Positions 1-64,000 of a DNA stretch of 64,000 bases are shown here, piece after piece. Below the pieces are notes generated by a model, which searched no databases, was not told the DNA's origin, and was given only the letters and a program-made list of their open reading frames with translations. This DNA is from Larus michahellis. Its lineage: Eukaryota > Chordata > Aves > Charadriiformes > Laridae. A program made the position numbers and the translations under genes. The stretch spans positions 63,033,142 through 63,097,141 of the forward strand of contig NC_133896.1 in assembly GCF_964199755.1 (NCBI RefSeq). Reading direction: 5' to 3'. How positions within the stretch are numbered: the stretch's first letter is position 1; every line of letters begins with the position of its first letter.

Positions 1-203
1 CTCTTTAGGAGGAAAACAACTCTCATAGAGGACCCAGCCATTCCATAAGTTACCACACTTGTAGTTTCACTCCTGTAACTGAAACAGAGCTGAAGTAGAG
101 CTGAACATCAGCTATGAGGTTCTTACATGCAACATAGAGTTCAAAAATGTCAAACCTTAAAGTGTTATTTTCAGACAAGATATTGTTACCTCTAACATCA
201 ACT

Positions 204-473
204 TTATCGGGGTGAACATCTATACTCCAAGATATGGGCCAGGTAAATCTTGTGCTTCTCAGAGCTGACAAACATGGAAGGATTTTTTTCTACTATCTAC
301 ACAGCTGTCCAAAAGTCTGTTTGAAATCCCAGGTCTGGTTGGAGGGTGAAGGTAGACTTGATTTCCCCAAACAAAGTCTCCAACAAGAACTTGAGCTACA
401 AACACACCATGGTGGTCTGTGCTGGATGGACAGCATTGATGAAAATAACTGGCACCTTTGGCAAAGTAGCTTC
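204..473 (-). pseudogene. Copy 1 last PARP-catalytic exon, frameshifted, acceptor lost
   Basis: Translation gives GSYFAKGASY, then FVAQVLVGDFVWGN and LLDSCVDS, the second half of a PARP12/PARP13-type ART fold. The frame then breaks at an A7 run (plus-strand T run 283-289). One frame on, MFVSSEKHKIY and AHILEY resume and end at TAA 204-206. Compared with the intact copy (ILEYSS end) the run carries one extra base. The equivalent of the intact acceptor CCTAG reads CCTGG here (plus 473-477), so the AG is gone. The frameshift alone could be a homopolymer error, but the acceptor loss is a substitution. Confidence 0.85.
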
Positions 474-2321
474 CCAGGGACCAGAAAAAGCCATGAGTAA
501 GAAAACGCATAAACCAAAGTAACAAAGATCTGCTACCTGCACTTTAGCAGTCAACTCCTCAACAAGCATCTCCTTCTCTTACCTGCTCCAAGTAGCTCCA
601 AGCACATCCTCACCAGGTGTTTCCACATGAATTTATTTTAAGGCATCAGCAGATGGGGGTGATAACTACTGTGTGTCAGCTGGTCTTCCCCAGTCATGCT
701 TTTTTCTTCCCTGGCCTCCATCCTAAGGAAAGGTCTTAGAACTTCTTCCTTGCAAAACCTGCAGAATAAACAAGGGAACTTTGAGCTGGAGCTAAGAGGA
801 ATCCCTGTGTCACCACAAATGCAAAAAATCCCACCAAGCTTCAGATACTTTTAAAAGAAACTTTGCTAGTATAACAGGAGCTATTTCAGAAATGCCAAAT
901 TGTCTTGAGGGATAAGAAAACCAAAACAAGAAATCTGAGTTCCTGATATATAGCAAACAGCTGCTACTCGCACCTCACACAGAGATAAAGACAATAAATC
1001 ACAGGCCAAACAGTGCTCTTTCAGACTCCCTCTGCAGCTTTGAACTCTATTCTCAATAGAATTAATACTTTAAGCTTTGCTCTCAGACCTCAATTTTTCT
1101 GATAAAACACTGGCCAGTAAGCAGAGCACATTTTCTACAAATTCAGTATATCTGTTACCAGAGAAGAACTGAAGTCGTCACTTGTTTAGATGTATTCAAA
1201 CATTTTCAGTTCCTCTCTATCAGAGGGGTAAAATCCATTTAACCAGTTAGATCTGTCCCCTCCCTGTTCTTTAAGTCAAACTTGTCTACTAATTTCTCAT
1301 GCTCTGTTCAGTCGCAGCCAAGTTTGACACCAGGAAATGTGTAAAACCACACATTACACCTACAAAACAAAGAGCCCACTCCACCAGAGTTTTGACTTAA
1401 TGTTTTTGCGGAATTTTTGGAAAATGCCCATGCCAACTGGAACCACATTTTTTTTTTTTCCAGGAACATTCAATCTTGGTGCTGTTTTTTCCTTGGAAAA
1501 CTTCAGACACAGACTGGTATCTCTGGTTACTGCACTCGAGCACAAGTGACCCTATCCCATGCTCCAGTTGTGAAATGATAGAGGCAGGCACCCAAAACCA
1601 GGGAGCCTTAGGTTCAGTTCAAGTGTAGGATTAAATGTAGGTCTCCCATATCCTGGGGAAACAGTCCACCCACTCCTCTGGCTGTGGTTAATCAAACTCT
1701 CAGATTTCATGAAAAAACCCAAAACACTAGCCTTCTCCATTTTGCATGAGAACATTGTAGTTGTGAGAAGCCAAACAGCAAAGAAAACATTTCTCCAAAT
1801 CCTGTTGTTCTACCAACAGGGAGGGTATGTACAACTCAAACTTATAATGCCTGGGTTTGTTGTTTTTTTCCTAAAAAAGGTCATAGAATCTGATAGATTT
1901 AAAAATGGCTTATGTAAAGCCAGGCTTACAAAATAAGATTTGTATGCACCCCAAATCTAAACCCCAGGTTTATAAAAGGCACCTTTATAATAAAAATCTT
2001 TTAAGTTGCTGGGTTTTCCTAATCAAAATTTCTGACAAAAACCAGGTCTAATTCCACAGGGCCCCAATCCTTTTCGTCAGCCCCCCTCCGATTTTTGGAT
2101 TTGGTTATTTTTCCACCATAAATCAGAGAATCGGAGCGGTTCGCTCCCAAGGAATGCGCCTGAGCCCACGAGGGCCGGGCTACAGAGGCGTGCGGAGAGG
2201 GAGGCGGTTTGCCCTTTGCCAAGGGGGAACCACCCACACGCCGGGAGGACAGGATGGGGGCCCAGCCATTATCTGAATGGCTCCACTGCCACCAGGGGAA
2301 TGAAGTAAAGCGGATACAAAC
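474..2321 (-). other. Copy 1 intron region lacking the catalytic-His exon
   Basis: In the intact copy this interval holds a 152-bp exon encoding LLFHGTS and NFDWRICGTHG. I read the interval on the minus strand and found no equivalent. A block at about 535-645 (TTTAGCAG, then CACATCCTCA and GTGTTTCCACAT) resembles 21295-21375 in the intact copy, so intronic sequence was duplicated together with the exons. The short open frames at 1337-1936 show no recognisable protein. Confidence 0.55.
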
Positions 2322-2452
2322 CACTGGAAATCCTGCCAAAGCATTGGGCTCTGAGTCCTCCAGAGCTTGCGGATGCTGTAATCCTTCATTGTCTGCTGAA
2401 ATAGGTTCTCAGTTTCCCTGTATTTGCTGTCAGCGCAGCTGACTTCTACTAG
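2322..2452 (-). pseudogene. Copy 1 first PARP-catalytic exon (open)
   Basis: The exon is 131 bp, the same length as its partner at 23587-23717. It has acceptor CCAG, donor GTTTGT (the same as the intact copy) and an open frame with LVEVSCADSKY, LFQQTMKDYSIRKL and LWQDFQW. It encodes the N-terminal helix of the PARP catalytic domain before the HG exon. The exon is undamaged but is followed by no HG exon, so it is part of a broken gene. Confidence 0.8.
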
Positions 2453-3396
2453 CTGGAAAGAAGTTAACGCAACACAGACCAATGTGTTACAGCGCTTTCG
2501 GTTACACCTCCCCGTTCCATCCCAAAGGACCTAGCACCACCACCGCCGGTGCGATTGTGGCCTGGGATTTTTCAGAGCCCTTTCTCACTTATTCATGGTG
2601 CTTTCCACACTCTTGTTCCTGTCACAGTGTGCTCTCAACTCCTACTCTGAGAGCTTGTCTATATACAAGGGAGATATTGCTCTCTGTGGAGCACATTTCT
2701 TCTGCCCGAAGAGCATTTGCAGTCCTAAGTGAGCTAAAGCGAAGCTGTGCAAAGACACCGGGGGTTCAGAATAGGTGTCCAGCTATAGGTGTCCGGAAAA
2801 GAGAAGGTGAAATCATTGTTCTATATCAAGAGCACCCTTATCTTTCTTGTGCACCAACTCATCTTCATAGACAAACCCTGATGTTACTTTAGTGGGTCAA
2901 CAAAGCAGCTTTATTGATAATCAAGCTGCCTGATGTTTCAAAAACACACAAGACCTAAATCTCATTATAGCAATACTGAATGAGCTGACGGTGCCTGTAA
3001 TGTGCATGCTTTGATTTGAAATTCTAAAGTGTGACTGAGTTTTAAAGGAGAAACAGTCCTGTGAATAAGGAGCACTGATCATCTACTTCCAGATCATCAG
3101 CTGTCACCTAGGTCAACCCAGCGCAATGGATAAACCAACATTTCTATGCATTTTGGCCATTTAGATGTACAATGCCATGGTGTGAATGGACAGCCCTCTG
3201 TCCCCTGCAAAGCTCTTCTGCAAAGCCGTCTTTGTCCTTCTTGCAGCTGTACATTTTTGAGTAACACGCTGGCAAGCTGAAAACTAACAAAACCAGTCCC
3301 TGAACTCAGGCATGTATTTTAGATTTGCTTGATGCGAGCCATGACAGACTATAACTTTTCCCAAAGTAATGAGCAGATGTGAACAGATATATATAC

Positions 3397-3470
3397 CTAG
3401 TATCCTATTTCAGGCAGCGCTGAACAGTCCCAGTCTGAAGGAAACATTACATAAGTGAACGGCATCCGAT
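3397..3470 (-). pseudogene. Copy 1 linker exon with stop at the splice junction
   Basis: The frame reads DWDCSALPEIGY and then TAG immediately before a GT (GTATAT). The intact copy reads WDRSALPDIGYK with AAG before GTACGG. The final Lys codon has therefore become a stop exactly at the exon end. The upstream boundary is approximate, because the part matching the start of the intact exon is diverged. Confidence 0.75.
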
Positions 3471-4696
3471 TGCCTGTTTAAAACAAGTTTGACCAAGATT
3501 AACAAACTCAAGGGGTTTCCACAAGACAGTCTCCTGGTCATTTTTAGGGACTGCCTCAGAAAACCTTCTGTCTTATATTCTGTATACACTATTCTCTCTC
3601 AGTAATGCAAGCTACAAGTAGAGAATGTCCGTGTATGTTACAGCATACATATAGCAAGATGCATCACGCAATGCTTTCAGCTTTTCCTTCCTTGCTTGGC
3701 TACATGCTTATAAACACGGTTAATAATATTGCGACCTAGTCCTGTCTAAAGAAAGTACAAACAGCTCTTCAAGCACGATCCCTGCATCACCTCTCCTTAC
3801 CAACACCAGGCCATATTGGCCTCTTCTGGCAGTAAGCTACCAAAAAAAAAAAAAAAAGAAAAAGAAAAAGAAGAAGCAGTGGCACAAACAGTTCACACAA
3901 TGCCTGTTGAAATGCTAAGAAATGATTAAAACTATCCTTTCCTGAACTGGAGAGCAAGACCATGCAATTCAATCCACTGGGAGAGGAATCAGAGAAGGAA
4001 AAGCCCACCAAAACCATGCCAGATTATCAACATCTGCCTTTTGTTCCAAACGGAGCAGTCATTTTCTTCCCATTTCTCTTATTTCCCCTGACTGCTACAA
4101 GGCTCTACCCACGCCTGTTTCAACGACACTGCACAAATTTCCCCTAATTGATGTCTGCACTCTTCCAGTCCCACTCTTTCTCGTCCTCCAGATTACAGCA
4201 TCCACAAATCAGGATGTCAGCCTGATTCCCCGAGCTTCCCAGCTCACTAGCAGGCTGTTTGACAAACCAAAAGTATGTCTTCTCCAGGGTATGTGGCTAT
4301 TCATGTCTGAGCTGGACCTGTTGTTTCACTTTGTCACCAGTATCACCATAGAAGAATATAAAACATTAGCCTAGAAACTGCATTACAGTAGAGTTTTTCT
4401 GTCCCCGTCAGAATTATCTGAACACCCCCAGCCATGTAACTTTCCACCAGCAGAAAGTGGGAAGCTGCCCTGGCAGCCTCCAGGCCGATGGGATTTCTCC
4501 TGGGTGCACTCCCCTTGCAGCACCCCTGCCACAGTGACTGCCTGCCAACCCTGTCAAACCCACCGCCCAGCCTAACTGCACAAAGCCTGCACCATCAGCA
4601 GATGAATGAGTCATCTTGAAGCAGGAGAGGACTTAATAAACGGATATTATTTTCCACAGGCAGGAAAATAATGGGCATAACATCCCATGCCTTTCC

Positions 4697-4787
4697 TTGT
4701 CCCGTTTCCTACTGCCACTCATTGTGGCGCTAGGACTTCTGCAGATTTTTATCACAGTCTGAGCATTCAGATTTCTCTGGACTGTTT
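4697..4787 (-). pseudogene. Copy 1 WWE C-terminal exon (VQRNL motif)
   Basis: After acceptor TTTCAAG the frame reads ETVQRNLNAQTVIKICRSPS, matching the WWE tail (VQKNL...RRP type) of PARP12 and the sister exons at 12187-12283 and 25805-25895. No GT donor is present at the position aligned with the intact exon end: the sequence reads ACAAGGAAAGG. Upstream acceptor and frame are sound. Confidence 0.7.
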
Positions 4788-6850
4788 CTTGAAAGAGAAG
4801 ACAAACGCACCACGAATGAGAAAGGACGTTTTTGCCAGCTGGGAATGCTGCCCAGGAGAGCAGATGTCATTGTGCAACACAGTGGGATTAACCTCGCTCA
4901 TGCTGCTCCTGCACCCAGCCCCTCCTCTGCCCCCTGCCATGTCTGCTTCAGGCATTTTGCTGTCAGTAGGAAGGGATCTGTGCAGACGTTGTGAGCTGTA
5001 GCAGCTGACTGAGAAGCTGGTTATCACCATCACCCAATTTCACGTTTTCTTCCCTTCACATAGATTCTCTCTCTGAGGCTTAGGGGGCTGTTGACCTGGC
5101 TTCCAACCAGCACCAGCTCCTCTGGTGGCGTTGAGAGAAGAGACCCTCTCCTCTCTGACCTCTGGTGATAGCACAGGGCAAACACTCAGAGTCACTTGAA
5201 GCACTGCCTGTGAAAGTTTTGGGGAGGTTTGTGGACATCTTTTTGACTGTGCCTCACTCCAGGTGGTCAAAGCGTGGTGATACCCAGTAAACTTTTCATT
5301 CCATTTATAGTAGTGTGATCTCTCTCATAAAAACAGGCCTCTCTGAACTACCTAGTCCTTCTCTGGGGATCTAGACTCTGCTTTACTCATACTACGTCTT
5401 TTCTGTTTTCCACCAGTGTGACACAGTGCCTCACACGGAGCTCCCCATCCCAGGCGCCTTCACTATTTTGCTGGAGATGTTTGGGGTGATTCCTGCCACT
5501 CCCCACCACCTGGCAGCTGGTGCTGCCCACACCAGGTGAGGCCCTGGTAGCTCAGCGAAGGACTATGCCTCCCTCGGAGCCTGAGGAAGCCCCGACCCTG
5601 CTATGTGCAGATGGATTCACCAGCCCCCACGCAGTGACGTGCCCGGATTGTGTCAGATGACCCAGGCTCGGCTTTATCCCTGGGGAGGTTGTAAGGATAA
5701 CGACTCCACACACTCACTTACAAGAGCACAGTAATGGAGCGGAGCTATGAGAAGATAAAACCCAAAATGAGTTACCGAGATGGTGCTCGGCCACTGTCTG
5801 AGCGCTAATTCACTGGCCTGCTTGCAGCTCACTTGCCCTGCAGAGATCTTGAACAAACTTCTCTCTTTTTCTAGCTGTGCAACAAGGCCACCAGAGAAGC
5901 CATGCTCTTTTTCTAGCCCCAGACAGGAGAAAGGGACATCCTACCTACCTCTTGTTCCCTCAGACTAGTTTGGAAGATACTATATGGTGATGCACACCAC
6001 CTCCTCTAGGCATAAGACATAACACACTTTCTAATATTTTAACCAAGGCTGCCTTCCACAGCTTACAGCCTCCTTCAAATACGATATATCATGAGCAACC
6101 ATCACGGCACATGATTTCTTTTTAAACTCTGCACAGAATGTATATATACCATAGAAACTCAAATACAGTTCACAATTAGCTTAAGCTGTGGTGCTCCTGA
6201 CCTTCCTTTTTCCCTCTTCCTCTTCCACAAGAGAACGGCCACAGCAGTTTGTGGGGGTTTTGTTGTGCTTTGGAAAGCCCTAGCTCTATGGCACATTCAC
6301 ACCCAAGGAAAAGCACAGTCACCAGAATGTCACGCTCACAGTGCACCGTGGTAAACTGGATTCATACAGAAAGTCAAATTACAATGCATGCAACAACCAC
6401 CTACGCTGTGTATGCACAAGAGGGACAACATATCCGTGATGAATTAGTCACTGTCATTCCCTTCAACATACTTGCATCCTTATTTCAGCCCTTGATTTCC
6501 CAATTGTAAATACATAAGAAAGGTTCCCGTATTTACAACCTTAGCTCAGCATGGTGTAACATCAAGGAGACAGGGACACTACCCTAAAATGTCTCTCTGT
6601 TCACACCAGAGCCAACCCCAGTTTTGATTAGTCTGCAAAAACTGCTTCCATTTTCTCTATTTCACGTTTCACTTCCCTCCTCTTCCCCTTCTTACTGTGC
6701 TAAGAGATGCTGCTTGTTCTCCAGGAAAAGTTCCCCCATTGCTCTCACATCCAAGCAGAAAAGGATTTTCAATGACATTTTGGAAAAGAAGCTGCATGAC
6801 TGTTAGCTGCCCCGTTAGCATGTCAAGAGGTAAGCACACAGATCTTTTAC

Positions 6851-6960
6851 CTTTGAAATCTGTCTCATATTTCTGCAAACCAGCTTGAAGTTCAAAAGTG
6901 TACTGATGAGTTTGAAACCACGTCTGCTGAAGTTATAGGGGCAGCACCTTATTCTGGATG
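6851..6960 (-). pseudogene. Copy 1 WWE part-b exon with in-frame stops
   Basis: It lies between a good acceptor (CTGTAG) and a good donor (GTAAAAG). The start reads HPE followed by TAA (6949-6951), then AAPITSADVVSNSSVHF and TGA. In another frame the end reads ELQAGLQKYETDFK, the typical WWE FxAGxxxYExxF strand. The length is 110 bp against 121 bp in the intact copies, so there is a net frame-changing deletion as well as the stops. Confidence 0.8.
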
Positions 6961-8115
6961 CTACAGAGGAGAAGGATATTTGTTAGCGATGGGCTTTGGG
7001 CCACGGGGGTGTCACACACTTGGCAGAGTTGGATTTGGCACCTGTACAAGCCATGGGGAAAAGCCAGTGATTTAAACTAGTCGGGTCACAGACTCATCTC
7101 TGAGCCACGGCAGGGTCTCTCTGCTGTCTTTGCCAGTCCCTGCACCACTGCGGATCGGAGGGGCTCTCTCCTGTCCACCTCTTCTCCCTGTGTACCCCAC
7201 AGGGGACCTCTGCAGGTGGCTGCAGTGCAGTCTGATTACCAGTTCGTGTCACCTCCCTTCACGGCCTTGGCGCAGTGCCACCCACCTCGCTCCTCGCAGC
7301 GCTTCACCCTCCTCCGGCTGCCCTGTGGGGAAGAAATAGAGGCTCCCCGGAAGGAGGAGCTGCAATTCCAGGCTCCGGAGTTATTTCCGAAAGAGCTTAA
7401 AGGTGGGGATGGTTCCCAAGGGCCTTGATGGGAAAAACTGGTGGTTTTCAGGGACTTGTTTTCCAGCAGAAGTACACAGAAAGGGAACCCTTCTCGCATA
7501 CGCAGAATTTTCAAATTAAAATGAGTTTTCAACAAATTCCTCAGACATCTGTAAAGGTAGCCTGTTTTCAGAGCTGGATTAACTGGGAACATTGAAGGAA
7601 ATCAGCAAAAATGACAGAAATGTCCGAGGTGATCAAGAAAGCACTGGGAGAATATCTGTGTCACATCTATTAAATGAAGCCAGCAGGTGCTAAGTTCAAA
7701 GCACAGAAAAGGAGAGCCTCCTTCAGGCAACATTCAGTTTGGCTGTGGGAATACTTGCCCTAAAACGTTGTGGATGCTAATAGTTTATGCAGATATAAAA
7801 AGTGATGGAATAATTACTGAAAGAATAAAGCACTCAGGGTTATTACATATATAGATACCAACTCTGATGCAGGAAATCCCCAAGCCAAAAATTGCTGGAA
7901 GCAGGGAGAGCATTTTGGGAAAGTATCACTACATGTGCACCTTGATCTTATAATTTCCTTTGGGCACCTGTGTCATCCAGCTATGGGGATGGGCTCTGGA
8001 GCTCGGTGGACCTCCTGTCCTGACGTGCTCCAGCCTTTCCTACACTTTAAGGGAAGGAGACAGCAAAAAGGGAGTGACTGGCATAGGGTGCTCGGCATGA
8101 GAGAGAGATGCTCAC

Positions 8116-8195
8116 CTGTTTCCCATATTCAACCCAATGGTGGTGCCCATCCAGCCAATACCAGCCGCTTTCCATCCTGCCCATGGAGCAGGCAT
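8116..8195 (-). pseudogene. Copy 1 WWE part-a exon
   Basis: The frame reads MESGWYWLDGHHHWVEYGKQ up to donor GTGAGC, the first half of a WWE domain (W, W and E in WYW...WVEYG). The proposed acceptor GATCACAG gives the same entry phase as the intact exon at 27543. An ATG directly before the WWE core is shared with the intact copy. This exon is open; the damage lies downstream. Confidence 0.75.
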
Positions 8196-8589
8196 CTGTG
8201 ATCGACAGAGAGTGCAGAAAGATGACCATGGGCAATAAAAAAGGCAGATCTGTTTCTGCCAGTCCCGGAAGCATTTGCAATAAGTCTGCAGCCCTTCAGT
8301 GCGCTCTGCAGCACTCCCTGTCTCTTACGTCCTCCTCCAGCTCTTCCTGCTGCCGGTCAAAATCAGCCCTAATCTGCACTTCGTGTTCAGCAGCTGTGAT
8401 TGAACTGTGATTTTTTGGGGAGAGGTGGAACTGACCTGGTCGTGGTCCAGATGGTCACGAAGACCGGGACCCAGCAGATCCTACGGGCTGCTGACTGTTA
8501 ACTTGTGCGATACCACCCAGATCTACCTCAGCCCCACACTTCACCACGACCACCCTCGGCTCTCCCACCGCCCTCCCATCATACCCCAA

Positions 8590-8930
8590 ATCCCACACGC
8601 TCCTACATCGTCCTCCTCCTCCTCCTCCTCCCCTCATAGCCCCCTACAGCTCCGCGCACACGGACAGCCCTTCCCGCGGAGGGGTTCCCGGAGCTGGGAA
8701 CTTCCCGGGCCGCCCGGCCAGCGGGGGCTCCCGGCAGGTCCCCAGAGCTGGACGGGCACCGCCACCTAGGGACCCGGCAGCAGAAGGCTGCGGCACCCCT
8801 GCGCACCCCCGCATCCCTGCCCCTGCCCGCCCCCGCGCCACGGGCGGATGTGCCTCGTCGCCGACCTGTGCGCCGGTTCCTCCGGAGCGCGGCTGGAAGG
8901 GAAAGGTGAAGGCAGGCAGAATGAGCAGCA
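8590..8930. promoter_or_regulatory. CpG-rich block, candidate promoter
   Basis: The block is dense in CG dinucleotides and GC-only runs (for example CCCGGGCCGCCCGGCC near 8705) in an otherwise AT-moderate region. It lies about 400 bp upstream, in minus-strand sense, of the copy 1 WWE exon. It may be the former promoter or first exon of copy 1, or a promoter of an unseen transcript. No reading frame here is recognisable. The CpG observed/expected ratio was not computed. Confidence 0.45.
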
Positions 8931-9139
8931 CCGGTTTTGGCGTGGGGGGACGTTGGCTGTGAGAAAAGGAGTGGCCCCTGCAGCGTGCCTTGAACACCCC
9001 CTCAGCCCGGCACAGGCAGCAGAGCATGAAAGTTCGGGTAACCTTCTTTTCGAGGTACTCCTGATTTGTTTTTTTCCCTTTTGTTCTGTGCCATTTTCAT
9101 TTTCAGTGTCCATCACAATGACTCTGCACACACAGCCTG

Positions 9140-9511
9140 GAGAAGAGAAGGCTCCAGGAAGACCTTGTAGTGGCCTTTCAGTTCCCAAAGAGGGCCTACA
9201 GGAAAGATGGGGAGGGACTCTTTATCAGGGAGTGTAAAGATAGGAAGAGGGGTAACGGTTTTAAATTGAAAGAGGGGAAATTTAGGTTAGGTATTAGGAT
9301 GAAATTCTTTACTTTGAGGGTGGTGAGACACTGGAACAGGCTGCCTGGAGAAGCCGTGGATGCCCCATCACTGGAAGTGTTCAAGGCCAGGCTGGATATG
9401 GCTTTGAGCAACTTGGTCTAGTGGGAGGTGTCCCGGCCCATGGCAGGGGGTTGTAACTACATGATCTTTAAGGGCCCTTCCAACCTAAATCACTCTATGA
9501 TTCTGTGTCTG
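9140..9511 (+). mobile_element. CR1 LINE 3' fragment
   Basis: The plus-strand frame reads HWNRLPGEAVDAPSLEVFKARLD, the C-terminal end of the avian CR1 ORF2 product. The familiar CR1 tail follows (CCATGGCAGGGGG, GATCTTTAAGGGCCCTTCCAA, TCTATGATTCTGTG), ending near 9511. It is 5' truncated, as usual for LINEs. Confidence 0.85.
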
Positions 9512-9928
9512 AAGACCTGTCCGACAGCTGAAGAACAGATTGTCACCTGTTTTTGCCCTGTTTTGAGGAGCACTTTTTTCCTTGGAGTTATCCTGACTAA
9601 AAGATCAAGAGACCTGGCATAGTATGGGTCCTGCACCCCATCACACGGTGCAGTCATGCTCAGGGGGCTCCAAAATCCACCCTCAGCTCCCACACCTTCC
9701 TGCTCCCTCTGCTTAGGCTGGGGCTGTATCCTTCTTGCATCAACAACTGCACATGTCCTTGTGCCAGCTCAGTGGAGGATTCCCTTCTTCCCCTCCTCCC
9801 CTTCGTGCTGCTGTAGCACTTACAATTCACAAAGCGCATTTCACCCCTCTTGTTCCCTCACCTGCCTTCTCCCAGGATGCTCTGCATTGCAGAGCCAGTC
9901 GCATCCCACCTGCAAACAGATATTTCAC

Positions 9929-10049
9929 CTTTAAAGTTGATCTCATGCTGCTGAGAACCTGCCTGAAACTGGAGAGTGCTTTTCTGGTCAGTCTGAAATG
10001 CCTTCTCCACCTGTGTCGAGGTTACAGTGGCAGCACAGTGATTTGGGCA
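9929..10049 (-). pseudogene. Copy 2 WWE part-b exon, intact
   Basis: The exon is 121 bp, exactly the length of the intact copy's exon, with acceptor TCTAG and donor GTGAAAT. The open frame reads PNHCAATVTST, QVEKAFQTDQK and LQFQAGSQQHEINFK, a good WWE second half; the intact copy has HCSATVKSAD and FRAGSQMYELHF. The next exon it could splice to is copy 1's part a (8116) or the WWE tail (4787). It is classed as pseudogene only because no complete copy 2 gene surrounds it. Confidence 0.75.
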
Positions 10050-10759
10050 CTAGAAAAAGGAGGGGAATTATCCATCAGAAAAAAGTTTTGGCTTAAAGGG
10101 CCCGCAGAGCAGCATTTTATTTGTCAACCAAGGGTAATTGCCTATGACTTGGAGTTTCCCAGTGCACCCCAGCCCCACCCCACCTCCCACCAGAAGCTGT
10201 TTGCTGGGCACTGCTCCCTCCTCATTACTCATTACAGCATGCACAGATGAGGTCTGGTAGGGTGGTGTATCCCCAGAGTCCTGTCCGTCTCTGCAGTCTG
10301 TAGTACCTGCCGCCTTCTCCTCAGGCATTCCACGTAGGATTGGAGAACATCACAACAGCTCTTGAAACAGTCATGTTTTGCTGTTGTTCCTTATCAGTGC
10401 CTGGGATAGCTTTCTGGCGCTCTTCTGCAGTGAGTTATTAGGATTTCCAAAAGGAAAAAGCACTCTCCTCACAAGTTCACACACACAACATAAAAATTGT
10501 TTAGCTGAAAGCAATTTTGAAAGGCTCTGGTTTGGCCAAGAAAATAAACACTCTTCAGACTTCGATCTCACTCTGGGTCCCGAGTGATGGAAGTAAAATT
10601 ATGAAAGGCTGCCAAATACATCAAAATGCATATATGCCATGGGGAGGCACTGAGGCCAGACCTGAGACTTATGTGAAAGGCACTGATTGGAAAGGGCGAA
10701 AGAAATGGCAGCCCCTGAGGGGTGGCCAGCACACGGGCAGGGAGGGGAGAGGTGCTTAC

Positions 10760-10807
10760 TGCCTCTCCGTATCCCTGCTGCTGGGTACTGTCATCCACCC
10801 AGTACCA
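10760..10807 (-). pseudogene. Copy 2 WWE part-a exon, no usable acceptor
   Basis: The frame reads WYWVDDSTQQQGYGEA and then donor GTAAGC in the same phase as the other part-a exons. The second conserved W and the E of the core are replaced (QQQGYGEA in place of RWIEYGEE). An in-frame TAA lies at 10814-10816 with no AG between it and the core, so this exon cannot be entered in frame from upstream. Confidence 0.65.
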
Positions 10808-11130
10808 GAGGTTTTAGGTACCGACCATGGGTGAGCACCGGGGTGTGACACACCAAGAGGAAAGCTGTGGAGGTGGAATTAAAAAGCAAATCAGTGCCTG
10901 GTAGCTATGGAAATCAGTAACCTCCATTTTCACCCCTTCCATCCTCTGTGTTCACCTCCTTCTCCCAGTGTAGCTATTGCAGCACCTTCCCTCCCCTGGT
11001 CCAGGCAGGTCGTGTGTGAGAAGACACCTCCAGTTCTGCCACCCCTCACCTCAAGAGGCCCAGAAATCAGAGTTGTTCTTTATGGTACTGATAGTGAAGG
11101 AGGAGAGAGATGGCAAACAGCATGACATGT

Positions 11131-11859
11131 TGTCATGGTTTAGGCAACATTGGCCAATGATGAGACGACAGATGCTCTCCCCCACCTCTCACTCCAAGGA
11201 AAGGAGGAGGAGGGGTAAAGAGATTTACAAGTTTAGAAGGAACTAAACTACTTTAATGAAATATTAATAAGAAAATAAAAAGGAAAAAATGAAATAGATA
11301 CAATATATACAAAACCACATCAAGCTCCCAGGGTGATGTCACTGGCAGGCACTGGGGAAGTCCCAGACTGGACTCAGCGACTGATAGGAACTATATTCCA
11401 GATCTGGAGTCAGGAACATATGGATCGGGATCAAAGGCAGATGAACAGACAGGGTCCTCCTTGGACGTCAGACACTGAAGAAAGAGGACTGACCCTTTGA
11501 TCCCCCAGCTTTTATACTGAGCATGGGGCAGATGGGATGGAATACCCCTGTTGATCAGTTTTGGGTCACCTCTCCTGTTCACTCCTTCTCACAGGTGTGA
11601 CCCCTCTACGCTTTTCTGTTTCTGACCCACCAACAGGGCAAATAACTAAGTTAGCTGACCTTGGTTGTTATAGCAATAAATATAAGTAAGAGCCTCTCTG
11701 TGTACCATTCCTTGGCATTAACTATAAACATAGGTCTTACCACTCTGAGAATGTTTTTCTGCACAATATGCTGTTAATTTCAGAGAGTTAGAAGAGGCTT
11801 AGCTAAGAAGCAAAATTACTGAACAGAAAGTTGGTTCTGTTCTACCTGAAACCAGGACA
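11131..11859 (-). mobile_element. Solo LTR of an avian endogenous retrovirus
   Basis: Read on the minus strand it starts TGTCCTGGTTT and ends AAACCATGACA, terminal inverted repeats matching at 10 of 11 bases. Inside are a TATA box (TATAAAA, plus 11510-11516, in the context CTCAGTATAAAAGCTGGGGG) and an ATTAAA polyadenylation signal (plus 11252-11257). Flanks CATGT and CATAT are a candidate 5-bp target duplication with one mismatch. No gag, pol or env frame adjoins, so it is a solo LTR. The type matches LTRs widespread in birds. Confidence 0.8.
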
Positions 11860-12186
11860 CATATGTGGCTGGACGTCTCAGTCACACCACCTTGTAACAG
11901 GTGGAATGGCCAAGATACGATGCAACACACGACCCAACAATCCACGACCCCCGCTGCCAGTACACAGCACACCAGGGGTGATCCCAGTGCTGTATCCAGG
12001 ACCTGCAGTGGCCAACAATCTCCCCCAGGGGGACAAAAGCCAGGCCAGATCCATACCAATGCTGGGATGGCAAGGACGGACCTGGGGGCCTCACTTCTCC
12101 AGCCACCACAGCCCTCTCTGCAGCAGACCCCCAAAGCTCGTACTGTCAGCTAGGGACATGGCATGTGTGAACTAAGCACCCCACAC
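11860..12186. other. Intergenic stretch between LTR and copy 3, nothing recognised
   Basis: Overlapping open frames of about 110 codons occur on both strands, but their composition is proline/glutamine-rich low complexity and neither translation resembles a family I know. I treat them as chance. Confidence 0.4.
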
Positions 12187-12283
12187 CTCTCCTTCAGCTG
12201 GCTCCTGCCTCCACCAGACTCATCATTTGGCCACTGGCAGATTTTTCTTGTCAACTGCATGCTCAGATTTCTCTGGACAACAT
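12187..12283 (-). pseudogene. Copy 3 WWE C-terminal exon, open
   Basis: Acceptor TTTCAAG and donor GTGTGG enclose 97 bp, two codons longer than the intact 91-bp exon with the same phases. The frame reads DVVQRNLSMQLTRKICQWP, the WWE tail. Splice sites and frame are intact although its upstream partner exons are broken. Confidence 0.75.
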
Positions 12284-13377
12284 CTTGAAAGAGAACTTGA
12301 AGGCAGGCAGCAGAGCAACTATTCGAGAAACGCATAGCCCTACCGTAGATCCCACTGCTGCAACATGATACAGGCAGAAGTCTGTAGGAGTTCAAGAAAG
12401 ACTGAACAAACCCTCAGGAGAAGAGAAATCTATTGAGGGACATTAAATACAAATATGTTATCTCAGGCTTAGGAAGTCCCTGAGCTGAACATCACTACCT
12501 GCTGCTCCTCCTCTTCCTCTTCTCCAGGAAACCAGCACCTGCCACCGCTGGAGACAAGAGACAGGCTAGCACACTTCGGCATGTCCCTGTTCAGCCTCTC
12601 TTACATAGAAGGGCATATGAAGAGTTGCTAACACAGCCATGCAACGCCTTACCTGTGGCTGCCTTCTCGGTGTTATTCCCACAGCATGAGGGGCTGCTTC
12701 TGCTTGAACTGGCAGCATGAGCAGTGCAGACACATGTCCTCTTGTCCACCTGGAAGGCTCCTCTTTTGATACCATCGCACAGCCAGTTTTGAGCTATTGC
12801 AATCCCACTCCTCAAAAATAGATGTGAGCACTCAAAATAGTACCTATACATGATTTAGGTCTTCTGTTTTTCTTCCTTGAATATTACCCCATCTCCTGCT
12901 ACAGATCCTCAGACAATAGAGTTCTCCTCCTTAGTGCTTCCTCTTTCACAGTTCCTCCCTTGCTTATGGTGCCACATGTGCCATGACCTACATGTTAGTC
13001 TCAAACTATCCTCCTAATATTTTTCCTATCTCTTTTTTTGGTGTTGATTACCATGACTTTATTTTTCTAATCTTTTAACTGTAACAGGTCTCCAATAGCT
13101 CCAGCAATTAAATCACAAAGTTAGACAAAAGAATGGAAAATTCTAGGTATTTCCCACAGTTCATGATCTTTCAGACACAAACAGCATCGCCTCTTCTTCT
13201 CCAATTTACACAGCTAATTTTATAGCAAGCTTTTAAAGATGTATCATCCCTCTTGTGAGGACAGCCACTTCTGCTGGTCATGGGCCTACCTAAGGCATAC
13301 TCAAAAGAGAAGCTGCACTAGAGTGTCAGCAGCACATCACATGTATTAAATAAATTATAAACAAGTAAGTAGTCTAC

Positions 13378-13467
13378 CTTTAAAGTTTATCTCATATTTC
13401 TGTGAATTTCAGAGAGCCTTCCTAATCTGCCTGGAACAATCACTGAGGCTGCAGAGTAGGTTGAATG
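13378..13467 (-). pseudogene. Copy 3 WWE part-b exon, deleted and frameshifted
   Basis: Acceptor CTGTAG and donor GTAGAC are kept. The first frame reads HSTYSAASVIVPG; the end SQKYEINFK lies in another frame, behind a TGA. The length is 90 bp against 121 bp, so 31 bp are missing and the two halves no longer share a frame. Confidence 0.75.
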
Positions 13468-13683
13468 CTACAGAAATGAAGGTTGTGACAGTAGAGGTGG
13501 CATCAGAAGCTCCCCTGAGAATACCAGTGACACTCCAAGGATTGGTCAGCACTACAGGACTATGTAGAAAGTCTGTGTGCCATCTGACACACAGTCCTCA
13601 CAAAAAACCCCCGAACATTCAAAGCAGGACTTCAAGAGTGGCTGGGACTTGGAGATGGGTTTCAGGGGTGCAGTGAATTTTAT

Positions 13684-13744
13684 CTGCTTCCCGTATTCAA
13701 CCCACTGCAGGGAATCTTCCAGACAGTCCCAGACAGTTTGCACG
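13684..13744 (-). pseudogene. Copy 3 WWE part-a exon, donor destroyed
   Basis: The frame reads VWDCLEDSLQWVEYGKQ. The core WVEYGKQ is identical to copy 1, but the exon is followed by ATAAAA where copy 1 has GTGAGC. The GT donor is therefore mutated to AT, and the first WYW is altered to VWD. The acceptor TTTGGCAG is a proposal. Confidence 0.7.
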
Positions 13745-13845
13745 CTGCCAAACGAGTGAGCATCAGGAATGACCAAAAATGCAGAGCTGTCTCAAAAAAG
13801 ACAAAAGTGGGGAGGGGGGGGGGAAGAGAAAGAAAAAGAGAAAGG

Positions 13846-14030
13846 AGAAGAGAAGAGAAGAGAAGAGAAGAGAAGAGAAGAGAAGAGAAGAGAAGAGAAG
13901 AGAAGAGAAGAGAAGAGAAGAGAAGAGAAGAGAAGAGAAGAGAAGAGAAGAGAAGAGAAGAGAAGAGAAGAGAAGAGAAGAGAAGAGAAGAGAAGAGAAG
14001 AGAAGAGAAAGAGAAGAGAAGAGAAGAGAT
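13846..14030 (+). repeat. Pentanucleotide microsatellite (AGAAG)n
   Basis: There are about 37 nearly perfect copies of a 5-bp purine unit, preceded by degenerate G/A-rich sequence from about 13810. All six frames across it are open for long stretches, which makes artefactual Arg/Glu/Lys-rich ORFs on the plus strand. It lies just upstream (minus sense) of the copy 3 exons. Confidence 0.95.
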
Positions 14031-15180
14031 CAGCTTCTGGCAGGTTGCTAAACAGTAGTCTTGAGAAGGAAACCCAAACTCAGCAGGAATTCCTGGACTG
14101 TTGTCATTTCACAGCCCAGAAAACTGTCTAGTTTCTAAATGCTCAGGAGAGCAAGTCCTGAAAGGTTTTTGTTTTCCTTTTTTGCCTGCACTTGAACCCA
14201 GACAGGCCATTTTCTGCCCTCTGAGTGTGCCAGCACATGGTACGTGCACTGAGCAGATGCCTGACCCTGGTTAGGTAGCAATAGGATTATTTGGTTGTTA
14301 TTGATATTTCACCTGTAAAAGTCAATACTTCTGAGTTTCCCTGGGTTCCACAACAAAACCTCAGCAGATGTGGGAATAGATGACCTGGCTACCAAGTCCG
14401 TGTCCCTCAACCTGCCCACTGCAATGAGCTGCTTCCCATGATGAGAAACAGCTTTCAGAATCCTCATGAGGTCAGAGCTGTTAGAGGATTCTGTTCATTT
14501 TTATCTCAGTTGATAGCATTTAGACAGAGAGGAGTCCTGCAAATGGCCTTCCCAGCTGCTACATAATGAAGCTTTTGCTTTGCTTACAAGTCCTGTGAGT
14601 TACGTTTCAGATTCAGGAAAATGCCTAGACACCACGTGTTAACAGGAGCAAGTAGAACTAGAAGATGAGGAGCAAAAAAAAGAAAACAAGTCCAAAGCTA
14701 GATCTGGGAAGGAAAAGAAAAGTGGGTGAGCAGGACATATCATGGACTCAGCCTATGCAGAAATCGCAGCAGCTGGAGGAGGTCCTGATGGGAAAAATGT
14801 ATTTTTGATAGCACTGGCACAAAGTTTAGGTTTGGTTAGTAGCCTAGAGTTTCATGCAGTGAAACTAATCACATCTCAGACTACACTAGAGAAATGTAAA
14901 GAGGCCATTCTGTTACTAAGGAATTTGAATTGCTGAGTCAACAAAAATCAAAAAAAGGGAGGCATTTTTAAAGACATTATGATGGATACGAGGGCTTTCG
15001 GTCAAATAAGTTCTGTGAAGGGTGAGGTTGTTTAATCATTAATATGAGGTCAGATTGTATGAGGATCCAAGAGGAAAAAGGATGTGGAGAAGACTCTTAG
15101 AGGAACCTGCTTGAGCTGAGAGGCAAAATGAAGGTCAGCTGGTCTTCAGGTCAGAAGAACAGATCACAGCTTCAGACAGA
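14031..15180. other. Intergenic, nothing recognised
   Basis: Moderate AT content, no frame over 70 codons, no repeat family recognised. Confidence 0.4.
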
Positions 15181-16148
15181 TCATAGAATTGTTTTGGTTG
15201 GAAAAGACCTTTAAGATCAAGTCCATCCATTAACCTAGCACTGCCAAGTTACCACTGAACCATGTCGCTCAGCAACACATCTACACGTCTTTTAAGTACC
15301 TCCAGGGATGGCAACTCAACCACTTCCCTGGGCAACGTGTTCCAATGTTTCACAACCCTTTTGGTGAAGAAATTTTTCTTAATATCCAGTCTAAACCTCA
15401 CTGACACAACTTCAGGCCATTTCCTCTTGTCCTATCACCTGTTACTTGGGAGAAGAGATCAATCCCCATCTCTCTACAACCTCCTGTCAGGTAGTTGTAG
15501 AGAGCGATAAGGCCCTGAACCTCCTTTTCTCCAGGCCAAACAATGCCAGTTCCCTCAGCTGCTCCTCCATAACACTTGTGCTCTAGACCCCTCACCAGCT
15601 CCATTGCCCTTCTCTGAACATGCTCCAGCACCTCAAAGTCACTCTTCTAGTGAGGCACCCAAAACTGGATACAGTACTCAAGGTGCAGCCTATCCAGTGC
15701 TGAGTACAGGGGAACAATCACTTCCCTAGTCCTGCTGGCCACACTATTCCTGATACAGGCCAGGATGCTGTTGGTCTTCTTGGCCACCTAGGCACACTGC
15801 TGGCTCGTAATCATCCAGCAGTCGACCAACACCCCCAGGTCCTTTTCCACCAAGCAGCTTTCCAGCCACTCTTCCCCAAGCCTGTAGCATTGCATGAGGT
15901 TGTTGTGACCCAAGTGCAGGACCCAATATTTGGCCTTGTTGAATCTCATACCACTGGCCTCAGCCCATTGATCCAGCCTCTCCCAATCCCTCTGTAGAGC
16001 CTTCCTACCCTCAAGCAGGTCAACGCTCTCACCCAACTTGGTGTCATCTGCAAACTTACTGAGGGTGCACTTGATCCCCTTGTCCGAATCACTGATAAAG
16101 ATATTAAAGGTAACGGTCCCAATACTGAGCCCTGGGGAACGCCCGCAG
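15181..16148 (-). mobile_element. CR1 LINE 3' fragment
   Basis: The plus strand begins TCATAGAATTGTTTTGGTTG, the reverse complement of a CR1 tail. Broken minus-strand frames then carry CR1 reverse-transcriptase and C-terminal segments ([46 protein letters not shown]). Several frameshifts show it is old. It stops abruptly near 16148 on its 5' side. Confidence 0.88.
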
Positions 16149-19100
16149 ATTATAGGTAATAAAAAATCATAAACGTACAGGAACTTTCAAAAGGAAAATA
16201 AACTGGAAGATGCAAGGGGCTATCTGCAAAATGCAGTGAGAAAAAGGCTGCAAAAATCAAGAGTGAAACAGTGTACACGGTGTTAAAGAAAGCAGAGACC
16301 AATGCAACTTCTAACAGCTCCTTTGGACTTAGTAAAGGGAAAACCATTCTGAAAATAAAAAATAAATTAAGGAGACCAAAGCTGAAGATAGAGCCCAAGA
16401 AAAATGATTCCGAGAACACACAGTGAAATAAAGCTTCTCTTTGGGAATGGGTAAAGGCACAGCTTCCTTCAGTGGTGGGGATATCATGTGTAGCCACTTC
16501 CCAAGTATTTACAGGTTGAGCAATGGAGCACCGATTAATGGGTCCTCTGACATTGCAGTAAAGCATCTGGAAGGAAAATCTAAGCTTATTAAGAACAGAT
16601 GGATAAGAACCAGCTCAGCCTTTCCTATTGCTCCTATTTGTAAGCTAAATGTATAAGTAATCTTCGGAAGATGGTTTGAGTTGTTTTGGGAAATAGTGTC
16701 TAGGACTCAACATGCCAGACAATAGGCTTCATCAAAAGAAACAGGACTGGAAAAGAACAGGAACAATTAGAAAAAGTTGTTCCCTGAGCAGTAGAAGTCT
16801 GATTCCTACAGATGTGTCTCCTGCAGCCCCTAGCTGAGGACCCCTGCCCTCCCCCAAACCCTCAGCCCCTCATCATGACCACAGCTACACATTGATTTGT
16901 GATTGTTATTCCCTCGATCCCAAAACAGTCTTGTTAAATAGCGCAATTGTCGAGCATGTCATGCCAAGAACAATATCTGTGTTTTCTTCACCTGGCACCC
17001 ATACAGTGTTAGTGCCAGGTTATGGGGCTCAGGTTGATTTTTAGGAGTTTAAATGTTTTGGAAAATAACATGCCATTCAGTGTGTTCAGTCAAGCATTAA
17101 CTTTCTACAGTTTAATCGTCCTGTAATAAATTCTGTCAAAATTGTTAAAAAGGATTCTTAAAAACGCTGAAAAGTCAAATTTGGCACCAGTAAATTAAAA
17201 GAAAGCCTGAAAACTTGCTGAGGTGGTTTTTAATAGCACTTCTAGGACAGGTGCATGAATATGTAACCAACAGCGTTAAAATCAGGAACACAGTGAAGTC
17301 CTAAGAGCACCACAAGAAAATCAATTAGAAATGCATCACATGGAAAAGATGACTTGAGCTAACAGCTTTGCTTCTGGGGACTCTTGTGGAGGCAGCTGGC
17401 CTCTCAGCAGGGCCCTCTCCCTCTGGTCTCCTGCAGCTGCCATGCTCCTGAAAAAACTCCCCATGGGGGCGCAGATCAAGTGCTCCCACAGCACCCACCT
17501 AACAGCAACCATATTTGAAAGGTGGAGAAGTAATTATCCAAGATACCAACTGATGATTTCATCTCATGTTGAGGGTAGCCCTACTCCCTACCCTTGGGCA
17601 GAAGGAGCTTGGTGAACCATGGAGGCTACAGGACAAGCCCACCCTGACACCTGCCTGGCCAGAACCAGCCTGGCTCTCAGGGAAGGCAGCAAATGCCACA
17701 GAAATCAGCTTGGCTACTCACAGCTTTCCTCAGGTCAGACCTTTTCCACCACCATCTCGGGAACTCTGAAACTGTCAGTCCCACGTATCTGAGACAGAAG
17801 TCATTCAACCCTTTCTCAACAGGGTAGGGAGCTCTTCAAACACTTTTTTTTTTTTTTTCAAGGGAAAAAAAATAAATGAAAAGTCCACAGATCAGATCCA
17901 CACTTAGTGCTTGCCAACAATCATGTGTTGCTGATGGTTTGCAAGCATTTCTCCTCTAAGAAGGTGCTGAGGAATGCTTTCTGCTCAGTACTTTGGAAGC
18001 AGACAGGTACTCCAGAGGTAGCAGGAGGTTCAGGTCTGGAAGAAGTTTTGGCACATTTATAATACCAAACAAAACTCCCATGAAGATGTATTCACAGATT
18101 AAGTTGCTTTTCACTTTTACTAGTGTTTTCTGCTCTCAGTGCCTCACTGACCAAAATATTCTCAAATCTTTTACCATTCAAAGCCCTGCTTGGGCTACAG
18201 GCTCGGTATCACCTTACGTCAGTCAAAATCTATCCTGAAGCCCCCCTCTTCTTTATCGGTGTTGACACAAGGAGAACTGGGAACTGTTCTTGCTGAACTC
18301 CATATTTTGGGTTTGGGTTTTGTGGGGGTTTTGTCTTAGTCAGTTTTTCAAGTAGATGAATGCTCTGCACCTGATCCTCCCCACCCCAGTACAGTCACTG
18401 GTACTGGCATAGGGAACACAGCAGCAACACACACCTGGAGGTGGAACTGCTGCTTTTGGCAGCGACACAAACTGAGAGTTCAGAGGGTGACCCTGAAATA
18501 GTGCGGGCTCCTCAAGGAGTGCTTCCGCTTCAGATCTGGTGCTCCAACACCTACAAAGCCAACAGCAGCTACACTTCAGCAGTCCCCCATCATGGCACAC
18601 GGCTGCAGCTGCGCACACCAACCCCCTGCCTGACCTTCTCAATATAATACCCGGCACCTGATTGTTGGAGGCTCTCTCTGCAGCCAGAAATAATGTTTAC
18701 TTATTGGAAAAATCTCCTTTTCTTCCAGACTCTGCATGTTTGAACCTCTCCTCTCTGCCTGGTTTCCTCTTTTTCAGACCAACAAAACCCCTTTTTCAGT
18801 GACTGGCCTGCCCCTTAGTGTGTTCTCCCTTATCTTCTCCTGCCCTCGAGGAGGTTGGCAATCATGCCCTGAAGCCCACCTTGCTGGAAACAGCTTTCTC
18901 CCACACAATGAATGCTTTCTTCTGTCATGGCGGAGAAGAACAGGGGAAGATGGTTTGTACACGGGCATCATTTCACAGAGCATTTTCTCTAATAGCAAAA
19001 CTCTTCCCAAACCCTCCAGCTCCCAACCTCTGTCCTGCCCAAAGGCCATGCATGCAACCCCCAATGAAGCCATGAAGAAAATTTATGCAATGTTGCAAGG

Positions 19101-20908
19101 ACCAAGGCAGGGTGACGGCTGGAAATGTCTGTTATTCAGTCCTTTCAATCCTCCTGAGGCCACAGCTTGGAGGCAGGAAGGGGAGGGTGACTGCAGGGTG
19201 AAGACTGCCCACGCAGAGCACCCACTGGGTGCCACAGCCAGGCAGCAAGCCTGTATAGCGAGAAAGATCTCTGTATAATCCCACCTATTTATAAAATTAA
19301 CAGCTTAAAACAGACTTTCTGTTATGGTTTGTACAAATAATGCTCAGATTCATGTTTATGCAAAGCACAGGATGCAGATCTGCAACAACTGACAAATCCT
19401 AGGCAAACACCTCTCCAAAATCCCCGCACAATGCAGTCATATTGATCGGACAGGAAAGTAATCAACTGTGGTACACCACTTTCTTTAGGTGTGGCAGATA
19501 ACTTGCTGCCGTTTACTTTTTTTTTTTAATTAAAAAATGTCATATATTCAGGAAAAAGTCGATTTAAGTGACTTCCACTTTTCCTTCCTGACTATGCAGA
19601 AAGCTCCCCTGTGGCTTACATGATTAGGTCACTAATTTGCAAAAGAACAACTCTTGGGCTCCTGCAAAAGAGGAGGGACACGGAAGTGCTCTAAATATGG
19701 CTGCTCAGGGACTCATTGCAGTCAGCTGCCTTTCTGACATTTTTTAAGGGCACTGATTGTGCCTGAAGATAGCAGGTTAGGGAAGCTGATGAGATCCTAC
19801 ACACATCCCTACTCTTGGTTCCTCCCACTCATGGTAGGCACAGCTGAACCACTTGTGACTCTTTTGCTGAATTACAACAGCATATACAGCAAGACTGTTT
19901 TAAAATAAACCATTATTTCTGTTTCCATGCTACTAATCATCCTGAATGTTATCCCACCATCCACAAAGATTCGAGTACTATAGCCATCATCCAAGCTTTC
20001 CCCCATCCACCCTAGTCGGAGCACACACCCCTGGCGCACTTCTCCATCGCCTGGAGAAGTGCCAGACAGCAGCACGGCAATTCAAAATAGCCACCACCAG
20101 CTTCAGTCTGCAGGGTGGGAAGGGGGGTGGCTGTGTGAGCAGACACCCCTCACAAAGCCCCTTTGCCTCACTGCTGCAAGCACTGGTTCTGCAGCCCCAG
20201 TGGGACACTGCCATGCACCATTATTCAGCTCACCATGGACTTCCTCGCTGTTAGCGTCATGGTGTGGTGGAGACCTAACTTCAGCAGCTGTGATATCCCT
20301 GCTTCTCTTGACCTAAACCCAGTGGGGACAGAGCAAGGACAGGGTGTCATGGGGACGGGCAGACTTGACATAGAAGAACAGGGTGAGAAGAGCTGTCAGC
20401 AATGCAACCAGAAAACAAAACAAAGTTCATTGCCAGCATTAATTACAAAGCCTCTGGGATGCAGGAGCTTCCTGCTGTTTCCTGGAAGGACAGGCCATGA
20501 TACCTGTCCTGTGCACCATGAGGTAGGTACTTCCACTTTTTCTCCTTCTGCATTCCCCACCCAGTCTCCCTTTGGCACATCAGCACCACCACAGCCAGGA
20601 ATCATCCCTAAGTGACTATATCAGTGGATCAAGTTAACTGGACACTCAGCGGACACCCAGCGGTGCCACTTTCAGCAGCAGCAGGTGTCACTGAATCAGT
20701 GTACACAAGGCAAGAACATCCCCATCCCAGGCTAGAGAAAAAGTGGGTGTTAAAGTTTAGCACTTTCTGCTGGCAAAAGAATAGCCCCTAGCAAAAAACT
20801 ATGCCCCAAAATCCTTCAGGGGATTGATATTCGTTTGCTGCATTACAAAATGTTCTAAAGTTACTACTAAAATTGAAAAAACATTAAAAAAAATGTACTA
20901 AAGTGTAA
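16149..20908. other. Intergenic 4.8 kb, no gene recognised
   Basis: Open frames up to 180 codons occur (for example plus 18736-19278), but none resembles a known family or has matching splice sites. A poly-T tract lies near 17842-17857. No PARP or CR1 piece was noticed. The interval separates the decayed PARP copies from the intact one. Confidence 0.4.
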
Positions 20909-20914
20909 TTTATT
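20909..20914 (-). terminator. Polyadenylation signal AATAAA for PARP copy 4
   Basis: The plus strand reads TTTATT, 33 bp past the stop codon of the intact PARP-like gene on the minus strand. This would give a very short 3' UTR. Confidence 0.5.
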
Positions 20915-20946
20915 CAGTGTAAATTCAAAGGAGATTCCACCATTCG

Positions 20947-23900
20947 TTACAGGATCATACATTGGGCCCCGCTGCTGTACTCCAAGATATAGGCAGGGTA
21001 AATCTGGTGCTTCTCAAAGATGACAAATATAGAAGGGTCTGTCAGGTCATCCACACAGCTGTCGTAAAGTCTGTTTGAATTGCTGCATCTGGGTGGAGGG
21101 CGAACGTATTCAGGGTTTCCCTGAACAAAGTCTCCAACAAGAACGTGAGCTACAAACATGCTGTAGCGACCACTGCGAGAGGAACAGTATGCGTGAGAAT
21201 AACTGGCGTCTCTGGCAAAGTAGCTTCCTAGGGACCAGAAAAAAACACAGGTAAGACAATACATCAACCAAGGAACAAACATCTGCTGTCAGCGCTTTAG
21301 CAGCCAGTGACTGTGATTCAACAGGCCCGGGTAGCTCTGCACGCATCCTCACAAGTGTTTCCACATCAGCTTATTTTAAATCAACGGACTCTAGCCACAT
21401 TCCACCATCAACGTCCCAGTCCCAACTATCCAAGAGCTTTGCTGAACAGTAGGTACCTCAGGCAAAGAGGGGTGGTTTTAGTCCCTCCTGAAAGGGGATT
21501 TCTGCTGATGCTGCCTGCAGCGATGCAGATGCACAGAGGTGAGAGCAGCCTACCTGGGGTCAGGGACAGTCAGTCACCTTACACCTACCCACCAGCCTGG
21601 CCAAGGTCTGCAGACCCACACGTCTGCACTTGTACCTTTTCCATACTTTGTCCCATGAGTCCCACAGATCCTCCAGTCAAAGTTCTGCTCACAGATGGCA
21701 GGCACGTGGGACGGACTTGTCCCATGGAACAGGAGCCGCTCATCCACTGGTTTTGATTTATTGAGCTTCCTCATCTGCTCCTTTTGCCTAAGGACAAAAA
21801 AAAAATAAAAATAAAAAAAAAGAATTACATGTTACCCTGGTTCAAACGAGGACAATTTCCCAACTCAACTCCTCCTACTTTTGGGTCATGGAGAAACACT
21901 GACACAAACCACTCTCAGTGGGGCTACTGCCTGCTTTGCACTTCTGTTGGTACCCTGCTGCACAGGCTAGCTCCTTCCAGCAAAACAAAAAGTTCTCAGC
22001 ATCGCTATGGACTGCGTCACCCACAACTTCATACCACATGAGAGAGTAAAGAGACAAACATCTCTTGACTGGGAATTGGTCAGTTCCCAGGTTATATAAA
22101 TCCTGGATGCATAAATATGGTTATAAAACTGAGCTGTATAAAGCCACAGTGAAGACTGTATAATCTCTATCCCTATCTTTATCACGTAAGAATTACCAAT
22201 TTTTTAAAAATCCCATGTGGAAGAGACTAAGAAACAAAAAGAATGAATTTGAGGTACTATAGCTCAGTCATGGTAAAGGAAAAGAACTTTCTTTTTGAAT
22301 AACACTGGAAAGAACCCTGCGTTCAACCCGGTAGGTTATGTGACAAAAAGAGCATGGAGACAACCCCAATAACCTGACCACAGAGAGAGGAGCCACAGAC
22401 CCGGCCCCTCCCATGGCTGCCCCAGGGGAGCCTCATCCCCAGGCACCAGGGGACACCCAGCACCATAAGCAATGGAAAGGCTCTGGAGAAGCTCATGGAC
22501 AGAAGTGAGGTACCGCCTACGAGAGTATGGGACTCGTTATGGGACAGCAGGGAAGAGCATTTGGGGATTGCACAGGACTTATAATGGAATGCTTAACAGA
22601 GGAACTATAGGTGGGAGAAGTGAGGGATCAAGATGGTCTGGGGAGGAACAAACATGGGAAAATAGATGAATAAGGTGGTAAAACAGGCTGGTTGTGTATA
22701 AACAGGCAACTGGCTGGTCAGTAGGCTTGTCTGGCCATGCCCTGTGCCTGATCAGAGCAGGCTGTCCTATCTTCTCATGAAACTCTATTTCTAACACTTA
22801 CCTGGGTGATGGACTCTCCAAGTCTGTGTGCGTGAACATGTATGGGGGTTTGGGTGCAGCAACTGGAGCGGGACCTTGGGTCACAGGAGCTGCATGTTCA
22901 CAGCACCACCAACTGCAGCAAGCGAGGGTGTGTGTGTCAGTGTGTGATCACTAGCCAATATCAAGCTGGACAGCCAATGAGGAAGTAGCTGGCCGGGGAG
23001 TCAGGTATCAGAGAAGTCATAAGTCTGGGCCAGACGCTGGAGAGACCAGAAGGTCTGAGTTTGCTTATCAGAGGGACCAGGAGGTCCAGGTCAACCACTG
23101 AAGACACCATGAAGTCTATAGAGATCCATTTGCGTGTGTGTGTGTTGATGCAGAATGTAACTGGAGACAGGAGGACCCACGGGCCAGCACATGGGTAGTA
23201 GGCTGATTGTCCGAGATCGGCTCCTAGAGGGACTCATACACGTACACATGCTCCAGTAACGGGCTTTCATCCCAATCAACCAGAGGAAGGGAAGAGGATG
23301 AGACTGTTGGTGCTGTTTACGGTTGCATGAGTCCTGTGCTGTCTGTGTTGGGTTTTGTGTCCAGCTGTGTGTGTATTCATACGTTTTGTGTGTATGAGGG
23401 GGTTTGTGCGTGCGTGTCTACTGGGAACATGTGCTGAACCCTGCTACCAGCTGGACCCGGCCACACCTCTGCGGGAGGTCTCACCTCTGGATTTGGCAAC
23501 TCCTAATGCAGGCTGTGGAGGACAATAGATCAGGAAATACCAGTCTTCTGCTACCATAAGGATAATGAAATAAAATAGATACAAACCACTGAAAAACTTG
23601 CCAAAGTGCAGGGTTCTGGATCCTCTGTAGCTGATGGATGTAGTAATCTTTCATCGTCTTCTCAAACAGCCTCTTAATGTTTCCATATTCACTGGAAGTG
23701 TAGCTGAGCTCTACCAACTGAAAATTTTAAAAACACCAAAAATATGGTGTTACTGACAGTAACAACTCCCAGTCCTTTCAAAGGACTCATCGACCTCCTC
23801 ACATCAGAGGAAAAGCCCTGCCATTAAAATCACAAGCTTCTCCTGTCTTTCCAGTTAACCATCCTCTCACTACCTTCACCCTCGCTCCCCACATGGAAGC

Positions 23901-26900
23901 ACAGGTACCGACTGAGGGAAGTGGATGCAATCCCACATGAGCTTCCTTCGGTAAACACAACTCCGCATCTAGATTATCTTTACTTCAGAGTAACCTAAAG
24001 ATGAAATGCACAGCGGTATTCAAGCTGGACAAAAGTGAGTATCAGTTTCACCTTAATTTGACACCCTAGCTCCTTCTAGCTCTTTCCCTACAGGGCTAAG
24101 CCCTAGTTTTACCATGGCGAATGACATTTTGCCTCAAATCCATGGAGGAAGTGCTACAATACCCCCTTAAGATGCAATTCATACAGTTCATCAGAGGATC
24201 AGGTGCCCTGGGAGACTGCAAAGGACAGGTCAGCCAGTAACGGCCAAAAGGGCCTTTCTTATTGTGTGTGGTATATGCAGGGGCTCTCAGAAAGCCTCCC
24301 AGGAGACAAAGGTCTATTCCAAATGTGAAGCTGTCAGTCTTGTTTCACCTCATAGTTGTTTATTTTATAAGACACATTTAAAAGCTGGGAACGTCTCGAG
24401 TGCCTTGGGTCATGTTCTCAGAAAAATCAGTACAGGACACAGTTCGCCCTACCCATCAGAGAGCTGGAAAGCCGTACCTTGTACCCGATATCAGGCAGTG
24501 CGGACCGGTCCCATTGTGGAGGACAGACAGAATGTGATAGAGTAATGTTTTGGCTGCAGGAAAGAAAAAGGAGCAAGTCAGTCCATGATACTCTTAACCA
24601 AATCCCCTTTCTGGAGGATCCAGCCACTGGCTCTATGACAGCCTTCGGCTATCCCTGGGTTTTTATTTTTGTTTTACTTTCCACATAGCCATTATCCCTT
24701 TTCTCCAGTTTAGATTTCCGCACACATCCTAGTGGCACTAATGCCACTAAAGTGGCAGGTCAAGGCACTGGCAGGAGAGCTTCAAATGAGAAGTAACACG
24801 CCCCTAGCCGGGTGGTTGATACAACTGCTTTCAGCCAGCCCTCCAAGCATGTTGCTTGAATCTCTAGGAAACCAGAATGTGAGCCTTCTCCCTCCATGTG
24901 GCTACTCATCTCTAAATCGCTGGTCAGACAGGTGGCCTGCCCTTACCTATCCCCAGGACCAAGCCTGTCAGGAGGCTGTGGGTGGACAGTTGTGCCCTGC
25001 AGAGGCACTACTGCATCAGTCAGCGCTTAACAACTTCCAGCACTGATGCCCTCCTGGCACGCATGTTTTAACCCAGGCAATAGGAGCATTAGCATCCATT
25101 CAGGAGCTACAGTTTGTTTTTCTTTTTGAACCAACCCACCCTTTGTTGAATCAACCCTTAAATTGAACCCTTGGCTTCAAATGCAGTGTCCGTTTGGTGA
25201 GTTTCTGAACCAGAAAAGGCTCTTTTTAAAATAAAGCAGTAGCACAACTAACTTTTACAGCAGACGTGGTCAAATTCTGTCAAGCTGAACTTCCTTTAAA
25301 AAAGCCATAAGATAGGGGATCCCAAATAAGTGCATCCAGTTCACTTGATTTAGAGGGATTTTCTTCTGTGCTTTATTTTATCCTCAACTTTCCAGGGGAT
25401 GGCATCTATCTGCTCCACAGTTCTTGGGACTGGCAGTCCCTTGCACCTACCCTGTGCACAGTTTATTTAGTATTGTTGGGGCATAAATCAAGAAATATAA
25501 ATTCCTGGCACAGTTGTGTCAGCCCTATGTGGCTTTCCTTTCACAGAGAGAGCAAATCTACTCTAGGGGGTCTCTCACAGCTGCCAGAGACTGCCACCAA
25601 ACATCCCTCCAGCACACTTCACAGAAGTGTTTCATAATCTACAAATACTGTTCACCACAAAATTTGCCATTAAACCAGTCAGCAAAAGGTATCTGAAAAT
25701 GAATTTAAGAAGTCTAAAGAATGAATTCTAGACAGGTAGAAGGAACTTCTTAGCAGAAAGGTGCTGTCATCTAGAGACATTAATAAATAGTGAATGTATA
25801 TTACCTTCTGTCTTGTCCACCTTGAGAAAACAGAAATTTTGGCAGTCGGGCAACTTTCCTTTGAGTTTTATAGACCAAATTTGTTTGGACCATGTCTTGA
25901 AAGAAAAACACAATGGCTCCTTAATTAGACAATTTATTGTCCAGGGACACACTCGTAAGTGTTTAGAAAAAAGAAAAAAGGAGGTAGCCCTGAGTACCAC
26001 ATCATGGTGCTCTCTCTACCACACCCACCCCACTCCATATTTCAAAACCATTCCCACTCCTGCTGCTTCTGCTTGGAGATTGGCATGGTCAATCACCTGC
26101 TAGCATAGGTCGCGAAGCCCAAAGGCAAGCAACCACCAACTGCACCTGCACATGCATTCATATCCAGGCTGTCGGCCAGAGAAAACCACATCTGATATCA
26201 GGCCTACAGCAGGGAAGAGTTTTCAATACAACGGAGGCTGTAAATCCAGCTTTCCCGGCAGTGCGGGATTGTTACATGGTGCTAAGAGGAAAGTCTGTCT
26301 TCTCTTCTTGGTCCTGTAACAATATCACAGAGTGCATGCTGTGTGACATGGCTAATTATCTATTGTTTCCTCCTTTAAACACCACTCTCTCTATTCATGC
26401 CAGGAAACAGATTTAAAGTTTGGAAAGCTAACAGGAATTTTAAGATGGGTAAATAAATTAGAAACAGAAAAGCATTTCTCATTTTGCCATTCTTTCTCTG
26501 TGCAACCAGCCTAAATTTTCCTTTGTGCACTGTGTGCTTTCTCTCCCCATAACTAGCTTGCAAGATGTCTACCATGGTCTCACTTCTTCACCGTTTGACT
26601 TTTCAGTGCTTATTTTTTTTCCTTTTTAATTTCTCCTCTTTAACTATATAAACCTGAATGCATAAGCCGGATGCCATGAAACATTTACTCTCCGCTCTTA
26701 TTCTGAATACACAATAATGTCAGAGATGCTTTTTTGACTACAGATGCACAAATCTAGAAGCTCGAGTAGGGCATCTCAAAGCTGTGGAGAAATGCACATA
26801 CTGATCAAGTTCTGCTTGGAGAAAACTTACAGGAGAAAAAAGACCTATTCAAAGAAACCCAGACATATGGTGACAACTCCGCATGAAGGAGGCTACCTCA

Positions 26901-27602
26901 GAGCCAGCTACGCTGTGCAATGAACTTAAAACAGGAAAAGGCTTCACCTCCAAAGTGTAATTCATACATCTGAGAACCAGCCCTGAATAACACAACGCCT
27001 GTCTGGTCAGCTAGAAATTCATTCTCCAGATCTGCAGATTTTACCGTGGCAGAGCAGTGATCCGGGTGCTGTAGAAAGAACAAGGAAGCCTGTTAGAAAC
27101 CAGTCTTCGGTTTAGATGACACTGTGGGCAAACACCAATGTCCTCCCCCCAAGCCCCTATCATGGGATGCCATTTTGAAATAAGTCTCTAAGGCTTCAAG
27201 CATTTTGTTCTTCGGTGTAGGAGGGGTATGCCACAGAGAACAGCTGCTTGTAACAACAGCAACAAAGCAGCCTTCAGCCTGCGTGGTCAGCTTCAGCAAG
27301 ATGTCCATCATCCCTGGAAAATGCACCCCCTTTCAAAGCCAGTCCTTTGAAAGCTTTCACAGAGTAAAGTACTGCTTTGAAGAACAATTAATTAAGACAA
27401 ATCCACCAGGACTTCAGAGCAGCACTGCAAGGGCACCCAGCAGCACGTGTGAAACACACCAGCTGCAGACCAACTTGTCCTAAATAACTCTCCAAAGGTG
27501 GCTTAACAAGAGTTTTTGGCATCAACAGCAGATGGATCTCACCTCTTCCCCATACTCAATCCACCGCCCAGAATCATCACGCCAATACCAGGCATACTCC
27601 AT
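20947..27602 (-). CDS. PARP12-like: PARP12/PARP11-like WWE-domain ADP-ribosyltransferase, seven exons, intact
   Basis: Coding exons: 27543-27602, 26948-27068, 25805-25895, 24478-24553, 23587-23717, 21636-21787 and 20947-21227. All use GT-AG, all phases agree, and there is no stop until TAA at 20947. From the ATG at 27600-27602 this gives 303 residues. Residues 1-91 form a WWE domain (EYAWYWRDD, RWIEYGEE, FRAGSQMYELHF, DMVQTNLVYKTQRK). Residues 117-303 form a PARP catalytic domain with NAD-site His181 (LLFHGTS) and Tyr213 (GSYFARDASYS); the third triad position lies in YPAYILEY. Relatives are mono-ADP-ribosyltransferases; PARP12 and PARP13 also carry CCCH fingers for RNA binding. No finger exon was found before the transporter gene, so the protein may be short like PARP11. 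The WWE exon is open 5' of this ATG to about 27649, so an upstream coding exon is possible. Confidence 0.85.
22430..23490. mobile_element. Probable ERV/LTR-like insertion in the copy 4 intron
   Basis: The stretch lies between the first catalytic and the HG exon. It has runs of GT-rich sequence (about 22927-22950 and 23130-23150), repeated phrases (GAGACCAGAAGGTCTG, GGGACCAGGAGGTCCAG) and a layout I associate with bird LTRs. No coding frame was recognised. Boundaries are approximate and the class is a guess. Confidence 0.3.
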
Positions 27603-28112
27603 TTCAGGAGCAGACGGATGAGTTAGAAGACACCACAGGCGCAGAAGAGCTGACCGTCACCTGGCTGCTTGCTCGGCCCTAAAATCAGAAGAGAAATCCG
27701 CATTAAAGTATGGGTCTTTTCCAAAGCTGTCAAACTGTGTGATATTCCTGGTCTGGTCAGAAGTTTAATCACTTCTCAGAAAAGGAGACCCCTCCAGCTG
27801 GGAAGCGCAGGTTGGCCCAGAACTGAGAAACTGATGTTTATACATTTACGGAGCACAGTAAGCATCACAGAAATGACCCCTGATCTCTCTGGCTTGCTCC
27901 TGGATCACTGTTTTTCTCTATAATATATCTTTCTAAAATACACGTTGTAAGAAAATACAACTTGATGCAATAAACTCAGCTCGTTGCGTGAAGGCCAGTG
28001 GTGCCACCTGTCTAATGGGAGTAAGAAATGGCTTCTAGGCCGTGTGCGATCAGCCGCAGAGTGCCTTCAAGTCATCCTTTGTCACTATGTTTCTGTCAGA
28101 GATGGAAATATT

Positions 28113-29280
28113 TGACAGGGTTATGATCCGGTGGCAATTCACAATTTATTAACGATTTGAGGTAGATCGAGAAGTTGAATTTTAGCAGCGCTTAATCACT
28201 AGCAGATTTAAGGATTTACAAGATGATTTAACAAAATAATTGAACAGCAACTTGATTACAGATTCAAAAGTGACAAGATTTGCACTAACTTACTATTAGG
28301 TATCCTAAACCAATACATATGCATATGAGCACAAACATACAAACACACACCACTCGAGGGGTCGCACGCACACACACACACGAGTCTTTGGGAGGACCAA
28401 AGGTCCCTTCTCGGCAGTTGACTCCAGTGCGATGGGTGCCCCTTTTGACTGCTTAGGTGTGCACAGGCAAATGGACAGAAAGTATTTGGATCCAAGAAAG
28501 TATAAGAACACCAACACTCATAAGGGCTAATGTGTATATTAGACACACATGTATGGAGAGGTGGATGAAAGAGAGGCTAGCCTATAGTTAAAATTCCCCT
28601 CTTCTTGAGTTTGGAGTAAATACTCACGATGCATCGGCATTCCTCAGCAGGCAATAACTGAGACTTCAGAGGGTTGACTCGCCCTGGCCTTTTAATCCTC
28701 AAGGTGTTTGCCTGAGCAGTGTCCCAACTCAGGGGAGGTGCTGGTCACAGCCCACTGCGATCCAGAAAATCCCAAAGGGTCTTGCTAGAATTGCTACTTA
28801 CAGGGTCTGAGATAATTGACTTTCGTCAGGTACTTTTCTACTCCAGCCCAACTCAGACAATGGGATATTCTGGTACTTTCCACCAGCTGCACAAGCACGG
28901 AACTTTCTAGACCATGAAGTTCTGGTATCACCCCCCTATTTGGGCCACAATCCATACATTGTCAGGAGTGATGGATTACTGTTATTGTTCCCAAGCGATA
29001 GGATTCACAGGAGCCAGGTGTGCTAAGGGGTTGCCATAGCGTTCTGGTCCGTTACCCTTCACCTTTTTCTCTTTATTTTTATGTTGGACCATTATGTATC
29101 TCAGGTAACGTTCTGTCCCATGGTATTATCACATGGCCGAGCTGTGTGTGGGGGGTGGAAACCTTGCCAAGCACTGAGTGGCCTAAAGGAGGCGGGGGAG
29201 GTGGAGCTTGCACCACCACCCTCACCTACAATAGAGGATGGAGATTCTCCTTAGCCCTCCTCTTGTTCTAAATGTATTTA
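28113..29280. mobile_element. Probable LTR-type repeat with CA-rich core
   Basis: It starts TGACAGGGTTATGATCCGG, continues AT-rich (TTATTAACGATTTGAGG), contains a CA-dinucleotide patch at about 28325-28382, and runs up to the CR1 boundary near 29285. It looks like a dispersed bird LTR from memory. I could not define the far terminus, a target duplication or any protein. Confidence 0.35.
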
Positions 29281-29284
29281 TAGA

Positions 29285-31790
29285 AACATTTTTTATTGTC
29301 TGTTACGGCAGTAGTCAGATTAAGTTGTAGTTGGGCTTGAGCCCTTCTAATTTTTTTGCTGCATAACCTCATAACATCCTTGTAGTCCTCTTCAGTTGGC
29401 TGACCCTTCTTCCAAAGACCATAAATTGTCTTTTTTCCCCTGAGTTCTAGCCAAAGCTCTCTGTTTAGCCAGGCTGGTCTTCTTCCCCCACTGTCTCTTT
29501 TTTTTTGGCATGTGGGGACAGCCCACTCCTGCGCCTTTAGGATTTCTTTCTTGAAGAATGTCCAGCCTTCCTGGACTCCTTTGCCCTTCAGGACTGCCTC
29601 CCAAGGGACTGTGTAAACCAGTCTCCTAAACACCCCAAAGTCTCTGGAAGTTCAAGGTAGCAGTTCTGCTGATCCCCAGTCTTTACTTCTCCAAGAATCA
29701 AAAATTCTATCATTTTGTGATCACTATGCCCAAGACAGCCTTCAACCACCACATCACCCACAAGCCCTTCTCTGTTCACAAACAACAGGTCCAGCAAGGT
29801 ACCTTCCCTAGTTGGCTCACTCACCAGCTGTGTCAGGAAGTTATCTTCCACACGCTTCAGGAACCTCCTAGACTGTTTCCTCTCTGCTGTGTTGTATTTT
29901 CAGCAGACATCCGGTAAGTTGAAGTCCCCCATGGGACCAAGGGCTAGCGATTGTGAGACTTCTCCCAGCTGATTATAGAATATTTCATCTGCCTCTTCAG
30001 CCTGGTTGGGTGGGCTATAACAGACTCCCACCATATCTGCCTTGTTGGCCTCCCCCCAATTCTTACCCATAAACACTTAACCCTATCATCACCGTCATTA
30101 AGCTCTAGACAATCAAAACACGCCCTAACATACAGGGCTACACCACCGCCTCTCCTTCCTTACCTATCCTTTCTGAACAGCCTGTAGCTGAAGAGCCACA
30201 CTCCAGTCATGGGATTTGTCCCACCAACTTTCAGCAATGGTAACTATATCATTGTTTTTCTGCTGCACAATTGCTTCCAACCCTTCCTGCTTGTTTCCCA
30301 TGCTGTGTGCATTGGTGTAGAGGCACTTCAGCTGGGCTGTTGGCCATATCACCTTCTTAGAGGAACTCCCCTTAATTCCATTGAGGTATTTCACTGGTGT
30401 TTCCCTGTTGGCTCCTATTACTTCAGGAGGCCATGGCTCATCTCTGTAAGACTTTAAATCTGCTGCAGTGTAGCCAGCATGCCTCAGCGCAATAGGCTGA
30501 GGGCCCTCGCTATCACCCTGTCCCTCTAACCTTGGCATGTCATCCCACAGCTTGTCCCACAGCAAGCCTGTTCCCCTCCCCCTTCAAGACTAGATTAAAC
30601 CTCTGTCAATGAGCCCCACTAGCTTGTAAGCAAAGACCCTCTTCCTCCTTTGAGAAAGGTGAATCCCATCTGACACCAGCAAGCCTGGTGCCATGCAGGC
30701 CATCCCACTATTGAAAAAAACAGAATTGTGTCGGTGACACCAGCCACTAATCCATGTATTAATAGACCGGGCCAGTCTGTGTCTTCCAGTGTCTCTCCTG
30801 GAAGGAGAGAAGAAGAAATAACCTGTGCTCCAGATTCCCTCACCAACAGTCCCAAGGCCCTGAAGTCTCTCTTGATTGCCCTTGGACTATGTGTTGTGAC
30901 TTCATCGCCATCCACGTGGAAGAGCAGTAATGGGTAATAGTCCAAGGGGCATACCAGGCTATGAAGTTTCCTAATGATGTCCTTAACCCAGGCCCCAGGG
31001 AGGCAGCAGACTTCCCTAAGAGGCTCTGTCCAGCATATCGGACCCTCTGTTCCCCTCAGAAGCGAGTCGCCTACTGTACAGGGGGTAGACCTTTCTGATC
31101 TTGACAGCACCTCTGGTGTAGATGGACCATCATCCACGTCATTTATTGACTGGCCTTCCACATCGAGAGCCTCATACCTCTTGTACAGAGGCACCTCGGA
31201 AGGCAGGGTGGTCAAGGAGGGGGTTTGCCTGCCACTCCAAGCGTGGAGTTGCCTCCATTTGCTCCTCTCCTTTAAGCTACTGCCTTCAGCCTGGTGGTGG
31301 GAGGATACAGGATCCCCTTGATCTTGTTTTTTTTTTTATGGTGGCTGTTCCTGGTTCTGTCTCAGGGAGGGCAGAGCATGGTTCCACCAGCCTATCTCTT
31401 TCTCAGCCTCCCTGACGCTCCTTAACCTTTCTCCTCCCTCTCGTAGCTCTGCCACCAGGGTGAGCAGATCACCCACCTGGTGACACCTCACATGGCTGTT
31501 CTTACTACTGCCACCCTTTACCATCGAAAGGCTCTGGCCCTCCCCTGCAGCCCGCCTGTTTTTGTGAGAGCTCTGTCTGGGTTGCCACATCTGTTCTGCT
31601 GAATGCGGAAGCCATGGCTTTCTGCCAGGTGGATACCGTAGCTGCGCGTCTTCTGAGAGGGTGACAACCACCAGCTGAACTCCCCCTTCGAGGGTGACTG
31701 CGCCCTTCCTGTGCACACTGCCATGCCAGGCTCTGGTCGCTCACGCTCCCCAGGCTGGTCTTCATGGGCCTGGGGGTGGTCATGGTTGCT
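29285..31790 (-). mobile_element. CR1 LINE with ORF1 and endonuclease part of ORF2, 3' truncated
   Basis: On the minus strand, 30619-31215 reads GDSLLRGTEGPIC, REVCCLPGAWVKD and SPRAIKRDFRALG, the esterase-like CR1 ORF1. ORF2 starts near 30565 and carries LKCLYTNAHSMGNKQE and ESWWDKSHDWS of the endonuclease. Pieces follow with TQLVSEPTREGTLLDLLFVN, HSDHKMIEF, RRPAWLNRELWLEL and DNKKCFYKYI, where the element stops near 29285. Frame breaks lie between about 29851 and 30164. The reverse transcriptase and 3' tail are absent, the opposite of the usual 5' truncation. Confidence 0.9.
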
Positions 31791-32880
31791 CTAGCAAGGC
31801 CCAGGCCTTCTCAGCATCTCCTGCCAGAGCTGCCAGCTCCTGGCAGGTCTCTCCACTGCCCTGGTGTTTCCCTGCCTCCAGAAAACACCCTGTGCACCAA
31901 GCTCTGCTGCAGGCTGGGCCAGCTCCAGAGCAGCTCCCGTCAGCAACAGGAAAAAAGGAAAATCAGGAGAACAAAGCTACTGCTCATAGCTTCTGTACTG
32001 GGCACAGGTGCCTGGGTGCTGGCAGCTGGGGGCTGCAGGGGTGGCCTCTGTGAAAGAAGACCAGGGGGTGTCCCACGCTGGACACGGCCACCTCAACAGA
32101 TCCACTGCAGGACACGGCTGAGCCCATCAGCCAAGCTGGTGGCACCTCAGAAAGCTGCACAGCAGTGAGAAGTGAGAAAAAACACGAGAGAAAGAGCTCT
32201 GCAGACACCCAGGTCAGTGAAGAAGCCAGGGGTGGAGGTGCTCCAGGCACCCCAGCAGAGATTCCCCAGTGGATCATAGAGAAGACCATGGTGAAGCAGA
32301 TTGTCCTCCTGCAACCTGTGTGGGACCATGGTGAAGCATACATCCATGCTGCCCTGTGATGCAGGACATGGACATGCCCTGAAGGAAACCTCAATCCATG
32401 GAGAGCCTATGCCAGAGCAAGCTTATCCTGAAGGACTGCAGCAGGAAGGAGCCATGCTGGACCATGGGAAATTTTTCAGGATGATGGAGTGGCAGAGGGA
32501 AACTCCTATGGACTGAGGTTAACGCCGATTCCCCTTCCCCTCTGCATCACTTGGGGGTTGGGGGGAGGCAGAAGAGTCGGTAATAAAGGAGTGAAGCTGA
32601 GCCTGGGAAGAAGCGGGAAGGTGTTCTAATTTTTGTGTTTGTTTCTCACCATCCAAACCTATTTTAATTGGCAATAAATTAACTTTTCCCAAGTCAAGTC
32701 TGTTTTGCCCATGACAGTAACTGGTAAGTGATCTACCTGTCTTTACCTCAACCCGTGAACTTTTCCATTGTACTTTCTGCCCCTTTGCTGTTGAAGAGAG
32801 GGAGTGAGAGAGCAGCTGGGTGGGTGTCTGGCAGCCAGACGAGGTAAAATTCCTTGGAGGGGAAAAAACACAAACCACTT
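31791..32880 (+). mobile_element. Probable retroelement LTR-like repeat, plus strand
   Basis: From about 32160 it contains repeated CCATGGTGAAGCA phrases. It then has the segments GTGAAGCTGAGCCTGGGAAG, AATTGGCAATAAATTAA (AATAAA near 32673) and GTCTGTTTTGCCCATGACAG, which I recognise as a common bird retroelement tail. The exact class and both ends are uncertain. Open frames here (up to 136 codons on both strands) belong to the repeat and are not host genes. Confidence 0.5.
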
Positions 32881-34180
32881 ACCAGCAAAGTCTCTGCTCT
32901 GTGCTCTACCCCGGAGACACAGCACCTACAAAGAGAACAAGCTGAAACAGGTAGCCACCAGTAATTCAAATTCAGAGGATTTTCCTTTGCCTGCTGCTGT
33001 GCTTCATCCTCCTTTGCTTGTCACAGTTTTGGACCCAGACAATATTTTTCTATGTATCTCATCACTTCGCTGCTCCTGCAACATTACCCTGTTGTGCAGC
33101 AGATACACACAGCCAGGAGCTGCCCACCTGCCTGCCGTGGAGTTTGCAAGGCTCTGTGGCCGAGCTACTCAGAGCTGCTCAATGGATTTGAACGCACGAT
33201 TCAAGGAGAAACCGGAAATGATCATTTATCCAGTTCTGACGCCCTTCATGCTTTGGCAGGGATCACGGGCATTCAGAGCAAGCTAATCAGAGGAAATCAG
33301 TATAGGAGGGGCTCCCTTATAGAGCTGGTTACAGTACAAAGGTCCACAAACAAAGGCTTGGCAGCCCCTGGACTGCCAGAATAAAGAGCAAGGAAGGACC
33401 CAAGTCTCCTTCACAGCCTTTGCTTGTTCCAGTGCTGTCTTCAGACCAGGGTTGCTCTTTGTACGCAGTAACACCAGCCAGGCCTGTTCTCAGAAAAACG
33501 CTCCCAATTCATTTTCTCTCAAATCCCGTTGACGGAGATTCACGAGATCCAGCCCTCCCAGAAGATTGGTGTTTGGATGCAGCTGTCCCTTTTCCCCCCT
33601 CTGCACAGCAACATGCTGCTACTGCTGCCACAGCAGAAGGATTTGAAGTTTGTGGATTTGAAGTGTGGGATTTGAGGGGGAGGGAGGGAAATGGGGAGGA
33701 AAGCTGGGGTGTGGGGTGGGATGATGTTTCCAGGCAGCTTTTCTGCATTGCTCTCCTCATCCCTGTTCCCTCTCTCCCCACACACAAATGGATCTAACCC
33801 CTGCCGGCTCCCCTGCGGAGACCCAGGGCTCCCAGTCTGCCCTAACCCCATCAGCTTTCTAAAATGTCCGGCTGCGCCTTGCTTTCACTTTGACTTGCCA
33901 GTGTTTCTGCTCCTCGCAGGGAGTTTCCGCTCACCAACTAACCTCAACTAGAAAGAAACAGAAGTGAAACAATTCATTAAGTAGGCAGAAATATTTCACT
34001 GGCAAAACAGGTAGTGTCCTTCACCTTTTGCTGAAGATTTCGCTATCTGGTCTTGTGCAACTGAGAGATTTGCTTTTTGTAAATTTAGTTTTTATACCTC
34101 CACAGAAATAGCTTTATACAGAAGAAATTTTACCCATAAAAAGCAACCTCGCGCCACCTTTTCTCTTACACGCTTCCCCC
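32881..34180. other. Intergenic, no gene recognised
   Basis: Plus-strand frames of 110-160 codons lack splice context and similarity to any family I know. A short direct repeat (GGATTTGAAGT...) occurs near 33640-33675. Confidence 0.4.
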
Positions 34181-35120
34181 TCATGCGGAAGAAAGGGCGA
34201 ATTAATGAACACATAAACACGGCTTACGGCAGGACTGACTGCAAACAGTTATCCTTCCAGCAGACCTTAAAGCCAAGCCCACAAACTGTGAAATCCCCAA
34301 CTTCCTCCCTCCCAGCTCAACGGCACCCCGGGAAAGCTGTCAGAGCCCGGCACACGCCGCCTCCCCAGCTCCCCTACTCACAGTCCTGCCGTCGGGCTGC
34401 CCAGCCACCCCCCACCGGAGCTGAGGCCATCAGCTACATGCTCGCCGGTCGGATGAGCCCTCTGAAGCCTTGCTCCGCCTGGGAAAGGTCCCCCGGCTGC
34501 AGTAAATCCTTCAGAAATAAAATACGAGTGTCCTGTACGTTTGTACCTTGCTGTCTCTCTCGGCGGGACGTCACGGATGCCTCCCCGCTTGCCGCTGGCC
34601 CTTCAGAAATGGGGCTGCGTAACGTTTCCTTTTGGTTATTGCGCCATACGCATGCGCGTCTGCCAGGCACCAGCAGAACGGCCAGGCACAGCTGATGTTT
34701 TTGGCAGATACATCACTAAAATCAACATCCCTACGAACCGGCACTGCTTGGTTCCTGTTGTCGTGCACCAGCACTTACCTTGAGCCAATTCCTCCCATCC
34801 TTCCAGTGGCTGGGGATATTCAGGACCTTCTCCTTTTGAGATTCCCGCTGGGAGAAGCTTCTTTGAAAGCCAAAAGCTGGCGTTGCCTTGCAAAGCAAAC
34901 CCCAAATCACCATGCAGAATGCAGGTACATCTCTCAATACGCTCTCCGCGTTGGTCATCGCACTGTTTGCGGGGGGGGTTGCAGTACAACCAGCGCAAAC
35001 CACGCACAGAGCCCTGCGGGGCATGCTCCGTCAGCCCACGCAGAGCTCTGCGCTGTCCCGAGGATTTGTATTCCTTTACCTCGAAGTCTGAGCCTCCGCT
35101 CTGTTCTTCCCCACGGAAAT
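34180..35120. promoter_or_regulatory. CpG-enriched block with a strong minus-strand splice donor
   Basis: CG dinucleotides cluster at 34315-34460, 34560-34680 and 34930-35090. On the minus strand an open frame without ATG runs from about 35118 to the donor CAAG|GTAAGTGC (exon end 34779) and reads GWEELAQ at its end. Its exit phase fits the entry phase of the copy 4 WWE exon 7 kb downstream. It could be a first exon or promoter for copy 4. The peptide is not recognisable and chance open frames of this size are common here. Confidence 0.25.
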
Positions 35121-36640
35121 CAAAGTGTTAGGAGCTTTCCAGTCTGACCTCCAGTCTTTCAGCCTAAAAGGCTGAGGGCATTTCCCAGCAGAGCTCTGAC
35201 ACATAAAGCTTAACGACAGGTCAAGTAGTACTAACTACGTAAACTTGTTCAGATGTTCAGATGCAAACTTTTTTTTTTTTTTGGGTTACACAAATTACAT
35301 TCGATTGAATTGCACAGAACATTTTTATTTCCTGATGATCTCATCAGACCAGACCTATAGTGGCAGAAACGCATAAATCTCTGTTTTAGTTTCTGGAAAG
35401 GGTGCACTTTGAGTGCATTTTATAGACATGGTATTAAAAAAAAAGACCAAAACAACAAAACACCACAAATGTGATTATGAAGTTGAACTTTGTTTCTTCC
35501 CTGTCTCCCTTTCTTGCCTGGCTTTTGACCTTCCGTATAGTATCTTGCTTTCATCTTCACGGTTGCACAACTTTTACGCTTCCCTTTGACTGATGAGATT
35601 TATAGGATCAGGTCCTGCAGGTTCATTTTTGCATACGTGAATTCTCTAGTAAAATACTCTTCTGAACTGAAGCCAAGAGCTTAAGTAGGCATGAGATATC
35701 AGCTCTAGGAAAAACATCCTGGCTTCATAGAATATGTTTACATAGCTTTGTTGTCTTAAAAACATCCTTTCTAAACCATCCTAAACCATCCTTAAAAACC
35801 ATACGATTTGCCGCAAACTGGAAACTTGAGCTCGCTGTAAGATGACGGCTTCTGAACATCATATTTTTTATTTTTACCACTTTTAATTGCAATGTCATCC
35901 ATGGAGCTGTTGAACCTCTGATTTACAACTGTCAGTGTAACCGTGGTACTATATCTGTCCGCATTTCCAGTAACTGACAGGTCTTGGGCCAGACATCCTA
36001 TATATAGCCCTGCAAGATCATATTCCTGCACAGTCAGCAGAGGCATCCAAGTGTGGTTTCCCTGCATATGTCTAATGATTTATCACGTATAAAGAAAACA
36101 CAGCCAGGCAGGTAAGATTACTTATTTTTCCCCCAGGAATTTCAGTTCTTGTTCCCCTTTTCTCTTCAGAGGAAATGGACACACACACGGAAAAAAAAAA
36201 AAAAAAAAAAAGCGATGTTTCCCCATTTCTGTGTGTCTATCTGCAGACACACAGCAGCTCCGTTGCAATTTCAGACCACTCCAAGGTTTGATGCGTGAGT
36301 ACTGATGCTGCAGCGTGGGCACACTGTCCTGCAGCACAGAACCAGGCTGGCAGCACCTCAAACTTCTATTTCAAGGTGTGAAAAATCCCCCAGACCAGTA
36401 TCTAAGGGGGTTGACCCAGGCTATGTTGGGGTGATGGGACTCACCTCGTTCTGCAAGGTCTTCTGCAGGTTTATTCCTCAGCCACCCACACTAGAGCCTG
36501 GCTGCAGGGTGCTGCGGGAAGGTGTACCGGGGAGGTTCAGCTTCAGCAAAGTCCGGTACGAGGTGGGACCGACCCATGTCTGGGAGGCTGGAAACATTTC
36601 CAGATCTCACCTGAAACCACACTATCATTTAAAGCCAGTA
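35121..36640. other. Intergenic, one unrecognised minus-strand open frame
   Basis: A 91-codon minus-strand frame at 35792-36067 starts with ATG and has no recognisable domain. Poly-T (about 35269-35282) and poly-A (36189-36210) tracts are present. Nothing else was seen. Confidence 0.35.
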
Positions 36641-36644
36641 CCTT

Positions 36645-36710
36645 CTCCCAGTAGGACTGGATTTCCTGTTGGACTATGTCCAGCAGCTCGTAAACGAAAC
36701 GGTGGGAGGG
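36645..36710 (-). pseudogene. Degenerate duplicate of the transporter's last coding exon
   Basis: The frame YELLDIVQQEIQSYWEKV parallels the true C-terminus [14 protein letters not shown] plus stop at 38188-38252. The stop position TGA has become TGG, so the frame runs on to 36543. The acceptor region is pyrimidine-rich but has no clear AG in the right phase. DNA similarity continues on both sides of the stop. It lies 1.5 kb downstream of the real last exon and is probably a relic of a local duplication. Confidence 0.6.
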
Positions 36711-36848
36711 GAGGGGGGAAACGAGCCCTACAACCACTCTGCTGCTATCCCGGCTTAATTTAGCACAGGAACAGGAAGTAGTCATAATAAGAATAATAAT
36801 TCTCAATTGCTTTGGAAAAATAAACAAAAACAAAAAACCAACAACTTA

Positions 36849-36854
36849 TTTATT
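36849..36854 (-). terminator. Candidate polyadenylation signal for the transporter
   Basis: A minus-strand AATAAA lies about 1.34 kb after the stop codon. An ATTAAA near 37457 is an alternative. No transcript evidence. Confidence 0.3.
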
Positions 36855-38187
36855 TCCAAATCTTTACGGTGAATTTTACAAGTTTTGGTAGATTACATTG
36901 GGTTTGTAAATGGTACTTTGGTTTTACTCCAGTACATAAATGCTTGATAGAAAATATTAAAAATGCACCACGTTCTGCTATTCCTCTCTCTGGCCATCAT
37001 TAGAGGAGTCTCAGCAAACTACTTCCCATCTTTTAGGGAAAGATTAACAGTTAAGTGATTGGAAATAGCTAATTGCTGTTTTATCCGGACATAACATTGC
37101 CGGCCACATTAATAATGTAAACCAAAGTAATCCAATAATGGAAACCTTTCTTATGTCAATAGTTCAAATGAGCATTTACATATTGATTCAGCAAGTCATA
37201 TGAACACAGATTTAAAGTTAAAGCTCTGACATGAAGTCTTTCACGTCTTCTTACAGCACCAAAAGATGCACTTATTCAGGAATCTGCCCAAGTCTCATCG
37301 GTGATCTTGTCTAACTAAAGAAGAAACTGTATTTCACTGGAGTTGGGCTGAAATCTGAATTTTCAATTTCACTGGTAGTACCAGGTGAGGAGCGGGGCTG
37401 GGGAATTGGGGAGGGATCAGGATCTATTTCATCATGTTCTTGTTGATGTTTAGCTGTTTTTTTTAATGTGTTTGTACATTTTGAAATGTCATTTCAGAAA
37501 AATAAAAGTCGAAATATTATTTCAAAGCAAAAGAAACTTATTCTGCTTATACAATAATTAAAGTAAAACCTTACTTTGTTAATATTTTCCAATATCTTCT
37601 CATTAACCCGAATTTGCACTTTCTGGTGAATGAAGTTTTATCCCCCTGCCTCCTCCTTTCCAGTTCATCTACCGTATTTCTAATTTGCTCTTCCCACCCG
37701 CTTCTCTTCATAATGCTGGTCCACAGCACGGCTACTACAACACTTCAGTTTGAAACTTGCATTTGGCTTCCATGTATTGGACCCTACGTTCTGCAACATA
37801 CTCCCTTCCTCTGTTTGCCAAGTTAGGAAATTAAAAAATTGCATGTATATACATACACACACACATACGCACACACTATTTTACTGAGGACTGGGCTAGG
37901 CTGCAAAATTAGGATCTTGGTTTCGAAGACACTCTGCAGGCAAAGCAAGCTCATTTCAGAGAACTAACTTGTTCTGCTAAAAAAGAAAAGGTCAGAAACA
38001 GATGTGACACACTCTTGCCGATCCTGATTGCCAGGCTCAGGAACACTCGCAGCAAGGTTTCGGCTCAGGCTCATCCTCATTTGCAGTGATTAAAAGAACG
38101 AGAGCGTGGCCTGTCTTTGGTAGGATCAAAGGTATCGGAAACGGAGTAAGTAGATTTTATCTTCTCCTGTGAGTCCTGATGGTTTTC

Positions 38188-41100
38188 TCAGTAAGTCTTG
38201 ATTTCTTGTTGGACGACTTCCAGCAGTAACTGTAGTTTGTGTGTAAGATAATCTGAAAGGGGACGGGGCGGGGAGGGAAGGAAGAAAGTTTAGTCCAGAG
38301 GAAATCTCAAGATAGGGCTTAAAATCAGAGCATCAGCGTTGATGGCTGGATTACTATATTAGCAGATTGCTGTAACTCTTTCCTTTCTTGCTGTATGTTT
38401 TCTTCTGTTCAGTGGTTACCGATTCACCTCAGCCCAACATCAAGTCAAAAGAAAACAAGATTGATAACTGAAATTATAAATTAAACTCAGAACTGGGCTC
38501 TTTGTGTGACACCAGGGCTACACCCAAAGGAAATCTGTGCTAGACATTGCATGGAGCGGAGATGTATTTCATTTACGCACCCGCATCAGTGCCCAAAACC
38601 ATCCTGTCCTCGTCACCAAACAGATAGCCTTCAGGTAGCCCCATCTTCTCCTACCAGTCCTCTCCCCAGCCTTCAAGCAAGTATGTTTGTGCACGGGGTT
38701 ACAGTGTCTGCCTGTCAAGCTGTCCACCCTAACTTTTGATCTCGTTGCTCATTGTCAGCCAAATCTGACAGAGAGGTGAGGTGGTGATCCCGAAGATATG
38801 ATGAAGTTTAGCAGGAAGCAGGGTTGGGGTGCTCAAGTGACCCTCTCTGTTCCCTGCCGTTGGTAGACCTCAGCCCTGTCTTTTTTTAAAACAAAGCATC
38901 AGGCTGGCTTATCAGTCTATTCACAAGCCAGGCAGCCAGGGCCCGTGCCCGGCTGCCAACCACCCACAGCACAGCCTACCCCTCGTCTCTTTGGCTGCAG
39001 AGGCTGTGTCTTGGGAAAGCCATTGCAGGGGTGGCAGGGTTTGTGATTTAGGTTTCACGAGGTCTGTTGGTCATGGAGCAATTTGTGTTAGAGATGAGCC
39101 CTGGGAACAAACCAACATCCCCAGCCCTGACCCTGCTTAGGGTCCGCTATACTGAAACTCAAAAACATACTTACAAAACAGGCTACGGCAACGACTTGAC
39201 ATTTGCCTATGGATTATGAGGTAGTAGACTGGAAAACCACTTAAAACCATGGTGCATCCGATGCTAATGTTCACAGGGTCTGAGTAGAAAGACATTGCCA
39301 CTGTGAAGAGGCAGATGATGGTAAAAGAGACAGGAACGAACAAGGGAACCTGGGGAAAAGAGCACAGAAGACTCTCAGGCAAAACTGATGGCTGTGGCAA
39401 ATCGGCCTCCACACTTGCCAGTACACACTGTATTCACTTCTCCATCTTAAAGAAGATGAGAAAAATCAAATAGCTGTCCTCCACACTGCTTCTGTACCAT
39501 CAGTTGCAAATGAGTAGGATGCATAGAACAAAAATTGACTCATACCATCTTCGTAGCCCAGGTGCATGCCTCCTTGTATTCATGTGCATGAAAATGTAAA
39601 CCTCACTTGCAACGGGAAGCCAAGCAGGGGGAGAAGTCACCGATACCCCACTGGTTGCTGAATGTACTGCTCCTGTGCATGCACGTGTACCTACTTGCCA
39701 CCTGAGGCAACTGCTGGTGGAAAATCTGAAGCCAAGAGTAGGAGCAGCACTTTGAATTAAACCGTTCTTTGGTTATAACACTCATGACTCATTTTGACCT
39801 GCCTCCAGCTTGCCTGAGACTTAGAGCAGCCAAAATAGGATAAACCAGACACCCTATCTTCATAGCACTTGCATCAAGAACATGAGCTTCAATAACACCC
39901 TGACGAAAGACCAAAGAAGCAGTCAGCACTTCAGCCTTACCCTGTTGGGTGAGCCAATGCATCTGGGTTATTTGGAGAGTAAGTCAGAAGACTGCAATAA
40001 ACAATAAAACTGTGAAACATTCCCTCAGTCTTTGGATCCAACCTCAGCCAAGTTCCTCCTCGCCGTGGCTGATAGAACGAGGGAGCTGCTGGTCTCACCT
40101 AGGGTGACAATCTCTTTTCCGGTAACAGAGATCCTATTTTGGATGCTGACCATGCCAAGCTGGAAGAGTTTGGTTGCTCTAGCGGTGGCAGCCAGCCAGC
40201 CACCAAACTTATGTGCTCTTGCTGTCTTTCCAGCTGGAGCATCCCCTGCCAGCCTCTCCTACGTGCAGGCACTCACGCTGCCCATCTCCCTGAGAGGTGT
40301 GCGAGAGGACAGCTTCCTCCTCTTACTGGTGTTTTCTCACACCATTTCTAACTCAAAGTGCTACTGGGGAGAAGAAGTACCACCACAATCACATGTATTT
40401 TATGATTTGTTCTGTGTAAACTGGTGGCAGAAGACGACCTCTCTCTGGCCACTAGAGCGCAGCACATGCCCACACCACCTGCGCTCCTGCTGATAATTGG
40501 GCTTCGGGTTTGAAGTGGTTATAAACACGGGAGGGGGGGGGGGGGGGGGATAAAAAAATCAGCCAAACAGACCAAAAGCCCAGCATTTCCCTCCCTCACT
40601 TTATCCGCCTTTAGGAGCCGTTAAAAGCCTTAAATCTCTGTCTAAACCAAAATGGGGCAAAGTCTCAGCAGCTGAAAACGTCACCAGTGCTATCCACTAA
40701 TTAACTTCCCCTGAGAAGCTTGGTTTAAAAGAAAAAGAGAAAACATATTTACAATCTGGGTCTGGGTGAGTACGCGAGTGCAGCCAGCCAACAAACTGGG
40801 AAGCTTCAAGGTCCCTGCTAAACACACAGTCTCCAGCAAAGACAGAGAAGAAAAATTACCCCAATCTTCCCACCGGGCCTCGGGAGGCACAGGGAGGAGC
40901 CCTGGGAGCAGCGGGAAGCATTTCTGTCCCCTGAGCTTCTTGCTGATCGGCTGCCCGGTGCCTGTGGCCTCAGAGGTCCCCTCCCCAGGAGCTGGCTGGA
41001 TGCACCAGGCAGGCACAACTGGAGACAGGATCAAAATGTACCACTCAAGCACCACCTTGGCCAAACACCTTCTGCACATTATCCAGCAGCGGGAAAGGTG

Positions 41101-44100
41101 CTCCAAGCGCAAGAAAGCTGCTCCAGCACCAACTCCAACTTCCCCCACCAGGACGAGGAGCATCCCAGCACCCATCAGCGTAAGAAGGGCCACCAGAAGG
41201 GCCCAGCTGGAGGCTAGGGAAAGGCACAGGAGGATAAGGCGTCCTACACTTTGTGGTACACATCCAAGCTCTTTGCACATCCTCAGGGCCTGCAGCCACA
41301 ATAGTTGCACACGTGCTGCTTTACAATTTTTTTGTGCCAGCAGATGATACCCCATAAGCCAGGTTTGCTCCCAGGATCCCTCCGGCCATGCTCTTTTCCC
41401 CCAAGCCTGACACCCTCCTGCTTCTCAGCTAGAGCCGAGACTTACCTACCACTGAAAGAACATCCAGGCAAGGGCCTCTCCTTGCAGCCCACGAGAGACG
41501 GGCGTGGGAACTGCCTTCTGCACATCTCCCAGTTCCCAGCCTGAAACTTTGTCCCCTGGAGCAGGCTGCCATCCTAGAGACGTGACTGGTGACACCATGT
41601 AGAACCGGCTTTATAGGATTTACCATATCTGGCTGTTTGGGCACATTAACCGGTTTCAGGAGCTCCCCCTCATCCCTTATTGAGCAATAGGGATTGAGAC
41701 CCCTTGCAGCCTAAAGGCAGCTGTGGCCATGTAATGCTCTAATTATTAGCAAATAAGGAAGAGAAATGACAAGCCTGGGCATTCCTGGCTGTTAGATATG
41801 TGCCATGTGTTACCTTGAACGGGCTGCGCAGCTCCGGGTGACGGTGGCGATGGACAATGAGCCCAAGGGTGGCTAATCCTATGAAGAGCCATCGGGAAAA
41901 GCTGAAGAAGTTCATTAGATGGTAGATATCTCCGATACACACCATGGCAGTTACCAAAGGGAACTGAGCATTGTGAAGATGAAATACAGTCATTAAACCC
42001 TTACTACGGTCCTCGGACTAGAAAGGGTAATATGGATCACCTCCTCCGGCCCCCCTGCAATCACAGGCAGCTATTTCACAGCCCCAGCATTTCAGAGGTC
42101 AGCGAGCTTTACAAAACAGCGACACAGACTGAAGGCAAAAGCTCTGAACTCATTTTTATGATGTGCTACGCAAAGGAGCAATCCTTTCAAGATCAACAGC
42201 ATCTTTGATGCTTTATGTCCTAGGCAGGCCAATTAAAACATGCACGATCCAAAAGCCTGTGCTGTCGGCACAAAGGTTACCTACAAAGATACCTGCTAAG
42301 TTTTTAGCAACTTGGTTGACCTGCAAGAGGAACTGCAGCACAGTTAGGATGGAGCTGGACCATTGCCAGAAAAAAAAACCACCACCAAAACCGAGACCAT
42401 CTCTGCAAATGGTCGTTCCCTGCATTTCCACCATACCTGTGAATTTCAGTTTTCCAAATAGCCAAAGCCTGGCAGAGGTGTTTTCATAGGACCAAATCAA
42501 GCAGCAACCGTGGCAGATGGTAGGGACAGTACTTTTAAAAAAGGTGTCCAAGGCTATAAGGCAGGGACTTCGAGGTAGTGGGTTTGGATACCACTGCTGG
42601 CACAAGGGCACTTAATACTTTGCAGCCGTTTCCAATATTCCACCTTCTTTATTTTTCAGAGTCTGACTTAGTGTCTCAACACCCTTTAAAACTCCTCAGC
42701 TTCTCCAGGCTTTGCAAGAAAGCCAAGACAGCAAGAACAGGGCATGTCACACAGCCAGGTCTCCTTACCATCAACATGACAGCAGGAAGGGGTGTATGCC
42801 TTCGAATGTGGATCATGGAGAAGAGAGGAGGCCACTGTCCTTCCCTGGAAGCCACAAACAGAGTCCTAGGAAAAGACAGGGAGCCCTATGCATTAGCATC
42901 CCACATGCAGACTAGAAATGAGAAGATCAGCCGCTGGACTGACCTGAGGCCACAAGGCGCATCCCCAGCACAGGTCTGCTATTCAAGGCCACAGTTCTGC
43001 CTTTAGGTGCACTTTTGGGGCATTTGGAAGAAAACCCCAATGTTGAATTCCCATAGCTTTTCCAGGACCAGTTAGCTCAACGCAGTGCAGAGCCCACCAG
43101 CAGGACCACCAGCAGCATCCCCCTTGGGCGGCCCATTATCAGAGACCTTTGGGCAAGTCCAAAGTGACCATGAATGAGTTCAGGCTGGAAACAGAAGCAA
43201 GAAAGTTTCTTGCCATCAGAGAAAGGGTTAATCTTTCCAGTAGGAAGTGGAGGGGTCACAAATGTCAATTCTTTACAAGAGAGGCTGGTGAGTCTGTGAA
43301 AGCGAATTGTCAGTCTTGATGCCTATATTTTTTAATATATATATATTAAAAGATATAAAAATATATATAGATAAAAAAATAAAGTGCAATTTCCTCAAAT
43401 AATAGAGAATTTGCAATCCTCTGGCCAGCTATTGGAAAATATATTTTGGCATACTGCCGAGAGGCCAGCTACACACAAGACCAGCTACAAAAAGACAGCA
43501 GAGAGCTCCTTGCCTCCATCCCTCCTTCGACTCATGAAAGGGCGATTAGGGAGAAGGCATTGCATCCAATTTTATAAATTTAATATCCACAAACAAACCA
43601 TGCCAGAGCATCAGCTGGGCTGGAGCAGGGCCAAAAGCAGCTGGGGCAAGAGTGTAAAACTGTTTTTATTGCCGTCTCCGTGGTTTTGCAGGGGTGTGGC
43701 TGGCCAGCAGCCAGGGAGGCCCCATAGCTGTTTATGTGGCCTTTCTGCAGTGATTATGTTAATGGTGCCAAGATGGGGGAGAGAAAGGCAATAGGGACGC
43801 GCAGAACTGCTGTGCCATCCAGGGACTTCTCATCCTCAAAGAAAACCACTATCTAAAGGAGCTAATGGGGAGGATTCTCCGCACCTGTATTTAATACAGG
43901 ACTTCAGTGGATCAAGTAACTCATAAGCTTTCGCGGTATGAAACATCCCTTTCATATCAACTGATTTTTCCTTTTGCAATCCAAGCTGTGAAACAGAACC
44001 AGCTCCAGAGAGTTCACTCAGGTCCTTGGGACCAGCACGACGTGCTTCTCCATAAGCTCTGCCCTCCTCTCCAATTTCAAGGCTCCCATAAGGACGTGCA

Positions 44101-47100
44101 GTGTAGAGGCCAGTGAAGCTGGCAAGGTGACTTTGCCATGGAACAAAGCTTTACTTATTGCTACAACAAGACTTGTTGATCCTCAACTATTGCTTTAGGA
44201 ATAGCCTGTCCCTGATAATATTTCACTGAGCTCAAAGCAAAGTCCTCAAGGGAGAGTTTGCCTTTGGCCAGAGATCCTCACAACAGAGGGACCCCGTGCC
44301 CTCTAGCAGAGCAGCTGGGTGAACCCAGCGAAAGAAGAGCAGGTCTCACTGAGCAGCTGCCAACATCAACAAATCCTCTAGTTCACCAGAAACATTGACA
44401 TTTCACTTTAAACTGGGAATTTAAACCGAAGAGTGGGGTGGAAGATGATAAAAATCTTTGTTTCTGAGCAGCCCTAGGTACCAAAGCCTGGACCTGGCCA
44501 GAAATAGAAAGGGTCAACTCTTAGCCAACAGGAACCATCCTGTAGTTGATATTCTGTGAGTCAAAGGCCTTATTTTTCCCACAGGAGTGGCTAAAATGCC
44601 ATCATATGTGTGGGCAGTTGCACAGGTCGCTGGTGCTTCCCTCCAATTCAGTAAGCCTAAAGAGCAATAAATTCTTAGGGACGTGACCTTGAAAACGTGA
44701 AGATTCCTCCATTCATGGTTCCAAAGCAGGACAGTGCGACAAGAACAGGGACCACGGAGATCAGGCTTTTGAAGGCTCGCTGCACAAAGCTCTGGAGGAA
44801 GGGAAAGCGCGACTTTAGGAACATGTGGTGATCTCTAAACAACATCAGATTCAAGAGAAAGACAACTTCCTCCATCAAAGGAGTAAAATATGACTCACAA
44901 ATCTTGCTTTTTCTACTGTCATCTGAATGTTATTTTTCATTATCTTTTAGGCAAGACTAGAAGAAGTTACTGTCGTCCAATAATCCAGAGAAATGAGAAA
45001 GCGATAAGGCGCTTTATTCGAAAACCATCTCCAAAACACTTGCCATGACCACACCTTCCTTTAGCATAAGGATGACGGCAGGGGAGACGACTCACCACAG
45101 CCACAGCAGGAGAAGCCAGAACATCTTGCGTTCCCAGGACTGTGTAATAGGAGACATTGGTGAGCATGTACCCCACAATTACCGTGATGACGGACACGAT
45201 GACAGCCAGGGGGATATTTCTACAAGAAAGGGGAAGAGAGGCACACAAAGAACAAGCTGTTATCCCTTGTTATGCGCGCTACTACTGCAGATTGCGGCTG
45301 GAGTTGGTTCGGTGAACCCACAAACTTATTTCCTCTCATTCTGCATTTGGGAAAGCCACGCTACCCCAGATGCTGGTAACCCAAGACGACTTCTTCCCAG
45401 CCTTACCGTTCAGGTCTGACCAACTCTTCACGCACAAAGCTGGTCTGAAACCTGCAGGGTGGGAAGAGACAGGGAGAGAGTTTGAGCCATGCCACGGGGA
45501 CCAGTCTGCTGCCCGGGAGGCGCCCTCCTGTCACACCTACCAGCCTGAATACGCGAACATGCCTGCGTAAAAAGCCAGGGGCAGCTTATCCAAAACCAGC
45601 GACTGCCTGTCGAAAGCGTCCTGGAAGTTTTCGGTGTGGCCTGCAGAAGAGATAAACAAATGGACACGGAGCAGGAAAATGTCAGAGACGGGCTTCCTTC
45701 CCGCGGGATAACACCCCTTGTACCTCTTGCCCAGACCTGGGAAGAATGTTTGTGACTTCCTTGGAGACAGATATTCGGATTTGTTTCATTGCTTTAATTT
45801 GCAGCGCTGTGCTGACGCGTTTACTTCACAAACAGGGACAGAACAAATCCATCCCCCATCCAGCTACGGGACACATTTCAGGAAGGGCAACGGCGGCGGC
45901 TGGTTCTGTTTCAGACAGAGCCTGCTGTGGGAACGGGAGATCGTGGAGACGAGAGGACCCAAGTTGTCCTGTCCTTTCTTTAGGCCCAAAATTAATTCGC
46001 TGGGTTGGCCTCCCTCCTCCCTTCTTCCAGCCCCCCAAGCAGCTGGATGCACGCTTCTCTTTGATGTGGTGCAGCCAACGAGGCAGCTAATTTGGCTCTG
46101 TCTGTGCTCCCTCCTGATCCCGCTGCCGGAGCACTGACCCCAGCCCCATGCTGGCCGGAGCATGGGAACCAGGACGGAGGAAGAAGCAGGGAGCGGGGAC
46201 AGCCATCCTGGCCCCCCACTCCGGGCACAATCCCTGCCCGCCACCCCTGCCAGCCACCCCAGCTCGCCTGCAGGAGGAGGGAATGAGGACATGGAGGGAA
46301 AAGCAAATAAAATTTAAAAAGTAGAGGTGGCTCAGATAGAGATCCCATTTTACCAATCCCCCAATTTTCCTAAAAATTCTAAGCTTGAAATAACAACAAC
46401 AAAAAAATCAAACAAACAAACAAAAAAATACCAAGTCAGGATTTTGGATATGAACCATATTTTATCAAACTCAAAAAAAAAAAGTAAGGAAGGGAGAAAC
46501 ACCTAACGGCCTCTAATTCAAAGGAAGACTAATAAAAAATTCAGTCAAAAGCAGATGTATTTCCAGCATTTTCAAGTATGGGTAGCCCAAGGTTTGGTTC
46601 CACATCTATATTCAGTTCTCCCTGTCAAAATCTCTTTAAAAGTAAAAGGTACAGAGCTCACTTAGTTGGGCTTTGCCGGGAAAGGGATGAAATGGCAGAA
46701 GGCACGTGGAGAAAGTCAAGCCACTTTGATGGAGGTGCCTCTGCAAGGAGCTCTGTGACGAGATTTGGGCATTTGGGTTTGAAACACTGGCCCAGCAAGT
46801 CTCTAAAACAAACCTGACCCAAAGGGAACGTAATGGCAGAGGAAAGGACAAGAGTGTAACCATAGAAAGTAGAACAAGGCAAGGGAATCAGGCAAACTGA
46901 TTTAAAGGCACAAAACTTATTTTTAAGCACAAAAAACCCAAGTCAATAAGAAAACAGATTTGAAGAAAACTAAACCAAAATACCGGAGTGGGCATATCAG
47001 GGTAGTCTTTTTATGTTCTAAAATGACTGCTGGTAAGTGATGGTGCATAAAAAGGATTTATTGTCTGCAATGCATTAATGAGTGATTTACCGTCCCCCAT

Positions 47101-50100
47101 GAGTCACATTAAATACAACCTGTCATATTGGGGTCTCTTGGTGAATTCTCCCTCCAGATGTCACAGGCACTTCTCCTCCTCACTGGAGGACTGGTGCCAG
47201 GGCTCCAGATTGTCATTTAAAGGCATTCCTAACAATAATGGCTCAGGATTTCTAGCTGCAGGGCAGTCCTTCAGTTCAGAAGTGCTGCCAGCCCAACCGG
47301 ATCTTTGCATGTTCAAAGGAGCCAGCTCCAGACATCAAAAAGAAACAGGAAGGTGGTGGAGCCTACTGCCTGTGTTGTTTTCTCTGCAGAGGAAGGTAAG
47401 AGCACGAAGAGGGAGCAGGCTTCATCCCTTGAGTGGGAATGCCTTGGGCTCTTCTATAAACTGAGGCTTGGATTAAAGCCAACACTCTTGTATCACTCCC
47501 AAAAGATACTACTGGTAGTGGGGGGGTTTCCCCACTCTGGATGTGAGTATGCAACCCATGCGAGTCCAACGTAAGTTTACTAAGTTACTGCCCGTCTCTA
47601 TTAGGAGGTAAAAAACACATTAGCTTAAGCCACAGAAGGGTTAGAGATGCAGTTACCAGTGCTCAGCTGAGGGCCGATAACTCATTGCACAGCTGTGACT
47701 GTCACCACGGGATGCTGTCACACATCCCTGATGTCCATCAAATTTGTGCTGCTTTCGAAAGATTTCGAGCCACGCTGAAAACAGGCAGGTCTGACACCAA
47801 AGAAAGACCATCGACAGGGGAAGGTGCCTGTATGACCCTCAAACGGCCTCAGACACTGAGACTCGCTCAGTTTTGGGGCGCATCAGCCCAATGCAATGAT
47901 GCAGCTTAGTGCCAGCTACCGTGGTGTCAGCTCCCAGCAAATTCACATCCAGCAGACAAGCAGAGAAAGCTCCTGCCAGCGAAAGGAGGACCACACTCGT
48001 CACTAGGGACCAATAAAAGCCGCGATGGGTGAGTTATGTTGAGCACCCTCCCCCAGCCACGCAGCAGCGCACCTACCCTGGGCCAGCAGCATCATCCCTG
48101 GCACAATGATGAGCGCAAGGGCCAGCAGTTTGATGACGGAGAGAGCTGTCTGCAGCCGGGCACTCCAGGTGACGCTCCAGGAGTTGAGGGTGAGGACCGT
48201 GTCTGGAGAGGAGACCACACTGCTACAGCTGCAGCCCATGCTCAACACATGCAAGAAAAAAATACGGCAGCGCTGCCTGCTCTAGGGATGCCAGGGAGAA
48301 GGCTGTGTCTTTACAAAGAGGATGCCCGGGGTGAGAGATATCAGAAAATATTACAGTGTGGCCCAGTGTATAGTGCTTGAAGGGGGAGCTGAGTTATGCC
48401 CCTAAGAGGGACCAGGAGCCCGGTTCCTGTCGGGTGATCCACGCCTGCCTGGGGGGAAAGGTGTGAGTTTGCAGGGAGGTCTCAGCAGCCCCCTTCACAG
48501 CGGTCCCTGTGCCGGCACACACCAGCCTGGAGCAGGCAGGACAGCTTCACAGGCAGCAGGCGAGGAGTACAAAACCTTGAGCCTTACGCCCTCAACCCAG
48601 GTGGCATTTGCACAATTATAAGTGAAGAGTTTCTACTCCCGTACTTGGCACAATCCCCAGGGCTCCAGCTGCTCGACGGGGAAGCCCATTCTCCTTCTTA
48701 GAGAATATAGTGGCCCTGAACCAGCGCCTTGGATCAGGAATTTTTGTGTGGTCAAGGAGGTAAGATAGGGCCCCGATCCCACAGTTATCCTAGAAGATAA
48801 CACCCCATAAGTGACCCTGGTCTGGGGCAGAGAGGCTCGGAGATTGGCATTCCAGTAGAAGCTAGTACTTACAGTACCCCAGGAGAGACACGAGCTTCAC
48901 GGCGGGGACAGGGGCTGCACAGGGGGCAAAAAACGGCTCCAGCATGTAGCGTCCGAATGCCAAAGAAACCACAGCGCTGTTGGCAGGCCTGCAGGGGGGG
49001 GAAATCGAGTACAAACTGTGGTCTGTGGGCAGCCAAAAAACGGCATCATATAAAACCGCACAAAACTTGGGAGGGGGGAAAGTTTCCCCACCCAGCTTAA
49101 TCCTGCCCTCCCATGCAGATGGTGAATTCCCATAGAGCCTTTTTCATGGGTTTTTTTCAGTAACCAGGTAAAAAATCACATGCTGCAAAAAAGATTCATT
49201 CCAACTTGAAAGCAAAAGTTGAGATTAATTGTACTGAGCAACGGTTCATATGCCCTGCTTCATCTCAGCTTACGTGAAGGACGCAGGTTATTGAGAGGTG
49301 AGGACTTTCCTTTTAAAGTGAAAAAATAAATCATTTACAAATTTCTACAGTATTATCTAACTCGGGGTTAAATCAGCAAGTTGTCTGCACAAGAGAATCC
49401 AAAAAAGTTTCACAATGAAAACAGAAGATCTGAAATAAATCTGGCATCTATTGTCAGTCTCTGAACAACACTACGGCTCTTGGAGGATAGCAGCTGCCAG
49501 GGAAGAAGAGAGATATTCTTCAAGTACAGATCACACTGATCATGTGTAACTATTTACTCATTATGCCTTCTTCCTTTTATCACTGAAAATCTTTAAAAGT
49601 TGTTCAGATTTTTTTTTCTCTTTCCTTTACAAACTGCCAGGACCGTTCCCTGGTACCATAACTTGTTTTTGTTTTTTTTTCTTTAAATGATCATGGCAGC
49701 CATCAAAAGGCAAACAAACAAAAACTCTTACCTGATAGCAAAAAACTCTGCCCACAGGAATAAGAAACTTGGCAGAGGCCCTAATGTCTCTAAAATGTAG
49801 ATATAATGTCCTCCAGACTTGGTGATTCTTGTTCCAAGCTCTGCATAACACAAGGCACCTGGAAAAGTTCAGGTAGAAAGGCACTGAGTAAATCATCCCA
49901 TGGTTTTTCTCTTTTCTGTGAGACTTTCCAGGGATTTAATTAATCTGTTTAAAAAGTAGCGAATTAGAGGAAGAAAAAGGGCTTTAGCAGAACCACTCTT
50001 CCTTATTTTTGTGTACTACAGTGTTCTGAAGTAAGTTTTGAAGTAATTGATTTCTCTGTCAGAAGGAAGGAAATTCTCCATTTTTCTGGTTAATGGTACA

Positions 50101-52820
50101 ACTTTTCCATGGAAGTTATGTGGAAAGCTGTGTGATAGAAACGTTGCACTAAGCTACAAGAGGTTTCCTTCGAAAAACATCCTGGAGGTCTGGGTTCTCA
50201 CTTCTCCTCAGAGTTAGACTGGTGAAATGGTGTTTACAAGGCAGTTACATCAGTTCAGCCAACAGGCCATCACTGAACTGGTCATTTCAATCACTTTTTT
50301 TGATCACAGACCACGTTCCTGTGTCCTTATCTTGCATCTTCACATAAATCCCTTCCTTCATGCAAAGACACTGGACAGAGGACCTAGCAGGGCATCTCCT
50401 CTGAGAGGAAAGACCTGCCACTGGAGGAAGCACGGCCCCGATGGTGCAGAGCAAGAGAAGCGTCCGCGTGAGGGGCTCAGTCGGTCCCTTCTCACATGTT
50501 CACGTACAAGTGCCCAGACAGACCCAGGAACTGCCTGCTCCTGCCTTGACAAGCGCCTCTGCACCTCCCTGCCCCTGCGCCGGGGCACAGGGAGAAACCC
50601 TGGGAGTGGTGTGCCGGAGAAGACAGCTTAAAACTTTCAAGAAAACGGATAGAAACCTTTATGCGTCCGCCTGTGCCAAAAAAATCCCATCTGTGTTTTC
50701 TCTATAGGGTAATTCATCGCGCTGCCTGAACGGGCCTATGTACAAATCTTAAGCCCTGACTACACTGGATTCACTTGCTAGGTTAAACATCCTTTGTTAA
50801 CCAAAAGAAGTCATAAAACACTTGACTTTTTTTGAGCACAACTCTCCTTGCAATGAGGCTGGGCGCTGTTGGGATGTGACCCTGTGGGGTAAGACCATCT
50901 CTAGCTGCGCCGTCTACTCCTTTGCCCAGCTCAAGTGGCTATGGAGGGAAAGTGCAGAGGAACCCTGTGGTGACATGGCCATGCCTCCAAGTCCCGTGGC
51001 GATCGTGCCATATTCAGGTAATGTTGATGGTGAAGACCTCAATTTTTCCCACCTCTCTGTTGGCAAATTTGTGCAGAATCCCTGTTCAAATTGGTGAATA
51101 CAGGCAGACGCCTCATCTCATTTATTCCGGTGCATCTCTTTACATACTTCAAGTGTGAGTTCAAGTGTTTGCTGAACTTATGCTAGGGGACTCGTATAAA
51201 TGCTGTACTTGAAAGAAAAAAAGCATGTAAGAAAGCAGGCCTTTTTAATGTACCGCAAAAAAAGTGTCAGAGAAATGATCAAGGGAGGTCATCAAGCTGA
51301 TAAACGGGAAGAGAAAACCAACAAATTTGGCTACAAAATACAATAACTTGATAAAGAGGTTCCCAAGGCCCTTCCAGCAGAGTCTATCAAAGGATGTAAG
51401 AGAGAGAAACCTTTCCAAGTGCAGAGCTACATGATCAGCACACACACCTTACCATTTATCGTTCTGCTCAGTTAAAAGAAACACCATGCTCACGTTATAT
51501 TTTAAGATTTTTCTTTAAGCAAAAGTATATCATTCACCAAACAACCACACATAGGCTGCAACGTGAAATATCGGTATGCGCATGCTAAGAGCAAGAACCA
51601 CATTTGTTGCCATATTAACAATTTAATATCTCAATTTCTAAACTTGTGTGTACATGCCACAGTGCCGAAGTGTTCTTTTCTCACATGGAGTATTTATCCT
51701 CTCTCGTCTTTTTGTTCCCAAGTTGTGACAGAATAACTTTAAAGTCACGCGCTGAAATAAACATCAGATTTCTCCCTAGTGCTGAGAGATCTTGCAGTTC
51801 TCCTAACAGCACCTTTACAGTGTTTCCAAGATGATGGTTTTATACAGCTAATGAAGGAAACTAAAAGCCATACATCTTATCCATCATAACTTTAAGAGCT
51901 ACATTATTTCAGAAGAACTAGAATGAAACTGTCATCAAAAAGTCCACCCTTTGTGAGAACAGACTGGTATTAAATGTCAGACACCGAGTCATGGGTAACG
52001 CACAGAAGGCAGGGCTGAACTGCCCCGCTCCATCTCCTGCTCCAAGGCAGCATCAGACACATCCAAACCATTTCTGACAGACACCCAGACACCCACCCCC
52101 GGGCTGATGGATACTCTGCAGCTCCCCAGGCAACCTCTGCTCTAGTGCTTCTCTGTCCTCCCCAACAGAAAGGGGATCCCTTATGGTGTATTAAGACTGT
52201 CACTTCTTGGCCTTTTCATAGTGTCTATGAAAAGCACTGCACAGACTCACAAGTGCCTTTTAGATGCCTACATCTCCCTTCCACCTTATAGAATGAGTCC
52301 CCTCATCATCTTCTCCCAGCTTTCCTGGCAGAGACCACGCTGTCTCCACCTGCAGTCATTGTCACTCCTCTGCCCTGGACTCGCACGTGGTTTCATGTTC
52401 ACAGACCGTAAGTCCTGGGATTTGCTCGGTCACCGTGAGAGAATCACTTGAACTAAAGACCCCTGGTGTCCCCGCTCAGGCTTGTTAAACCTTTGTTTCT
52501 GTAGCGGTATGAACAGGCAAATTTTGATCTAGTCTGCTCCCAACTTTTTATGCATAAAAACGTGCTGGCTCCCCTCACCGCCCAGGTGCTTAAGCAAAGG
52601 CTGACAAAGCTCACCACCACTCACCGAACATTGAGAGGACCCCACAGGCAAACCAGACCACCAGGGAGAAACCCACGCTGCCGGAGTTTTTCAGTACTCC
52701 TTTTGGGGAGATAAAGATGCCACTGCCAACCATGCTGCCGATGAGGAGCGAGAAAGCCCTCACCAAAGTTATCTTTTTCCTCAGAAAGACGGCCTCCTCT
52801 TTTTTCTTGTCTTTCCCCAT
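38188..52820 (-). CDS. SLC7A11-like: xCT-like (SLC7A11-related) amino-acid exchanger light chain, 12 exons, intact
   Basis: Coding exons: 52625-52820, 49732-49858, 48873-48988, 48077-48202, 45541-45640, 45407-45451, 45096-45219, 44688-44791, 42769-42865, 41814-41963, 39175-39349 and 38188-38252. They sum to 1425 bp, or 474 residues plus stop. The ATG has a good context (GCCATGG) with an in-frame TAG shortly upstream. The protein is a 12-helix APC-family transporter: [12 protein letters not shown] in helix 1, [17 protein letters not shown] in helix 10. Known of xCT: plasma-membrane cystine/glutamate exchange as a disulphide-linked heterodimer with 4F2hc. Here Arg108, Cys131, Lys171, Cys300 and Arg369 match human Arg135, Cys158, Lys198, Cys327 and Arg396, a constant offset of 27, and 501 minus 27 is 474. 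Phe217 stands at human Tyr244. Only about half the residues agree in places, so it is a paralogue or fast-evolving orthologue. The exon 8 donor GTCACG is weak. Confidence 0.93.
40533..40549 (+). repeat. G17 homopolymer in a transporter intron
   Basis: It lies in the intron between coding exons 10 and 11 and is preceded by GGGA. It appears as a C-run in the transcript. Length may be unreliable in the assembly. Confidence 0.9.
43327..43380. repeat. AT-rich low-complexity tract in a transporter intron
   Basis: About 50 bp of TATATA/AAAATATA sequence between coding exons 8 and 9. Confidence 0.85.
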
Positions 52821-52892
52821 GGCTTGCTTCTAATCCCAGGGGAAGGTGGTGCATTCAGGAGCTACAGTCTCCAAAGTGTCCTCAAGGCTCAC
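52821..52892 (-). other. 5' UTR part of the transporter's first coding exon
   Basis: A polypyrimidine acceptor (TCTTACAG, boundary at 52892/52893) precedes the start codon by 72 bp, so at least one non-coding exon is expected upstream. A candidate is a donor CAGAAG|GTGAGT at plus about 53736-53746, but its exon start is unknown. Confidence 0.45.
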
Positions 52893-55800
52893 CTGTAAGA
52901 CGAGGAAAGAGTTAGGGATTCGGGGGTCTTTATTTCAGGACAAGATTTTTCACAGAAACCTGTCAAGATCTGTTGAATCCATTCTCCTCAGCTGCACCAA
53001 CCAAACCACAGGTGCATATAACACTCTCAGTATCATCTCTCACATCAGTACAGCTCCAGAGAGGGACTCTAAGTGTTTTCTCTCTCTTCTACCAAGGAGC
53101 ACAGAGCATTACAAGTCACGTGCCACACTTCAGGACACGATTTTCAAATTCAGCTTTGATGCCCAGTCTGGAACTGGCCAGGTTAGGGTTAATTTAATGG
53201 GACCTAATTTAGGGGAACATTGATATCGGCACACTGTCAGAAAGCAGATTTCAAATTGCAAACCTAATAATCAAGACCTTGAGGATCTCTGATATGAAAA
53301 AAGTTGGTTTGTTTTTCTCATTTGAGGAGCAAAGAGCTCTGTTGAGGTAGACAGATGATTTACACTTTTTCCCATCCTCGCTGAATAAACGAACCCTGAT
53401 TTTCTCACTAGGGCTTCATTTTATCAGTGTTTCTTAATATACTGTCAAGCCTTTTTGCTATCAGAGTGCCGAAGAGGCAGGAGTAAGTACTGTTTACAAG
53501 TTGTAAGGCAGAGCATAGTCGTTGGTGTCGGACAAGTCGTTTCTTCTATTAATATAAAAACTTTCCTGGTAATAACAGCAGGAGTGGAGCTTTTCCTAGA
53601 AAAGAGGGAACTTCAGACACCCCAGGGATCACACGAGCTCATCTAGATCCAGCTCTCTCACCCCGCAGTAACCTCCTACTGCACCGTCTTGTCCCTCCAG
53701 GCTCTCTCAGTCCTCGGCTGGCACCTTCACCACGAAACTCACCTTCTGCTTAGGTAGGTAAGATGAATTCACCTCAGTTACTACACTCTAATTGGCTGCA
53801 GCAAACCTGTTTGTAGTTTTCCTAGCAGCAAGGCAGACATTTTACTCTGCTAATCAACCCGGGCAGAGCAGACAAGACAGTTCTGGAGTTGATAGCTTGG
53901 CTCCTGTCCCTCCTCCTGCCACACATCCCCCTCCAATGCTCACACGCATTGATTTTCCTGTTATTCTGGCGCAGTAAATTGCAGGTATAGTGAATATTTG
54001 CCCCAGCCCCATGGCTGTATACGATTGCAAAGTTACACTGTACATGAAACCATATTTTATGGATTTTAAAAAATTATTTAATAATTGCAGTGTCCAAGAG
54101 CAGGCAGCGGTCACCTACAGAAGAAGAACTAAGCAGCCAGAAATTATTTTCTTGATAGTCTTTATTTTCCATCCATAGATATAAATGTCCCCATAACTTT
54201 GAGGGGACAATCCTTGTTAGCACTCACTTATTGCACCCCTTTGTATGCCTTACGTAAACTCAGTATAACTAAGGGCTTCTCTCCCCCATCCCCGGCTATT
54301 TTCCCCCCTGGAAAGCGGCTGGAAAAAGCGGGGGTTATCACTTTCTCCACACACATATGAACAGCACATGCAGAAAGCCCTCACTCCTGCCAGCAGCATT
54401 AGCTGGTTTCTCTGAGATCGCGCCAAGCCTGCACAAGCATCTTCGCAATCAAACCAGCCAAGTTTAGTTATTAAACCTCTAATGAGTCACGGAGGACTCC
54501 TTAAGGCTGAGATGGGTCACATCAGCCTCCTCTGGTCCCGCAGAGCTGCCTCTCAGAGTTCTTAAACCTCCCAGGGCTGCTGGAGACGGCGGCTCCAGAG
54601 GGGCAGGGAAAGACCCCCGGGATCTTCCTGAGCCACCAGCTGCAGTTCCCTCAGCCGCTAATTAATTAGCTCACGTGAAGTACCGGTATTGTCTGGGATT
54701 TCTCAGCCGAAAAGAGAACCCCAGAGCATTTGTTTGCAATGGTGAAACACAGAGGGCTCACCGAATTGAAACCGAACTGAAGAGAGATGTTGTGCACAGC
54801 TATGTCTAAAATGCTGCTGCGAGATAATTAAAAGGGCACTTATCTGTTTGGCTGGGTTTTAAACAAAGCAGGTGCATTTACAATCCATCACACTCCCATT
54901 TCTTGCTGGGATCCCGAAGCAGCAAACGGCAGCGTCTCTTCGCAGGGTCTGAAATTACACAAAGCAGGGGGAGGAACAAAAAAAAAGGAGATATCAAGTC
55001 AAATTTACAGACCAGGTTAATGATCCAAAGTAAATACCAAACTCCATACTTCTGTCCACATGCTTCTTTTTTTTTTTATATATACTACTGCCGTGCAAAA
55101 GGACTGGGAGATAAAAGAGTCCAGTCCAGTAAATCTCAGAAACGCGAAAGCTATCAGGATTTGTTCCAGAAGCTGTTGAAGGGGGGAGAAAAAAAAAGAA
55201 AGAAAAAAAAAAAAGAAAGAGCAACAGAAAGCTATTGAATAGCACTTCAAAGAGACACCTAGCAGAGCTCACCGCCTGGAGAGACCATTCCTGCCTGCTC
55301 CGCTTTCCAGCTACATTCCAGCACCAGGCACATTAAAATGCAGAGATGCTAATCCTTGTGGCAATGCTTAAGAATATTCACAATGTGCTTAGCACAAAGG
55401 AAACACACAAAGCTGCTTTTTGTTCACCCTTTTGACTTGAAGGGCAGGCTCAAATCCTTCCCTTTCCAAAATGCGGCACCTTTGCAAGAGATCATTGGCC
55501 AGCAGGACTGGAGAAAATCCATTTCACAACTTTTCACACCTGCTGGATCTTTGCTGCCTTGTTCTTCATCTTTACTGATTTATTATTTTTTATTATTATT
55601 ATTTTTTAGCTGTTAATCTTACCTCACAGGCACTGCAGCATGGATGGAGATGGAGACAAGTGTAAAGGGAAAACTATATTTGTTATTCGTAGTGATGCCT
55701 AGAGACCCCAGCTGAGAGCAGGACCCATCGAGATCAGCGCAGAGGCAGAGTAGATGTTACTCTGCTGAAAGAGCTAGCGATATAAACAAGCAAGTTGGAA

Positions 55801-58800
55801 AAAGCAGAGGAGGGAGAAAGGATCATTCTCAGCCGGGGAGCTGAGACCTAGAGCAACTAGTGACCACCCTCCTCCTCCTATCATGCAGGAAGCGGGTGGC
55901 ATCCCTGGGAAACAGGTCATACCTCCAGAGTCCCAGTTCAATGACTTAAAAAAAAAAAAAAAAAAAACAACACCCCAGCTACTAGGGAATACTCCTAACT
56001 ATTTACAGCTGTATTTTCTTTGCATGGGCCCCAGTCGATACCATACAGCCAAGAACAGGTTAACCCCTTCCTTTTCGTACTGCAAACGATGCAGGCATCA
56101 AACCGTTCTCCCCAGTCCCACTATTTTATTTTTTTTTTGGTGCCAAAAATGTCACTCCGATTCAATGTCCACCACAAGGCACAGGATCTGACTAAATAAA
56201 AATCAGCAGTGAATGGGAGCTTTTTTTATTCATGCATGAAAGTAGCATAAATAAGCTTTAATGAGACTGGTGGTGGTCTGTTCTGGGAACCCGATCAGAA
56301 AATCTATTTAGGAGACCTGAGACATGTTTGTTTATAGACGAAAATGAACACAAGAAACAGGCTGAAAAGACAAGACATGCAGCTCAACTTCTTTTCAGCT
56401 TTCTACAGCTGGTTTACCACCCTGGATAAGAAACTGAAAGGGACAGTAGTTAATAAATCAGACTCAGGCTTGCAGCCCGAGATGTAGGAATAAATCCAGG
56501 GTGATTGCCTTAGATGTAAATGTAAGAATAATTTCCACCAGTGCCTCTTTCTACAGTTTCACAAATTTAGTCTCATGAGTTGTCTATCAAAAGACTGCCA
56601 TTTCCTAACATTTCTTTCTTAATGACAATATATTTTTAAGCCTTGACAGCAAAATGGCTCTTGGCTCAGGTCACCCTTACCACTTTTATCATCTCATTTA
56701 GGCATTTCCAGTTGTTCTTTGGGCAAGAGTGACATTTTCTGGAAAACAGACTGATGATGTGGTGAGTCTGGACCTCTTGATGATGTGACGATGACCTTTT
56801 AATTGAGAACCTAAAAGTGTTGAATCCACACTTTGGCTCTTTGGCTAGAAATTGGACTAAACCGAGTCTGGTTTTCAAGCAGCAAAATTCCTGTTGCTGT
56901 TAGAGTTCCTTCCTACCGGGCTTTATCTCCTACACCAAGTTTAAAATTCTTCATTGCAACCAGTCTGCCAAAGTAGCTGTTACAAGTGGAGATGTTTTAA
57001 TAATAGTAGCACTGATTCATTTTCACAAGATGTACAGGTGATCTGACGTCATCGCACTTTTCTAAGCACCCGAGTGTAACTCTCCATCCAACTGCCACAA
57101 GAAACTCACGCTTCTGTCCACCCATGCCATGAAAGTTGTGCAGGAACACTGGCTCCTTCATGAGCATTTCTTCCTTTCATGTTGCCAGTGACACGCAAAA
57201 CACGAGTATGGGAGAGGCACACATCTGATCAAAATAGACTCAACTCTTCTTCTACAGCACCACCTATTAAAGACTATCAGAAAGGTGCGCCGGCATCCCT
57301 GTGAAATGAACTGACTCGATTCCCCTTTCTTACAAGCAGGAGATGGGAATACCCCAGGCACTTGTCTCCCTGCACATTGTACCCAAAGGTGCAGCACCCA
57401 GAGGACCAGGCACTGGAGCACACAAATCCTAGGAAAAAAAAGCCACTTAACAAGGAGATTGTCTCACATAGTAGTGCTTCCAGAGGCCAACATCTTGGCT
57501 CTATAATACCTCTTGTGGGGCACAGTGTAGGGAACTGTCCTTAGAGCTTTGTTCTTTTGTGGACGGCTCTCCAAGTAACAAGCTGTTTTCACTCTCTAGA
57601 TCAGACCTCCTCCCTGGAACAAGACAATTTGTCCTATTTGAAACTGTTTTCTTAGCTGCGTAAGACAGAACACAAACAAAAATAAATCTAAACATTTCTA
57701 GCAGAAGAGACCCAACAGAGAAGTCTAATGCTGTAGCAAAGTATGGCCAAAAATTCCACAAATGAGAATTCTTCTTAACCAATTTCAAATTAAAAAAATA
57801 ACAATCCCGTAATAGAGCAACATCCCCCCACTCCTCCCAGCAATTTGTGGCGCTGCATCAGTGCTGCGGTCTGGGGTTAGCCTGCCTTTGACATGGATCG
57901 GGGCAGTGCCAATGCCCGACGGCCCTCACTCTTGCAGGAGAAATTCCTCCATGAACCAGGCCTTTGTTTTACTTCTTACCCTGGCTGAAAGCTGTACATG
58001 ATATTGCTTCTTAGCCACAGCTTGGAGATTTATCAGGAACAAGTTTAACAGCTTCAAGCTGCTCCCTGGGGAACATGGGTCCCCACCGCGGTGTAGTGGG
58101 TGCTAAACTGCCACCCATCCCTGGTCTGTGAAGCTGCTACGGCAGGGGGGGGCTTTATCAAGGCCAATATATGGCCACCAATGTTAGGCCAATGGCACCA
58201 TGATCCAGAACCACCTGGTGCATTTGTTTTTGAGCAGCAAACTAATCCCAAAGCCTTCACAGCAAATGTTCTGCAAGAACAGGACATGTTGCCTGAATGG
58301 AGGGCAATGCCAAAACGGCCATGCTTATCACCAGCTTTCCTCACAAAGAAGAAACTCTCCACTAACACAAGGTATTTTATCCTGCTGTGGAGATAGCTCT
58401 CTCCAGCTGAAACCCTTTCTGGGTGCAGAGGAAACCCTCCTCTGCTTCTGCTATTGTCAGACATTGTCAGATGGTGGGCCCCGTGTGATGGAGGCTCCAA
58501 TCTACCCCCACCTTAACCATCTGGAACTGAAGCCTTTCAGAGCTGACTGTAGTAATAAAACTCCTCTTTCCAAATTGCCTCATATATTACACTGGTTTCC
58601 CTCTCAATCTCACTGCAACGCTACTCATTTATCACCCCAGGCCTCCAGCTCCCCTAAGGCTTGACCACAGTGCCTGGCTTTGCTCCTCCTCTTCCTGCCT
58701 TTAGGGAATACAAAAGAAAATTTAAACATTAAAAAAAAAAAAAACCCGACCCTTCACACCTGCATTAGCCACTCGCTCCGATTGCTACTCACTGTCTACA

Positions 58801-60007
58801 TAGCTGTCTAATTCACAGTTAATCCTCAGTGTTTTGTGGTAAATGCCCACTCCAGTACCTGCCCCACACACAGCCCAAACTCTGTCTTGAACGTACCTCA
58901 GGGTAGCGGGGGGGAGGGGGGAGACACGACTCTCTCCTTTTGGCCTCTCTGCTCAGCTGTTACTCATTTATTAAAATATAAGCCAAATATACAATTATGC
59001 TGGAGGGAACATGTTTCCTTGTTAACTCTTTCTGGCTCTTATCCAGAATTCCTCAGGCTGGGGGGATTTATATTTCAGATTAATGGCTCACCATTCCCCA
59101 CGCTTCTGATGGAGGGAAGGGGAACAAGGAGGGTTTTCTCCGACCAGAACTGCTACCTCATCCCCCCTGTGAGAGGATACAGAGTTTCTGGTGACCCGTC
59201 CCAGGTAACAGGGAGCAGTGCCTTGTAAAAAGACAGCAAACCCTCCCGCCAGAAGGAAAATGGGATTTATGCTCATCCCTGCCAGCACTTACAGGGCTTC
59301 TCTAGCCCAGCCGTGGACATGGGTTGTGCCGACAGCCACCAGACGAGGGTCTTGGTGGGGCACGGGAGCAGGAGAAGGTTTGGTTAAGGGTGGCAGTTAT
59401 CGGAGGGGAGGGGAAGTTCTCCACACTGGGTGCAGCTTGGGCAGAGCTTTAACCCCCTGGTCTGAAAGGAGGATTTCCAGCTGTGCACGCAAATTCCTCA
59501 AAGGTCCTGTTTTGCGCCTGCAGTGAAGCAGAAATACAGGATTGAGCCTCATGGTTTAGAAGAGGTGAGGGAGCAAACACCTGGCACTGGACTTCCCAGG
59601 CTCTCACTAGCTGCAGCATGTTTTTACCTTCAGCAGAAGCTGAAGTGCAAGGACTTAGCAGAAATACATGCTGAGGGGCCATCAGGCTTCTGATCACAAA
59701 GAGTCTTATCCCAATAACTGCACCTATTGAGCTTGCTACGAGGTGACATTTGGAACCATGTCGTCACAGGGATGAGCGTGCAGCCGCTGCCAGCTTTCCC
59801 AGAGCCTGAAGGATAGCACCAGAGACTAACCAAAAACCCAACTTGCATGTTTTTTCAGGTAACATACAGGCCACCTCCCCTTTTCCCTCATATTTAGTGA
59901 GAATCAGATTCTAGGAACGCGTGTGTCAACAAAACCAGATCAACACACTCACTGGGAAGGTTAAGTCAACAGAAGGGCTTGTTTATTCAACTTTAATGTA
60001 AGTACAG
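52893..60007. other. Upstream flank of the transporter, no gene recognised
   Basis: It presumably holds the transporter promoter. Purine- or pyrimidine-rich low complexity occurs at 55062-55080, 55184-55220, 55948-55966 and 58731-58744. A minus-strand frame at 57504-57788 (95 codons) ends in a polar tail; see findings. No CR1 or LTR was recognised. Confidence 0.4.
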
Positions 60008-60300
60008 TCATAGAAGTATCTGCTGGGAAGGACTTCTGGGTGCCTCTGGTCCTGCCTCCCATAAGAAGCAGGAATGTTGCCGACACTAGCTCAGACCAGC
60101 CATGGCTTTGTCTAGCCAAGTCTTAGAACCCCTCAAGGTCAGAGAGTCCCTGACCTCTCCAGGTAACCTGTTCCAGTGCTGCACCATGCTCCTGGGGAGA
60201 AGCTTCTCCCAACATCCACCCTGAATGCATCAAGCCACCACTTACAGCTGTCATCCACAGCCATATTATCTACCCCTCCTGAGACCTGCAGGAGCTCAAC
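60008..60300 (-). mobile_element. Old CR1 LINE 3' fragment
   Basis: The plus strand reads TCATAGAAG...GGGAAGGACTTCTGG, then GCTTTGTCTAGCCAAGTCTT, and GGTAACCTGTTCCAGTGCTG with CACCATGCTCCTGGGGAGAA, which is the reverse complement of a diverged CR1 tail. The right end is approximate. Confidence 0.75.
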
Positions 60301-62900
60301 CTCATCTTTCCCTGCACAGATAAGCTCGTACTTGCCTTTGGTGATGGTCCTTGACAGCCCTCCTTCTCCAGCAACCAGGGCTCCACTAGCCCCCAGAGAC
60401 TCACTTCAGGTTTCCCTAAAGTCAGTGGACTCTACACAGCTGCGGGCTGTGATAGCTTAAGCACAGATAGCTACAGGCAAGTGAAAGGCACCAAGTGGAT
60501 ATTCCCCTTAAACCTGGAGGCTCCAGCACGTCTTTGATGTCTGCAGAGCCCCACACCCAAAAGACCTCCAGCCTTGGAAACTCTGGTTTTGGCTCTTTTT
60601 TTTTTTTCTTCTTCTTTCTCTCTCTCCTTTTTCCATCCTGGACTTTAAGCCTCCCTACGATCTCTTCTTGTCCGCATGATTGCATCATTCACGGCAGGTA
60701 AGGTTGGCATGAATAGAAGGAAATACAAACAGCACTTCACACAGCATGCCGGCAGCTGGGAGAACCTGCAGCCAGTAGAGGTTACAGACCCCAGTCAGGT
60801 CTAATAAGGACTTGCCTCATTGGATGGGCATGAACTACAATTGCGATTATTCACATTGAAATAGAGGTCACTGCGTCTCCCACTTCAGAGGCAAATCTGA
60901 GCGCTGCGGGGCATCTCAGAAGGAGGTTTCCTTTGTGCATGGCTCTAAGCACGAGGCCAGGGCAGCCCGGTAAGGCTCTACTGGCGGCTGCTCAGAGGAA
61001 GAAATACCACATGGTTTTTTTTCCCTTGTTGTTGTGGCTCAGCACGGACACAGCATACACGTGGAGAGGGGAAGGGAGAACTTTCTGTTGCAGGATGGGG
61101 CCATAGCCACATGAGGCACTGGGATCTGGGGTCACTGTGACCACTGTGGCCATCCTGACCATGGAAAACCTGAGTTCAGCTCCTCTCCCGGGTGCTTTAA
61201 AACAATACTTGCCAGAATATCCCTGGCCCCTGTCCTCTCCACACAGCTCCATCCTGGGGGTACTTGCTGTGCAGGCACCAGCAATTCACATTTCTCATTT
61301 CTGTCCCCAGCAGACTTGCCACTTAAAAAAAGGAGAATAGGGGGACTGTGCAGGGCGACTACCACTCACCTGGCAGAGGTGGGACGAGGAGGCTGTTTAC
61401 CCGAGGAAGATCACTGCTCGCTATCAGCAATGCTGGCTGGCTTGCAGGATCCTCTCCATGGAGCAAGTGGTGTGTGAGAGGTGCCCCATGCAAGTGAGAA
61501 TGACGCAGAATTCAGGACATCTGTACAAATTCCAGACCAATGCAGCTGCTCAAATATAATTATGATTATTATTAGCAATTGAATTGGGAAGGCATTACAA
61601 AACAGCTAAGGAGAAAGAAAATAAACTGGCATGCTGTGATTGATGTAAGCATGTAACGGTCTCCACATGTCCCTGGGACCAGAATGATCTGCACCAGCTG
61701 AGGTGCTGCTTCCAGAGACAGAAAAACACTTCCAAGGGGAGGAGCCACAGAGCCAGGGCCAAGCCCTCGCTCCCTGTCGCAGCGCCGGTGAACCCCGCGG
61801 GCCTCCCCTGCCACGCAAAGTTGGTGTTTCAGGGACACAAGGCCTCTGGCCACAGTTTGGGACTGAAACATGATCAGCCAAGGATGATTTTTAAGTGAAT
61901 GTCAAGAATGTTCCTCAGCCCTGTTCAGAGTTGGACCACTGGGCCACCAAGAGTGCTTGCTTTCAACCAGCGGTGATGCTGAGCATCCCTCAACCCCACC
62001 ACAACCAGCACGAGCTGCCGGTCCCTGCCAGCCGCTTTCCATCCAGGCACGGCCCCTGCTTGCAGCTGACATGGCCCATCGGTGCTGCTGAGCCCTGGAG
62101 AGGCACGGGGACAAACGAAGGGGGAGATGATGGTCAGTGTTGCTCGCTGGACTCACCCATCACAGCCACAGGCGTCAAACAGCCACCCTTCTCCTTTCCT
62201 GGCGTCACTTCAGCCGCCACCTGCCAGGCACACAAACACAAGTTGGGTGCAAAAAGCTGGGAAAAAGTTTCCATTCCAGATCAAATGGTGAGTGTCATTC
62301 AGCCCCAGACCAACGTGCCACACACTGTGCGACCGTGCGGACACGCAAAACACATCCAGCCTCTTGCTGTTCTTCCATAAAGCAATTCCAGAAAGAAGGC
62401 GCAACATACCCTGCATATCAACAGAGAGAAGATACGCAGGTAGGACATAGTAGGAAGATATGCAACAAGTAGGAACAGTACTAAGAGATTATCCCTGATG
62501 CATTTAACTGGTTCTTCTTGAGATGCTTTTGTGGCCGCCCAGCACCAGCTACAGGCCACTGTGTTCAGGCAATCCCTGAAACTCTCTCATCCCTCCCCAG
62601 CCAACTACTGCTGCTGTTTTAGATGAAGGAACAGGTTTAGCATGTTCTTTTTCCCCCTCCTCCCCTATATTCTTTTTGTTTTACCCTAGTAAATCTGATT
62701 TTAAAAGGCACTAGCAGAACGCTACAGATGTGCGGCTGACGGAGAAGCAAGCAGCAATTTCAGTCCCAAGACACAGGAAAGCCAATGCGAGCCTTTCCAC
62801 GGGTTTCAGCGGGCTTGGGGTTAGTCCTTCAGGGCAAGAAAGGAAAAGCAACACAAACCCTCATAATTTGTTCATACCCTCGAGCAGCAAGGAGCCTGGG
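60301..62900. other. Intergenic, no gene recognised
   Basis: Open frames up to 161 codons (plus 61895-62380) show no recognisable domain. A T-run lies at about 60597-60607, followed by pyrimidine-rich DNA. Confidence 0.4.
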
Positions 62901-63230
62901 ACACTCGAGGTGAAGCCTTTTGGGGCTGCCCAGCAGACGGGGCGAGAGCTAGCCGGCACGTCCGGCACTGGATGTTCCCACCCAAGCAGGATGCCTGCAG
63001 ATGGTTTTTCCAGGAGGGCTTGGAGGCAGCTCGGGGATTTTGCTGCTGATTCAGGCATTCTGCGGCACAGGCGGAGACCTCGCCGCTGGCGCCGGGCCCC
63101 GCAGCTGCGCAACGCCTGGCACACGCCGCCGGGGATGCCGAGCCAACAGGGACAAGCTTGGGGCGAGGGGGGCTCGCCGCCGCCGCTCGCTGGCTTCCAG
63201 CTGATGGCACCACTGGAGGCTTGTGTCCCC
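62901..63230. promoter_or_regulatory. CpG-rich block near the right edge, candidate promoter
   Basis: CG-dense sequence lies around 63060-63190 (for example CTCGCCGCTGGCGCCGGGCC), the most GC-rich stretch right of the transporter. Frames are open on both strands over it, as expected of high GC. It may be the promoter of a gene beyond the window or a distal transporter promoter. Confidence 0.4.
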
Positions 63231-64000
63231 CCCTTCAGCAGGAAAAGCTGAAAAACAGGCACTGGGGGACAAACCACAGGAAGCGCGTCCCTATCTAGGA
63301 GAGAAACGAAGACTTGGTGTACGGCACACGCCGAAGGTGTTGGAGCACAAAGGAGGGATGTCGGTTTGGCACTCGAGCGCAAACAGTATGTCCCTGCCCT
63401 ACCACGTCGCTGGCCTTCTTAGGCACAACTATTTATGTTGTTGGTACAAGGGTACATGTCCCAAAATACGTAATTGTCAGGCTTTTCTGAGAGCTCTTCA
63501 AATGCCGTATGTCTCGGTCCATTCTCCCAGACTGCTTCTACCTACAGGGAAAGATGGCCTTGTCAGCAAGGGCTTTGTTTTCAGATGCCAGCAACTATTT
63601 GTGGCAGGGCCATTTTTCTTCCTGCTTTGCTGTAGGCTCTTGTAGAGCAATAACTTGTTGAGCGTGAAGATAGTACGGACCTCATCCAAGCTCTGTGTTG
63701 CAACAGGAATGTATATGTGCCCCTTCTCCTTCCTTGCTTCGCTTTAAAGTGAGTCATCTTACACAGATGTTGGGGCAAGCACAGGTACGAAGGAAGTCCT
63801 CCAGGTTTATGATGTTGTCCTGAAAGCCCCAGAGCCTGTGCCTGCCAGCTTGTGTTTTTAATGCCTGGCCACAGGAGCGCTGCGGGAAGGGCAGGACCTT
63901 GTGGCAGTATTTTCATTTGCTGTGTTTCCAGGGCATCTCCTCTCTTTTGGCAGCTCGCAGTGGCGGGCAGTTAAAGGCGCTTCTGAGTGCAACACCACGC
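63231..64000. other. Right-edge flank, nothing recognised
   Basis: Overlapping open frames of 110-140 codons occur on both strands without recognisable motifs. Confidence 0.35.

Follow-up and report, generated by a model that had tools for sequence, protein, structure and literature searches.

A divergent xCT-branch light chain, probably an old SLC7A11 paralogue, next to PARP12-type exons in Larus michahellis

The window, i.e. the whole stretch of 64,000 nucleotides of Larus michahellis DNA analysed here, contains on its minus strand an intact gene whose 12 spliced exons run from the ATG at 52820 to the end of the stop codon at 38188 (Table 1). The introns are GT-AG in 11 cases out of 11 and the 474 codons are free of stops and frameshifts; the 474-residue protein of the original prediction was reproduced, with the same length and an intact 12-exon frame. 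Four codons before the ATG the frame is closed by a stop, and the ATG itself has a G at both -3 and +4. The donor of exon 8 agrees weakly with the usual consensus, and the nearest AATAAA/ATTAAA on the 3' side of exon 12 is at 37467. PARP12-type exons adjoin the gene on the same strand. No PCDH18-like frame was noticed when the ORF lists of the window were read by eye, a 64-kb span that may not reach PCDH18. Motifs of NRF2 or ATF4 type (antioxidant/amino-acid-response) were absent from the 3 kb upstream for each of the four patterns, the means in shuffled sequences being 0.015 to 2.68, and Rfam at the gathering threshold gave no match across the window.

Table 1. Exons of the xCT-type gene in the window, in order of transcription.
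Feature	Position	Strand	Remarks
Exon 1	52625..52820	-	ATG and short N-terminal tail; donor gtgagt, phase out 1
Exon 2	49732..49858	-	End of exon 2 and start of exon 3 split the codon of Arg108 (human Arg135)
Exon 3	48873..48988	-	Cys131 (human Cys158)
Exon 4	48077..48202	-	Lys171 (human Lys198)
Exon 5	45541..45640	-	Phe217 (human Tyr244)
Exon 6	45407..45451	-	45 bases; Gln224 (human Tyr251) and L252T, N253S, T256R
Exon 7	45096..45219	-	
Exon 8	44688..44791	-	Thr303 (human Ser330), Gly307 (human Gly334); donor gtcacg
Exon 9	42769..42865	-	
Exon 10	41814..41963	-	Arg369 (human Arg396)
Exon 11	39175..39349	-	
Exon 12	38188..38252	-	Includes the stop codon

By BLASTP, 254 of 472 columns are identical between human xCT and the window protein (54%, E 1e-180), and a solved human xCT chain was matched by phmmer at 1.7e-167, a likeness far beyond chance. 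The identity to seven other human light chains is 33-45%. The amino acid permease domain of Pfam (PF13520) covers nearly the whole protein (residues 17-436, E 7.3e-53). The best NCBIfam match, TIGR00911, reaches 516 bits and stays below its cut-off of 701.8, which is considered as a label and not as a defining trait. In a tree of 10 rows, including SLC7A13 and a mouse xCT row with a provisional sequence, the window protein groups with xCT with a support of 99/100, and removal of the long SLC7A13 branch brings this grouping to 100/100 (8 rows). The columns lead to the same placement: 24 of the 90 xCT-only columns are common to the window protein, compared with 2-16 of 92-106 when each of the seven other human paralogues takes its place in the same test, and columns that set a single other paralogue apart are less often common to it, from 3/70 (Asc-1) to 4/39 (y+LAT2). 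Furthermore, it retains 88 of 98 family-invariant columns (90%), the human rows left out one by one retaining 80-99%. Judged on sequence, the window protein belongs to the xCT branch of the SLC7 light chains, and both the SLC7 light-chain tree and the signature residues back the xCT-type identity proposed originally. Searches for relatives by tblastn gave none, either with the window protein against viral_contigs or with the alignment query against genome_contigs and viral_contigs.

Several signature residues of xCT are retained. Cys131 aligns with human Cys158, which forms the disulphide with the heavy chain and is a Cys in all 10 rows; in human numbering, Arg48, Arg135, Lys198, Gly334, Phe336, Arg340 and Arg396 are also kept. 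The joint presence of Arg135 and Arg396 is observed, among the 10 rows, only in the xCT rows and the window protein. According to passages of PMC8654953, cystine uptake requires both arginines, and only xCT has the pair. The retention of the 4F2hc-linking Cys and of the Arg/Lys/Arg residues had been predicted, and all four (Cys158, Arg135, Lys198, Arg396) are present; the replacement of Tyr244 by Phe was borne out in the alignment, and the N-terminal tail is indeed short, with 27 residues fewer than human xCT. The predicted gap-free alignment is nearly so, BLASTP placing one single-residue gap near the C-terminus. In contrast, the claim that whole helices differ was overstated, blocks of about 25 residues being 39-72% identical to human xCT.

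The notable differences from xCT include changes at the gate and in TM6B. Tyr at both 244 and 251, a trait of the xCT branch, is absent from the window protein, where Phe217 and Gln224 occupy these positions; Tyr251 contacts Arg135 in xCT. In TM6B, L252T, N253S and T256R (Thr225, Ser226, Arg229) alter three family-invariant residues in five columns (permutation 0.03, with a test chosen after the changes were seen), and Ser330 is replaced by Thr. b0,+AT likewise has Gln at 251, and Phe at 244 is found in LAT1, LAT2, Asc-1, both y+LATs and SLC7A13. All these features would suit a separate paralogue that has lost cystine/glutamate exchange and whose TM6 changes lead to another anionic or a neutral substrate. 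We consider such a shift unlikely: Arg48, Arg135, Gly334, Phe336, Arg340 and Arg396 are retained, and Phe satisfies the large aromatic residue that position 244 of xCT requires according to passages of PMC8654953. The substitutions at Phe217, Gln224, Thr225, Ser226 and Arg229 suggest instead a change of affinity, range or gating.

The end branch of the window protein is long (0.93 vs 0.24 + 0.04 on the human side). With tips of 0.043 (human) and 0.076 (mouse, provisional sequence) and a further stem of 0.24, a rough clock makes the split appear older than that of birds and mammals, whereas the length of the 0.93 branch leaves room for a fast-evolving orthologue or a later duplicate. Window-only changes (50-59) exceed xCT-only changes (31-41) with six outgroups out of six, the chi-square being above 3.84 for three of them. 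The gene may date from early vertebrates. That the gene is the canonical SLC7A11 of the species, fast-evolved and relocated, with no second gene, would agree with xCT being its best match and with a view of the genome confined to the 64-kb window; the genes named 'cystine/glutamate transporter-like' in turkey and chicken could also, from the portions of the papers concerned, be SLC7A11 itself. This reading is nevertheless very unlikely, the identity of 54%, seen together with the 0.93 branch, being below the 67-69% found between zebrafish Slc7a9 and its counterparts in higher vertebrates, and chicken SLC7A11 adjoining PCDH18 on chromosome 4 according to passages of PMC11004871, whereas the window gene adjoins PARP12-type exons. 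A decaying or unexpressed duplicate, to which the long branch, the excess of window-only changes and the poor exon 8 donor could point, is highly improbable in view of the open frame, the regular introns and the invariant columns retained.

The chicken map position, the different neighbour and the depth of divergence favour, but do not prove, a window gene apart from SLC7A11; our literature search found nothing tying PARP12 to SLC7A11 by synteny. Possible counterparts have been named elsewhere. Turkey LOC100548731 is called 'cystine/glutamate transporter-like' in a portion of PMC12491267, and a gene list in PMC13371210 gives the same name to a chicken gene, whose function is credited there to the chicken xCT cloning paper; in the text available of both papers, these genes are not distinguished from SLC7A11. 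A table of PMC8478756 gives under SLC7A11 two zebrafish genes, slc7a11 (chr 14) and si:ch73-352p4.8 (chr 4), and a 2023 paper reports a duplication of SLC7A11 in Neoaves. The main text of two papers on missing bird genes mentions neither SLC3A2, SLC7A11 nor SLC7A5. Among the papers considered, the search found no functional study of such an xCT paralogue and nothing on 'SLC7A11-like' in chicken. Of the terms 'undescribed or little-studied' used in the original prediction, the second fits, whereas the first is probably wrong given the named genes and the Neoaves report; identity with the '-like' genes is a candidate only.

Taken together, these data lead us to propose that the window gene, which encodes an xCT-branch light chain, is probably an old paralogue of SLC7A11, distinct from the canonical gene, with predicted heavy-chain pairing, anionic antiport and an altered TM6 gate. 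Its separate locus, its pairing and its transport activity are inferred. Cys131 would form the disulphide with an SLC3 heavy chain, and the predicted sodium-independent antiporter would hold an anionic substrate between Arg108 and Arg369, most likely importing cystine in exchange for glutamate. Several points run against this proposal: Gln at 251, Thr at 330, the lack of response motifs upstream, the sub-cut-off TIGR00911 match, and the claim of PMC10722388 that Neoaves lack SLC3A2, which usually serves as the heavy chain.

A wider scenario, for which we estimate slightly less than even chances, is that early vertebrates had two xCT-type exchangers, of which mammals kept SLC7A11 alone while fish and birds kept the second, here on the PARP12 side, with a retuned TM6 gate; birds would then possess a second system xc-like activity, distinct in its substrate range or its regulation. 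xCT controls glutathione supply, ferroptosis resistance, extracellular glutamate and pheomelanin pigment. A second exchanger of this type in birds, if true, would complicate avian work premised on one SLC7A11, and a natural variant combining the arginine clamp with a changed TM6 gate offers a ready test of the residues setting cystine specificity.

Among known systems, the zebrafish si:ch73-352p4.8, turkey LOC100548731 and chicken '-like' genes resemble the window gene by listing or name, and orthology is a lead. SLC7A13/AGT1, listed in a portion of PMC8478756 as the other light chain for negatively charged amino acids, is only 33% identical and has Gly at both 135 and 396. SLC7A5/LAT1 is 45% identical and also has Arg at 135, but Asn instead of Arg at 396; a grouping with LAT1, named after the tree was seen, was rejected (p-AU 5e-14). 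SLC7A11/xCT is the closest system, with 54% identity and Arg48, Arg135, Cys158, Lys198, Gly334, Phe336, Arg340 and Arg396 in common, the window protein differing by Tyr244Phe, Tyr251Gln, Ser330Thr, L252T/N253S/T256R and the shorter N-terminal tail.

The xCT-type gene is composed of 12 exons that splice into an uninterrupted reading frame, all 11 introns being of the GT-AG type, which bears out the 474-residue protein of the original prediction. The ATG has an in-frame stop 4 codons 5' of it and G at both -3 and +4; the donor of exon 8 (44688, gtcacg), off the usual consensus, is the sole irregular splice site. The alignment with human xCT, identical at 254 of 472 columns, was held to be gap-free and nearly is, with one single-residue gap. 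Human xCT ranked first among solved structures (1.7e-167), followed by a consensus-mutated xCT chain and LAT1 (4.9e-125); the protein matched Pfam AA_permease_2 (7.3e-53), and its top NCBIfam model was TIGR00911 (516 bits, below the 701.8 cut-off).

The protein was compared with human xCT, LAT1, LAT2, Asc-1, y+LAT1, y+LAT2, b0,+AT and SLC7A13, and with an unverified mouse xCT sequence. Its identity was highest to xCT (53.9%), followed by LAT1 (44.9%), y+LAT2 (41.5%), b0,+AT (41.1%), y+LAT1 (40.7%), Asc-1 (40.1%), LAT2 (38.9%) and SLC7A13 (32.7%). The tree of all 10 rows joined it to xCT with a support of 99/100, in agreement with the predicted xCT type, and the 8-row tree (SLC7A13 and mouse left out) with 100/100. 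A grouping with LAT1, named after the tree was seen, was rejected (p-AU 5e-14). The protein carries 24 of 90 xCT-only residues, as defined on human xCT and the unverified mouse one, and each of 7 other paralogues put in its place shares 2-16 of 92-106. It retains 88 of the 98 columns (90%) invariant across 7 human light chains, SLC7A13 excluded; the human rows, omitted in turn, each retain 80-99% of their own invariant set.

Of 34 site positions inspected (human xCT numbering), 26 are the same as in human xCT, including Arg48, Gly61, Gln191, Tyr281, Cys327, Gly334, Phe336, Arg340 and Trp397, together with the heavy-chain-linking Cys158 and the Arg135, Lys198 and Arg396 already expected. The other eight are Thr56Ser, Ala60Ser, Cys197Ile, Tyr251Gln, Ser330Thr, Ala337Thr, Leu392Phe and the anticipated Tyr244Phe, by which the outer gate resembles that of several other light chains, unlike xCT. 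Beside Tyr251, three family-invariant residues are altered within 5 columns (L252T, N253S and T256R; exon 6, 45407-45451), a clustering with a permutation value of 0.03 in a test picked after the changes were seen. According to the accessible text of PMC8654953, the clamp made by Arg135 and Arg396 occurs in xCT alone, tested variants of either residue being inactive, position 244 requires a large aromatic residue, and Tyr251 contacts Arg135 when glutamate is bound. Since LAT1 likewise has Arg at position 135 in our alignment, the pair, and not Arg135 alone, marks xCT.

The protein would most likely be an antiporter disulphide-linked to an SLC3 heavy chain, with a predicted exchange of cystine and glutamate via the arginine clamp. 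Phe244 meets the aromatic need but lacks the hydroxyl by which Tyr244 could bond glutamate, and with Gln251 the tyrosine contact to Arg135 is lost. An affinity or range altered relative to xCT is expected; an outright change of substrate seems unlikely. As for the heavy chain, SLC3A2 is claimed to be absent in Neoaves (PMC10722388, repeated by its companion PMC10698284, both as far as accessible). Papers on hidden GC-rich bird genes caution in general against claims of missing genes, and two of them make no mention of SLC3A2.

The xCT side of the split has a branch of 0.24 plus 0.04 to 0.08; since human and mouse xCT parted, the human line has accumulated 0.043 and the mouse line 0.076. Assuming an even rate, the split would be several times the human-mouse age, nearer early vertebrates than the bird/mammal split, an age that is only rough, given the unverified mouse sequence and the length of the gull branch (0.93). 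Relative-rate counts were higher on the gull side with all six outgroups, chi-square exceeding 3.84 in three.

Features in the window
Feature	Position	Strand	Remarks
xCT-type gene	38188-52820	-	
PARP catalytic-domain piece	20950-21288	-	above Pfam cut-off
PARP catalytic-domain piece	21577-21831	-	above Pfam cut-off
PARP catalytic-domain piece	23484-23726	-	below Pfam cut-off
Second diverged PARP12-type exon copy	220-553	-	76.6% DNA identity to 20975-21306; piece 262-543 scores below Pfam cut-off for PARP
Second diverged PARP12-type exon copy	2286-2459	-	71.0% DNA identity to 23551-23724
Reverse-transcriptase relic	15791-16186	-	RVT_1 5.1e-05, below Pfam cut-off; presumably CR1
GAAGA array	13823-14029		period 5, 41.4 copies, 95% matches

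Downstream of the gene lie PARP pieces, of which the two above the cut-off, taken together as one sequence, have PARP12 as their top PDB match (9e-59); the second copy is probably a tandem duplicate. The reverse-transcriptase relic, along with the compactness of the xCT-type gene, would be in keeping with a bird. Human PARP12 and human SLC7A11 are on separate chromosomes.

We consider it likely that the gene is an old xCT paralogue with xCT-like exchange rather than the canonical SLC7A11, whereas its being the orthologue, fast-evolved and relocated, appears improbable. The chicken SLC7A11 locus, the PARP12-type neighbour here, a zebrafish pair, a reported Neoaves duplicate and bird '-like' genes indirectly favour a gene apart from SLC7A11. 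The sources, as far as accessible, tabulate zebrafish slc7a11 (chr 14) and si:ch73-352p4.8 (chr 4) both under SLC7A11 (PMC8478756), state SLC7A11 to be duplicate in Neoaves from searches based on UniProt entries (PMC10722388), and name turkey LOC100548731 (PMC12491267) and a chicken gene (PMC13371210) 'cystine/glutamate transporter-like', all of these being likened to the gull gene by name or listing, not by sequence. The accessible text of the turkey and chicken papers does not distinguish the '-like' gene from SLC7A11, which slightly weakens the paralogue reading and strengthens the orthologue one; in the chicken paper its function is referenced to the chicken xCT cloning paper, and it is upregulated in one table, yet downregulated in pancreas per the discussion. 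Chicken SLC7A11 itself is placed on chromosome 4, near PCDH18 (accessible text of PMC11004871), whereas the gull gene shares its strand with PARP-domain exons.
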